This document shows positions 1 to 64,000 of a DNA stretch of 64,000 bases, piece after piece. Each line of letters opens with the position of its first letter. Position 1 is the stretch's first letter. The stretch lies in the NCBI GenBank assembly GCA_015956445.1, contig WIUZ02000020.1:496001-560000 (forward strand), read 5' to 3'. The DNA comes from Thelephora terrestris. Taxonomy: Eukaryota > Basidiomycota > Agaricomycetes > Thelephorales > Thelephoraceae. The notes below the pieces were generated by a model that was not told the origin of the DNA, did no database searches, and was given only the letters and a program-made list of their open reading frames with translations. The position numbers and the translations under genes were made by a program.

Positions 1-1132
1 CTCAAGACCCTGATGACCCCTTTATGACATCACGAACCCCTTTTACGACCCCTCATGACTTTACGATTACGATCAACCCTGGACCCTGATCACACACGTG
101 GACAGTCACATCACAGTCTTCTAACCGGAGGAAGGACTCGCCGCTATTCGGAAGCATCGCTTTAGGATCCTTCTGGTTAGCCCAGCGCATGTGGAGTAGC
201 CGTTAGCGTGAAACGCCGGCGAATCTGTAATCCCTCATGTCCCATGAGTCTAGGCCCGACCTCCTCATGTTCGGACGTACGTTGAGGTTGCCACTAGTCC
301 GTGATGCTGTTACCGCCTACAGACAACAAGGGATGCTGCATGGTCTCTTATCTCGGAGCCGCTCGAAAATTGCACGAAGCAATGAGAGGTTTCCACCTGA
401 CCCTTGGGTGTGATCCCCGGGTACGAACTTTCATGACCCCATGCCCCTCTTTCTTTTAGGACTAGTGTTATCTTTACCCCTATGTTTCATGCGGACATTC
501 CTTATCTTTTATGCAATCCTTCACACGCTAGTAAGGCCCTTTGTCCTTCATTCTCCCACGCGTCATATTTGTTCGCTTCCCTTACTTAGCGTTCTCACAC
601 TCCTTATCTCCCTTTGTTCGGACTGGATAAGGGTATATTAGGGTATATTAGGGTATTGACGTCATGGCCACTCCTTTAGTATAAGTAGCAACTGTGGCTG
701 TATCGTAGTACTTTAGTTTTGTTACCTCAGGAAATCCTCTGCCCTTCTCAGCCCAGTTGCAGTTAAGGCCAAGTCAGAGTTTCTTGTTTGATCCAAGACA
801 TCCCCATCTGCTCTCCCTCCCGCTCTGCGCGTCAACTGCACCTCGTAACTATAGACTCCCCGCAGTCATATTAGAATACCTCGAGCGTCCAGTCGATCAA
901 CTGGTGGAGTCATCAATCCTGTTGTAGGGATTAACCCTTGTTTGTTAAACCGAACGAAGTACGGTTTAGGTTGGGTTTCTCTTTAGGATTTCGACCTGAC
1001 TTGCAGTGACCTCGGACAACCTACCGGAAGAATAGAGACGTGATTGTTCTCTCACAAGCTAGTCGGACTAGTGAGTACTCTGCGGAGTCGGCTCAGTGAA
1101 CTGGTAGTTGTTGGGGTAGAGTGGCCCTGACA
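1..1132 (+). mobile_element. LTR-like unit beta, partial (3' part), inserted into a second beta unit
   Basis: This segment is the reverse complement of 31420-32545 and ends in GGCCCTGACA, so it is the U3-end/R/U5 part of a beta unit lying in the opposite orientation to the one that follows. A TATA-like box (tagtataagtagc, 677-689) points towards the CA end about 445 bp away. The sequence right after 1132 (gatcaccgatct) is internal to beta, so one beta unit appears to have inserted into another. The left end and its target duplication lie outside the window. It is treated as a fossil; no gag or pol sequence is seen. A small frame at 441-641 is not convincing as a gene. Confidence 0.75.
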
Positions 1133-2115
1133 GATCACCGATCTAGGCTATAAGAAGGATGTCTTCTTGGAGCCATCCTTGATCAGCAACACCAGCAACT
1201 TCCCCATCATCTTACCAAAATGTCTTTTCCCAACACCAACAACCATACCTACAAAGTTGCCAACGGCATCTCCACCATCTCTCGCATTGACCACCGTGCT
1301 GCCACTCGTAAGACCTATGCCACTGCGGCGGGGACTCCCTATACCACTGATGACCAGTCATGGGGGAGACCTAGAGCTTCATGTGTTTGCACTAACGCCT
1401 TCCTCTAGGTAGAGGTTACGTTCTTTTGGGCGTTGATGTCAAACTAACGGCTTCTAGATCTTGGAGATCATCACAGAGGTGGACGCAGAACGTCTCAGGG
1501 AGACGATTTCACATTTGATGGGGTTGACCTGGGATGACGAGCTTTGGGTTCGTACCATAATCGCTGAGAAGGTAGCCTTCCAGATGAGGGGTAGGTTCGG
1601 GGAGCTGGAGCATCCGATCAAGAAGGAGCTCTGGTACACCCTACAGAGGGGAATCTACAATCAGGACCTGTTGGAGCACGGAGCGACTGTTCCTAGGGCC
1701 ATCCGTCACGCCACCGCTTCCACTAGTCTCTTGTGGTCGCTCGTTCGGGAAGGGGAGAGCCGGGTAGGTTCTCTGTTTGAATATTCAAGTATGACTCTCG
1801 ACTAATCAAACTGCCTAGGTTGAACGATTGAAGCGCGAGGTGAAGGAGGTGAAGGCAGACGTTGTCAGGCCGACGCGACCTCTACAGTTCAATAGCACTC
1901 TTGCTATCCAAACCTATTGCACACAAGGATCAAACACACAGTTATAACCCTGTTGCAAACCCAGGGATATCGGAAGTCTCTTCACAGACTAGATTGGAGA
2001 AGAGGAGAAAGAAGGAGACAAGGGTCTTCAGGCACTCTTGCTCTAAGCACACAGCAATAGAGGTCACAGAGAGTCTGATGATAACAAATCTAAGGAGTAC
2101 AGGCTAAACTACTCT

Positions 2116-2130
2116 GAGTATATATACTAC
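2116..2130 (-). promoter_or_regulatory. TATA box of alpha unit (U3/R border)
   Basis: gagtatatatactac, nearly palindromic, lies about 255 bp from the terminal TGTCAGG end. Transcription to the left would give a short R/U5. The same box is present in the second copy at 51625-51639. A second TATA box (tatataacc, near 2490) serves the plus-strand passenger gene starting at 2558. Confidence 0.55.
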
Positions 2131-2557
2131 TTAGATTTGTGACGTGACAGTGACATGTAACTACCCTAAAGATACAAACACAGACAAACATGGTCCATGC
2201 ACAGCACAGCATGGTCTGTGCGTTATGTGGTGACTAATGCTACAAATTATCAGCTGATAAACGAAAGTGTGGCGGCCAATAGCAATTTGAGAGCATTACA
2301 AAGCAGTTACAAAGCATGACGTAGCCTGGGAATGTTCGGAAGGAATGTGGGTATGACTGACTAACAGCCAATGGCAAAAGGGGAGCATATGACTAAGAAA
2401 TAGGGGCATATGATGTCATGTGGGTCATGCGCAGTAAACAATAGAAATGATGACTCAACTCCTGAGTCGTGGAAGGGGTGTGGCATTTGGTATATAACCA
2501 AAGGGGGTTGGATGACTGGGTCTCTCAACAAACCCACCTTTGTTACACACAGCCAAC

Positions 2558-3823
2558 ATGCCTCGTGCCTCTACTCGTGTTCCCACCCGCCGCTCTTCTT
2601 CCTACTCTCCTGTTCAGGAGAACAACTTCAATATCGACCGCTTCTCTCATGCTCGCCGTGATGCTTCCCGCCCTTATCCCACTTTGGGAAGCGTCATGGA
2701 CCGGACCGCCACTGCCGACCCTAATGAGGGCTTTACCGATTTAGGTGGGGGCCCTGCTTGCGCATTCCAATTCAGGAAACCAAGCTAACTCCTTTTAGGT
2801 TTTAGGGATTTTATCCAGGCTTCTCGTAGGGTGTCTCGGCGCAAGTTGGCGCGCATTGAGACGAACCCTTATGCGACCGAACTCCTTAACAGGGGTGTCG
2901 AGTTCGTCACTGAGACCAACGAGACCTTCAACTCTGTGTTGGAGGCCAGGGTTATCCATACGGGTAACGTTGGGTCCATGTTGATGGATGAGATTGCTCA
3001 TGTAAATGAGCGAGTTGATGGTCGTCGAGAAGAGATTGAGAAGCTGGAGAAGGAGTTCCTCGGATGTCATGAGGGCATCTTGAAGATTGAAGATGAGCAG
3101 GAGCAGCACGGTATGGCGATGGACAGGTTGAAGGTAAGAAAGTTTGGGTCCGGAGTAATTGACCTTTCTAACTCAAACTTTCTTTCAGGGAGAGGTGATC
3201 ACGTTGAAGGACTTGGTCCGGAGTCTTGTTGCAAAGACCGGAGAATTAGAGGACGATAAGGTAACGGGTAGGGGTTGAAGGTTTTTGATATCTTCTAACC
3301 CTACTTGTTTTAGGTTCGCCTTACTCGTTGTGTCTCCGAGTTGACCGGAGAAGTCCGGGATCTTCAGAGGAGGTGTAGCAAGCCGGAGGTCCAAGTCGAA
3401 GAGGAAGAAGGGGAAGAGGTTCTGCATCGGGCCGGGTCGCCGATTATCCCTAATCGGGCTGAGTCACCGCCCGCTCGTTTATTGGTCCGTCATGAGAACA
3501 GGTTGGTTCCCATCGACGATGAGGTCATTGAGATTGGGAGCGACCAATTCTATCAGAACGTAGGAGTCGTCCGTAGGGACACTCCTCGTCCTGAGTTCGT
3601 TTCTACTCCTTGGGGTAGTCGCTGTCAATGGCCTGCTCTGGAGTACGATCCGTACGCCGAGTTCGTTCCCGATAGTGAACCAAACTCTGATATGGAGCTT
3701 CCAGATTACGATGACTTGTCGGACGTGGACCCAAACGAGATCCGGGAGCAGAACTGGTTGAATGAGGAGTTGGTGAGGTCGGCATTGGAAGTAGTACAAA
3801 GGATCCGAAGAGATATTGATTAG
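2558..3823 (+). CDS. Antisense coiled-coil passenger gene of alpha (four exons)
   Basis: The start is ATG 2558 (MPRASTRVPTRR), with tatataacc about 65 bp upstream. Four exons at 2558-2744, 2799-3133, 3189-3260 and 3314-3823 are separated by GT-AG introns of 53-55 nt and give about 367 residues. The N-terminal ~60 residues are basic and Ser/Pro-rich; residues ~65-200 are rich in Glu, Lys and Leu with heptad spacing, so a long coiled coil is likely; the C-terminal ~140 residues are acidic, with a DDLSDVDPNE stretch. No transposase, reverse transcriptase or gag motif is seen. The gene runs against the LTR sense, which lets its introns survive retrotransposition. The second copy (52070-53327) has the same exon plan and differs mostly at third codon positions. 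The function is unknown; a regulatory or structural role for the element is inference. Confidence 0.75.
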
Positions 3824-4998
3824 ATAACTCTTTTGTACTGTTGGCTTCCAATGAACCTTCTTTCTATTTTGTTTATTGCGTGTGATCCATGAGTCGTAAA
3901 TCATAATAGTTTTCATAAGTCCAATCCAAGGGTCAGATTAATAAGCCGGTTGACTTCTGCGAGAGGTCAGCGCGCGACGCTTATTAATACATCCCTTGTT
4001 GTCGGTAGCCTGAATATCTACTAGTCGTCCAGGGGCAACGGAGGGCCAGGTAGGGGGGATCTTCATATGAAGGTCCGCCGGTACATGTTCATGTATTATA
4101 CCTCGGGTCTTCTGGGGTATCTTGACTAGTAGCACGTTCCACGTATTGGACTTTGAGTCGTTAAGCATAGGACATATTGCATAATAAACAGTTTACCGCC
4201 GTGTTTAGGGCATATCACCAACTGACTTAGTGGTGATGAGGCGTTAAATAATGGAAATGAAAGGGGGTAAATGGCGAAATCATCACAGACGTCCTCCGTT
4301 TGTCGGCAGAGGGTCTTCAGATAAAGGAGACCTTGGCCGCTTTCCAGCAGGGAACGAACAAGGCGTTGGAGGCGATGGTTGCCAACCATCAAGAGTTGAT
4401 CGCCGGGCTGAAGGTTCGAGACAACAACATCAAGGGGGCTTTGGCCAGGAGAGATGAAAAGGTAGCTTTCCTCATCTCGAAGACGAAATGAGGGAAGCTG
4501 ACACTTCTTCTAGACGGAAGAACTCGAGAATGTGGTGGCTGTGTTAACGGCGCAGGTCGAGTCCTTGCAGGGCAAAACCTGCAACTGTAAAGAGGTTCCC
4601 AAATTGGTTGGTCAGGGGACAGCCAATGTTCCGTTTGAGTTGGAGTACGCCGACGAGGTGGTACTCCCATCTCCTAACCCGTCATTCTATGCGACACCTC
4701 CGATCGAGAACTCGGTTCCCGTTCTGACTCCGGCTCCAGCTTCCACTCTGGCCGCGTCCGATAAGGAGAACTGCGGGCACTGCGCCTTGCTGCCGATCCA
4801 TCAGTTGGTGAAGATCGAGGATGAGGCCATGGAGGTTGACCGAGCTGAAGATGCTCCGAGGGTTGCCGAGGTACGTCCGGTGACTAAGGGGCAACGTTGC
4901 AAACGCTCTCGATGCCGTCCCGCCCATTGTATGACCGCGTCGGCTAATCCTTACCCTCGACCAGTTGAGTCGGATGGTGACCAATCTGGTAGAGGTGA

Positions 4999-5499
4999 CA
5001 CTGGGGGCAGGGGCACCTGGAATTGGTGATTACATCCCGATTACATGGTGAGTTCATGTGCACTTTTCAATGATTGTAATTGCCGATTCCAGGTTGATTA
5101 CATTTAAAATGTTACCTTGACATGTAATTCAACTGTGCCCACCAACTCCATTTGAAATTTCCTCAAAATGTTCCCAAGCAATGTTTCCTGAATGTGCCCA
5201 CTGGGCACATTGTGAAAACATCTCATGTTTTTGAGGGCATTTAGATTACATCTCGGACGATTGAAGAACATGTTGACTACATTGCAGTATCATTTTTGCT
5301 GACAGGTAAAAAACATCCCAGAAACATTTGTAGAGAACATTCCAAATGTAATTGATGGACATTGGCTGGATTACATGTCAAGGTAACATTTGAAATGTAA
5401 CCAACCTGGAATCTGCAATTACAATCATTGAAAAGTGCACATGAACTCACCATGTAATCAAGATGTAATCACCGATTCTAGGTGCCCTTGCCCCCAGTG
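4999..5499. mobile_element. Non-autonomous CACTG...CAGTG foldback element
   Basis: A 501-bp element starts CACTGGGGGCAGGGG and ends CCCTTGCCCCCAGTG with the 3-bp duplication TGA (4996-4998, 5500-5502); the empty site is visible near 34130. The two halves are inverted copies rich in tgtaat/attaca motifs. Ends and 3-bp duplication fit the CACTA/CMC (EnSpm) superfamily. There is no coding capacity. Confidence 0.85.
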
Positions 5500-6089
5500 T
5501 GAGGAGCGAGGATACCAATATCGGGTCAACCGTCCCTACTGACAGGTCGAGTCGGAGATCCAACTCCGACACCAGCTTTGCCTCGCAAGACAGGATCCCA
5601 CCCAGGGGTCCGATGAGGGAGACGGAGGATCGCTTGTCGACTACGTCGATAGTGCTGCCGAGCAGTCACCCGGTGATGGAGATGTGGGACCAGGTGTTCC
5701 GCAGTTCGGAGACATCTGGGAGGTTGATCGGTCTGCTCGAAGGCATCTCTTCCTATCAGCTTGAACTAGTCGTTCAGCTGAGTGCCGAAGACGGTGACGC
5801 CATGTTCAGGGAGGTCCTTGCGAGGAGGGGCCATCACTACGATCTCCAGGATGGACGGTTGATGACCTTTAGGCCTGCCGTAGATAGAGTCGACTTCTGA
5901 TAGGACGATGATAGCACCGTATATAGCTCGTTGTGGATTCGCTGGGAATAGTACGCGCGTGTGTGTGTTTTGAATGATTGGTGTGAAGGATAAGGAATGT
6001 GAAGCATTCAAATATAAGAATTGGTAAGAAGAGTTCGAAGAAAGAGCGTGTTATAAAAAGTTTAAAAATACCATGTTCCTGACAAGCAG

Positions 6090-6604
6090 TGTCACGAACG
6101 CGTGACATAGTAGCCAAGATCACACAAGTAATTCAAGACATTGGTCTTATTCGCAGTAATAATAGTACAAAGGCAGCTAACAAAAACTACAATCTCAAAC
6201 AAGAACAAACGGGTCTACGTCACACGCACAGTCCTGAGCAAACGGACAGCGGTGAGCAAAATGGTGAGGGTTGTGAACACTTTGAGGACAATACAAGTAC
6301 GCTTGCGTCACCGGATCCTGCCAACACTCCCTGCACCCCAACACATCATGAAACAAGCTGTCATGCATCTCCCGCTTCACGTCCGTCAACGCCGCGCTCA
6401 CTAATGCGAACCCATAACGGTCCTGGAGACCTGCTACCTCCACTTTCAGCTTCATTCGAACCTGACGTGACTTGTCGGAGGGACGACAGCGTTGACCAGT
6501 ACGAGTCATCGGATTCTTGCGCTCCTTCTTCTTCTGGGTCCTCGCCACCATCTGACGGCTCGGAACAGGACTCCAAGGAGGGGACTGAGGAAGAGGAACT
6601 CCCC
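6090..6604 (+). mobile_element. LTR-like unit delta, truncated fragment
   Basis: It begins TGTCACGAACGCGTGACA, the U3 end of delta, and continues through the C-terminal half of the delta antisense gene (minus strand, from about 6195). It is cut off by foldback FB-A1. The subfamily differs clearly from the copies at 58 and 60 kb, yet the two overlapping minus-strand frames keep recognisable protein similarity. The 5 bp before it (agcag) also directly follows the beta unit. Broken. Confidence 0.7.
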
Positions 6605-7604
6605 GCAGTAGTCCTTATTAAAAACATTAATGTTTTAGGAGTTTTTATCGCAAATTTGAATGATTTTTCTCATGAGTTTTTGAATGGCCTGAGGGGGGAT
6701 ATTTTACTCATAAAGTTTTAATGGAAATTATGGGGGGGACTGGGACCCAGCTTACTGGGCACTGGTGCTCCCAATTAGGCAGGTGCCGACAGTGTGGGTG
6801 GCCCGGGGGAGTGGATTGCTTACATAATAAAAATTGAAAAATTCAGGGAAATTCCAGAAAATTCTGAAAAAATTCCAAAAATTATTAGAAAATTCCCACG
6901 GGTGTTAGGGAGGGCAGAAAATAAAAAATGGACTGTGGGAATTTCCGATCAAAATTTCCCAAAAAGGAAATTTTGATAGCTTACATAAGCAACTCAAAAA
7001 TGATTTTGATATTGAATTTCTCTTTTGGGAAATTTTGATGGCTGACATAAGCAGGTCATGTGACTGAAAAAGTGGGTGTTGCTTATGTAATCAGGTCATG
7101 TGACCGACCAAAAAAGGAAATTTTTGATGGCTTACATAAGCGTCTCAAAAATGCTTTTGGAGGGGTCTTTCCCAAAAAGGAAATTCCTTTTTAGGAAATA
7201 TTTGATGGATTACCAAAAAAGAAAATTATATGCTAGAAAATTCGGAAAAATGCCAGAAAAATCCTAAAAAATACCGAAAAAATTCCCACACGTCTAGAAA
7301 GTGCCCAAAATGGTAAATTATTCCCAGGAATATTCAAAAAATCGTTTTTCTGGCTGGAAAAATCAGGAAAAAATTCCAAAAAAATTCCAAAAATTCCAGA
7401 GTATAGATAAATATTTTATAAAATTATTTCAATTTTTTGGTCCATTGAATAGCCCATAATTTCAATATTAATATATTTTTTGCCCAAAAAATTCAGAAAA
7501 ATCCCAAAAAAATTGATAAAAATAGGAAAATACAAATTTATCTGTAATATTCATTATATCATGAAGTACAGACCAGTTTGTGGTCATAAACTAGCCCTAA
7601 ACCT

Positions 7605-7909
7605 AGTCCTGGACCTAACCTAACCTAACCTAGCCTAACCCTAACCCTAACCCTAACCCTAACCCTAACCTAGACCTAAACCTACACCTAACCTAAACCT
7701 AAACCTAATCTAACCTAACCTAACCTAACCTAACCTAAAACTAACCTAACCTAACCTAACCTAACCTAACCTAACCTAACCTAACCCCAAACCTAACCTG
7801 CCCTAAACCCAGCCTGTCCCAAACCTATCCTAGCACCAAACCTAAACCTAAACCTAAACCTAAACCTAACCTGCCCTAAATCTAACTCTGACCTGGCCTA
7901 GTTCAGCCT

Positions 7910-7940
<31 letters not shown>

Positions 7941-7955
7941 TCTTATTCTGTCTTA
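7605..7955. repeat. Telomere-like CCTAA/CCCTAA tract plus TTATC tract, left arm of FB-A1
   Basis: Mixed pentamer (CCTAA) and variant units surround a block of about five perfect CCCTAA hexamers near 7637-7670, followed by a TTATC pentamer run at about 7911-7940. The C-rich strand reads left to right here and the G-rich strand in the mirror arm, so the tracts point outward from the core as they would on a small linear chromosome. Confidence 0.85.
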
Positions 7956-8929
7956 CCTACCCTAGACCCAACCTAACCTGACATAGTCAACTTAACCTGG
8001 TCCACCACAGATCACCCAACCTAACCTAAAGTGGTCTACCTGACCTAGACTGATGCAACTTGAGTTTATTCTTCTAATCAGCTGTTATCTTATCTGGCCT
8101 TAACCTAAATACCATAGCTAACCAACATCTAACCCAACTTCACCTGGCTCACCAGCAAGTAACTGGGCTACAGGAACACACTGTGAGCTGCACTATCCCA
8201 TATCCTGTATCCAACTATCACTCAAACACAAGAACTGTGGTGGACCTACAAGTTAGTGGACCCATAAGCCCACAGACCCACAAGTATAGGCTGTTCACTC
8301 AGTGGAAACATCTGTTATCCATCCTCACTCATGTACCACCCTCACCCTGTGTTCTGTGCCAGACTGCAACTTCACCACAGCTCATGTTCAGCTACCTAGC
8401 TAAATCCATGTACAATCAGGTCTACAAATCCATGGATCCATAACAAGTAGTCTATCACCCTGACTTGCAGGTTCAGCTAGGTGGCTGAACATGAGCTGTG
8501 GTGAAGTTGCAGTCTGGCACAGAACACAGGGTGAGGGTGGTACATGAGTGAGGATGGATAACAGATGTTTCCACTGAGTGAACAGCCTATACTTGTGGGT
8601 CTGTGGGCTTATGGGTCCACTAACTTGTAGGTCCACCACAGTTCTTGTGTTTGAGTGATAGTTGGATACAGGATATGGGATAGTGCAGCTCACAGTGTGT
8701 TCCTGTAGCCCAGTTACTTGCTGGTGAGCCAGGTGAAGTTGGGTTAGATGTTGGTTAGCTATGGTATTTAGGTTAAGGCCAGATAAGATAACAGCTGATT
8801 AGAAGAATAAACTCAAGTTGCATCAGTCTAGGTCAGGTAGACCACTTTAGGTTAGGTTGGGTGATCTGTGGTGGACCAGGTTAAGTTGACTATGTCAGGT
8901 TAGGTTGGGTCTAGGGTAGGTAAGACAGA

Positions 8930-9265
8930 ATAAGATAGATAAGATAAGATAAGATAAGATAAGGCTGAACTAGGCCAGGTCAGAGTTAGATTTAGGGCAG
9001 GTTAGGTTTAGGTTTAGGTTTAGGTTTAGGTTTAGGTTTGGTGCTAGGATAGGTTTGGGACAGGCTGGGTTTAGGGCAGGTTAGGTTTGGTTAGGTTAGG
9101 TTAGGTTAGGTTAGGTTAGGTTAGGTTAGGTTAGTTTTAGGTTAGGTTAGGTTAGATTAGGTTTAGGTTTAGGTTAGGTGTAGGTTTAGGTCTAGGTTAG
9201 GGTTAGGGTTAGGGTTAGGGTTAGGGTTAGGCTAGGTTAGGTTAGGTTAGGTCCAGGACTAGGTT
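8930..9265. repeat. Telomere-like TTAGG/TTAGGG tract, right arm of FB-A1
   Basis: This is the mirror copy of 7605-7955: a GATAA run, then TTAGG pentamers with a block of about five TTAGGG hexamers near 9195-9230. It is internal and flanked by AT-rich arm sequence on the outside, so it is not a chromosome end. Confidence 0.85.
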
Positions 9266-10244
9266 TAGGGCTAGTTTATGACCACAAACTGGTCTGTACT
9301 TCATGATATAATGAATATTACAGATAAATTTGTATTTTCCTATTTTTATCAATTTTTTTGGGATTTTTCTGAATTTTTTGGGCAAAAAATATATTAATAT
9401 TGAAATTATGGGCTATTCAATGGACCAAAAAAATTGAAATAATTTTTATAAAATATTTATCTATACTCTGGAATTTTTGGAATTTTTTTGGAATTTTTTC
9501 CTGATTTTTCCAGCCAGAAAAACGATTTTTTGAATATTCCTGGGAATAATTTACCATTTTGGGCACTTTCTAGACGTGTGGGAATTTTTTCGGTATTTTT
9601 TAGGATTTTTCTGGCATTTTTCCGAATTTTCTAGCATATAATTTTCTTTTTTGGTAATCCATCAAATATTTCCTAAAAAGGAATTTCCTTTTTGGGAAAG
9701 ACCCCTCCAAAAGCATTTTTGAGACGCTTATGTAAGCCATCAAAAATTTCCTTTTTTGGTCGGTCACATGACCTGATTACATAAGCAACACCCACTTTTT
9801 TCAGTCACACGACCTGCTTATGTCAGCCATCAAAATTTCCCAAAAAGGAAATTCAATATCAAAATCATTTTTGAGTTGCTTATGTAGGCCATCAAAAATT
9901 TCCTTTTTGGGAAATTTTGATCGGAAATTCCCACAGTCCATTTTTCATTTTCTGCCCTCCCTGACACCCGTGGGAATTTTTTCAGAATTTTCTAGAATTT
10001 CCCTGAATTTTTCAATTTTTATTATATAAGCAATCCACTCCCCCGGGCCACCCACACTGTCGGCACCTGCCTAATTGGGAGCACCAGTGCCCAGTAAGCT
10101 GGGTCCCAGTCCCCCCCATAATTTCCATTAAAACTTTATGAGTAAAATATCCCCCCTCAGGCCATTCAAAAACTCATGAGAAAAATCATTCAAATTTGCG
10201 ACAAAAACTCCTAAAACATTAATGTTTTTAATAAGGACTACTGC

Positions 10245-10702
10245 TTGCTCGATGGCTATTTCATACCAACTCTGGAAGGCGTAACTCACTCTGTGTATAG
10301 ATATCTCCGTGTTTCACTTGGGCGCATGCCAAAGATGGTGTCGGCTGACCCGATGGTCACTCGCCGGTGCACACGTTCCTTCCACTCATTCTCTCGGCCC
10401 CACTGCCAGGTGCGTCAACTGGCAGACTTACACGAGACCAGAATTTTTACAAGAGAAGTAATTTACCTAGCCGCCGGGATGGTGCACTAAGACTGAATGT
10501 GACGCCGAAATGGTACCATCGTGACAAGCAATTGTCGGCCTACTGGGATCCTCAAACAGGCTCACAAATACCATGCGCAACACCGGCAGAGAACACGCAG
10601 TACGGGTTGCCAGAACGCCTTGACATCCATAGCAACTTGCTGTCGATTCTCCGTATGGAAGGGCACTGGTCGCACTTCAGGTGGATATAAAATCCAAGTT
10701 AT
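10245..10702. other. Unassigned DNA upstream of the host gene at 13793
   Basis: The stretch lies between FB-A1 and the gamma unit, and continues after gamma at 13636. No convincing gene is present; short open frames lack codon structure or recognisable motifs. It is probably the 5' region of the host gene at 13793 displaced by the gamma insertion. Confidence 0.4.
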
Positions 10703-11172
10703 TGTCAGGGCCACTCTTCGCCCTTCAGGTACCAGTGCTGTTGGTGAGTCGCAACTCCAACCAACAAGAAACAATGGGGCAAAGGGGGAACGACTTCCCT
10801 ATATCCACCCAAAGTCTACGTGGTCCAAAACGCGATGGACGAGCGTTCTCCGGTAGGTTGTCCGAATTCACAGCAGGAGTGCCGAGCCTCTATCAGGTAA
10901 ATCCCTATCGTCTTCTGAGGGCAGATACAAGAGCCCGAGGATGGCGCCTCAAACTGATGACTTGATCCAAAGAGCAGTGCGGAACTCGATGTCGTGTCCG
11001 AGCTCGCTTCAAACACCGGTTAAGGATCAAGACTGAGTGAGAGAGGAGAGCGAACGGTTCAAGGAGTTACTCGATAAGCTCTTCAGTGGCCTACAGCAAT
11101 TACACCGATGCTGCAAGGAGAAGAGGACTTCCCGAGATATCAAAGATGGGGAGTCCTCAGCTACTCTACTGG

Positions 11173-11183
11173 TACTTATATAG
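11173..11183 (-). promoter_or_regulatory. TATA box of gamma unit
   Basis: cctatataagt on the minus strand lies about 470 bp before the CA end of the unit. The equivalent box is present in the partial gamma copy near 28600. The position fits a U3/R border. Confidence 0.5.
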
Positions 11184-11633
11184 GAGAGTGGCCGGGACAT
11201 AGATAACCCTATCTAATAATAACTCGGAGCAAAGAAGGGCCGAGAGTAAGCACGAACAGTAAGCGGCCCGGAGTATAGAATTGAAATGATAAGGGAATGA
11301 CTAATGGGTCAGGGTTCGTGAGAGAATAAGAAAGGGGTCATGACGTCGTGTGGGAAAGGAATGACAAAGGATAATATCACATGCAAGGACGAACCAATGA
11401 GAGGACGACGCGTAAGTACGTTCGATCGGGACAATAAAAGACCGAGTGGGGCTTGAATGTCGAGGGCGAATGTATGAGGAGTCTGGACCGGTGAAACGAT
11501 GGGCCGAGCCAATGGCGAATAGGACGCGAGCGCTGTCGAGGGTCGAATAAAGCGTAGTGCGAACCGGCCATTGGATCCATCAAACTCCCTTCTTCCCAAG
11601 TCAACAATCCCACCAACCAACTACTCATCCATT

Positions 11634-13384
11634 ATGCCCATGATCTCCGATCGTGTCTTCCGTGCTGAGAATAGCACCGCTACCATCGAGTCCGCGGATC
11701 CTCGTTCCGTACAGAACAAGAGCTACTTTCTTCCGAACGCTAATGTGGCGTACCCCAGTTATCGCGAGGTGCGATGTCACGTGTCGCTGTTTGCTGGCAA
11801 CAACTGACATCGCATCGTAGATCTTCGCGGTTGCCGCCAAAGTGGATGCTCGACAACTGGAGGCGACGATAGCCAAGCCTCCCAACTACTTGACCATAGA
11901 CGACGAGCTGTGGTACCACAACTTGATCGACCACAAGTTGCAAGAGTCTATGCGCGGGGTCACGTTTGACACCGAGTTGCGTATGCCATGGGAGACTCCG
12001 GTGGCGTCATCGTTGTGGGGTCTCCTGAAGATGGGAATCTACGATCTGGGAAACGGTGAAGGAAGGTGGCCGGGAGCGACTCGTTCGCAACACTATACAG
12101 CAGCCGTTGGTCACCGTCTCTGGTTCCTTTTGAGGACCGAGCAGAAAGCGGTGAGTCGGTCTGTGCATCCCGCTTGTGGGATAACACTGACAGGCTTGTA
12201 GAATGAGCGGCTGAAGCGTGAAGTGAAGGAAGCGAAGGATGATGCCCGTAGGATGTACTCGGAAGCGTTGGACATGAAGAAGACGCTGCTCCTGATGAAC
12301 GATACGCTTCGCATCACGTTTGAGAGCGAGATGCTGGCGATGCGTGAAGAACACAATCGGTTGGTCGAGTCCTTGAAGGAACGGGATGACACCATTCAAC
12401 GAGACCTGATCGAGGTCGACCGACGGCTCAATCGTCATAGAAGGGCTCTGAATGAGCTCGACACCAAGGTTGGTGCGACTTCTCCTGGTCTTTGCCCAAG
12501 AGAGCTCATGCCATTCCTAGGTCGATACGTTGGACGATGCCTTGCCATTGTTGGGCGCTCGAGTCGAGTCGATGAGCGAGCGGTTGTGTCACTGCCGCAC
12601 TCGTTCGGTGGCTGCGGTTCGCGACGAGTCCGAGGACGAGTCGATACCTGATCGGATGGCTTCTCCCATAGGTGGGATGTCGGTTGACATATTTGGCTTG
12701 TCCACTGACATCTCTTCTTAGCTTCCGATGGGTCGTACCGCACACCTGCACATACTGACGGCGGGGAGGAGATCGTTCGCGAGACGTCTGAGGAGACGGC
12801 CGTGAATCCGGTTAGCAGTTCTCCCGAGTTGGAGTATGCGGGGGAGAACGAAGTGGCTGTTCCGATTCCGCCTCCGTCGATCTCGCCGGTGCGTGGGCAA
12901 CGTTCTATCCGTGCTCGTCGTTGGGTTCCTTATCGCGGGGCACTTCGTCCAGCGCACCGCATGCGTCCCAGTAATCCCAACGTTGTCCGCCAGGGTGGAG
13001 ACATCGAATCCACCGTCCTATTCCGATGCGACGATGCTACAGTGTCGCGTGGATCGCGGCGAGCTGATTCCGGTGGAGTCCGTCGACGTGAACGGCTTAA
13101 CCGACCTTACGCTCTTGTCGGTCCAGCGTGCAGCGGAAGCCGTTCGCCTGGTGGCTCAACTGACCGAGAGAGTGGAGGGTTGGTCAGTCCAGAGGACTCT
13201 GGATCAGACTACGGTCGATTCAGCGAGGAACCGCCTTCGCGCCGAGGTTCAGTTGGCCGTCGCTCATCGTCTGGAGGAAGCTCGGGTCGTCGAGATGGTC
13301 GACGAGGAAGTCGACGAGAATGCCTCGGAGGGGACGGAGGAGGAGGTTGCCAGTGCTGAGGAGTACTGGCAAACCAGGTCTTGA
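11634..13384 (+). CDS. Antisense coiled-coil passenger gene of gamma (six exons)
   Basis: The start is ATG 11634 (MPMISDRVFRAENS). Exons 11634-11768, 11821-12150, 12202-12468, 12521-12671, 12722-12888 and 12953-13384 join in frame across GT-AG introns of about 48-64 nt and give about 493 residues. The second exon has the motif DDELWYHNLIDHK, matching WDDELW in the beta gene; the third exon is a Glu/Lys/Leu-rich coiled coil (LKREVKEAKDD); the fourth has a CHCRTR patch followed by an acidic stretch; the last exon is 432 nt, the same length as the last exon of the beta gene, and ends in a Glu-rich tail. It is paralogous to the beta gene. The function is unknown, with no polymerase, integrase or transposase motif. 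The fifth intron is the least certain. Confidence 0.7.
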
Positions 13385-13635
13385 CGACCAGGGTTTGTAC
13401 GCCTTAGTCCTCGCCCATAGAGTCCGGGCGGATTCATCTTCGTCGGTTTGATAGCCTCGTGTCTTCGCCGTGCGCCTTGTGTAATATCATCAGTGTCCTT
13501 GTCTGTGTTCCTTGATGACGTGTGAGTCGTGATAAAGGAAATGATAAAATAAGAAAGGGGTATAGGTAAGGAAAGTGGGCGAAAGTTGGGTGTGAAAAAT
13601 GGTTCGAAAAGGGAATAAAATTCAGCACGCTGACA

Positions 13636-13792
13636 GTTATCAGGTCAAGTGTGAATCCCATCATACCCTCTGACCTTGTTATTACTCCTCCACTAGTCTT
13701 ACCTTGTTATCGCTCCCTCGCCAGTCTCACCTCGATACCGCTCCTTCGCCAGTCTCACTTCGTTATCACTCCTTCGCTAGTCTCACCTCACT
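13636..13792 (+). repeat. Four 28-bp tandem repeats just upstream of a start codon
   Basis: Four units of 28 bp (13675-13786), built on cttgttatcgctcc...cagtctcac, end 6 bp before the ATG at 13793. The units differ at several positions. They would lie in the 5' UTR or core promoter of the host gene. Confidence 0.7.
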
Positions 13793-15571
13793 ATGCCGCC
13801 AAGACGCTCGGACGGGAAGTCTAAGGAACAGGTCGAATTTCTGACGTCCCATTTGGCAAACTTTTTTATCCATCAGACCGCTGGATCGTTGGATCGTTTC
13901 TGGCCACGTGTATACGAGGGCTGGCAGAAGCAGTGGCCTATCGTCCCTCCTGCTGAGGACATCAAAGTACATGGCTCGCGTGAGAAAGCATTATCGAAAC
14001 TCCGTGCGGCTAATAACAAAGTTCGTATTATAAGATGCCTCTACCTTTTATTCTAATCATTCATTTTATCGATAGAATCTATGCACGTGGTTCCACAACA
14101 AGGGTCGTCCGACCTCCAAGTCGTCAAAATCCGATCTGCGATTGGGCCAAACTGAAAAGCGAAAACTCGCCCCTGCGCAAGCCTACTGCAATTACAACTG
14201 GGAATCCGGCCTCAAAGACGTCGTTGAGGCCCGCTGGGACCAACATCTGAAGTCCCAACCGACCCCGACCTCTGCCGCTCAGATCCCGATCGACTTCAAA
14301 CTCAAAATTTCAAAAGAGCTCTACGACGCGCTTCCTCCTGACGAGAGGAAACAGGTTGAAGACACTGGGGGCAAGGGCCCGAATACCCACCGGGCACATT
14401 GTGATTACATTGTGGTCACAGTCAAAAAGTGACTCCAATGTGCCCAGTGGGTACATTGTGAACACATTTTGAATGTACTCCATCATGTGAATCAAATTTT
14501 GCCATCACCAAACATGTAGATCACATTCAAAACTTGCCCTAAAAAGTTTTTCGAATGCGATTGACGATCACATTCACAATGTATTCAACATGTGGAGGAA
14601 TTGGTGGGGTACATTGTGAACACATTTTGAATGTCGTCAATTTTACAATGTGAATCGAATGTATTCAAAATATGCCTAGGACATGCGTTTTGGTGCATTA
14701 TGGTCACATGACTGGGTACATTGTAAATGCGATCAGTATTTGCCCAGCGGTAATATTAAATTCACATTTTTGGGCACATTTTGAATGTACCTGATTTTTA
14801 CCCACCGGGCACATTGGGATCACTTGTTGACTGTAACCACAATGTAATCACAATGTACCTGGTGGGTATTTGGGCCCTTGCCCCCAGTGAGAGCGTTGTG
14901 ATGCGGAATGGGCGAAACTGTACCGGCCGGTATGGGACATCGTGGATCCTCAGGAACGAGATGAGAAACTCACCTGGCACGAACAGTAAGATATTCCTAC
15001 ATCATTATCTGCAACGTCTTCTTATATGGTCGTTGCACCACTCTAGTAACCAGCCCACGGTGGCAAAAACCTTGTCCCGTGCGCTCAAGAACCTCGAAGA
15101 TCAGGCAGGGTGTATTGCCCATCTGCTTGTTGGGTATGTAAATCCTTGAGATGGAACCGCGACCTTTCAGAAGTGAGTTTTCGATGCATTTCCCAGATCG
15201 CCTCAATCTAACGCCCTTGAAATGAAGTTATTCTCAGGGGGAAGGTGAGGTTTTGGACTTTCGCCACTTCTGCGGGGATGATTGGAACGATGTCATCGAG
15301 AAGAGGTTCACAGAGTGGGGTATGGAGATCTTCGGTAGTACGTGCCCCTGAGACATAGTCGAGGAAAAAACATTAACCGCCTTGCTTCAGAACCAAATAC
15401 TAGTGGACGATCGCAATTCATGTTCACCAACGCACCTCCTGTCCCTCAACCCACTGCGTCCTCGTCCACCACGCGGGATTCTGCAACTCCGATGGAGGAA
15501 TACAGCGAAGCCTCGCCTAGTCCCAGTATCAACGCAGTCGACGATGTTGAAGGTGTCGGGATTGCCGGAGC
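13793..15571 (+). pseudogene. Uncharacterised basidiomycete-expanded protein gene, broken by a CACTG element and FB-A2
   Basis: Exon 1 (13793-14020) encodes MPPRRSDGKSKEQVEFL and a helical region with DRFWPRVYEGWQKQWP. Exon 2 starts near 14081 with CTWFHNKGR and continues through KRKLAPAQAYCNYNWE. The CACTG element (14363-14889, duplication AGA) splits the exon; the reading frame resumes after it as RCDAEWAKLYRPVWD. Further short exons follow, with NLEDQAGCIAHLLVG near 15070-15128, a stretch DFRHFCGDDWNDVIEKR near 15250-15340, and a Ser/Pro/Ala-rich region to 15571, where FB-A2 begins. The same protein family is on the minus strand at 42410-49075. I recall such proteins as numerous in mushroom genomes, without known function. 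Apart from the insertions the splice sites look usable. Confidence 0.65.
14363..14889. mobile_element. CACTG...CAGTG foldback element in a coding exon
   Basis: A 527-bp element with CACTGGGGGCAAGGGCCC ends and the 3-bp duplication AGA (14360-14362, 14890-14892). The halves are inverted copies rich in acattgtga and tcacaatgt subterminal motifs, typical of CACTA-type subterminal repeats. No coding capacity. Confidence 0.85.
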
Positions 15572-16794
15572 AGCTGCAGCCCAGTTTTTATAATTATTGG
15601 GGTTACAATGGGAGCACTTTTATATTTGACCTGGGTTGTCCTCACAATTATAATTGCAACTTTAACCCAGCAAGAATTATAAATGTAGCCTCCCCTTGCC
15701 TGACGTCCCATCCATCGTACTGGGTACTGGCCCATTGCTTTGGACCCAAGGAATTGATGGGCTGATGGGATATGCCCAGTGCTTCGGGCACATGCTGGTG
15801 CCACAACCGTGGGAAATGATTTCCCACGCTCCTGCCCTTTGTTGCTGACATAGGCTGGTCATGTGACCTACCAAAAGGGGGTAATTTTGATGGCTTATAT
15901 AAGCAAGTCATGTGACTGAAAAGAGTGGATGTTGATTATATAAGCAGGTCATATGACTGACCAAAAAAGGAAAGTTTTGATGGCTTACATAAGCAACTCA
16001 AAAATGATTTTGGCATTGAATTTCCTTTTTAGGAAATTTTGATGGCTGATATAAGCAGGTCATGTGACTGAAAAAAGTGGGTGTTGCTTATGTAATCAGG
16101 TCATGTGACTGACCAAAAAAGGAAAATTTTGATGGCTTACATAAGCGTCTCAAAAATGCTTTTGGAGGGGTCTTTCCCAAAAAAGAATTTCCTTTTTAGG
16201 AAATATTTGATGGATTACCAAAAAAGGAAATTTTGATGGCTTACATAAGCAACTCAAAAATGATTTTGACAAAAATTCCCAAAAAAGAAATTTCCTTTTT
16301 AAGAAAGACTTTCCAAAAAAGGCAATTTGATGGCTTATGTAAGCAACTTGAAAATGCTTTTGGCAAAAATTACCAAAAAAGGAAATTTTCCAAAAAGGAA
16401 ATTATATGCCAGAAAAATCGGAAAAATGCCAGAAAAATTCTAAAAAATTCCGAAAAAATTCCCACGGGTTTAGAAAGTGCCCAAAATGGTCAATTAATTC
16501 CAAAAATATCGAAAAAATGGTTTTTCTGGCTGGATAAATCCGGAAAAATTCCGAAAAAATTACCAAAAATTCCAGAATATGTATAAATATTTTATAAAAA
16601 TTAAATTAATTTTTTTTGCCCATTAAACAGCTCACAATTTTGATATTAATGTATTTTCTGCCCCTAAAAATCCAGAAAAATCTCCAAAAATTAATGAAAA
16701 ATTTAAAATTACATATATATCCATAATCTTTGCTATATCATAAATACAGACCCATTTGTGGTCATAAACTAGCCCTAGACCTAAACCTAGTCCT

Positions 16795-17440
16795 GGACCT
16801 AACCTAACCTAACCTGAACCTGAACCTAAACCTGAACCTAAACCTAAACCTGCCCTAAACCTAACCTAACCTAACCTAACCCTGAACCTAAACCTAACCT
16901 AAACCTAAACCTAAACATAACCTAACCTAACCTAACCTAACCTAACCTAACCTAACCCTAACCCTAAACCTGAACCTAACCTTGCCTAGTTTGGCCTTAT
17001 CTTATCTTATCTTATCTTATCTTATTTTGAACCTGCTCTAAACCTAAACTTGAATCTAAACCTAACCTCAACCTCAACTTACCCTACCCTAACTCAACCT
17101 ACCCCTAACCTAACCTGCCCTAAACCTAGCCTGCCCTAAACCTAACCTAGCACTAAACCTAACCTAGCACAGAACCTAGCCTAGGACCAAACCTAAACCT
17201 AAACCTAACCTGCCCTAAGCCTAACCCAATTCTAACCTCACCTAGTCCTAACCCTGACCTGGCCTTGTTTGGCCTTATCTTATTTTATCTCATCTTATCT
17301 TATCTTACCTTATTATGTCTTACCTAACCTAACCCAGCCTAACCTAACCTGACATAGTCCACTCAACCTAATCCACCACACAGATCACCCAACCTAACCT
17401 AACCTAGGGTGGTCCACCTGACCTAGCCTGATGCAACTTG
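16795..17440. repeat. TTAGG-type tract, left arm of FB-A2
   Basis: Degenerate CCTAA/CCTAAAC units with TTATC runs at about 17000-17030 and 17275-17305. The mirror copy is 18220-18935. Hexamers are rarer than in FB-A1 and the sequence is more degenerate, which suggests an older copy. Confidence 0.8.
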
Positions 17441-18219
17441 ACTTGATCTCATCTAATCAGCTGTTATCTTATCTAACCTTAATTTCAATACCCTAGCTAA
17501 CCAACATCTGACTCAACCTCACCTGGCTCACTAGCACATGACTGGGCTATAGGAACACACTATCAGCTGTACCATCCCATATCCTGTATCCAACTGTCAC
17601 TCAAGCACAACAACTGTGGTGGACCTACAAGTTAGTGGGCCTACCAGCCCACAGACCCACAACTGTAAACTGCTCACTCAGTGGAGACACCTGTTATCCA
17701 ACCTCACCCATGTACCACCCTCACCCTGTGTTCTGTGCCAGACCACAACTTCACCACAACTCAAGTTCAGCCACCTGGCTGAAACATGTGCTCTCAGGCT
17801 TACAAATTCATGGATGTGTAACTGGTAGTCTATATCTATCTGGCTTGCAGGTTCAGCCAGGTGATTAAACTTGAGTTGTGGTGAAGTTGTGGTCTGGCAC
17901 AGAACACAGGGTGAGGGTGGTATATGGGTGAGGTTGGATAACAGGTGTCTCCACTGAGTGAACAGTCTACAGTTGTGGGTCTGTGGGCTGGTAGGCCCAC
18001 TAACTTGTAGGTCCACCACAGTTGTTGCGCTTGAGTGACAGTTGGATACAGGATATGGGATGGTACAGCTGATAGTGTGTTCCTATAGCCCAGTCATGTG
18101 CTGGTGAGCTGGGTGAAGTTGGGTTAGATGTTGGTCAGCTAAGGTGTTTAGATTAAGTGCAGATAAGATGACAGCTGATTAGATAAGATCAAGTCAAGTT
18201 GCATTGGGCTGGGCAGGTG

Positions 18220-18935
18220 AACCACTTTGGGTTAGGTTAGGTTGGGTGATCTGTGGTGGACTAGGTTAAGTGGGCTGTGTCCGGTTAGGCTAGGCTAGGT
18301 TAGGTTAGGTTTAGGGCAGGCAAGATAGGATAAGATAAGATAAGGCCAAACTAGGTGAGGTTAGGTGTAGGGCAGGTTAGGTTTAGGTTTAGGCTTTGTG
18401 CTAGGTGAGGTTTAGGTTAGGTTTAGGTTTAGGCTATGTTTAGGTTCAGGGTTATGTTAGGTTAGGTTAGGTTAGGTTAGGTTAGGTTAGGTTGGGTTAG
18501 GTTTAGGCTTAGGTTTGGTCCTAGGCTAGGTTCTGTGCTAGGTTAGGTTTAGTGCTAGGTTAGGTTTAGGGCAGGCTAGGTTTAGGGCAGGTTAGGTTAG
18601 GGGTAGGTTGAGTTAGGGTAGGGTAAGTTGAGGTTGAGGTTAGGTTTAGATTCAAGTTTAGGTTTAGAGCAGGTTCAAAATAAGATAAGATAAGATAAGA
18701 TAAGATAAGGCCAAACTAGGCAAGGTTAGGTTCAGGTTTAGGGTTAGGGTTAGGTTAGGTTAGGTTAGGTTAGGTTAGGTTAGGTTAGGTTAGGTTAGGT
18801 TAGGTTATGTTTAGGTTTAGGTTTAGGTTAGGTTTAGGTTCAGGGTTAGGTTAGGTTAGGTTAGGTTTAGGGCAGGTTTAGGTTTAGGTTCAGGTTTAGG
18901 TTCAGGTTCAGGTTAGGTTAGGTTAGGTCCAGGAC
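18220..18935. repeat. TTAGG-type tract, right arm of FB-A2
   Basis: Mirror of the left tract, with more perfect TTAGG runs (about 18730-18800) and a GATAA run near 18678-18706. Unequal tract lengths between arms show that simple-repeat drift has had time to act here, unlike in FB-A3. Confidence 0.8.
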
Positions 18936-20143
18936 TAGGTTTAGGTCTAGGGCTAGTTTATGACCACAAATGGGTCTGTATTTATGATATAGCAAAGATT
19001 ATGGATATATATGTAATTTTAAATTTTTCATTAATTTTTGGAGATTTTTCTGGATTTTTAGGGGCAGAAAATACATTAATATCAAAATTGTGAGCTGTTT
19101 AATGGGCAAAAAAAATTAATTTAATTTTTATAAAATATTTATACATATTCTGGAATTTTTGGTAATTTTTTCGGAATTTTTCCGGATTTATCCAGCCAGA
19201 AAAACCATTTTTTCGATATTTTTGGAATTAATTGACCATTTTGGGCACTTTCTAAACCCGTGGGAATTTTTTAGAATTTTTCTGGCATTTTTCCGATTTT
19301 TCTGGCATATAATTTCCTTTTTGGAAAATTTCCTTTTTTGGTAATTTTTGCCAAAAGCATTTTCAAGTTGCTTACATAAGCCATCAAATTGCCTTTTTTG
19401 GAAAGTCTTTCTTAAAAAGGAAATTTCTTTTTTGGGAATTTTTGTCAAAATCATTTTTGAGTTGCTTATGTAAGCCATCAAAATTTCCTTTTTTGGTAAT
19501 CCATCAAATATTTCCTAAAAAGGAAATTCTTTTTTGGGAAAGACCCCTCCAAAAGCATTTTGAGACGCTTATGTAAGCCATCAAAATTTTCCTTTTTTGG
19601 TCAGTCACATGACCTGATTACATAAGCAACACCCACTTTTTTCAGTCACATGACCTGCTTATATCAGCCATCAAAATTTCCTAAAAAGGAAATTCAATGC
19701 CAAAATCATTTTTGAGTTGCTTATGTAAGCCATCAAAACTTTCCTTTTTTGGTCAGTCATATGACCTGCTTATATAATCAACATCCACTCTTTTCAGTCA
19801 CATGACTTGCTTATATAAGCCATCAAAATTACCCCCTTTTGGTAGGTCACATGACCAGCCTATGTCAGCAACAAAGGGCAGGAGCGTGGGAAATCATTTC
19901 CCACGGTTGTGGCACCAGCATGTGCCCGAAGCACTGGGCATATCCCATCAGCCCATCAATTCCTTGGGTCCAAAGCAATGGGCCAGTACCCAGTACGATG
20001 GATGGGACGTCAGGCAAGGGGAGGCTACATTTATAATTCTTGCTGGGTTAAAGTTGCAATTATAATTGTGAGGACAACCCAGGTCAAATATAAAAGTCAC
20101 TCCCTTTGCTAACAGGAATTAATATATTTTTTGGGCTGCAGCT

Positions 20144-21176
20144 ATTGTTCTCCCATCCTCTGCCACTATGTCTGCTTTTGCTGCCGCCAACGTCGTCCTC
20201 AACGCTGCCGCCACCCCCTTCACTCCGTCCTTTGAGACGGATGCTCCCTTCAACGTGGAGCAACACTTGTATGATACCCCCGCCAACATCGCCCATGACA
20301 ATCAGGTCGCCGTCGACTTCCTCACCGCCCATAACGCTCCTGCCGAGTTCTGGGAACAGGCCGGTTACGAAGATCCCAGACTTTCTGGTCCTGTGGTCCG
20401 GGCTCTTCACCCTGGAGCCGTTCAGTTATTGGACGTCATGGAGAGGGATAGGGAGGATAGGATCACGAAATTGGAGAAGCGGGTGGACCTCATGTACGTC
20501 ATCATGAACAGCTTAAATGACGACTTCTCTCACTTTGCTTTGGAACATTGGGGACCTTTCCAGGCATCTCTCTTCCGATATTTCGGACACCAGTGTCATG
20601 GGGCTTATTGCACCGACCCCCCTTGCAAGTCCCCAGTCGTCCCTTCGCCACCGCCAGGATCAGGGCATTCCTCTCCCTCCATCCCCTCCCTGGAGTCCTG
20701 CCCCAGTTCGCCAGATGGTGGAGAGGTCCCAGAGGAAGAAGACCCGCAAGAGTCCGATGACTCGTTCTGGTCAACGTTGTCGTCCCTCCGACAAGTCACG
20801 TCAGGTGAGGATGAAGTTGAAGGTGGAGGTGGCGGGTCTCCAAGACCGCTATGGGTTCGGATTAGTGAGCGAGGCCTTGTCGGATGTGCGGCGAGAGATG
20901 TATGATAGTTTATCTCATGATGTGTTGGGGTGTAGGGAGTGTTGGCAGGATCCGGTGACGCGAGCGTGGTCTTACTGTCCGGAAAGTATTCACAACCCTC
21001 ACCACTTCGCTCATCGTTGCCCCCTTCCTCAGAACTGTTCATGTGATATCGATCCGTTTGTTCTCGTCTAAGTTTGTAGTTCCTTTTAGTCACCTTTGTA
21101 TTATTATTACTGCGAATGAGACCAATGTCTTGAATTATTTGTGAGATCTTGGCTACTATGTCACGCGTTCGTGACA
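20144..21176 (-). mobile_element. LTR-like unit delta, half copy
   Basis: It ends at 21176 in TGTCACGCGTTCGTGACA, the U3 end of delta, and holds the antisense gene at 20168. The other half is missing where FB-A2 adjoins at 20143. The next 5 bp (tatgc) would be its target duplication inside the FB-C1 arm. Broken. Confidence 0.75.
20168..20905 (+). CDS. Antisense gene of delta, 245-residue frame
   Basis: The start is ATG 20168 (MSAFAAANVVLNAAAT). The N-terminal ~90 residues are conserved in all delta copies (AHDNQVAVDFLTAHN), a short coiled coil follows (MERDREDRITKLEKRVD), then a Cys-containing patch (GHQCHGAYCTDPPC) and a Ser/Pro-rich, strongly acidic C-terminal region (PEEEDPQESDDSFWSTL). 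A second frame, offset by +1, overlaps the 3' half and ends at 21071 with a Cys/His-rich tail (CRECWQDP, HNPHHFAHRCP). Both frames are conserved in other copies; I keep them separate. The promoter region differs from other deltas because FB-A2 adjoins 24 bp upstream, so this copy may be silent. Function unknown. Confidence 0.6.
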   Translation: MSAFAAANVVLNAAATPFTPSFETDAPFNVEQHLYDTPANIAHDNQVAVDFLTAHNAPAEFWEQAGYEDPRLSGPVVRALHPGAVQLLDVMERDREDRITKLEKRVDLMYVIMNSLNDDFSHFALEHWGPFQASLFRYFGHQCHGAYCTDPPCKSPVVPSPPPGSGHSSPSIPSLESCPSSPDGGEVPEEEDPQESDDSFWSTLSSLRQVTSGEDEVEGGGGGSPRPLWVRISERGLVGCAARDV

Positions 21177-21639
21177 TATGCCCTGCCCATGACCCATGGG
21201 TCGTACGGCGCTGTACGGGGGTTTGCCCTGCCCATGACCCATGGGTCGTACAGCGCCGTACGGGGGTTTGCCCTACCCATGACCCATGGAGCGTACGGCG
21301 CCGTACGGTGGTATGCCCTGCCCATGACCCATGGGTCGTACGGCGCCGTACGGGGGTTTGCCCTACCCATGACCCATGGAGCGTACGGCGCCGTACGGTG
21401 GTATGCCCTGCCCATGACCCATGGGTCGTACGGCGCCGTACGGGGGTTTGCCCTACCCATGACCCATGGGTCATACGGCACCGTACGACAGTATGCCCTG
21501 CCCATGACCCATGGGTCGTACGGCGCCGTACGGTGGTTTGCCCTACCCATGACCCATGGAGCGTATGGCACCGTACGACAGTATGCCCTGCCAATGACCC
21601 ATGGAGCGTACGGCGCCGTACGGTGGTATGCCCTACCCA
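21177..21639. repeat. 45-bp tandem palindromic units, FB-C1 left arm
   Basis: About ten units. Each has GACCCATGGGTC (a perfect 12-bp palindrome) and CCGTACGGCGCCGTACGG (a perfect 18-bp palindrome) or variants. As 45 is a multiple of three and the unit has no stop in several frames, long repetitive open frames appear on both strands; these are not genes. Confidence 0.9.
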
Positions 21640-22479
21640 CACTGGGGGGAAGGGGTCACTTACCCAGCAGATACATTGTGATTACATTGTGATTTTTTAG
21701 ACAATGTGTCCAGCCTGTGGCCAGGAGGTACATGCTGAGTTCTTTTACAAAGTACCCATCAATGTGATCACAATGTGGCCAGTGGGTCCATCTTGATCAC
21801 TTTTACAAAGTACCCATCAATTCGATCACAATGTGCCCTGTGGGTCCATGCAGGATACATTGTAAAAGTATTCATCAAAGTGGCCACTGGGCACTTTGTG
21901 AAAGAAACCCCTGGGTTCTTTCACAATTTTGCTTACAATGTGTCCAGCATCCACTTGAGCCACTCATTGAAAGTTCTTTCATAAAGTATCCAGCAATGTG
22001 TCCACAAAGTATTCAACCAGATACTCAATGGTTTCTTTGAGAGTTTGTTGTGAAATCCAACCACATTGAGAGTTCATTGTGAAAACATTAAGAAGAACCC
22101 CCTGGGGACATTGTGGTTGCATTGCTGGGTACTTTTTGAAAGAACTCTCAATGAGTGGCTCAGGCACCCAGTAGGATAAATTGTAAATAATATTGTGAAA
22201 GAAAACCCTGGTTTCTTTCACAAAGTGCCCAGTGGCCACTTTGATGAATACTTTTACAATGTATCCTGCATGGACCCACAGGGCACATTGTGATCGAATT
22301 GATGGGTACTTTGTAAAAGTGATCAAGATGGACCCACTGGCCACATTGTGATCACATTGATGGGTACTTTGTAAAAGAACTCAGCATGTACCTCCTGGCC
22401 ACAGGCTGGACACATTGTCTAAAAAATCACAATGTAATCACAATGTAATCGCTGGGTAAGTGACCTCTTGCCCCCAGTG
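21640..22479. mobile_element. CACTG...CAGTG foldback element (840 bp) in FB-C1
   Basis: Ends CACTGGGGGGAAGGGG and CTCTTGCCCCCAGTG, 3-bp duplication CCA (21637-21639, 22480-22482). Two ~420-bp inverted halves with many acattgtga, tcacaatgt and ttgtgaaaga motifs. Exactly the length of the copy at 28864-29703. Non-coding. Confidence 0.87.
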
Positions 22480-22925
22480 CCATGACCCATGGGTCATACG
22501 GCACCGTACGACAGTATGCCCTGCCCATGACCCATGGGTCGTACGGCGCCGTACGGTGGTTTGCCCTACCCATGACCCATGGAGCGTATGGCACCATACG
22601 ACAGTATGCCCTGCCCATGACCCATGGACCATACGGCGCTGTACAGTGGAATGCCTTGCCTATGACCCATGGGTTGTACAGTGCCATACGGTGGATTACC
22701 TCAAAAAGAATATTTAATGGACTACCTAATAAGGAACTATATGATGGATTACCTAAAAAGAAAATATTTGATGAATTACCTAAAAAGGAAAGATTTGATG
22801 GATCTCCCCAAAAAAGAAATATTTGATGGATTACCTAAAAAGAAAAAATTGCTTGACTGCCTAAAAGAGAAATAGTTGATGGATTACCTAAAAAGGAAAT
22901 ATCTGATTGATTCTGGAAAATAGCA
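22480..22925. repeat. Rest of FB-C1 left arm: 45-bp units then 27-bp repeats
   Basis: About four to five 45-bp units (to ~22690), then about seven 27-bp units of the form GATGGATTACCTAAAAAGG-AAATATTT (to ~22895). The 27-bp units mirror 23880-24125. The same GATTACC..AAAAAGGAAAT motif occurs in FB-A arms. Confidence 0.85.
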
Positions 22926-23599
22926 ACATCCTAACCTAACCTCAAGGCACTGCCAGATCAGGAATCCATTCACCTCTTGCATTAGTTTTCTGTTTGTAGT
23001 CCTGACTAACCCACTAAGCTGGACCTACCAGTTGGTAGACCTGCAAGCCAACAGGTCCATGGACTATATTCCATAAGCTGTGCCTGCCACCCAACCATAT
23101 TCACCTCTCTTGTACCAGATATTAACTTGATGACAAATAAAGCCAATCCACCTGGCTGAACCTATGACCCATTGGACTCATTAATTCATAAGTCTATAGG
23201 TCTGTGGGCCTGTAATGTGGAGGAACACACCCAGCTGGATTCTGGGTCTGTTCAGGTAGGTAAATTTGAGTTGTTGCTGAGTTTTGGCCTGGGCAAGAGA
23301 TGTTTTGTGAATGTGGTTGGTGGTAATTGAGTGGCAGGATCTTTTATGGAATACCAGTCCAAGGACCTTTTGGCTTGCAGGTCCACCAAATGGTAGGTCC
23401 AGGTTAGTAGGTGTGTTCAAGTGATAGCCAGCTTATGGCTAAATACAAGTGGAGGTCCCCCAAGGGGTATGCACTTTGCACTGCATTCCTGTAACCCATG
23501 TTACATGTTGGTGTGCTAGGCAAGGTCAAGTTTAAGTTAGGACTTGTTTGTCATGGGTCAGCTTAAGCAAAGCTATAGTCAGGTTGGATAGACCACTGC

Positions 23600-23760
23600 A
23601 GGTTAGGTTAGGGTGAAATGGGTTAGATTGGCTGTTTCAGGTTAGGTTAGGTTAGGTTAGGTTAGGTTAGGTTAGGTTAGGTTAGGTTAGGTTAGGTTAG
23701 GTTAGGTTAGGTTAGGGTTAGGTCAGGGTTAGGTTAGGTTAGATTGGATGATGTTAGCTT
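23600..23760. repeat. TTAGG tract of FB-C1 (right arm only)
   Basis: Nearly perfect TTAGG pentamers between 23638 and 23720. No matching tract remains in the left arm, which has an internal deletion relative to FB-C2. Confidence 0.85.
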
Positions 23761-23869
23761 AACCACTTTGGGTTAGTCAGGACTACAAACAGAAAACTAA
23801 TGCAAGAGGTGAATGGATTCCTGATCTGGCAGTGCCTTGAGGTTAGGTTAGGATGTTGCTATTTTCCAG

Positions 23870-24541
23870 AATCAATCAGATATTTCCTTTTTAGGTAATC
23901 CATCAACTATTTCTCTTTTAGGCAGTCAAGCAAATTTTTCTTTTTAGGTAATCCATCAAATATTTCCTTTTTAGGTAATTCATCAAATCTTTCCTTTTTA
24001 GGTAATGCATCAAATATTTTCTTTTTAGGTAATCCATCAAATATTTCCTTTTTAGGTAATTCATCAAATATTTCTCTTTTAGGTAATCCATTATATAGTT
24101 CCTTATTAGGTAATCCATTAATTTTTTTTTTCAAGGTAATCCACCGTACGGCACTGTACAATACATGGGCCATGGGCAAGGCATTCCACTGTACGGCGCC
24201 GTACGCTCCATGGGTCATGGGTAGGGCATACCACCGTACGGCGCCGTACGCTCCATGGGTTATGGGCAGGGCATACTGTCGTACGGCGCCGTACGACCCA
24301 TGGGTCATGGGCAGGGCATACCACCGTACGGCGCTGTACGGCCCATGGGTCATGGGAAGGGCATACCACCGTATGGCGCTGTACGGCCCATGGGTCATGG
24401 GAAGGGCATACCACCGTACGGCATTGTACAACCCATGGGTCATGGACAGGCCATACTGTCATACAGCACCGTACAACCCATGGGTCATGGGGCCCACACA
24501 CCATCGTATGGTCCATGGGTCATGGGGAAAAAGTAGCTGAA
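23870..24541. repeat. FB-C1 right arm: 27-bp repeats then 45-bp units
   Basis: 27-bp units to ~24125, then about nine 45-bp units to the terminus. Toward the outer end the units become degenerate (ATGACCC/CCATGGG kept, GTACGG changed), as they do in FB-C2 and in mirror image. Confidence 0.85.
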
Positions 24542-24898
24542 TGGGCTCAGATCCTTGCCCCATACATGCAATCCATACCGCCGAACGTCCATGACGGTTT
24601 TATCCGCATCGCAGTACCGCCTGCCCGCTGAAGATGACAAAATTGTGAGTAATACCGACGACTAGCTCCTGGGTATGAGGTGCACCTCATGCGTCGTCTG
24701 CCTCCTACCACTTTGGGAACACAGCTGACCCCATCCCCAGGTCCTTATCACCCGGTCGGAGAGCCCTTCGGGCTTCTCACCCTGTGTCTCTCTTCCTACG
24801 TATTTCCATATTTCAGATATCCTCGTGTGTCTCGTTGCATAAAATCCATCTCGTTTTTATTCCACCATTTTAGGACCATCACCTTAGCGACTCGCAAA
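24542..24898. other. Host-derived fragment next to FB-C1
   Basis: Reading outward from the element, the first ~90 bp could encode WAQILAPYMQSIPPNVHDG, perhaps part of a host gene into which FB-C1 inserted. Nothing recognisable follows up to the delta-like sequence at about 24899. Confidence 0.35.
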
Positions 24899-25505
24899 GA
24901 CCAGTCATACCCGACGCCTGATGTTCTATCTGGGAATATAAGCTCATCAGGAGCCTTCAGCTAAATAGAACCTCTGGTCTATTAGCTCATCACCCCTATT
25001 ATCATCCCTTCGCTGCCCTCGACGCCGGAGTAACTACTCCCCCCTTTTTATTAGGAGCAGATCATCAATTTCTCTGGAAATCTGATTTTACTGAGAGCGT
25101 GCTAGCCACTGTCTACTTCAGTATCAGCCCAGCCTTTTATTTTCCCACTCCACGAATCCACCTAACCACCAACATTCATACTCGCTGCCCTGCCATCATA
25201 GTTCTCTGGTGGGACATACCAACTGACTTACCTTATCCGGTTATAGAATATCTTAACAACTTTGAAGCCCTCAGCGACCAAGACTTTGAACCGTTCATTC
25301 AACACCTGATTGAATTCTGCAGCGACTACAACTCTCCCATCCACCCCTATCAATTCAAATCCCCGCTCGCTCTTGACATCCCCCCTTCCCTAGTTTCAAC
25401 TCCTGTTGAACCGGAGGTCTGTGCCCGGCAACGGGTCAACCAGCTCCACCGCTTCGAGCGAGAGCCGATGCCGGAGAGCGCTAAATAAGCGACCCGAAGG
25501 GACGG
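24899..25505 (+). mobile_element. Fragment of delta carrying the sense gene, diverged
   Basis: It is similar to the delta sense gene (61691-62314) from about SIWE...SGA to PPSLVSTP near 25397. The protein similarity is clear (ESVLATVYFSISPAFYFP, PAIIVLWWDIP) but the copy is old and broken, without recognisable ends. The last ~100 bp before 25505 do not match delta. A copia LTR follows directly. Confidence 0.6.
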
Positions 25506-26475
25506 TGTCACATCAGTGACCCGATCGATCGGTATGACGTGCGCTTGCCTTAAGCCGCCGCATGGACCCTGCATCAGTCACACTATACAGATGTGACGCT
25601 AATAGAGTAGATAGATATATATACCCCACATGTGTAGATAGATCAACCAATCGCTTCTCTCTCTCTCTCCCCCACTAGCAACTATAAACCTCTCCCCTTC
25701 AGGTAAGGATTAGAGTATCCATGTAGTAGTATAGTATTATACTCTACCTGCTCAACAGGTTATGAGCCCAGGCTATGCCCTGTGTTCCAAGCTGCGCCTC
25801 TGTGGCTGCGCTGTGAACAGGCTCTAATCTTACCTTAGTGTGCCTTAATGGCTGCCACTGCACTATCCACTGCGTAGGAAGGAGACTTAGAACAAAGTCA
25901 AAACCCCAAAAGGGGATGAAACAGTGATTGGCCAAGCTGAGCACGACACACATTCGTAGACCCCACAGGGGAGGGTAGTCGATTAACATCTGCCGACAGT
26001 GTGGGCTGAGGCAATATGCAATAAACCTTCTCACTAAAGTAATCCTTGAAAGGGAAAGACTACTTCTTCCCTCTTTCATTGCATTTGGCATAGAAGCGTT
26101 CAAATAACTGATGAAACTTGTCTTTGGTTGTAGAACTTCCACCTCCCAAACACAAATGTCTTCTCAACTTACCTCCCTCGTCCCCGTCCTCTCCGGTCCC
26201 AACTACCAACAATGGGCCGGACCAATGCGCTCATATTTAATGTCGCAAGGACAGTGGAAAACGATTCAGAAAAAGGAACCTACCCTCGAGGTACGGCCAA
26301 AAACCGAAGCCACCTATGATGCCGAGAACAATCTATTGACTCCCGCGCAGGAAGGCACTGATAACCAAGATGAAGTAGACGCATGGGCTGAGGCAAACGA
26401 CAAAGCCCTCGGCAACATCTTCCTACACCTTGTCCTGGACATCCAGTACAAGTACCGAAGTGAGACCAACGCTGC
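25506..26475 (+). mobile_element. 5' end of a Ty1/copia retrotransposon (LTR, PBS, start of gag)
   Basis: The LTR is 25506-25757 (TGTCACATCAGTG...CTCAACA, 252 bp). It is followed by ggttatgagcccag (25758-25771), which fits a primer-binding site using the anticodon half of initiator tRNA-Met, as in several copia elements. An untranslated leader follows, then the gag start at 26156. The element is cut at 26475 by a gamma unit; the rest is not in the window. A fossil, broken by at least one insertion. Confidence 0.75.
26156..26475 (+). pseudogene. gag: Copia gag, N-terminal part only
   Basis: The start MSSQLTSLVPVLSGPNYQQW has the copia Gag signature (LxGxNYxxW followed by MRSYLMSQGQW). Downstream, DEVDAWAEANDKALGNIFLHL also fits the family. 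It is truncated by the gamma insertion; treated as a fossil. Confidence 0.75.
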
Positions 26476-28135
26476 TGTCAGCGTGCTGAATTTTAACTTC
26501 TTTTTGAACCATTTTCACACCCAACTTTCGCTCACTTTCCTTACTTATACCCCTTTCTTATCTTATCCATTTCCCTTATCACAACTCACACGTCACCAAA
26601 AAAACACGGACAAAGGCGCAGATAATATTACACGACGCATACGACGAAGACACGAGACAACTAGCCGACGGAGTTGAATCCGCACGGACTCTATGGACAA
26701 GGACTAAGGCGTACAAACCCTAGTCGTCAAGACCTAGTCTGCCAGTACTCCTCAGCACTGGCAACCTCCTCCTCCGTCCCCTCCGAGGCACTCTCGGCGA
26801 TTTCCTCGTCGACCATCTCGACGACCCGAGCTTCCTCCAGACGATGAGCTACGGCCAGCTGAGCTTCGGCGCAAAGGCGGTTCCTCGCTGAATCAACCAT
26901 AGTCTGATCCTGAGTCCTCTGGACTGACCAACCCTCCACTCTCTCGGTCAGTTGACACTGGGGACAAGGGGTCAAATACCCGGTGGGTACATGCTGAACA
27001 CATTGTGATCACAGTCAACAAGTGATCACAATGTGCCCAGTGGGGGAAATTTAAATACATTCAAAATGTGCCCAGCCATGTGAGTCCAATGTGCCCAGTA
27101 GGCACATTTTGATTGTAATCACAATGTACCCATCAATGTGATCTCAATGTGCCCACTGGGAACATTTTGATTGCGATCACAATGTACACATCAATGTGAA
27201 CTCAATGCGCCTGCTGTGTACATTTTGATTGTGATCACAATGTCCCCATCAATGTGTTCTCAATGTACCCAGCTCATTACATAATAGTTTCTTTCACAAT
27301 GTTGTCCACAATGTGTCCAGCATGTGGCTGAGCCACTCATTCAAACTTCTTTCACAAAGTATCCAGTGATGTGTCCATAATGTCCCCAGGGGGTTCTTTT
27401 TGAAGTAATCACAATGTAATCACAATATTGTTCAATTTCATCATGAACTTTCAAAGAAATCACTATGTATATGGCTGTACACATTCTAGACACATCACTG
27501 GATACTTTGTGAAAGAAGTTTGAATGAGTGGCTCAGCAACATGCTGGACACATTGTGGACAACATTGTGAAAGAAACTATTATGTAATGAGCTGGGTACA
27601 TTGAGAACACATTGATGGGGACATTGTGATCACAATCAAAATGTACACAGCAGGCGCATTGAGTTCACATTGATGTGTACATTGTGATCGCAATCAAAAT
27701 GTTCCCAGTGGGCACATTGAGATCACATTGATGGGTACATTGTGATTACAATCAAAATGTGCCTACTGGGCACATTGGACTCACATGGCTGGGCACATTT
27801 TGAATGTATTTAAATTTCCCCCACTGGGCACATTGTGATCACTTGTTGACTGTGATCACAATGTGTTCAGCATGTACCCACCAGGTATTTAACCCCTTGT
27901 CCCCAGTGTGAGCCACCAAGTGCACGGCCTCCGCTGCACGCTGGACCGACAAGAGTGTAAGGTTCGTTAACCCGTTCACGTCGACGGACTCCACGGGGAT
28001 CAGTTCACCGCGACCCAGGCGACACTGCAACATCGTCGCGTCGGAATAGGACGGTGGATTTGATGTCTCCTCCCTGTCGGACGGCGTTGGGATTGCTGGG
28101 ACACATGCGATGGGCTGGACGACGAGCACCGTTGT
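26476..28135 (+). mobile_element. LTR-like unit gamma, partial copy, with a CACTG insertion
   Basis: Starts TGTCAGCGTGCTGAATTTT, the U3 end of gamma, inside copia gag after the 5 bp gctgc. It corresponds in reverse to 13635 back to about 12915, thus the last exon and 3' part of the passenger gene on minus. It is split by the CACTG element 26956-27908 and cut at 28135 by another gamma unit. Broken. Confidence 0.75.
26956..27908. mobile_element. CACTG...CAGTG foldback element (953 bp)
   Basis: Ends CACTGGGGACAAGGGG and CCCCTTGTCCCCAGTG; 3-bp duplication TGA (26953-26955, 27909-27911). The empty site is visible in reverse at about 13150-13165. Two inverted halves meet near 27430, with many cacaatgt and acattgtg motifs. 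Non-coding. Confidence 0.87.
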
Positions 28136-29948
28136 TGTCAGGGCCACTCTTCGCCCTTCAGGTACCAGTGCTGTTGGTGAGTAGCAACTCCAACCAACAA
28201 GAAACAATGGGGCAAAGGGGGAATGACTTCCCTATATCAACCCAAAGTCTACGTGGTCCAAAACACGATGGACGAGTGTTCTCCGGTAGGTTGTCCGAAT
28301 TCACAGCAGGAGTGCCGAGCCTCTATCCGATAAATCCCTATCTTCGTCTGAGGGCAGATATAAGAGCCCGAGGATGGCGCCTCAAACTGTTGCTTGATCA
28401 AGAGAGCGACCAGGAACTCCTTTTCGTAAGCGCATTCGCCGATTCTTGATGCAAGGCCGAGAGAGAGAGGAGAGCGAACGTGTTCAAAGAGGTACTCGAT
28501 AAGCTCTTCAGTGGCCTACAGCAAATACACCGATGCTGCAAGGAGAAGAGGACTTCCCGAGATATCAAAGATGGGGAATCCTCAGCTACTCTACTGGTAC
28601 CTATATAGGAGAGTGGCCGGGACAGAGATAACCCTATCTAAAAATAACTCGGAGGAAAGAAGGGCCGAGAGTAAGCCAGAACAGTAAGCGACCCGGGGCA
28701 TAGAATAGAAATGTTAAAGGAATGACTAATGGGTCAGGGCTCGTGAGAGAACAAGAAAGGAGTCACGACGTCGTGTGGGAAAGGAATGACAAAGAACAAT
28801 ATCACATGCAAAGACTGACCAATAGGGGGACGACGCGTCAGCTCGTCCGATCGGAACAACAAACACTGGGGGCAAGGGGTCACTTACCCAGCAGATACAT
28901 TGTGATTACATTGTGATTTTTTAGACAATGTGTCCAGCCTGTGGCCAGGAGGTACATGCTGAGTGCTTTTACAAAGTACCCATCAATGCAACCACAATGT
29001 GGCCAGTGGGTCCATCTTGATCGCTTTTACAAAGTGCCCATCAATTCGATCACAATGTGCCCTGTGGGTCCATGCAGGATACATTGTAAAAGCATCCATC
29101 AAAGTGGCCACTGGGCACTTTATGAAAGAAACCCCTGGGTTCTTTCACAATTTTGTTCACAATGTATCCTACTGAGTGCCTGAGCCACTCATTGAGAGTT
29201 CTTTCAAGAAGTACCCAGCAATGCAACCACAATGTCCCCAGGGGGTTCTTCTTAATGTTTTCACAATGAACTCTCAATGTGGTTGGATTTTACAACAAAC
29301 TCCCAAAGAAACCATTGAGTATCTGGTGGAATACTTTGTGGACACATTGCTGGATATTTTCTGAAAGAACTCTCAATGAGTGGCTCAGGTGTATGCTGGA
29401 CACTTTGTGAACAAAATTGTGAAAGAACTCAGGGGTTTCTTTCACAAAGTGCCCAGTGGCCACTTTGATGGATACTTTTACAATGTATCCTGCATGGACC
29501 CACAGGGCACATTGTGATCGAATTGATGGGCACTTTGTAAAAGCGATCAAGATGGACCCACTGGCCACATTGTGGTTGCATTGGTGGGTACTTTGTAAAA
29601 GCACTCAGCATGTACCTCCTGGCTACAGGCTGGACACATTGTCTAAAAAATCACAATGTAATCACAATGTATCTGCTGGGTAAGTGACCCCTTGCCCCCA
29701 GTGTCCTCGGTCCGTACAGAACAAGGGATACTTCCTGCCGAACGCCAACGTGGCGTACCCTAGTTATCGCGAGGTGCGACGTCACGTGTCGCTGTTTGCT
29801 GGCAACAACTGACATTGCATTCGTAGATCTTCGCGGCTGCCGACAAGGTTGATGGTCAACAACTGGAGGCGACGATAGCCAAGCCTCCCAGCTACCTGAC
29901 CATGGATGACAAGTTGTGGTACCACAACTTGATTGACCACAAGCTACA
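28136..29948 (-). mobile_element. LTR-like unit gamma, partial copy, with a CACTG insertion
   Basis: Begins TGTCAGGGCCACTCTTCGCC after gttgt, and matches 10703 to about 11935. It includes the R/U5 part, the TATA box near 28600 and the first two exons of the antisense gene. The CACTG element 28864-29703 sits where about 250 bp of gamma is absent. A delta unit cuts it at 29948. Broken. Confidence 0.72.
28864..29703. mobile_element. CACTG...CAGTG foldback element (840 bp) without target duplication
   Basis: Same length and nearly the same sequence as 21640-22479. Its flanks are aaa and tcc, so there is no 3-bp duplication. Compared with the intact gamma, the flanks are about 250 bp apart (about 11440 and 11697), so a deletion accompanied or followed insertion. 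Confidence 0.82.
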
Positions 29949-30490
29949 TGTCACGAACGCGTGACATAGTATTCAAAATTGCACAGATAATTCAAGACAT
30001 TGGTCTTATTCGTCGTAATAGTACAAAAGGAATTAAAACTAAACCAGGACAAACGGGTCCACGTCACAAGCACAATCCTGAGAGAACGGACAACGATGAG
30101 CGAAGTGGTAAGGATTATGTACGCTCTGAGGGCAATACGAGTAAACTCGCGTTACCGGATCCTGCCAACACTCCCTGCATCCCAACACGTCATGAAACAA
30201 ACTGTCATGCATCTCCCGCTTCATGTCCGTTAGCGCCGCGCTCACTAACGCGAACCCATAGCGGTCCTGGAGACCCGCTACCTCCACCTTCAACTTCATT
30301 CGAACCTGCCGTGACTTGTCGGAGGGACGACAACGTTGACCAGTACGAGTCATCGGACTCTTGCGACTTTTCTTCTCGGTCCTCTTCACCAACTGACGGC
30401 TCGGAACAGGACTCCAGGGAGGGGACTGAGGAAGAGGAACTCCTCGATCCTGGAGATGGCGGAGGGACGACGGGGGAGTCAGAAGTTGCG
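29949..30490 (+). mobile_element. LTR-like unit delta, truncated and diverged
   Basis: Begins TGTCACGAACGCGTGACATAG inside the second exon of the gamma gene and contains the 3' part of the delta antisense gene (minus strand). Similarity to delta fades near 30480 and no terminal CA end is seen. It belongs with the 6090-6604 subfamily. Broken. Confidence 0.65.
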
Positions 30491-31419
30491 TCGGTCAGCT
30501 GTGGTAGTTACTCTTTCTGAGTAATACATGACAACCTCGAGTTTTTCACTCTCAAAATTGACATGATAACTTGAGATATACTCAAGTTATACTCACCCCT
30601 GAATCTGGCTGCCACTGGTACCGCTGTTCTGGGTTTCTGATGGAACAACGCTGGACGTGGTTGCTCACGGCGCTGCTTCCCGTTTGCGGGTGCCGCAACC
30701 GTGGGAATTCAGCTCGAGGATATCAATCCCGACGCACGCCTGACTCATTCACTACTCACGTTTCCTCCTCCCTCGGATATCCTGCCCGCCAGGGGTCCCG
30801 CCGCCACTCCTGCCGCCGTTCTGGGAGCATCAGGGATGCAGCAGCCGTGGGAAATCACCCCGCTCAGTTTCCTGTACCCTCCTCTCTCGGCCGTCATCCG
30901 CTCGCTCCATCCCCCCCCTAATCCATTCCCATTCCTTATCCACCCTCATCAGTGGGTTCTAGTGTCCAACCACACACACCTGTGTATTCTCTGCCCTGGT
31001 TCAGGCTGTTCTAGTGGCCTGGATCTTCCCCAATACCGCCCGCAGCCAGGAATCTTGTGCGCACCTCCCCTTGTGAGTTTTGCTTGTTTTTCCCCTCCAT
31101 TTCGTTTCACACTCATGCGCCAACCTCAGAATAGCCTTGAGTTGTGTTTCGGACGTTCTGGGGGTTCGAGACGTCCCAGAATTACCCGGTTCTTGTGCGC
31201 GCCTCCCCTTGTGAGTTTTGCCCTTTTCTTTCCCTCCATTTCATTTCACACTCACGCACCAACCTCAGGATAGCCTCGAACCGTGTTTTGGACGTTCTGG
31301 GGCTTCGGGACGTCCCGGAATTACCCGGTTCAGCACATACCTCGACGGCTCTGCGGGACTGGCACCCAACTGCACTCTTTCGCCCACTCCTTCTTTCGCT
31401 CCTCCACCCACCTCTCCAC
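30491..31419. other. Host locus, first segment (proline/serine-rich coding potential)
   Basis: No recognisable domain. The last ~80 bp are open in a frame (SPTPSFAPPPTSP) that continues after the beta unit at 34724. This suggests an exon of a host gene split by beta. Two tandem 138-bp units lie inside. The upstream part has no clear gene model. Confidence 0.4.
31054..31329. repeat. Two tandem 138-bp units
   Basis: 31054-31191 and 31192-31329, about 90% alike, beginning cttgtgcgc(a/g)cctcccc. The unit length is a multiple of three, so a coding frame could run through both, but no stop-free frame spans the whole with recognisable sequence. Confidence 0.75.
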
Positions 31420-31866
31420 TGTCAGGGCCACTCTACCCCAACAACTACCAGTGCACTGAGCCGACTCCGCGGAGTACTCACTAGTCCAACTAGCTTGTGA
31501 GAGAACGATCACGTCTCTATTCTTCCGGTAGGTTGTCCGAGGTCACTACAAGTCAGGTCGAAATCCTAAAGAGAAACCCAACCTAAACCAAGCTTCGTTT
31601 GGTTTAACAAGCAAGGGTTGATCCCTACGGCAGGATTGATGACTCCACCAGTTGATCGACTGGACGCTCGAGGTGTTCTAATATGACTGCTGGGAGTCTA
31701 TAGTTACGAGGCGCAGTTGACGCGCAGAGCGGGAGGGAGAGCAGATGGGGGATGTCTTGGATCAAACAAGAAACTCTGACTTGTCCTTAACTGCAACTGG
31801 GCTGAGAAGGGCAGAGGATTTCCTGAGGTAACAAAACTAAGGTACTACGATACAGCCACAGTTGCT

Positions 31867-31879
31867 ACTTATACTAAAG
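31867..31879 (-). promoter_or_regulatory. TATA-like box of beta unit
   Basis: tagtataagtag on minus, about 450 bp before the CA end; it is conserved in the copy at 677-689. Its position matches those in alpha and gamma, which supports a shared U3/R design. Confidence 0.45.
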
Positions 31880-32800
31880 GAGTGGCCATGACGTCAATAC
31901 CCTAATATACCCTTATCAAGTCCAGAACAAAGGGAGATAAGGAGTGGGAGAACGCTAAGTAAGGGAAGCGAACAAGGGTGACGCGTGGGAGAATAAAGGA
32001 CAAAGGGCCTTACTAGCGTGTGAAGGATTGCATAAAAGATAAGGAATGTCCGCATGAAACATAGGGGTAAAGATAACACTAGTCCTAAAAGAAAGAGGGG
32101 CATGGGGTCATGAAAGTTCGTACCTGGGGATCACACCCAAGGGTCAGGTGGAAACCTCTCATTGCTTTGTGCAATTTTCGAGCGGCTCCAAGATAAGAGA
32201 CCATTCAGCATCCCTTGTTGTCTGTAGGCGGTAACAGCATCACGGACTAGTGGCAACCTCACATAGGTCCGAACATGAGGAGCACAGGCCTAGACTCATG
32301 GGACATGAGGGATTACAGATTCGCCGGCGTTTCACGCTAACGGCTACTTCCACATTCACTTGGCTAACCAAAAGGAGTCTAAGGCACTCCTTCCGAATAA
32401 CGGCGATTCCTTCCTCCGGTTAGGAGACTGTGATGTGACTGTCCACGTGTGTGATCAGGGTCCAGGGTTAATCGTAATCGTAAAGTCATGAGGAGTCATA
32501 AAAGGGGTTCGTGATGTCATAAAGGGGTCATCAGGGTCTTGAGACCTATTTTTAGTGCGCGCGCGTTCTAAGCGTTCCGGAACGAAGTTCTTCCAAGGCC
32601 GTCCCGCAGGCCGAGGTGTCAGCTTGATGTAGTAAGCCAACGATGATGGTACAGGGGCGGAAGTTGATGTGACCCGGACCAATGAGGTTCGTCGAGGTAG
32701 GTCACGTGAAGGATCACCGATCTAGGCTATAAGAAGGACGTCTTCTTGGAGCCATCCTTGATCAGCAACACCAGCAACTTCCCCATCAACTTACCACAAC

Positions 32801-34537
32801 ATGTCCTTCCCCAACAACCATACCTACAAAGTTGCCAACGGCATTTCCACCATCTCCCGTATTGACCGTCGCGCCGCTGCCCGCAAGTCCTACACCTGTG
32901 CAGCAGGGACTCCCTATACCACGGATGACCAGGTATGGGGGAGACCTAGAGCTTTGTGTGCTAGCACTAACGCCTTCCTCTAGGTAGAGGTTTGTTCTTT
33001 AGGCGTTGATGTCCAGCTAACAGCTTCTAGATCTTGGAGGTCGTCACAGAAGTGGACACCGAACGTCTCAGGGAGGCGATTCCTCACTTGATGGGATTGA
33101 CCTGGGACGACGAGCTCTGGGTCCATACGATCATCGCCGAGAAGGTGGCTTTCCAGATGAGGGGTAGGTTCGGGGAACTGGAGCATCCGATCAAGAAGGA
33201 GCTCTGGTACACCCTGCAGAGGGGAATCTACGATCAGGATCTGTTGGAGCATGGAGCTACCGTTCCTCGGGCCGTTTGCCATGCTACTGCTTCCACTAGT
33301 CTCTTGTGGTTGCTCGTTCGGGAGGGAGAAAGCCGGGTAGGTTTTCTGTCTGAACATTCGAGTATGACTCTCGACTAACCAGACTGCCTAGGTTGAACGA
33401 TTGGAGCGGGAGGTGAAAGAGGCGAAGGCAGACGTCCTTCGTCTGTCAGCGGAGGGTCTTCAGATGAAAGAGACCTTGGCTGCTTTCCAGCAGGGAACAA
33501 ACGAGGCGTTGGAGGCTATGGTCGCCAACCATCAAGAGTTGATAGCCGGGTTGAAGGTTAGGGATAACAACATCAAGGGGGCGTTGGCCAGGAGGGATGA
33601 AAAGGTGCTTTCAGCCTTTGCAGGTTTATGCAATGACTGAAAGACTTCCTCTAGACGGAAGAACTCGAGAACGTGGTGGCCGTATTGACAGCGCAGGTTG
33701 AGTCCTTGCAGGACAAGACCTGTAACTGTAAGAAGGGTCCCAAATTGGTTGGTCAGGGGACAGCTGATGTTCCGTTCGAGTTGAAGTATGCCGACGAGGT
33801 GGTACTCCCTTCGCCTAACCCATCGTCCTATGCAACGCCTCCGATTGAGAACGCGGTTCCCGTGCCCACTCCAGGTCCGGCTTCTACCTTGGCCGCTTCC
33901 GACAAGGAGAACTGTGGGCGCTGTGTCTTGCAGCCGATCCATCAGTTGGTGAAAATCGAGGATGAGGTCATGGAAGTTGACCGAGCTGAAGATGCTCTGA
34001 GGGTCGCCGAGGTACGTCCGGTGACTAAGGGGCAACGATGCAAACACTCTCGACGCCGTCCCGCCCATCGTATGACCGCGTCAGCTAATCCTTACCCTCG
34101 ACCAGTTGAGTCGGATGGTGACCAGTCTGGTCGAGGTGAGGAGCGAAGATTCCGCTATCGGGTCCACTGTCCCTACCGACAGGTCGAGTCCGAGATCCAG
34201 CTCCGACACCAGCTTCTCCTCGCACAGCAGGATCCCACCCAGGGGTCCGATGAGGGAGACGGAGGGTCGCTTGCCGACTACGTCGATAGTGCTGTCGAGC
34301 AGTCACCCGGTGATGGAGATGTGGGACCAGGTGTTCCAGAGTTCGGTGACATCTGGGAGGCTGATCGGTCCGCTCGAAGGCATCTCTTCCTATCGGCTTG
34401 AACTAGTCGTTCAGCTGAGTGCCGAAGACGGTGATGCCATGTTCGGAGAGGTTCTTGCGAGGAGGGGCCAACACTACGATCTCCGGGATGGACGGTTGAT
34501 GACCTTCAGGCCTGCCATAGATAGAGTCGACTTTTGA
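32801..34537 (+). CDS. Antisense coiled-coil passenger gene of beta (five exons)
   Basis: The start is ATG 32801 (MSFPNNHTYKVANG), about 75 bp after a ctataagaag TATA-like box. Exons 32801-32932, 33031-33336, 33392-33604, 33655-34011 and 34106-34537 keep frame across GT-AG introns of 50-98 nt, giving about 479 residues. Order: basic N-terminus; a conserved domain with WDDELWVHTIIAEK; a coiled coil (VERLEREVKEAKADVLRL onward, through exon 4); a CNCKKGPK patch; a Pro-rich segment; an acidic patch; and a Ser/Arg-rich tail followed by a predicted helical end. It is paralogous to the gamma gene (same DDELW motif, same 432-nt last exon). Reading straight through the last intron is also open. No known enzyme motif. 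Looks whole; function unknown. Confidence 0.75.
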
Positions 34538-34723
34538 GGACGTTGTATAAGCATTAGTATAGCCATGTTATTCCGTATTGCCGTGAACGTATGCGCGTTT
34601 GTGTGTTTTGAATGATTGGTATGAAGGATAAGGAGTGTGAAGCATTCAAAACATAAGAAGTGGTAAGAAGAGTTCGAAGAAAGAGCGTGTTATAAAAAGT
34701 TTAAAAATACCATGTTCCTGACA

Positions 34724-34831
34724 TCCACAGCTACACGCACATCCTCCGGAAACCACCCCCCACACAAAAAAGACAGACGGTCGTGCTTCCCGAAGCAACC
34801 GTCCTGATCGTGTGGCCACGACCCGAGCCCA
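34724..34831 (+). other. Host locus, second segment (coding)
   Basis: Open in the frame continued from 31419 (QLHAHPPETTPHTKK...DRVATTRA) up to the FB-C2 insertion. It is basic and low in complexity, like a disordered region or nuclear-localisation stretch. No domain recognised. Confidence 0.4.
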
Positions 34832-34847
34832 TTCAGCTACTTTTTCC

Positions 34848-35590
34848 CCATGACCCATGGACCGTACGGCGTGACAAAATCCCATGACCCATGGGCCATA
34901 CGTTGCCGTACGACAGGTACAAATCCCCATGACCCATGGACCGTACGATGGTGTGTGGGCCCCATGACCCATGGGTTGTACGGTGCTGTATGACAGTATG
35001 GCCTGTCCATGACCCATGGGTTGTACGATGCCGTACGGTGGTATGCCCTTCCCATGACCCATGGGCCGTACGGTGGTGCTGGACAGCCATCCACCCTGCC
35101 CATGACCCATGGGGCGTACGGCGCCGTACGGTGGTATGCCCTGCCCATGACCCATGGGTCATACAGCGCCGTACGGGGGTTTGCCCTACCCATGACCCAT
35201 GGGTCGTACGGCGCCGTACGACAGTATGCCCTGCCCATGGCCCATGGAGCGTATGGCGCCGTACGGTGGTATGCCCTACCCATGACCCATGGAGCGTACG
35301 ACGCCGTACGGTGGTATGCCCTGCCCATGACCCATGGGTCGTACGGCGCCGTACGACAGTATGCCCTGCCCATGACCCATGGAGCGTACGGCGCCGTACG
35401 ACAGTATGCCCTGCCCATGACCCATGGACCGTACGGCGCTGTACAGTGGAATGCCTTGCCCATGACCCATGGGTTGTACGGTGCTGTATGGTGGTATGCC
35501 CTATCCATGACCCATGGAGCGTATGGCGCCGTACAGTGGAATGCCTTGCCCATGGCCCATGGGTTGTACAGTGCCGTACGGTGGATTACC
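34848..35590. repeat. 45-bp palindromic units, FB-C2 left arm
   Basis: About 16 units with CCATGACCCATGG and GTACGGCGCCGTACGG palindromes. Every unit keeps the CATG(A/G)CCCATGG core, while the second palindrome varies. Open frames on both strands up to 269 codons are by-products of the 45-bp period. Confidence 0.9.
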
Positions 35591-35599
35591 TTGAAAAAA

Positions 35600-35860
35600 A
35601 AAAATAATGGATTACCTAATAAGGAACTATATAATGGATTACCTAAAAGAGAAATATTTGATGAATTACCTAAAAAGGAAATATTTGATGCATTACCTAA
35701 AAAGAAAATATTTGATGCATTACCTAAAAAGGAAAGATTTGATGAATTACCTAAAAAGGAAATATTTGATGGATTACCTAAAAAGAAAAATTTGCTTGAC
35801 TGCCTAAAAGAGAAATAGTTGATGGATTACCTAAAAAGGAAATATCTGATTGATTCTGGA
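35600..35860. repeat. 27-bp GATTACC repeats, FB-C2 left arm
   Basis: About nine units of GATGGATTACCTAAAAAGG-AAATATTT. They mirror 37160-37375. Confidence 0.88.
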
Positions 35861-35964
35861 AAATAGCAACATCCTAACCTAACCTCAAGGCACTGCCAGA
35901 TCAGGAATCCATTCACCTCTTGCATTAGTTTTCTGTTTGTAGTCCTGACTAACCCAAAGTGGTT

Positions 35965-36110
35965 AAGCTAACATCATCCAATCTAACCTCACCTAACCTA
36001 ACCTAACCTAACCTAACCCTGACCTAACCCTAACCCAACCCTCACCTAACCTAACCTAACCTAACCTAACCTAACCTGAAACAGCCAATCTAACCCATTT
36101 CACCCTAACC
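35965..36110. repeat. TTAGG-type tract, FB-C2 left arm
   Basis: CCTAA pentamers, mostly perfect, with a few CCCTAA variants. They mirror 36890-37035. As in FB-A, the C-rich strand is on the left arm. Confidence 0.85.
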
Positions 36111-36889
36111 TAACCTGCAGTGGTCTATCCAACCTGACTATAGCTTTGCTTAAGCTGACCCATGACAAACAAGTCCTAACTTAAACTTGACCTTGCCTAG
36201 CACACCAACATGTAACATGGGTTACAGGAATGCAGTGCAAAGTGCATACCCCTTGGGGGACCTCCACTTGTATTTAGCCATAAGCTGGCTATCACTTGAA
36301 CACACCTACTAACCTGGACCTACCATTTGGTGGACCTGCAAGCCAAAAGGTCCTTGGACTGGTATTCCATAAAAGATCCTGCCACTCAATTACCACCAAC
36401 CACATTCACAAAACATCTCTTGCCCAGGCCAAAACTCAGCAACAACTCAAATTTACCTACCTGAACAGACCCAGAATCCAGCTGGGTGTGTTCCTCCACA
36501 TTACAGGCCCACAGACCTATAGACTTATGAATTAATGAGTCCAATGGGTCATAGGTTCAGCCAGGTGGATTGGCTTTATTTGTCATCAAGTTAATATCTG
36601 GTACAAGAGAGGTGAATATGGTTGGGTGGCAGGCACAGCTTATGGAATATAGTCCATGGACCTGTTGGCTTGCAGGTCTACCAACTGGTAGGTCCAGGTT
36701 AGTAGGTGTGTTCAAGTGATAGCCAGCTTATGGCTAAATACAGGTGGAGGTCCCCCAAGGGGTATGCACTTTGCACTGCATTCCTGTAACCCATGTTACA
36801 TGTTGGTGTGCTAGGCAAGGTCAAGTTTAAGTTAGGACTTGTTTGCCATGGGTCAGCTTAGGCAAAGCTATAGTCAGGTAGGATAGACC

Positions 36890-37035
36890 ACTGCAGGTTA
36901 GGTTAGGTTGAAATGGGTTAGATAGGCTATTTCAGGTGGGTTGGGTTAGGTTAGGTTAGGTTAGGTTAGGTGAGGGTTAGGTTAGGGTTAGGTTAGGTTA
37001 GGTTAGGTTAGGTTAGGTTAGGTTAGGTTAGATTG
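36890..37035. repeat. TTAGG-type tract, FB-C2 right arm
   Basis: TTAGG pentamers in mirror position to 35965-36110, interrupted by the same short variants in a different order. Confidence 0.85.
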
Positions 37036-37159
37036 GATGATGTTAGCTTAACCACTTTGGGTTAGTCAGGACTACAAACAGAAAACTAATGCAAGAGGTG
37101 AATGGATTCCTGATCTGGCAGTGCCTTGAGGTTAGGTTAGGATGTTGCTATTTTCCAGA

Positions 37160-38165
37160 ATCAATCAGATATTTTCTTTTTAGGTAATCCATCAACTATT
37201 TCTCTTTTAGGCAGTCAAGCAAATTTTTCTTTTTAGGTAATCCATCAAATATTTCTTTTTGGGGGAGATCCATCAAATCTTTCCTTTTTAGGTAATTCAT
37301 CAAATATTTCCTTTTTAGGTAATCCATCATATAGTTCCTTATTAGGTAATCTATTAAATATTTTTTTCGAGGTAATCCACCGTATGGCACTGTACAACCC
37401 ATGGGTCATAGGCAAGGCATTCCACTGTACAGCGCCGTATGGTCCATGGGTCATGGGTAGGGCATACCACCGTACAGCACCGTACGCTCCATGGGTCATG
37501 GGCAGGGCATACTGTCGTACGGCGCCGTACGCTCCATGGGTCATGGGTAGGGCAAACCCCCATACGGCGCCGTACGACCCATGGGTCATGGGTAGGGCAT
37601 ACCACCGTACGGCGCCGTACGCTCCATGGGTCATGGGTAGGGCATACCACCGTACGGCATCGTACGCTCCATGGGTCATGGGCAGGGCATACTGTCGTAC
37701 GGCGCCGTACGCTCCATGGGTCATGGGTAGGGCAAACCCCCATACGGCGCCGTACGACCCATGGGTCATGGGCAGGGCATACTGTCGTACGGTGCTGTAC
37801 GACCCATGGGTCATGGGTAGGGCATACTGTCGTACGGCGCCGTACGACCCATGGGTCATGGGTAGGGCATACCACCGTACGGCACCGTACGCCCCATGGG
37901 TCATGGGCAGGGTGGATGGCTGTCCAGCACCACCGTACGGCCCATGGGTCATGGGAAGGGCATACCACCGTACGGCATCGTACAACCCATGGGTCATGGA
38001 CAGGCCATACTGTCATACAGCACCGTACAACCCATGGGTCATGGGGCCCACACACCATCGTACGGTCCATGGGTCATGGGGATTTGTACCTGTCGTACGG
38101 CGACGTATGGCCCATGGGTCATGGGATTTTGTCACGCCGTATGGCCCATGACCCATGGGGAAAAA
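37160..38165. repeat. FB-C2 right arm: 27-bp repeats then 45-bp units
   Basis: 27-bp units to about 37375, then about 17 units of 45 bp. Unit order and variants largely mirror the left arm, including one odd unit containing CTGTCCAGCACCACC near 37920 that matches 35076-35092. Confidence 0.9.
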
Positions 38166-38174
38166 GTAGCTGAA

Positions 38175-38635
38175 ACCTGTGACGACCCAACCTGATACTG
38201 GCCTTGTTGCCCTCGCCATCGCAAAAGGCGCACCCACCGGTCCAGGAACATCTTACACAAACCCTTTTATGACCTGGACCAACGGCCAGGTCACGAGTAA
38301 TGGCCTGAAGACAACGATGGGGCACGGTCCCCGCCTTCAGCCCGGGATAGCAGAGGGGACCACCACCCCTACCATTTTCGCGACATACAGGCTTTACCGT
38401 TTGGACGACCTGCTGACACTTCGTTACAACCATTTTGAGTGGACGCCGCAGTCTCCACTCCTTCCACTGGGATCTTCTGGTTACAACCACGACAACGCCA
38501 ACCACATCCAACCCAACCCCAAAGCTCACCCCCTTCCATTACCCCATTCCCACTTATGGTTGCATCCAGCTCTGCCGTCTCCTGCCATCTCCCAATCACC
38601 TCTTTCCAAGGGAAGCCACCCTTTCGATCCGTTGT
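38175..38635 (+). other. Host locus, third segment (coding potential)
   Basis: The open frame continues from 34831 (PVTTQPDTGLVALAIAKG, TSYTNPFMTWTNGQ) up to the delta insertion. It is rich in Pro, Thr, Ser and His, and no domain is recognised. The frame is continuous across the FB-C2 and delta insertion points, which argues that this was one host exon. What the gene encodes is unknown. Confidence 0.45.
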
Positions 38636-38906
38636 TGTCACGAACGCGTGACATAGTAGCCAAGATCATACAAATAATTCAAGACATTGGTCTTATTCGC
38701 AGTAATAATAGTACAAGGAGGACCAACAAGAACTACAAACTTAGACAAGAACAAACGGGTCTACGTCGCATGAACAATCCTGAGCAAACGGGCAACAATG
38801 AGTGAAGTGGTGAGGGTTATGCACACTCTCAGGACAGTACGAATACTCCTGCGTTACCGGATCCTGCCAACACTCCCTACATCCCAACACATCATGATAT
38901 AGACTA

Positions 38907-39644
38907 TCATGCATCTCCCGCTTCACGTCCGACAAGGCTGCGCTCACTAAGGCAAACCCATAGCGGTCTTGGAGACCCGCCACTTCCACCTTCAACTTCA
39001 TCCGAACTTGACGTGATTTGTCGGAGGGACGACAGCGTTGACCAGAACGAGTCATCGGATTCCTGCGGTTCTTCTTCTTCTGGGACCTCTCCACCATCTG
39101 GCGAACTGGGGCAGGTCTCCAAGGAGGGGATGGAGGGAGAGGAACGCCCTGATCCTGGCGGTGGCGAAGGGATGACTGGGGACTTGCAAGGGGGGTCGGT
39201 GCAATAAGCCCCGTGACATTGGTGTCCGAAATATCGGAAGAGAGATGCCTGGAAAGGTCCCCAATGTTCCAAAGCAAAGTGAGAGAAGTCATCATTCAAA
39301 CTATTCATGATGACGTACATGAGGTCCACACATTTCTCCAGTTTCGCAATCCTATCTTCTCTCTCCCTCTCCATGGCGTCCAGCAAAAGGACGGCTCCGG
39401 GGTGACCTGCTTGAAGACGAGGCCTAGAAGACCTGGGGTCCTCGTACCCAGCCTGTTCCCAGAACTCGGCAGGGGTGTTGTGAGCGGTGAGAAAGTCCAC
39501 GGCAACCTGGTTGTCGTGGGCAATGTTGGCAGGAGAGTCATACAGATGTTGCTCCACATTGTAGGGAGCATCCGTTTCGAAGGATGGAGTGAAGGGGGTG
39601 GCCGCAGCGCTAAGTACAGCGTTGGTGGTGGTGAAAGCAGACAT
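38907..39644 (-). CDS. Antisense gene of delta, 245-residue frame
   Basis: The start is at 39644 (MSAFTTTNAVLSAAAT). It has the same domain order as the copies at 20168 and 58484: conserved N-terminal ~90 residues, a short coiled coil (MEREREDRIAKLEKCVD), a Cys patch (GHQCHGAYCTDPPC), and an acidic Ser/Pro-rich end with PEEEEPQESDDSF. An overlapping +1 frame runs to 38741 and carries the Cys/His-rich tail. The sequence differs from the 58-kb copy at many sites while the protein stays close, which suggests past selection. The promoter faces the intergenic repeats at 39780-39990. Function unknown. Confidence 0.62.
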   Translation of the reverse strand: MSAFTTTNAVLSAAATPFTPSFETDAPYNVEQHLYDSPANIAHDNQVAVDFLTAHNTPAEFWEQAGYEDPRSSRPRLQAGHPGAVLLLDAMEREREDRIAKLEKCVDLMYVIMNSLNDDFSHFALEHWGPFQASLFRYFGHQCHGAYCTDPPCKSPVIPSPPPGSGRSSPSIPSLETCPSSPDGGEVPEEEEPQESDDSFWSTLSSLRQITSSSDEVEGGSGGSPRPLWVCLSERSLVGREAGDA

Positions 39645-40153
39645 AGTAATAACTGGTAGTTGAGGAGGAAGAGGAGTGGTGGTTGGTTTGGTGGGAGTGG
39701 AAAAGAGACGATGAGGGGAACGATCATTAATCCCCCTGACTTAAATACTTCCTGACTCAAAGGAAACCAAAAAGGGAAAACAATAACCCATTATCCATTA
39801 AACGTCCCCATTAGGATAAACGAACCCTCAACCCCAATCGTGATCCCATCAAATTCAGAGAAATCCCCATTGATCATGGGAAATCCCCATCCGTCTTCTA
39901 CTACCACCGTGAAACCGGAGAAATCTCCACCAATCATGAGAAATCCCACCAGTCTTCTATTACTACCATCGATCGTGAGAAATCCCCATTACGCTCCAAA
40001 TGGCTCCTTTACTATTGTTCCCCTATTTCATTTCGTAATTTGTCGTTCCAAAGTCCCACTCCCCTGACTCGTCCAACCTACCCTAAACTACGCACAGACC
40101 ATGTTGACTCCTGTTTGACTCATTGTAAATAATGACTCCTGTAGAGGATTGGG

Positions 40154-40162
40154 TATATAAGG
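40154..40162 (+). promoter_or_regulatory. TATA box of delta unit
   Basis: tatataagg, about 150 bp upstream of the sense gene; the same box is at 61541-61549 and, inverted, 57971-57979. Placed as an LTR U3/R promoter would be, here about 790 bp before the CA end. Confidence 0.6.
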
Positions 40163-40308
40163 AAGAGCGTTCGCTCCTTTCTTTTCCCCATTCTCAATCT
40201 CTTCTGTACTTCGCTACCCACAACTTGAATAACAAAGTAAGCTGAGGAATTCTCCTCACGCCTTACCTTCTCTGACTCATCCGAAAGCAGGAATCCTCCT
40301 GCCAGTGT

Positions 40309-40932
40309 ATGTTCAGTCCCCCAAACCCTTTTCCCTCTACTAGTCCAGTCCAGCAACCAAACGTCCCCGACGCCAGGAGATCTATCTGGGAGTACAAGCT
40401 TATCAGAAGCCTCCAAGTAAACCGAACCGCCGGCTTACTTACCCATTTCCCTTATTACTGACCCTTTGCAGCTCTCGACGCCGGAGTCACTACTCCCCCT
40501 TTCCTCCTAGGAGCAGATCATCAATTCCTCTGGAATTTGGATCTTACGGAAAGTGTTCTTGCTACTGTTTACTTCAGTATCAGTCCAGCCTTCTATTTTC
40601 CCTCACCCCGTGTTCACCTTACCGCTAACATCCATACCCACTCTCCTGCTATCATTGTTCTCTGGTGGGAGATCCCAACTGAATTACCTTATTCGGTTAT
40701 AGAATACCTCGTCAATTTCGAACGACTCAGCGACCAAGACTTCGAACCCTTTGTGCAGCAACTCAGTCAGTTCTGCCAAGACTATCACTCACCCGTCCAT
40801 CCGTATTCAACAGAATCACCTCTTGCTCTTGATATCCCTCCTCCTCTTGTCTCCACACCCGGAACCCCCTTCAAAACTAGACCCGATACTCCTCACCCTT
40901 CCGCTAATCCTCTAGTGCCCCACAAACAGTAA
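40309..40932 (+). pseudogene. Sense gene of delta, broken copy
   Basis: Homologous over its whole length to the intact frame at 61691-62314 (MFS..PNPFPSTSPVQ start, PSANPLVPHKQ end). It is broken at about one place; otherwise the protein is closely conserved. Confidence 0.65.
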
Positions 40933-41460
40933 GCAGGCCCACAACCCTGACAGTTGTTACTCCTACCTGCAATTTCGTGCAACATACAGCCCCTGCTCGC
41001 TTATCTTCTCCACGGTTTGGCTCCAGGTTCCAGTGCTTAGATGGTTGTGCGCTCTCCTTAGGGCCTTGTCGGTCGGGTATGCCGTTCTCACTGTTCTTTT
41101 AATCATTTCACGTGACGCTGACTGCTGCCACTCTTCAAGTTGTGCGAATCAAACTTTCACCAAGTCATTGCCCTTGGTCGTCACTCATATACAACACCTT
41201 TACTTGTGTACTATTGGTAGATAATATACATAATAGTTTTCACCCACAATCAACCACGACATCCGTCAAACACGTGTCAGAAAAGAGGTTGCAACGGCGC
41301 CCAGGTGTTTGTGGTGATGTTACATAAAGGTACCCTACAAATATTCCCACGAATTACTGTCTTCTTTGAGAGTTATGGAGCTAGGGTCACATCGTACCAG
41401 ATTTCAACTGTGGTTGTGACTGTGCGCAAAGCGGTGGACGCGAGCCCCTGTTGAACATTT

Positions 41461-41848
41461 TCAGAGAGGATTGGGTCCTTGGTGATTTTGGGCTGGAGAT
41501 AGATGGAAAGCGATGGAGTCGACGATGTATGCGGGGTCCAGGTTGCTCAGTTTCGGGTTGAAGTGGAAGATGTGTTCGGTGTTTTCAACAATTCGGCCAA
41601 GGTTCACAAATAGAGCGAGAGCAACGCCGGAATCCTGCAGCGGGAAGGTGAAACAACCTGGAGTTCGAGAGCGCGGCCTTCGATTCGGGCCCGGCGGCAA
41701 ATCTGGAGTCAGATTTTATGCGGTTGTGTATGACCCACGCGATTCCATAGATCAAAGCCAGTCCCACGCGCTTCCAAGTAATTCGGAGCGCTTCCTCTAA
41801 GATTTTTTTCATAGATGCGCTCTGATAAAGCCTCGCGAAATGCATCAT
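41461..41848 (-). pseudogene. Possible remnant of an unidentified coding region
   Basis: Two minus-strand frames read through consecutively with non-random composition: 41848-41585 (ALRITWKRVGLALIYGIAW) and 41700-41461 (FTFPLQDSGVALALFVNLGRI followed by HIFHFNPKLSNLDPAYIVDS). The overlap and change of frame suggest a decayed gene or an unrecognised intron. I do not recognise the family. Confidence 0.3.
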
Positions 41849-41859
41849 TGAGGGAATCA

Positions 41860-41884
41860 GGGCTTATGCCAAGCATAAGCCCTA
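41860..41884. repeat. Perfect 11-bp stem hairpin
   Basis: AGGGCTTATGC, a 3-nt loop (caa), and the exact complement GCATAAGCCCT. It is flanked by gcgcttcc/ggaagcgc repeats at 41768-41790 and 41990-42005. It could be the core of a degraded small foldback element. Confidence 0.6.
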
Positions 41885-42409
41885 CCTGTCTCTTCCAAAT
41901 CCTGTGCTTTCGGGACGAGTCAGTGAGAAAAAAGACGACTCAATCGCGATTCTATGAGCTTTGGTGCGCTTGGAACCGACTGTCAATACCGGAAGCGCTT
42001 CCAAGCGCTTTGACGGTAGCGTCATTCGTTCCACATACTTCCAATTCCGTGACACCGACACATGATCTTGGTGAGTGAACTTACTGATGCTGCTACTCCA
42101 GCATGCTCGACGAACGCCCCTTCCATCCCTTTACCTGTTGTTATTTATCACACGGGGTAGTTTTTTTCAGACACCAACAATGTGGTGCCCGCATTCTAGA
42201 ATAAATTAAGTATCTAGAATGAATAGATAAAACTAGGGAAAGAGCGCAAACAAGTGGCGAGAAGATGAAGAAAACACATGGAACAACATAAATAAAGGTG
42301 GATAAAGGAAATGAGTGAGGAGGCACAGAGCAGATGGTGTGTATTATGGAGCGAGCAAAGTAATATCGGAGTGAATGGTATGATTGGGAGTGAGGACAGG
42401 CGGATCCAC

Positions 42410-44201
42410 CTATGCCTCCTTGTTGGCAATTTGTTCGAGCACCCAGCTCACATCGTTGACAACTAACGTGTAATCAATTAGGTTAGTATCCACAGTGAGC
42501 GCGTTGGCCCACCACCCGAGGCATAAGATCATCAGAAACACGCCATTGGGCCCTCCGCAATTGAAGTAGTCGAATGAGAAATCGGCCGAGAGAGGGCCAT
42601 AGGTTGGAGGCCATTGCTTCCGCGTGGTTGGTTGGATTGTGAGCCACCACTTGATGACAGCCTCACCAAACTTCTCGGCGTCCACGTCTTCACCGCGGGA
42701 GTACTTTCGGGCCCACTTTTGGAATTGGCCTACCTCAGTGGGCCGGTTGTGAGAGGGAAGAGCTAGACGTTGAGACTTAGGGATTATCAGCACACAAACT
42801 TTTCGAGGAGAAACACGAATAAAGTACCAATGCTGGGTATCCGAGCCTTGCTTCCTGGGCAAGGAACTGGTCTATGACTTTACCAAGACCACCGTAGTAG
42901 GGCATGTACCGAAGAAACTCCTTTACAGCTCCGGTGAGCCAATTGGGACGGACATCTTCATCCACAGAGAGTAGGGCCAGTGGTTCGGTTTCGGTGAGGG
43001 TGCGGATGCCCAAACGTGGAAGTATCCCGATCTCCATCCCGGTTTGATAGCTGGTGGGGGCAGCAATGGTTAAATCGTCGTTGACGATGATTTCACCAGT
43101 GAAATGATCCATGGCTACCCAAGGACCAGATGCTTCAGGTTCTGAGTCATCCATCCCAACATCAAAGACGTCGGGGAACGACGAGGAGTGAGATCCGCCA
43201 TCCGAGGCATAATCATTGAAATCATTGGTTGTAATCCTTGATGCGTCGTCAGGAGTGGCAACAATGTTGGGTTCCGTGGTTCCTGAGGAGCTGACGACTG
43301 ACGAGTTGACCTGGAGTTGCAATGGGTCCATCTCACAAGGTGTGACGAAGGGAGTCTCGACAGCGGGAGTCGTGAGAGGGGGAGTTTCGGTAGCGGGCGT
43401 GTCGACTGGGACAGTTGCAGCTCGGGAGGATCTGGCGAGAGCCATATTCCTCAGAACGCACTCCTTCAGATGAGGAGGGAGTGGTCCCGTTCTCATGCGC
43501 GCTTGCTTAGAGAGACGTTGTGTCCGATTGGGAGTGGTTGAGGGTTGAGAGTGAGGGGTCTGGGAGGCTGGCAAGTGCAAAGAGTTGGATGTAGAGCTGG
43601 GAGACATCGCGGGCGTGTTGGAAGTAGAGCTGGTAGACACTGCGGGCGTGCTGGAAGTTTCATCTGCCGCATCCGAGACGGGGTCCAGGGTGTACAAACG
43701 CCGCTTTTCCTTCGCTAAAGCATGAAACAGGTAAGGAAACATGCAGAGGTATCAGGGTGCAACCACGTACGGTAGCATGACTTAAGGTATTCAACGAACT
43801 TGTCCGAAACATCTTGGTAGGATGTGCCACAATACTCGGAGAAGGTCAATTTCTTGTGGGTTGTGCCGGAGGATTCGAAACTGTGGATATTTGTCATATC
43901 CCTGATGAGAAAGGAGGTAAAATAAAATGAACTCACACGTAAGAGCTCAGTCGGCTGTTATCCCGAACTAAAGGTCCTCCAACGACGATCGTGGTTTGGA
44001 AACCGAAGTCGTGTAGCATGTTGTCGCAGAGGTTTGTTAGTGCGTTGTTCAACTTGGGAAAGTTGCTAGAAGGGCGGAGCAGGTTAGTTTAGGGCATGCT
44101 GAATACAACAGGTAACCGTGATACTCACTCGTCAAAGTGTCGCATCGCCCTCACCCTCTCCTCGTTCGTGACAAAGGTGATGGTCGAAGCTTGCCACATG
44201 G
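42410..44201 (-). pseudogene. Uncharacterised basidiomycete-expanded protein gene, 3' part (split by FB-D)
   Basis: It continues from 48205 across FB-D. Minus-strand exons: about 44201-44131 (MWQASTITFVTNEERVRAMRHFDE), 44068-43938 (NFPKLNNALTNLCDNMLHDFG then GGPLVRDNSRLSSYV), 43904-43770 (HSFESSGTTHKKLTF, FVEYLKSCY), 43714-42838 (Ser/Thr/Pro-rich, then TGAVKEFLRYMPYYGG) and 42786-42410 (KWWLTIQPTTRKQWPP, CGGPNGVFLMILCLGWWANAL, DVSWVLEQIANKEA, stop). The GGPLVRD..RLSSYV and C(G/K)PGxNG..WW signatures are what I recall from a large mushroom-specific family with no known function; it is not a transposase by motif. Introns are 45-65 nt with good GT-AG ends. Apart from FB-D it looks intact. Confidence 0.7.
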
Positions 44202-44329
44202 TTCAGCTATCTTTTCTCCATGGGTCATGGACCATACATCGTGACAATTCTCCATGGGTCATGGGCCATGCAACGTTGTACAACGCGTTGTACAACCCAT
44301 GACCCATGGAGAAAAGATACCATTGTACA

Positions 44330-45360
44330 ACCCATGACCCATGGGTAATGGAATAGTATCCGTTGCCCATGCCCCATGGGTTGTACAATGGTATCTGTTG
44401 CCCATGCCCCATGGGTTGTACAACACTATCCCTTCCCCATGCCTCATGGGTTGTACAATGCTATCCTTTTCCCATGGGGCATGGGTTGTACAATGCTATC
44501 CAATTCCCATGCCCCATGGGTTGTACAACGCTATCCGTTCCCCATGGGTCATGGGTTGTACAACACTATCCATTCTCCATGGGGCATGGGTTGTACAACA
44601 CTATCCAGTTCCCATGGGGCATGGGTTGTACAACACTATCCAATTCCCATGCCCCATGGGTTGTACAACGCTATCCGTTCCCCATGGGTCATGGGTTGTA
44701 CAACGCTATCCTTTCTCCATGGGGCATGGGTTGTACAACGCTATCCTTTCTCCATGGGGCATGGGTTGTACAACACTATCCAGTTCCCATGGGGCATGGG
44801 TTGTACAACGCTATCCAATTCCCATGCCCCATGGGTTGTACAACGCTATCCGTTCCCCATGGGTCATGGGTTGTACAACGCTATCCTTTCTCCATGGGGC
44901 ATGGGTTGTACAACGCTATCCTTTCTCCATGGGGCATGGGTTGTACAACACTATCCAGTTCCCATGCCCCATGGGTTGTACAACGCTATCCAATTCCCAT
45001 GCCCCATGGGTTGTACAACACTATCCTTTCTCCATGGGGCATGGGTTGTACAACACTATTCTTTCCCCATGGGGCATGGGTTGTACAACACTACCCATTC
45101 TCCATGCCCCATGGGTTGTACAACACTATCCAATTCCCATGCCCCATGGGTTGTACAACACTATCCATTCTCCATGGTGCATGGGTTGTACAACACTATC
45201 TATTTTCCATGCCCCATGGGTTGTACAATGCTATCCAATTCCCATGCCCCATGGGTTGTACATCACTATCCAATTCCCATGCACCATGGGTTGTACAACA
45301 GCATCTTGTGCCCATGGGGCATCAGTTGCAGAATGGTGTCCTTTCTCCATGTCCCATGGA
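44330..45360. repeat. 35-bp palindromic units, FB-D left arm
   Basis: About 29 units of form GGTTGTACAAC-ctatcc-nnn-CCCATGGGNCATG. Each unit contains TTGTACAA and CCATGG palindromes. Since 35 is not a multiple of three and no frame of the unit has a stop, all three plus frames stay open for over 340 codons; these are not genes. Confidence 0.92.
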
Positions 45361-45474
45361 TTATATCACTATTCCAGGAAAGGAGATACTTTATAAATCA
45401 ACCATTAGCTGTGTGAATTTGAAAAAATTAGACTCTGTTTGTATGCATGATAGACCATATATCAGTTTGTGGCT

Positions 45475-45710
45475 CTAACCTAATGGAAACTAAACTTAAC
45501 CTGATAATAGCCACAACCTAATCCTCAATCTAACCTGAGCCAATGTAAACTTGACCCATGAACCTAAGCCTAACCTAATCCTAAACCTGGTCTAATCCCA
45601 AATCTAACCCTAACCTGACCTGACCTAACCTAACCTAACCTAACCTATACCTAAACTAACCTAAACCTATACTAACCTATACCTAACCTAACCTGGTATG
45701 GGCAAACCTA
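45475..45710. repeat. TTAGG-type tract, FB-D left arm
   Basis: Degenerate CCTAA units mixed with CCTAAAC and CCTATAC variants; mirror of 46330-46620. Confidence 0.75.
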
Positions 45711-46329
45711 ACCTACCTATCATGACCTGTTTCAGCCTAATGTCATGTATGCCAGCCAAGACTAACTTCACCCAGTTGCAAACATATGACTTGGGTCACA
45801 GGACCATAAAGCAAACTGCAGTCCCCTCACTCTGTGCCCAACCATCCCATAAGCCCACAGACGCACATATATATCATCAGCAACCCAGCATCATGCTTAT
45901 CACCCATGTTCAACCACAAACCACTCTCACCCTTTGTTCTGTGCCATCTCACAGACAAACCACAACTCAAGTTCATCCACCTCCTTGGGCCCACAAGCAA
46001 GTGGCCTACAAACATATGGTGTATAGACTTATAACATATTCCACACAAGGATTAATATGGGTGGGTGAGCTAGAGTTAGGTTAGGCTTTGAGATAGCACA
46101 GAACAAAGGGTGAGAGTGGTTTGTGGTTGAACATGGGTGATAAGCATGATGCTGGGTTGCTGATGATATATATGTGCGTCTGTGGGCTTATGGGATGGTT
46201 GGGCACAGAGTGAGGGGACTGCAGTTTGCTTTATGGTCCTGTGACCCAAGTCATATGTTTGCAACTGGGTGAAGTTAGTCTTGGCTGGCATACATGACAT
46301 TAGGCTGAAACAGGTCATGATAGGTAGGT

Positions 46330-46620
46330 TAGGTTTGCCCATACCAGGTTAGATTAGGTATAGGTTAGTTTAGGTATAGGTTAGGTTAGGTTAGGTTAGG
46401 TTAGGTTAGGTTAGGTGTAGGTTCAGGTCAGATAAGGTTAGGTTAGGTTAGGTTAGGTTAGGTTAGGTCAGGTCAGGTTAGGGTTAGATTTGGGATTAGA
46501 CCAGGTTTAGGATTAGGTTAGGCTTAGGTTCATGGGTCAAGTTTACATTGGCTCAGGTTAGATTGAGGATTAGGTTGTGGCTATTATCAGGTTAAGTTTA
46601 GTTTCCATTAGGTTAGAGCC
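46330..46620. repeat. TTAGG-type tract, FB-D right arm
   Basis: TTAGG pentamers, some perfect over ~35 bp (46375-46420 and 46435-46475). Longer than the left tract. Confidence 0.78.
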
Positions 46621-46734
46621 ACAAACTGATATATGGTCTATCATGCATACAAACAGAGTCTAATTTTTTCAAATTCACACAGCTAATGGTTGATTTATAA
46701 AGTATCTCCTTTCCTGGAATAGTGATATAATCCA

Positions 46735-48100
46735 TGGGACATGGAGAAAGGACACCATTCTGCAACTGATGCCCCATGGGCACAAGATGCTGTTGTACAA
46801 CCCATGGTGCATGGGAATTGGATAGTGATGTACAACCCATGGGGCATGGGAATTGGATAGCATTGTACAACCCATGGGGCATGGAAAATAGATAGTGTTG
46901 TACAACCCATGCACCATGGAGAATGGATAGTGTTGTACAACCCATGGGGCATGGGAATTGGATAGTGTTGTACAACCCATGGGGCATGGAGAATGGGTAG
47001 TGTTGTACAACCCATGCCCCATGGGGAAAGAATAGTGTTGTACAACCCATGCCCCATGGAGAAAGGATAGTGTTGTACAACCCATGGGGCATGGGAATTG
47101 GATAGCGTTGTACAACCCATGGGGCATGGGAACTGGATAGTGTTGTACAACCCATGCCCCATGGAGAAAGGATAGCGTTGTACAACCCATGCCCCATGGA
47201 GAAAGGATAGCATTGTACAACCCATGACCCATGGGGAACGGATAGCGTTGTACAACCCATGGGGCATGGGAATTGGATAGCGTTGTACAACCCATGCCCC
47301 ATGGGAACTGGATAGTGTTGTACAACCCATGCCCCATGGAGAAAGGATAGCGTTGTACAACCCATGACCCATGGGGAACAGATAGCGTTGTACAACCCAT
47401 GACCCATGGGGAACGGATAGCGTTGTACAATCCATGTCCCATGGGGAACAGATAGTGTTGTACAACCCATGGGGCATGGGAATTGGATAGCGTTGTACAA
47501 CCCATGGGGCATGGGAAATGGATAGTGTTGTACAACCCATGCCCCATGGAGAAAGGATAGCGTTGTACAACCCATGACCCATGGGGAACAGATAGCGTTG
47601 TACAACCCATGCCCCATGGAGAATGGATAGTGTTGTACAACCCATGACCCATGGGAAATGGATAGTGTTGTACAACCCATGCCCCATGGGGAATGGATAG
47701 TGTTGTACAGCCCATGCCCCATGGGGAATGGATAGTGTTGTACAACCCATGGGGCATGGGAATCAGATAGTGTTGTACAACCCATGACCCATGGGAAATG
47801 GATAGTGTTGTACAACCCATGGGGCATGGGAATTGGATAGCGTTGTACAATCCATGCCCCATGGGGAACAGATAGTGTTGTACAACCCATGGAGCATGGG
47901 AATTGGATAGCGTTGTACAACCCATGGGGCATGGGAATTGGATAGCGTTGTACAACCCATGAGGCATGGGGAACGGATAGCGTTGTACAATCCATGCCCC
48001 ATGGGGAACAGATAGTGTTGTACAACCCATGGGGCATGGGCAACAGATACCATTGTACAATCCATGGGGCATGGGCAACGGATACTATTCCATTACCCAT
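46735..48100. repeat. 35-bp palindromic units, FB-D right arm
   Basis: About 39 units, inverted relative to the left array. Unit variants (gaatgg, gaaagg, gaacgg, ggaattgg before the CTAT/ATAG core) occur in blocks whose order partly mirrors the left arm, indicating expansion after the arms formed. Minus-strand open frames up to 495 codons are by-products. Confidence 0.92.
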
Positions 48101-48204
48101 GGGTCATGGGTTGTACAACACGTTGTACAACGTTGCATGGCCCATGACCCATGGAGAATTGTCACGATGTACGGTCCATGACCCATGGAGAAAAGATAGC
48201 TGAA

Positions 48205-49075
48205 GGGGCTCAGCTTGCGCTGCCACGGCATCTTCCATGTCCCTATCCCTGAGTTGATCGATCTGCGCCTTCACCTCATCAGACTCGGCCTCGTAAAGCT
48301 CGCGCCCGACCTTCATCTTGAACCATAAAGGTATGTTCTTCTCCATAGGCATCATGGCCTCCCAGGCTACTTGGTCTTCGCCGTTGTCTATCTCACCAAA
48401 TAGGTCGGCCTCCGGCGTCGGCGCCCACAGCTTGATCACTTCAGGCTTGACCTTGGTCGCCCAGTTGTACTTGACGTACGTTTGAACCGGAGCCTTCCTT
48501 TTCGGCGGTCCCACGGTAAGGTTAAGACCGGCGCTCGAACCCTGTCCATTGATGCCGCCGTTCTTCGATCGGGTTCTATTGTGCATCCATCAGTAAATCC
48601 TCTGACAGTGTTATGATTAGAACGGAGATCATCAAGGCAACTCAAAATCACATACATGTTCCTCGGTCGTTCGAGCCTTGGCATTCGCAATAGCTGAATT
48701 GTTCCTTGGGCCTTGAACACCCTCCACAGCGAGAACGGGTGGCGGCCAGAGGGTAAAGTACTCCTCGTAGAGAGCGGGGAAGAATAGACCTGGTGTCTTC
48801 CTGTCGCAATGCACCAGGAATATCTTATACTTCTCCGTAAGCCATCTCTTCTGTTCAGGCGTAAATGTTGATTGCTGAAGTCGCAAGAAGTCAGAATAGC
48901 GTCCCAACATAGATTCCAGGTGTACGCGTACCGGCATCAAACGAATGTGGGAGTGGCGATAGGGGATATGAAAAAAGAGCGGGGTGGGGATTTTTTTTCT
49001 CAACCCCCTAGCCCTTTTATCCAAGACTAAACCAGGAACGTTCCCGTCCAGCTCCGGCCGTGAATTCCCAGGCAA
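48205..49075 (-). pseudogene. Uncharacterised basidiomycete-expanded protein gene, 5' part (split by FB-D)
   Basis: N-terminal part of the gene continuing at 44201. A start within 49075-48930 (MPVRVHLESMLGRYSDFLR or an upstream Met) leads into QQSTFTPEQKRWLTEKYKIF and GLFFPALYEEYFTLWPP. After an intron around 48655-48590 comes HNRTRSKNG, then KRKAPVQTYVKYNW, LWFKMKVGRELYEAESDEVK and AVAAQAEP, where FB-D begins. It matches the gene at 13793 in order (HN(K/R)xR, K(R/K)...P.Q.Y..YNW, (F/L)K.K...ELY(D/E)A). The exact splice acceptor before HNRTR is unclear. Confidence 0.65.
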
Positions 49076-49251
49076 CCGTCCACGCCAAACTTCAAGGTCC
49101 CCGTTTTCGGTCCATTTGGGTTAGTCCACGGTCCAGGATCGTGGCGGTCATGCGTTTCCACTGGATCCTTTCCGTGACAGGCAGAGTGTTTCGTTTAACT
49201 CGCAACGCCATCATCCCCTTGCCCAAACAGTGGTTTGCTTCTCTCCTCCCA

Positions 49252-49799
49252 ATGTCAGATTCGCCCAATTCCCCCACCGGCCATGCAGTCTTGAAGGCAG
49301 TTCGTGCGTCGCTGAAACTTGCGAGCAGTTCAATGGAACTGCTCACCAATTCTCAGGTCCTCGCAATCAAGTATGACCTCTCCAAAACATTGTCCACTTT
49401 TGAGAATCGAGCCCAGGCGATAAAGTCCGGTATGTTCTTCAAGAGCGTTCCAAAGTGCTCCGCTAATTATCATCTTACAGGTGGTCAGAGGTTGGTCATT
49501 GACATGGACGACTGGGAATCATCAGACGAAGACGAAAAGAACGACGGAAATGTACCACGTACGTGTTTCATCCCCTCTGACCCCGAGATGTCTGTCTCAC
49601 AACAATTGTAGCCGCCGAGCAGGGGAATAGAGGTCCCCGTGCGTTGGAAATTCATTCCAAAATACCGGTACAAGCACTGATTTTTATTCGCCAGTCACAA
49701 CCCCCAGTTCTTCGACCGCGGAGAACCAACCAGCGACCAACTAGCCACGGGGAAGCTGTCAGACGTGATGCCGAGGTTGGGATATTCATCGACAAGTGA
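49252..49799 (+). CDS. Small three-exon hypothetical gene, 147 residues
   Basis: Exons 49252-49429, 49481-49558 and 49612-49799 join in frame with GT-AG introns of 51 and 53 nt. The protein starts MSDSPNSPTGHAVLKAVRAS, has a helical first half (LTNSQVLAIKYDLSKTL), an acidic centre (MDDWESSDEDEKND) and a basic, Pro/Arg-rich second half (RPRRTNQRPTSHG). No known domain. It lies head to head with the minus-strand gene starting before 49075, about 200-300 bp apart, so a shared promoter is possible. It could be a host gene or an accessory gene of the KDZ transposon that follows. The intact splice sites make a random frame unlikely. Confidence 0.6.
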
Positions 49800-50458
49800 G
49801 TCTCAATGCTCCTCAGCTCCAGCAATTCCTGTTAATAACCCTTCATTTAGTTTGTGACAAGGGCCTCATCGCTCGCACTTTGACATACTTGTTTCTGCCG
49901 TTTTGCACTTAAAAAATATATCACCTGCTTGTTCCGAGTCCACGAGTGAGGAATACGATAAAAGTGCATTACTGAAATGAAGCCCAAGGTCAGGAATGGA
50001 GAATTCAAGTGACATCATTCCCGCTTTCACTCGTACTGAGTATGATCGCGGCACGAAGATATCGGACATACCAGAGAATATTTTTGAGAAAAATATTGTA
50101 CAACTAATAGGTAGCATTATATACTACATATCTCGCTTTATCCGAAGTCTTGAAGATGTCGTGATGTGCGAGGAACGAAAGCAACTGACGTTGGTGAAGT
50201 CGAAGTGACCGATCCTAGGCCAGTGTGTAGTGCTCGCAAGTTGAGATCGAGGTCAGAACACGCTCAGTCGCCTTATAATCTTGAATTGGATATTTACATT
50301 ACCAGCGCGACTATGCTAATCTATAGCGCACTTCGAGGCTCGTACATATCTCAGTAATTCAGGTATAATTATCTAATGTCCTAGTGTTTGCCTTGAGGTG
50401 AGTGTGCGACCGACATGTGTCGATCACCGCACCTCTTACTCTCTTCCATGTCTCCACT
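49800..50458. other. Intergenic, 5' region of the KDZ gene
   Basis: Nothing recognisable. Short frames on both strands lack splice or codon structure. No terminal inverted repeat of the KDZ transposon could be identified here by eye. Confidence 0.4.
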
Positions 50459-51371
50459 ATGTCAAAGCGGGAAGGCGACTCAATCCGCAAGGGCCGCCCC
50501 ACGGTCAAGAAGCGCAAGGGTGTCACGATTCGGACCCTTGCAATTCCGGACTCTGACGAGGAAAACTCTCCGTCAAACATTACCTCAGACTACGCGCGGC
50601 TGGTCAAGACACGCGTTGAAGCCTCTGGAGAGGCCGGGAGCATTACTACGAGCAGCATTCCACTTACAGAGGTTGCGAACATCACAAACGACCCGCCACT
50701 GGAGGCCAATGCTGGATTCGCTGACGATACGGTTCTTGAAGTCGAAGGTGCCGTGCTAACGAGTCGAGTAACCACTAGAAAGCGAACGAAAGTGAACGAT
50801 AGCGTAAGTCCCCCCAAATAACTTCCACTCTTCTCCCTTACTAACGGCCCTCCAGACCAAGATGAAGACATGGCTCGATGTGCGACCGATTGTCCTCGAC
50901 GAGATCATCGGTCTCGATGGGCCGGGTGATGTTAGGACCGATTTCTGTGGTTCATGCCTAACCCTCAAGACAACTCCGTTGTACTGTTGTCTCGAGTGCT
51001 CCTACAGCCTCCTTCTCTGTGGAGAATGTACTGTCAACTCACACCAAGCGTTGCCGTTGCACCGATTGGAGGTGCGTTCGTTTCATACCCGCGCAACCAC
51101 ACTCACATCATCCGCAGTGCTGGAAGGACGGATTTTTCGACAGAGTGGCTTTACACTCCCTCGGGTTTGTCTGTTACCTTGAGCACGGAGGCACCCCCTG
51201 TCCTTTTGACTCGCCACTTCATGATCTTCTTATTGTCGACGCCAACGGCTGGCACAAACTTCGAGTTCAATTCTGTGGGTGCAAGAAAACAACTTCATCG
51301 CCTGAGCACTATTGTCAACTACTACGGATGCGCTGGTATCCGGCTTCTTTCAACCGTCCTCGGACCGCGTT
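50459..51371 (+). pseudogene. KDZ transposase gene, 5' part with CxC2 domain (split by alpha)
   Basis: Exons 50459-50803 (MSKREGDSIRKGRPTVKKRK, basic then Ser/Thr-rich), 50856-51071 (CGSCLTLKTTPLYCCLECSY, then CGECTVNSHQALPLHRLE) and 51118 onward (CWKDGFFDRVALHSLGFVCY, then FCGCKKTTSSPEHYCQLLR) end at PRTAF, where the alpha unit begins. This is the CxC2 cysteine cluster that precedes the catalytic domain in fungal Kyakuja-Dileera-Zisupton transposases; it probably binds zinc and DNA. The protein would excise and insert its own transposon in the nucleus. Splice sites and frame are intact up to the insertion. Confidence 0.82.
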
Positions 51372-53788
51372 TGTCAGGCCGACGCGACCTCTACAGTTCA
51401 ATAGCACTCTTGCTATCCAAACCTATCACACACAGGGGTCAAATACACAATTATAACCCTGTTGCAAACCCAGGGATATCGGAAGTCTCTTCACAGACTA
51501 GATTGGAGGTGAGGAGAAAGAAGGAGACAAGGGTCTTCAGGCACTCTTGCTCTAAGCACACAGCAGTAGAGGTCACGGAGAGTCTGATGATAACAAATCT
51601 AAGGAGTACAGGCTAAACTACTCTGAGTATATATACTACTTAGATTTGTGACGTGACAGTGACATGTAACTACACTATGGATACAAACACAGACAAACAT
51701 GGTCCGTGCGCAGCACTGCATGGTCTGTGCGTTACGTGGTGACTAATGCTACAAATTATCAGCTGATAAACAAAAGTGTGGCGGCCAATAGCAATTTGAG
51801 AGCATTACAAAGCAATTACAAAGCATGACGTAGCCTGGGAATGTTCGGAAGGAATGTGGGTATGACTGACTAACAGCCAATGGCAAAAAGGGAGCATATG
51901 ACTAAGAAATAGGGGCATATGATGTCATGTGGGTCATGCGCAGTAAACAATAGAAATGATGACTCAACTCCTGAGTCGTGGAAGGGGCGTGGCATTTGGT
52001 ATATAACCAAAGGGGGTTGGATGACTGGTCTTCCAACAAACCCACCTTTGTCACACACACACAGCCAACATGCCTCGTGCTCAAACTCGTGTTCCCACTC
52101 GCCGCTCTTCCTCCTACTCTCCTGTTCAGGAGAATAACTTCAACATCGACCGCTTCTCCCATGCTCGTCGAGATGCCTCTCGTCCTTATCCCACTTTGGG
52201 AAACGTCATGGACCGGACCGCCACCGCCGACCCTAATGAGGGTTTTACCGATTTAGGTGGGGGCCCTGCTTGCGCATCCAATTCAGGAAACCAAGCTAAC
52301 TCCTTTTAGGTTTTAGGGATTTCATCCAGGCTTCTCGTAGGGTGTCTCGGCGCAAGTTGGCGCGCATTGAGACAAACCCTTATGCGACCGAACTCCTCAA
52401 TAGGGGTGTCGAGTTCGTTACCGAGACCAACGAGACCTTCAACTCCGTGTTGGAGGCTAGCGTTATCCATACGGGTAACGTTGGGTCTATGTTAATGGAC
52501 GAGATAGCCCATGTTAATGAGCGAGTTGATGGTCGTCGCGAAGAGATCGAGAAGCTGGAGAAAGAGTTCCTTGGATGTCATGAGGGCATCTTAAAGATTG
52601 AAGATGAACAGGAGCAGCATGGTATGGCGATTGACAGGTTGAAGGTAAATGTGGGGTCGGGAGATATTGGACATCTCTAACCCAACATTTCCTTTTAGGG
52701 AGAGGTGATCACGTTGAAGGACTTGGTCCGGAGTCTTGTCACCAAAACCGGAGAATTGGAGGACGATAAGGTAACGGGTAGGGGTTGAAGGTTTTTGATA
52801 TCTTCTAACCCTATCTGTTTTAGGTTCGCCTTACTCGTCGTGTCTCTGAGTTGACCGGAGAAGTCCGGGATCTCCAGAGAAGGTGTAACGAGCCGGAGGT
52901 CCGAGTTGAGGAAGAGGATGAGGTTCTGCATCGGGCCGGGTCGCCGATCATCCCTAATCGGGCTGAGTCGCTGCCCGCTCGTTTGTTGGTCCGTCACGAG
53001 AACAGGTTGGTTCCCGTTGATGATGAGGTCATTGAGATTGGGAGCGACGAATTCTACCAGAACGTAGGAGTCGTCCGTCGGGACACTCCTCGTCCTGGGT
53101 TTGTGTCTACTCCTTGGGGTAGTCGTCGTCAATGGCCTGCCTTGGAGTATGACCCGTACGCCGAGTTCGTTCCCGATAGTGAACCAAACTCTGATACGGA
53201 GCTTCCAGATTACGATGACTTGTCAGACGTGGATCCAAACGAGATCCGGGAGCAGAACTGGTTGAATGAGGAGTTGGTGAGATCGGCATTGGAAGTAGTA
53301 CAAAGGATCCGAAGAGATATTGATTAAATAACTCTTTTGTACTGTTGGCTTCCAATGAATCTTCTATATTGTCTATTGCGCGTGATCCATGAGTTGTAAA
53401 GCATAATGGTTTTCATAAGTCCAACCCAAGGGTCAGATTAATAAGCCGGTTGACTTCTGCGAGAGGTCAGCGCGCGACGCTTATTAATACATCCCTTGTT
53501 GTCGGTAGCCTGAATATCTACTAGTCGTCCAGGGGCAACGGAGGGCCAGGTAGGGGGGATTTTCGTATGAAGGTCCGCCGGTACATGTTCACGTATTATA
53601 CCTCGGGTCTTCTGGGGTATCTTGACTAGTAGCACGTTCCACGTATTGGACTTTTGAGTCGTTAAGCATAGGGCATATTGCATAATAAACAGTTTACCGC
53701 CGTGTTTAGGGCAGGGCACCAACTGACTTAGTGGTGATGAGGCGTTAAATAAAGGAAATGAAAGGGGGTAAACGGCGAAATCATCACA
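51372..53788 (-). mobile_element. LTR-like unit alpha, copy 2 (solo) in the KDZ gene
   Basis: A 2417-bp unit with the same ends as copy 1 (TGTCAGGCCGAC...AATCATCACA). Flanks GCGTT (51367-51371) and GCATT (53789-53793) are a 5-bp duplication that has since changed at one position. It contains the four-exon antisense gene and the TATA box (51625-51639). Looks whole. Confidence 0.83.
52070..53327 (+). CDS. Antisense coiled-coil passenger gene of alpha, copy 2
   Basis: Exons 52070-52256, 52310-52644, 52699-52770 and 52824-53327 give about 365 residues, two fewer than copy 1 because of a shorter Glu run near the start of exon 4. A tatataacc box lies about 65 bp upstream of the ATG. The proteins differ at few positions although the DNA differs at many third positions, and the second intron is much more diverged than the exons. 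This pattern fits purifying selection after the copies separated or in their parents. It has the same coiled-coil and acidic C-terminal plan as copy 1. Confidence 0.77.
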
Positions 53789-55610
53789 GCATTCACCTTC
53801 GACCTTCTCGAAATGTATCACAAAGTCACACTCCAAGGGAAACTCAACCTGTATGATTTCTACCTCGCCACTATGCAAAAATCAGATAACCAAGGACGAT
53901 CAAAGCCGGTGGTAAGCCGTTTCTTCTGCCTTTGGATCATAATCACTCACGGACCCTCTTGAATAGTACCGGTATCACAAAATCTCCCGTTGCGTCCACC
54001 AATGGAGGCACCTCAAGATCATCAAGCGCGGGGTGGCGCTCATCAGGCTTATCCCCTTTTGGCAACAACGCCTGGTTCCTTCGCAATCGAGTGTCCTGCC
54101 TGCCCCCATCCTGGGCGAAATCTCCCAGACGATTGGGACAGTGTCCGTGGTGCTAACGAGTGAGAAAATTTGTTACGTGCTCCTCAATATTACTGACTCG
54201 TTAGTAAGGTGGATTTATGCCCAATTCATCGCCGTTGACGCCAACTTCAAGCTCAAATCAAAGAATCGCCAAATCAAAGATCCGGAGCTCGGGTCTGGGT
54301 GGACTTATTTTGTCGAAGATACTGCTTATACCTGCCATGTCGCAGACAATCCCCATCAGAACAACGTATGTATCTTCTGTATGTCAGGGAACGTGCTTTG
54401 ATGTCGTTCCTAGGTAACGAGCTGCGGGACTGAATTCCATGCGGTAAATCAAGCAAACTCACGTGGTGGTGGAGACTATATCGCCAGCGGTGTCGTTAAG
54501 GCGGTCTGTGCCCGACACTGCTTTGTTCTTCCTAATGCCGTGGGTGATTTACAACGAGGAGAACGGTACGCTTTATCATCGACCACGCCCAGGGTACTGC
54601 TAATTTGATACCAAGATACATTAACACTGATTACATTATTGCTACATACCTCGAGCGTTGCCAAGTACACGACATCAAGATATCATACGATATCGCGTGC
54701 AAATGGTCAATCAACCTCCACAGCCGGTTCGCAACCTACCATGAGGATGTTGACTTATCAGCGCTTTCCCTTACGTATCTCGTCCCCAAGTTCCATTTAC
54801 CTGCCCATGGCGCCAAATGTCAAGTACAATACTCCTTCAACTATACCCGTGGCGTTGGGCGCACGCACGGCGAAACGGTTGAGCAAGAATGGGCCTATAT
54901 AAACCTCGCAGCTCTATCTACACGAGAGATGGGTCCGGGGGCACGTCACGCTGCGCTAGATGATAGCTGGGGTGGCTGGAACTGGAGGAAAATATTGGGG
55001 TTAGGTGAGCGCAATTGTGTCTTACTCCAAATAGTAAGGATATTCTGACCACCGCTGATAGGTTCGTTACTCGAGAAGAACCTCTTGAAAGCGACCGAGA
55101 TGGCATCAAAACAACGCCAGGCCGCGGACGACTTCACAGCAACTTTCCCACGTGAGACGGTTCGAGTTTGGCGCCGTATGGTCAAGGATTGGGAAACGGA
55201 TGCAGCATACCCCAATCCCTACCTTTCAAATGATCGCGGTAAGTGTCCCTTGGGAATGTAGGACGGACATATCTCACTATTCTTTTCCCAGCGTCAAAAG
55301 TGTCCGCGGCTCGATTGCGGCTCACCCAGGAGGAGACCGAAGAGGCAGAAAGGGGGAATGAAGCACTACACACAGTCTCTGCGTCGGTCTTTATACGCGC
55401 GGGGCTAGAACTTGAAGATCAGCAGTAAGTCTCCACTCTATTATAACCTTTCCGTGTCTAATCTCCGAATAGGTATGCCCTACAGGTTGCGTCTGCTGCA
55501 AAGACAAGCACAGACACCCAGAAAGCGACCCTCTTTGAGCGCCGGGGTTCCTTGCTGCACCAGATCAAAAAGTGGCGTGAAGTACAAGCTATCTACATGC
55601 CTGGGGTGTT
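53789..55610 (+). pseudogene. KDZ transposase gene, catalytic part (split by FB-A3)
   Basis: It resumes as FTFDLLEMYHKVTLQGKLN. Exons about 53789-53911, 53967-54365, 54414-54565, 54616-55004, 55062-55238, 55292-55424 and 55473-55610 join in frame. RNase H-fold residues are visible: Asp in FIAVDANFKLK, Asp in ISYDIACKW, Glu in HGETVEQEWAYIN. Other hallmarks are CGTEFHAVNQANSRGGG and YINTDYI. The C-terminal helical region (LFERRGSLLHQIKKWREVQAIYMPG) is cut by FB-A3. Apart from the two insertions I see no stop or frameshift, so the gene may have been active until recently. Confidence 0.82.
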
Positions 55611-56614
55611 CAATAGCTGCAGCTGAGAAAATATATTTCTCCTAGTTAACAAGCTACCTCAGAAATAAATTTCTTCCAGTTAAGCCTAAGATTTACATTT
55701 GTTATCTTGTGGCATGCCACAATTGTAAATGTGCAATCCCAACCCAACCTATAGCCCATCGTCTCGGTCCAGTGACTGAGGTGGATCCGTTGTTTTGGAG
55801 AGGGTAGTTCCAAATTGGGCTGGTGCCGACAGTATGGGTCTGCTGGGCATTGGGGGCTGCTTACATAATAATTGATGGCTTATATAAGGAGGTCATGTGA
55901 CTTACCAAAAAGGAGATTTTTGATGGCTTACATAAGCAGATCACATGACTGAAAAAAGTGGGTATTGCTTATGTAATCAGGTCATGTGATTGACCAAAAA
56001 AGGAAAGTTTTGATGGCTTACATAAGCGTCTCAAAAATGCTTTTGGAGGGGTCTTTCCTAAAAAGGAAATTCCTTTTTAGGATATATTTGATGGATTACC
56101 AAAAAAGGAAAGTTTTGATGGCTTATATAAGCAGCACAAAAATGCTTTTGGCAAAAATTACCAAAAAGGGAAATTTCCTTTTTAGGAAAGTCTTTCCAAA
56201 AAAGGAAATTTTGATGGCTTACATAAGCAACTCAAAATTGCTTTTCCAAAAAATTACCAAAAAAGGAAATTTCCTAAAAAGGAAATTATATGCTAAAAAG
56301 CTCGGAAAAATCCCAGAAAATTCCCAAAAAATAACAAGAAAATTCCCACAGGTCTAGAAAGTGCCCAAAATGGTCAATTAATTCCCAAAATATCGAAAAA
56401 ATGGTTTTTCTGGCTGGATAAATCCTGAAAAATTCCAGAATATGTATAAATATTTTATAAAAATTATTCTAATTTTTTTAGTCCATTAAATAGCCCACAA
56501 TTTCGATATTAATGTATTTTCTGCCCCTAAAAATTCCCAAAAAATAAATTTATATCTTCATTATATCATAGAGTACAGACCTGTTTGTGGTCATAATCTA
56601 CCCCCAAAACCAGT

Positions 56615-56960
56615 CATAGAATTAACCTAACCTAACCCTAACCCTAAACCTAAACCTAAACCTGCCCTAAACCTAACCTAACCTAACCCAACCTAACCCT
56701 AAACCTAACCTAACCTAACCTAAACTTGCCCTAAACCTAACCTGCCCTAAACCTAACCTGCCCTAAACCTAACCTAACCTAACCTAACCTAACCTAACCT
56801 AACATAACACAACCCTGAACCTAAACCTAACCTAAACCTAAACATAAACCTAAACCTAACCTAAACCTGACCTAGCACAAAGCCTAAATCTAAACCTAAC
56901 CTGGCCTTATCTTATCTTATCTTATCTTATCTTATCTTATCTTATCTTATCATGTCTTAC
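56615..56960. repeat. TTAGG/TTAGGG and TTATC tracts, FB-A3 left arm
   Basis: CCTAA pentamers with CCCTAA and CCTAAA variants to ~56900, then nine TTATC pentamers (about 56905-56950). They mirror 62560-62905 with the same length. Confidence 0.85.
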
Positions 56961-57205
56961 CCAGCCTAAACCTAACCCAGCCTAGCCTAACATGACATAG
57001 TCCACTTAAATTAGTCCACCACAGATCACCCAACCTAACCTGAAGTGGCCCACCTGACCAGTCTGAGGCAACTTGATTTGATCTTATCTAATCAGCTGCT
57101 ATCTTATCTAACCTTAATTCATATACCCTAGCTAACCAACATCTAATCCAATCTCACCTGGCTCACCAGCATGTAACTGGGCTACTGTCAGGGTTGTAGG
57201 CCTGC

Positions 57206-57829
57206 TTACTGTTTGTGGGGCGCTAGAGGATTAGCGGATGGATGAGGGGTATCGGGTCTGGTTTTGAAAGGGGTTCCGGGCGTAGAGACGAGAGGAGGGG
57301 GAATATCAAGAGAGAGGGGTGACTCGGTCTGATAGGGGTGAACGGGTGAGTGATAGTCTTGGCAAAACTGGTTGAGTTGATGCACGAACGGTTCGAAGTC
57401 TTGGTCGCTAAGACGTTCGAAGTTGACGAGGTATTCTATGACAGAGAAAGGTAGTTCAGTTGGGACTTCCCACCAAAGGACGATAATAGCAGGGGAATGG
57501 GTGTGGATATTAGTTGTGAGGTGAACACGTGGGGAAGGGAAGTAAAAGGCCGGACTGATACTGAAGTAGACGGTCGCAAGGACGCTCTCAGTAACGTCTG
57601 AATTCCAAAGGAATTGATGATCCGCTCCTAATAGAAAGGGAGGGGTAGTGACTCCGGCGTCGAGAGCTGCAAAGGGTCGATAGTAAGGGAAGTGCGTGAG
57701 TAAACCAGTGGTTCGGTTTACTTGAAGACTTCTGATGAGTTTATACTCCCAGATAGACCTTCTAGCGTCAGGGACGATTGGTCGCTGGACTGGACTGGTA
57801 GAGGGGAAAGGATTAGGGGCACTGAACAT
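57206..57829 (-). CDS. Sense gene of delta, 207 residues
   Basis: The start is at 57829 (MFSAPNPFPSTSPVQ), and the stop is 20 bp from the CA end of the unit. Promoter: tatataagg at 57971-57979. After a Pro/Ser-rich N-terminus comes RRSIWEYKLIRSLQVNR, then a hydrophobic and aromatic middle (ESVLATVYFSISPAFYFP, PAIIVLWWEVPTELPF), LSDQDFEPFVHQLNQF and a Pro-rich tail. It looks like a compact globular domain; no known family recognised. In LTR terms it would lie in R/U5 and so near the 5' end of an element transcript. No introns. Confidence 0.68.
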   Translation of the reverse strand: MFSAPNPFPSTSPVQRPIVPDARRSIWEYKLIRSLQVNRTTGLLTHFPYYRPFAALDAGVTTPPFLLGADHQFLWNSDVTESVLATVYFSISPAFYFPSPRVHLTTNIHTHSPAIIVLWWEVPTELPFSVIEYLVNFERLSDQDFEPFVHQLNQFCQDYHSPVHPYQTESPLSLDIPPPLVSTPGTPFKTRPDTPHPSANPLAPHKQ

Positions 57830-58483
57830 ACACTGGCAGGAGGATTCCTGCTGAGATGAGTTAGAAAAGGTAAAGCGCGAGGAGAATTCCTCAGCTTACT
57901 TTTATTCAGGTTGTGGGTAGTGGAGTACAGAAGAGATTGAGAATGGGGAAAAGAAGGAGCGAACGCTCTTCCTTATATACCCAATCCTCTACAGGAGTCA
58001 TTTATTCTACAACGAGTCAAACAAGAGTCAACATGGTCTGTGCGTAATTTAGGGTAGGGTAGATGAGTCAGGATGAGGGAACTTAGGACGGTAGATAGTA
58101 ATTACTCATACGGGAACAATAGGGACACGCGTCGATGGAAGCACTTAGGGATTTCTCGTGTTTCGTGGTAGCAATAGAAGTGTGACGGGGACTTCCCGTG
58201 ATCGATGGGGATTTCTCTGGATCAATGGTAGTAATAGAAGCGTGGTGGGGATTTCCCATGATCGATGGGGATTTCTTGGTTTTGATGGGATCACGATTGG
58301 GGCTGAGGGCTCATTTGCCCTAATTGGGGCTCCAATGGATAATAAGTTATTGTTTTCCCTTTTCGGTTCTCTTTTGAGTCAGGGCGTATTTAAGTCAGGG
58401 GAATTAATGATCGTTCCCCTCATCGTCTCTTTTCCACTCCCACCAAACACCATTACCACCTCCTCCAAATATCCAGTACTACT
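57830..58483. promoter_or_regulatory. Bidirectional intergenic region of delta with tandem repeats
   Basis: Between the two divergent delta genes. About 58160-58285 contains repeats of a GTGGGGATTTCYCATGATCGATGG-type unit of 40-50 bp (three copies). A TATA-like tatttaag (about 58386) lies ~100 bp before the plus-strand gene, and tatataagg (57971-57979) serves the minus-strand gene. The same layout is at 61037-61690 and 39645-40308. Confidence 0.55.
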
Positions 58484-59221
58484 ATGTCTTCCTTCACCGC
58501 CAACAATGTCGTGCTCAACGCGGCCGCCACCCCCTTCACTCCGTCCTTTGAGACGGACGCTCCCTACAACGTGGAGCAACACTTGTACGATTCGCCCGCC
58601 AATATCGCCCACGACAACCAGGTTGCCGTTGACTTCCTTACTGCTCACAATGCGCCTGCCGAATTCTGGGAACAGGCCAGTTACGAGGATCCCAGACTCT
58701 CTGGGCCTGTGGTCCGGGCTCTGCATCCTGGAGCCACTCAGCTTTTGGACGTTATGGAGAGGGATAGGGAGGATAGGATCGCGAAACTGGAGAAACGGGT
58801 GGACCTCATGTACGTCATCATGAATAGTCTGAATGATGACTTCTCTCACTTTGCTTTGGAACATTGGGGACCTTTCCAGGCATCTCTCTTCCGATATTTC
58901 GGACACCAATGTCGCGGGGCTTATTGCACCGACCCCCCTTGCAAGTCCCCAGTCATCCCTTCGCCACCGCCAGGATCAGGGCATTCCTCTCCCTCCATCC
59001 CCTCCCTGGAGTCCTGCCCCAGTTCGCCAGATGGTGGAGAGGTCCCAGAAGAAGAAGACCCGCAAGAGTCCGATGACTCGTTCTGGTCAACGTTGTCGTC
59101 CCTCCGACAAGTCACGACAGGTGAGGATGAAGTTGAAGGTGGAGGTGGCGGGTCTCCAAGACCGCTATGGGTTCTCCTTAGTGAGCGGGGCCTTGTCGGA
59201 CGTGCGTCGAGAGATGTATGA
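58484..59221 (+). CDS. Antisense gene of delta, 245-residue frame
   Basis: Starts MSSFTANNVVLNAAAT. Residues ~1-90 are a conserved N-terminal region (AHDNQVAVDFLTAHNAP), ~90-125 a short coiled coil (MERDREDRIAKLEKRVD), ~140-160 a Cys patch (GHQCRGAYCTDPPC), and the rest is Ser/Pro-rich and acidic. A +1 frame (58833-59387) overlaps the 3' half and encodes a Cys/His-rich end (CRECWQDPVT, HNPHHFAHRCPLPQNC). Which frame is used after the overlap, or whether splicing or frameshifting occurs, cannot be told from the sequence; the frames are left separate. Function unknown. Confidence 0.65.
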   Translation: MSSFTANNVVLNAAATPFTPSFETDAPYNVEQHLYDSPANIAHDNQVAVDFLTAHNAPAEFWEQASYEDPRLSGPVVRALHPGATQLLDVMERDREDRIAKLEKRVDLMYVIMNSLNDDFSHFALEHWGPFQASLFRYFGHQCRGAYCTDPPCKSPVIPSPPPGSGHSSPSIPSLESCPSSPDGGEVPEEEDPQESDDSFWSTLSSLRQVTTGEDEVEGGGGGSPRPLWVLLSERGLVGRASRDV

Positions 59222-59497
59222 TAGTTTGTCTCATGATGTGTTGGGGTGTAGGGAGTGTTGGCAGGATCCGGTAACGCGAGAGTGGTCTTACTGTCCGGAG
59301 AGTATTCATAATCCTCACCACTTTGCTCACCGTTGTCCGCTTCCCCAGAACTGTTCGTGCGATGTTGACCCGTTTGTTCTTGTCTGAGTTTGTAATTCTT
59401 CTTAGCCACTCCTGTACTATTATTACTGCGAATGAGACCAATGTCTTGAACTATTTGTGAGATCTTGGCTACTATGTCACGCGTTTGTGACAGCTAC

Positions 59498-60022
59498 AGG
59501 AACGCACTGCGAGCTGCACCATCCATATCCTATGTCCAATCGTCACTCAAGCACAAAAACTGTGGTGGACCTACAAGTCAGTGGACCCATAAGCCCACAG
59601 GCCCACATAGACTGCTCACTCGGTTTTGACATCTGTTGTCCAACCTCATCCACATACCACCCTCACCCTGCAGTCTGTACCAGACTGCAACTTCATCACT
59701 ACTGAAATTCAACCACCTGGCTGAACTTGCAAGCCAGATTGATATAGACTACCAGTTATGCATCCATGGATTTGTAGGCCTGAGAGTACATGAGTTCAGC
59801 CAGGTGGTTGAACTTGAGTTGTGGTGAGGTTGTAGTCTGGCACAGAACACAGGGTGAGGGTGGTATGTGGATGAGGTTGGACAACAGATGTCAAAACCGA
59901 GTGAGCAGTCTATGTGGGCCTGTGGGCTTATGGGTCCACTGACTTGTAGGTCCACCACAGTTTTTGTGCTTGAGTGACGATTGGACATAGGATATGGATG
60001 GTGCAGCTCGCAGTGCGTTCCT
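59498..60022. repeat. Central stem of FB-A3
   Basis: Inverted repeat between the two delta units, homologous to the inner stems of FB-A1 and FB-A2 (GCACCATCC, GGACCTACAAGT, CCACCTGGCTGAAC). The outer ~170 bp of each side are identical; from about 59668 inward and 59853 inward the sides differ at roughly one base in seven. A ~60-bp loop contains GTTATGCATCCATGG. Confidence 0.8.
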
Positions 60023-60298
60023 GTAGCTGTCACAAACGCGTGACATAGTAGCCAAGATCTCACAAATAGTTCAAGACATTGGTCTCATTCGCAGTAATAA
60101 TAGTACAGGAGTGGCTAAGAAGAATTACAAACTCAGACAAGAACAAACGGGTCAACATCGCACGAACAGTTCTGGGGAAGCGGACAACGGTGAGCAAAGT
60201 GGTGAGGATTATGAATACTCTCCGGACAGTAAGACCACTCTCGCGTTACCGGATCCTGCCAACACTCCCTACACCCCAACACATCATGAGACAAACTA

Positions 60299-61036
60299 TC
60301 ATACATCTCTCGACGCACGTCCGACAAGGCCCCGCTCACTAAGGAGAACCCATAGCGGTCTTGGAGACCCGCCACCTCCACCTTCAACTTCATCCTCACC
60401 TGTCGTGACTTGTCGGAGGGACGACAACGTTGACCAGAACGAGTCATCGGACTCTTGCGGGTCTTCTTCTTCTGGGACCTCTCCACCATCTGGCGAACTG
60501 GGGCAGGACTCCAGGGAGGGGATGGAGGGAGAGGAATGCCCTGATCCTGGCGGTGGCGAAGGGATGACTGGGGACTTGCAAGGGGGGTCGGTGCAATAAG
60601 CCCCGCGACATTGGTGTCCGAAATATCGGAAGAGAGATGCCTGGAAAGGTCCCCAATGTTCCAAAGCAAAGTGAGAGAAGTCATCATTCAGACTATTCAT
60701 GATGACGTACATGAGGTCCACCCGTTTCTCCAGTTTCGCGATCCTATCCTCCCTATCCCTCTCCATAACGTCCAAAAGCTGAGTGGCTCCAGGATGCAGA
60801 GCCCGGACCACAGGCCCAGAGAGTCTGGGATCCTCGTAACTGGCCTGTTCCCAGAATTCGGCAGGCGCATTGTGAGCAGTAAGGAAGTCAACGGCAACCT
60901 GGTTGTCGTGGGCGATATTGGCGGGCGAATCGTACAAGTGTTGCTCCACGTTGTAGGGAGCGTCCGTCTCAAAGGACGGAGTGAAGGGGGTGGCGGCCGC
61001 GTTGAGCACGACATTGTTGGCGGTGAAGGAAGACAT
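60299..61036 (-). CDS. Antisense gene of delta, 245-residue frame (mirror copy)
   Basis: Encodes the same protein as 58484-59221, including the overlapping +1 frame (60687-60133). As it lies in the right arm, it is a by-product of arm duplication or homogenisation and not an independent insertion. Confidence 0.65.
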   Translation of the reverse strand: MSSFTANNVVLNAAATPFTPSFETDAPYNVEQHLYDSPANIAHDNQVAVDFLTAHNAPAEFWEQASYEDPRLSGPVVRALHPGATQLLDVMERDREDRIAKLEKRVDLMYVIMNSLNDDFSHFALEHWGPFQASLFRYFGHQCRGAYCTDPPCKSPVIPSPPPGSGHSSPSIPSLESCPSSPDGGEVPEEEDPQESDDSFWSTLSSLRQVTTGEDEVEGGGGGSPRPLWVLLSERGLVGRASRDV

Positions 61037-61540
61037 AGTAGTACTGGATATTTGGAGGAGGTGGTAATGGTGTTTGGTGGGAGTGGAAAAGAGACGATGA
61101 GGGGAACGATCATTAATTCCCCTGACTTAAATACGCCCTGACTCAAAAGAGAACCGAAAAGGGAAAACAATAACTTATTATCCATTGGAGCCCCAATTAG
61201 GGCAAATGAGCCCTCAGCCCCAATCGTGATCCCATCAAAACCAAGAAATCCCCATCGATCATGGGAAATCCCCACCACGCTTCTATTACTACCATTGATC
61301 CAGAGAAATCCCCATCGATCACGGGAAGTCCCCGTCACACTTCTATTGCTACCACGAAACACGAGAAATCCCTAAGTGCTTCCATCGACGCGTGTCCCTA
61401 TTGTTCCCGTATGAGTAATTACTATCTACCGTCCTAAGTTCCCTCATCCTGACTCATCTACCCTACCCTAAATTACGCACAGACCATGTTGACTCTTGTT
61501 TGACTCGTTGTAGAATAAATGACTCCTGTAGAGGATTGGG

Positions 61541-61549
61541 TATATAAGG
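61541..61549 (+). promoter_or_regulatory. TATA box of delta (right arm)
   Basis: tatataagg, 142 bp upstream of the sense-gene ATG at 61691; its mirror is at 57971-57979. Confidence 0.6.
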
Positions 61550-61690
61550 AAGAGCGTTCGCTCCTTCTTTTCCCCATTCTCAATCTCTTCTGTACTCCAC
61601 TACCCACAACCTGAATAAAAGTAAGCTGAGGAATTCTCCTCGCGCTTTACCTTTTCTAACTCATCTCAGCAGGAATCCTCCTGCCAGTGT

Positions 61691-62314
61691 ATGTTCAGTG
61701 CCCCTAATCCTTTCCCCTCTACCAGTCCAGTCCAGCGACCAATCGTCCCTGACGCTAGAAGGTCTATCTGGGAGTATAAACTCATCAGAAGTCTTCAAGT
61801 AAACCGAACCACTGGTTTACTCACGCACTTCCCTTACTATCGACCCTTTGCAGCTCTCGACGCCGGAGTCACTACCCCTCCCTTTCTATTAGGAGCGGAT
61901 CATCAATTCCTTTGGAATTCAGACGTTACTGAGAGCGTCCTTGCGACCGTCTACTTCAGTATCAGTCCGGCCTTTTACTTCCCTTCCCCACGTGTTCACC
62001 TCACAACTAATATCCACACCCATTCCCCTGCTATTATCGTCCTTTGGTGGGAAGTCCCAACTGAACTACCTTTCTCTGTCATAGAATACCTCGTCAACTT
62101 CGAACGTCTTAGCGACCAAGACTTCGAACCGTTCGTGCATCAACTCAACCAGTTTTGCCAAGACTATCACTCACCCGTTCACCCCTATCAGACCGAGTCA
62201 CCCCTCTCTCTTGATATTCCCCCTCCTCTCGTCTCTACGCCCGGAACCCCTTTCAAAACCAGACCCGATACCCCTCATCCATCCGCTAATCCTCTAGCGC
62301 CCCACAAACAGTAA
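61691..62314 (+). CDS. Sense gene of delta, 207 residues (mirror copy)
   Basis: Encodes the same 207-residue protein as 57206-57829. The stop codon is followed within 20 bp by the CAACCCTGACA end of the unit. No known domain. Confidence 0.68.
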   Translation: MFSAPNPFPSTSPVQRPIVPDARRSIWEYKLIRSLQVNRTTGLLTHFPYYRPFAALDAGVTTPPFLLGADHQFLWNSDVTESVLATVYFSISPAFYFPSPRVHLTTNIHTHSPAIIVLWWEVPTELPFSVIEYLVNFERLSDQDFEPFVHQLNQFCQDYHSPVHPYQTESPLSLDIPPPLVSTPGTPFKTRPDTPHPSANPLAPHKQ

Positions 62315-62559
62315 GCAGGCCTACAACCCTGACAGTAGCCCAGTTACATGCTGGTGAGCCAGGTGAGATTGGATTAGATGTTGGTTAGCTAGGGTATATG
62401 AATTAAGGTTAGATAAGATAGCAGCTGATTAGATAAGATCAAATCAAGTTGCCTCAGACTGGTCAGGTGGGCCACTTCAGGTTAGGTTGGGTGATCTGTG
62501 GTGGACTAATTTAAGTGGACTATGTCATGTTAGGCTAGGCTGGGTTAGGTTTAGGCTGG

Positions 62560-62905
62560 GTAAGACATGATAAGATAAGATAAGATAAGATAAGATAAGA
62601 TAAGATAAGATAAGGCCAGGTTAGGTTTAGATTTAGGCTTTGTGCTAGGTCAGGTTTAGGTTAGGTTTAGGTTTATGTTTAGGTTTAGGTTAGGTTTAGG
62701 TTCAGGGTTGTGTTATGTTAGGTTAGGTTAGGTTAGGTTAGGTTAGGTTAGGTTTAGGGCAGGTTAGGTTTAGGGCAGGTTAGGTTTAGGGCAAGTTTAG
62801 GTTAGGTTAGGTTAGGTTTAGGGTTAGGTTGGGTTAGGTTAGGTTAGGTTTAGGGCAGGTTTAGGTTTAGGTTTAGGGTTAGGGTTAGGTTAGGTTAATT
62901 CTATG
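62560..62905. repeat. TTATC and TTAGG/TTAGGG tracts, FB-A3 right arm
   Basis: Mirror of 56615-56960: nine GATAA pentamers (about 62568-62615), then TTAGG-type units with a TTAGGGTTAGGG stretch near 62875. Confidence 0.85.
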
Positions 62906-63909
62906 ACTGGTTTTGGGGGTAGATTATGACCACAAACAGGTCTGTACTCTATGATATAATGAAGATATAAATTTATTTTTTGGGAATTTTTAGGGGCAGA
63001 AAATACATTAATATCGAAATTGTGGGCTATTTAATGGACTAAAAAAATTAGAATAATTTTTATAAAATATTTATACATATTCTGGAATTTTTCAGGATTT
63101 ATCCAGCCAGAAAAACCATTTTTTCGATATTTTGGGAATTAATTGACCATTTTGGGCACTTTCTAGACCTGTGGGAATTTTCTTGTTATTTTTTGGGAAT
63201 TTTCTGGGATTTTTCCGAGCTTTTTAGCATATAATTTCCTTTTTAGGAAATTTCCTTTTTTGGTAATTTTTTGGAAAAGCAATTTTGAGTTGCTTATGTA
63301 AGCCATCAAAATTTCCTTTTTTGGAAAGACTTTCCTAAAAAGGAAATTTCCCTTTTTGGTAATTTTTGCCAAAAGCATTTTTGTGCTGCTTATATAAGCC
63401 ATCAAAACTTTCCTTTTTTGGTAATCCATCAAATATATCCTAAAAAGGAATTTCCTTTTTAGGAAAGACCCCTCCAAAAGCATTTTTGAGACGCTTATGT
63501 AAGCCATCAAAACTTTCCTTTTTTGGTCAATCACATGACCTGATTACATAAGCAATACCCACTTTTTTCAGTCATGTGATCTGCTTATGTAAGCCATCAA
63601 AAATCTCCTTTTTGGTAAGTCACATGACCTCCTTATATAAGCCATCAATTATTATGTAAGCAGCCCCCAATGCCCAGCAGACCCATACTGTCGGCACCAG
63701 CCCAATTTGGAACTACCCTCTCCAAAACAACGGATCCACCTCAGTCACTGGACCGAGACGATGGGCTATAGGTTGGGTTGGGATTGCACATTTACAATTG
63801 TGGCATGCCACAAGATAACAAATGTAAATCTTAGGCTTAACTGGAAGAAATTTATTTCTGAGGTAGCTTGTTAACTAGGAGAAATATATTTTCTCAGCTG
63901 CAGCTATTG

Positions 63910-63961
63910 CATGGGTAGGGCAAACCCCCGTACGGCGCCGTACGACCCATGGGTCATGGGC
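63910..63961. repeat. Short fragment of an FB-C arm
   Basis: One full 45-bp unit plus a few bases, with GTACGGCGCCGTACG and CCATGGGTCATGGG. It lies exactly at the right end of FB-A3, with no other part of FB-C present. Confidence 0.85.
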
Positions 63962-64000
63962 ACATCAGAAAAGGTGGCACAAGATTATCGAAGTTATGTG
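63962..64000 (+). other. Host or KDZ sequence after FB-A3
   Basis: The last 39 bp are open as TSEKVAQDYRSYV, which could be a later part of the KDZ gene or another gene. It is too short to decide. Confidence 0.25.

Follow-up and report, generated by a model that had tools for sequence, protein, structure and literature searches.

A predicted intron-bearing antisense gene within the long terminal repeats of two Ty3/Gypsy chromovirus lineages in Thelephora terrestris

The window, the whole 64,000-nucleotide stretch analysed here, is G000:C13:496001-560000 of the 40.6-Mb, 60-contig assembly of Thelephora terrestris. It carries units of four repeat families, alpha, beta, gamma and delta, each with a gene of its own (Table 1). 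The alpha unit starts with TGTCAGGGCC and ends with TTCCTGACA, with TCCAC at either side, and the long terminal repeats (LTRs) of the alpha and delta families measure 2.9-3.3 kb. A further alpha copy, covering about positions 1-6084, is interrupted within its gene by the second beta copy. The same window also contains three large palindromes, at 6605-10244, 15572-20143 and 55611-63909, which are 96%, 90% and 99% self-complementary. The last has 4117-nt arms that are 100% complementary, with one gamma copy per arm. All three may be genuine or may be assembly artefacts. Tandem repeats of 45-bp and 35-bp period, inverted relative to one another, occupy about 21046-24575, 35004-37991 and 44226-48131.

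Table 1. Units, genes and predicted signals in the window
Feature	Position	Strand	Exons or evidence
Alpha unit, solo LTR of a chromovirus family	31420..34723	- (LTR sense)	5-bp duplication TCCAC; gag-pol-flanking alpha pairs elsewhere
Alpha antisense gene, 479 aa	32801..34537	+	exons 32801-32932, 33031-33336, 33392-33604, 33655-34011, 34106-34537
Predicted TATA-like box upstream of alpha antisense gene	32727..32736	+	sequence
Alpha LTR-sense TATA-like box	31868..31875	-	sequence
Putative alpha self-primer stretch, complementary to primer site of alpha elements	31828..31839	-	12-nt match
Delta unit, solo LTR of a second chromovirus lineage	10703..13635	-	5-bp duplication GTTAT; gag-pol-flanking delta pairs elsewhere
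Delta antisense gene, 493 aa	11634..13384	+	exons 11634-11768, 11821-12150, 12202-12468, 12521-12671, 12722-12888, 12953-13384
Delta LTR-sense TATA-like box	11175..11182	-	sequence
Putative delta self-primer stretch	11137..11147	-	11-nt match
Beta unit, LTR status inferred	51372..53788	- (presumed LTR sense)	duplication GCGTT/GCATT, 4/5 bases; TATA-like box 51626-51637
Beta gene	52070..53327	+	exons 52070-52256, 52310-52644, 52699-52770, 52824-53327
Second beta copy, in gene of interrupted alpha copy	1863..4287	-	duplication GACGT, perfect
Gamma unit, LTR status inferred	38636..40952	+ (presumed LTR sense)	duplication GTTGT, perfect; TATA-like box 40154-40162
Gamma antisense gene, 277 aa	38741..39644	-	one predicted intron, 39249-39318; pN/pS 0.19
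Gamma second ORF, towards CA end	40309..40929	+ (presumed LTR sense)	in-frame stop in window copy

All four units belong to families dispersed through the assembly. By searching the 40.6 Mb for the end patterns of each unit with up to three mismatches, we found 410 alpha, 171 delta, 217 beta and 211 gamma ends (starts for the last), and reversed-pattern controls gave no match. Among the loci fetched, window copies included, 5-bp duplications were perfect in 8/8 alpha, 3/4 beta and 6/6 gamma copies, one of these gamma copies having a shortened start. An earlier sequence-only reading had described four LTR-like families, each with a gene, and this description holds: the units repeat genome-wide, have 5-bp duplications (four of five bases in the beta unit at 51372) and show codon constraint in one frame. 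Among about 40 candidates scored per family, identity to the window copy was 89-94% for alpha, 91-95% for beta and 85-91% for full-length gamma copies. Judged by this divergence, gamma may be older than alpha, and beta is not.

To place the units within complete elements, we started from 120 listed reverse transcriptase (RT) matches in the assembly and read six alpha and three delta full-length elements. In 9/9 elements, two LTRs in the same orientation enclose gag-pol within perfect outer 5-bp duplications. The two LTRs of an element are 99.94-100% identical in alpha (six elements) and 99.93-99.97% in delta (three), and the internal regions span 5.1-6.0 kb. A primer site follows the 5' LTR, and the 3' LTR is preceded by a purine-rich stretch. 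The delta pol contains, by Pfam, protease, RT, RNase H, integrase, a Tf2-type SH3 domain and a chromodomain, and the delta gag carries a zinc knuckle; the piece of alpha pol scanned runs from the end of RT to the chromodomain. Given this domain content, the elements are Ty3/Gypsy chromoviruses, and alpha and delta are their LTRs. In both, pol and the LTR-borne gene are encoded on opposite strands. A pattern joining the U5 end to the sequence after the primer site matched 11 elements (eight alpha, three delta; control 0), or about 2% of the alpha and delta insertions represented by the 410 and 171 ends; the nine elements read leave out two alpha places on contig C23. Two alpha primer-site matches of like orientation, at G000:C23:1032749 and C23:1042059, are separated by 9.3 kb and may belong to a tandem array with a common middle LTR. 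Another RT class in this genome has short LTRs of about 300 bp (copies on C7 and C23).

These pairs bear on a different reading, which sees in the units DNA transposons, or a one-unit type of element that makes 5-bp duplications, and in their gene a transposase or helper. Nearly all copies are indeed single, and beta and gamma lack a pair among the ends searched, as such a reading would expect. Against it stand the nearly identical alpha and delta pairs that flank gag-pol within common outer duplications in every element read, together with the absence of any transposase family among the Pfam matches of the antisense gene products, and we regard it as very unlikely. The sequence-only reading had itself named DNA transposons as the alternative; for alpha and delta, and for those two only, the gag-pol pairs refute it. 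Its proposal that pairs of units flank gag and pol is likewise borne out for alpha and delta and lacks a counterpart in beta and gamma, for which no pair was found among the first 100 ends listed per family.

The alpha and delta LTRs each contain a stretch complementary to the primer site of their own elements; it begins 34-35 nt beyond the first nucleotide of the TATA box in LTR sense. Matches of this length occurred in 0/2000 random internal windows for alpha and 7/2000 for delta. Primer sites complementary to the mRNA start are described for self-priming elements of the Tf1/Tj1 type in the available part of PMC4600332. Alpha and delta are thus probably self-primed in a Tf1-like manner, with an mRNA start deduced from the complementary stretch. 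On this basis, R would begin close to 31839 in the alpha unit and 11147 in the delta unit, leaving U3 regions of about 2.9 and 2.5 kb, and the whole antisense gene lies within U3. Like alpha and delta, the Tf1/Tj1 elements of fission yeasts are Ty3/Gypsy elements with a chromodomain or Tf2-type SH3 domain; their primer site is complementary to the mRNA start, as that of alpha and delta would be (PMC4600332, in part). Alpha and delta differ from them in their long LTRs of 2.9-3.3 kb with an antisense gene, and no such gene is mentioned for Tf1/Tj1-type elements in the portion of PMC4600332 available.

The antisense gene is predicted to have four introns in alpha (five exons) and five in delta (six exons). 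The sequence-only reading had listed several introns in alpha, beta and gamma: the four alpha introns and the four beta exons agree with this, the gamma antisense gene has one predicted intron, and delta, missing from that list, is intron-bearing as well. The models match annotated relatives in length, P0002 with 481 aa for alpha (the first junction adds two residues) and P0072 with 493 aa for delta. At least 71 clusters, with at least 257 T. terrestris member sequences, match the alpha gene among the 8000 candidates sharing most words that were scored, and are annotated as hypothetical protein. Beyond this assembly, the antisense gene family was represented by short pieces only, 31 of 107 profile matches (JGI, ENA, 'src'; 7999 candidates scored), on contigs of at most 5.3 kb where a length is given. 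Protein P0071 (BJ322DRAFT_1103824) matches the first exon of the alpha antisense gene over its first 46 residues and is unlike it in the remainder; it is possibly a host gene using a solo-LTR exon, or an annotation fusion.

Intron sequence was kept in 14/14 alpha and 4/4 delta copies, including all nine full-length elements read, and GT and AG were intact at every intron except at two donors, one of them in a single alpha copy and the other in a single delta copy. Since the LTRs of the full-length elements have near-identical partners, these nine intron-bearing copies were recently reverse-transcribed. Three aligned intron positions are common to both genes, following residues 44, 146 and 217 in alpha and 45, 155 and 244 in delta, all in phase 0; the fourth intron of alpha and the fourth and fifth of delta are unmatched. 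The two antisense proteins are 31% identical over 318 columns, compared with 61% for pol (1298 columns) and 29% for gag (425 columns). Because the proteins are homologous and share three intron positions while pol has diverged to 61%, the antisense gene and these introns are, on this sequence comparison, older than the split between the alpha and delta lineages.

We consider it highly probable that alpha and delta are U3-R-U5 repeats of two related chromovirus lineages, in which U3 is a divergent promoter region with a complete intron-bearing antisense gene. One TATA box in U3 would drive gag-pol genomic RNA towards U5. From the same region, the intron-bearing gene would be transcribed in the other direction and end inside U3. 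Its introns, being antisense to the genomic RNA, could not be spliced from it, as judged from how splicing works, and would for this reason survive reverse transcription. Spliced transcripts of the gene, made from either LTR or from one left solo, would yield an accessory protein.

To assess constraint on the LTR-borne genes, we compared 14 alpha copies (the window copy, seven solos and six from full-length elements), four delta copies (the window copy and three from full-length elements), five beta and seven gamma copies, each against the window copy. In the gene frame, pN/pS was 0.146 for alpha and 0.060 for delta, and the frame was open in 12/13 other alpha, 3/3 other delta and 5/5 beta copies. 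Beta gave 0.07 in its gene frame versus 2.4 and 3.4 in the other two same-strand frames; across alpha, delta and beta, the wrong same-strand frames ranged from 1.9 to 3.4. Over the seven gamma copies, the ratio was 0.19 for the spliced antisense gene and 0.077 for the second ORF. On the opposite strand, one frame per family was also low (0.20, 0.17 and 0.13), yet above the gene frame in all three, and we take it as the mirror of the true frame. Ratios in the promoter-R-U5 part were 0.41-1.07. By these ratios, the amino acids of the alpha and delta gene are under purifying selection.

Sites varying in several copies gave lower ratios than singletons, 0.12 versus 0.21 in alpha and 0.01 versus 0.08 in delta, with 0.04 versus 0.11 in beta under an earlier model whose third intron was wrong. 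Stronger constraint at multi-copy sites fits selection acting while the elements replicate. The ratios for singletons are also far below 1, however, and the copies may therefore be young or under continuing constraint. Between copies of alpha, beta and delta, the antisense gene varies more at its synonymous sites (0.17-0.26) than the LTR does outside the gene (0.03-0.05); the rest of the LTR may be constrained as well, or the gene region may have been exchanged between lineages.

The pattern of constraint also speaks to whether the antisense gene was captured from the host or rides along as passive cargo, dispensable to the element. Its host-like introns, its own TATA-like box and the annotation of its matches as hypothetical proteins (in at least 71 clusters and at least 257 member sequences) would suit such an origin. 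The constraint is strong, however, and stronger at sites varying in several copies than at singletons, and two pol lineages carry homologous genes with common introns, which makes this alternative as a whole improbable. In a second alternative, the antisense transcript and not the protein is what matters, pairing with genomic RNA or feeding silencing. Such a transcript would overlap with U3 and have complementarity to the genomic RNA at its 3' end, and a role at the RNA level has been proposed for plant antisense ORFs in the available part of PMC7264820. The constraint on amino acids, with wrong same-strand frames at 1.9-3.4, argues for the protein and leaves a purely RNA-based explanation with little probability, although additional RNA effects would be compatible with it.

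What the protein does can be approached through its sequence character. No Pfam family scored above its cut-off for the antisense gene products, queried with a short 426-aa delta model and the earlier beta model, and no transposase family matched. As to a bZIP domain, the alpha protein scored 11.2 bits with bZIP_1, whose cut-off is 27.6, and the 426-aa delta query gave no match. Heptad periodicity as high as observed was reached by 7 of 1000 shuffles for alpha, 0 for delta and 34 for beta, the last from a partly wrong model. Profile matches of coiled-coil type were weak and below cut-off, and a search of solved structures returned two such weak matches. The coiled coil that the sequence-only reading had assigned to these proteins rests on the heptad periodicity and on these weak matches; the product is probably an accessory protein with a coiled coil.

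By analogy with HBZ of HTLV-1 (PMC1459196, in part) and with the nuclear antisense protein of Grande (PMC7264820, in part), we propose a nuclear accessory role. As the most likely function we tentatively suggest an HBZ-like regulator, acting in trans on LTR transcription or silencing. Alternatively, the protein might work in assembly of the element, in its nuclear import or in its integration, and not in transcription. The antisense protein of maize Grande is nuclear, according to the accessible text of PMC7264820, and coiled coils occur in structural proteins. Present data are equally compatible with a regulatory role, and we hold the non-transcriptional alternative to be rather unlikely.

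Beta and gamma share the overall plan of a gene-bearing unit. We searched for an RT between same-orientation neighbours 3.5-16 kb apart, using the first 100 of the 217 beta ends, the first 100 of the 211 gamma ends and the 120 listed RTs, and found none between 8 beta and 14 gamma pairs. Three of the 8 beta and 6 of the 14 gamma pairs were read, giving 18 copies: the far end was not found at its expected place in 10, and the 8 copies readable at both ends each had their own duplication. Beta ends lie on both sides of two RTs: at C4:1124363 the two beta ends stand in the same orientation, 16.07 kb apart, with the RT on the opposite strand, and the second RT is that of an alpha element. One RT on C6 has gamma ends on both sides in opposite orientation, and gamma copies near RTs on C15 and C45 lacked a second gamma unit beyond the RT. 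The gamma pair C23:1053195/1064229 was rejected as a full element, its copies being 87% identical with differing duplications. Between two gamma solos, positions 1630-7191 of locus L019 (C23:1055300-1064400) contain one ORF of 1014 aa, which weakly matches a zinc knuckle and a protease, and another of 839 aa, for which Pfam gave nothing; no RT match occurs in that stretch. For beta, a primer-site pattern extrapolated from the alpha and delta sites had no match in the assembly.

At the alpha and delta rate, about two full-length elements would be expected per 100 ends searched, and for this reason the missing beta and gamma elements are weak evidence. As beta is, by divergence, not older than alpha, age alone would not explain its missing internal parts. 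Comparison with the alpha and delta proteins did not establish homology, with a BLAST E value of 0.034 (beta against delta) and hhalign probabilities of 6.6% for beta and 0.3% for gamma. The third intron of beta follows a lysine about 20 residues before a cysteine, as does the third intron of alpha and delta, a likeness that is suggestive only. We lean towards beta and gamma being LTRs of the alpha/delta design, by analogy, with internal parts that were lost or missed.

Antisense accessory genes have precedents in plants. Grande gene23, RIRE2 and Retand TRP28 are antisense accessory ORFs of plant Ty3/Gypsy elements, located between pol and the 3' LTR in the available parts of PMC7264820 and PMC11963269. 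As in alpha and delta, a conserved accessory gene runs antisense to gag-pol, and the Grande protein is nuclear. The plant ORFs occur once per element, between pol and the 3' LTR, whereas the alpha/delta gene lies inside U3 of both LTRs, outside the aORF-3R location; it also differs in having four to five introns and in being retained in solo LTRs. Retand is of a plant non-chromovirus lineage in the same partial sources, whereas alpha and delta are chromoviruses, and the word 'intron' is absent from the text of PMC7264820 and PMC11963269.

Animal retroelements offer further parallels. According to the accessible part of PMC1459196, HBZ is antisense, spliced and started in the LTR, and encodes a protein of leucine-zipper or coiled-coil type. 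It starts in R/U5 of the 3' LTR with its main coding part internal, in contrast to the multi-intron alpha/delta gene, which lies wholly in U3; as a comparison of architecture, with no claim of homology, HBZ is a fair structural analogy. The mussel Steamer-like element MchSLE-1, likewise an LTR retrotransposon, resembles our proposal in that its 3' LTR gives rise to an antisense mRNA, with an ORF of 67 residues (PMC10974842, in part), and the word 'intron' does not occur in the text of that paper. Intron-bearing antisense genes inside an LTR were not found in the full-text literature searched, subscription papers excepted. Another animal retrovirus, MMTV, has a protein gene, Sag, within its LTR in sense orientation, whereas the alpha/delta gene is antisense. 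Antisense accessory ORFs were thus already known, and a multi-intron gene inside an LTR appears new, none having been found in the literature searched.

More tentatively, U3 may be a self-contained accessory gene, such that the solo LTRs left once recombination has removed gag-pol (this genome has 410 alpha and 171 delta LTR ends) stay behind as stand-alone genes whose protein is selected for its action in trans on LTR transcription or silencing, a counterpart of HBZ that outlives its element. The hypothetical proteins that match the alpha gene (at least 257 sequences in at least 71 clusters) are probably genes of these elements. Passage through an RNA intermediate normally strips a gene of its introns; in this case, three have been inherited through reverse transcription since before the pol lineages diverged to 61%, apparently because they are antisense. 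With the accessory gene placed in the part of the element that survives as a solo LTR, the usefulness of solo LTRs to the element becomes testable.
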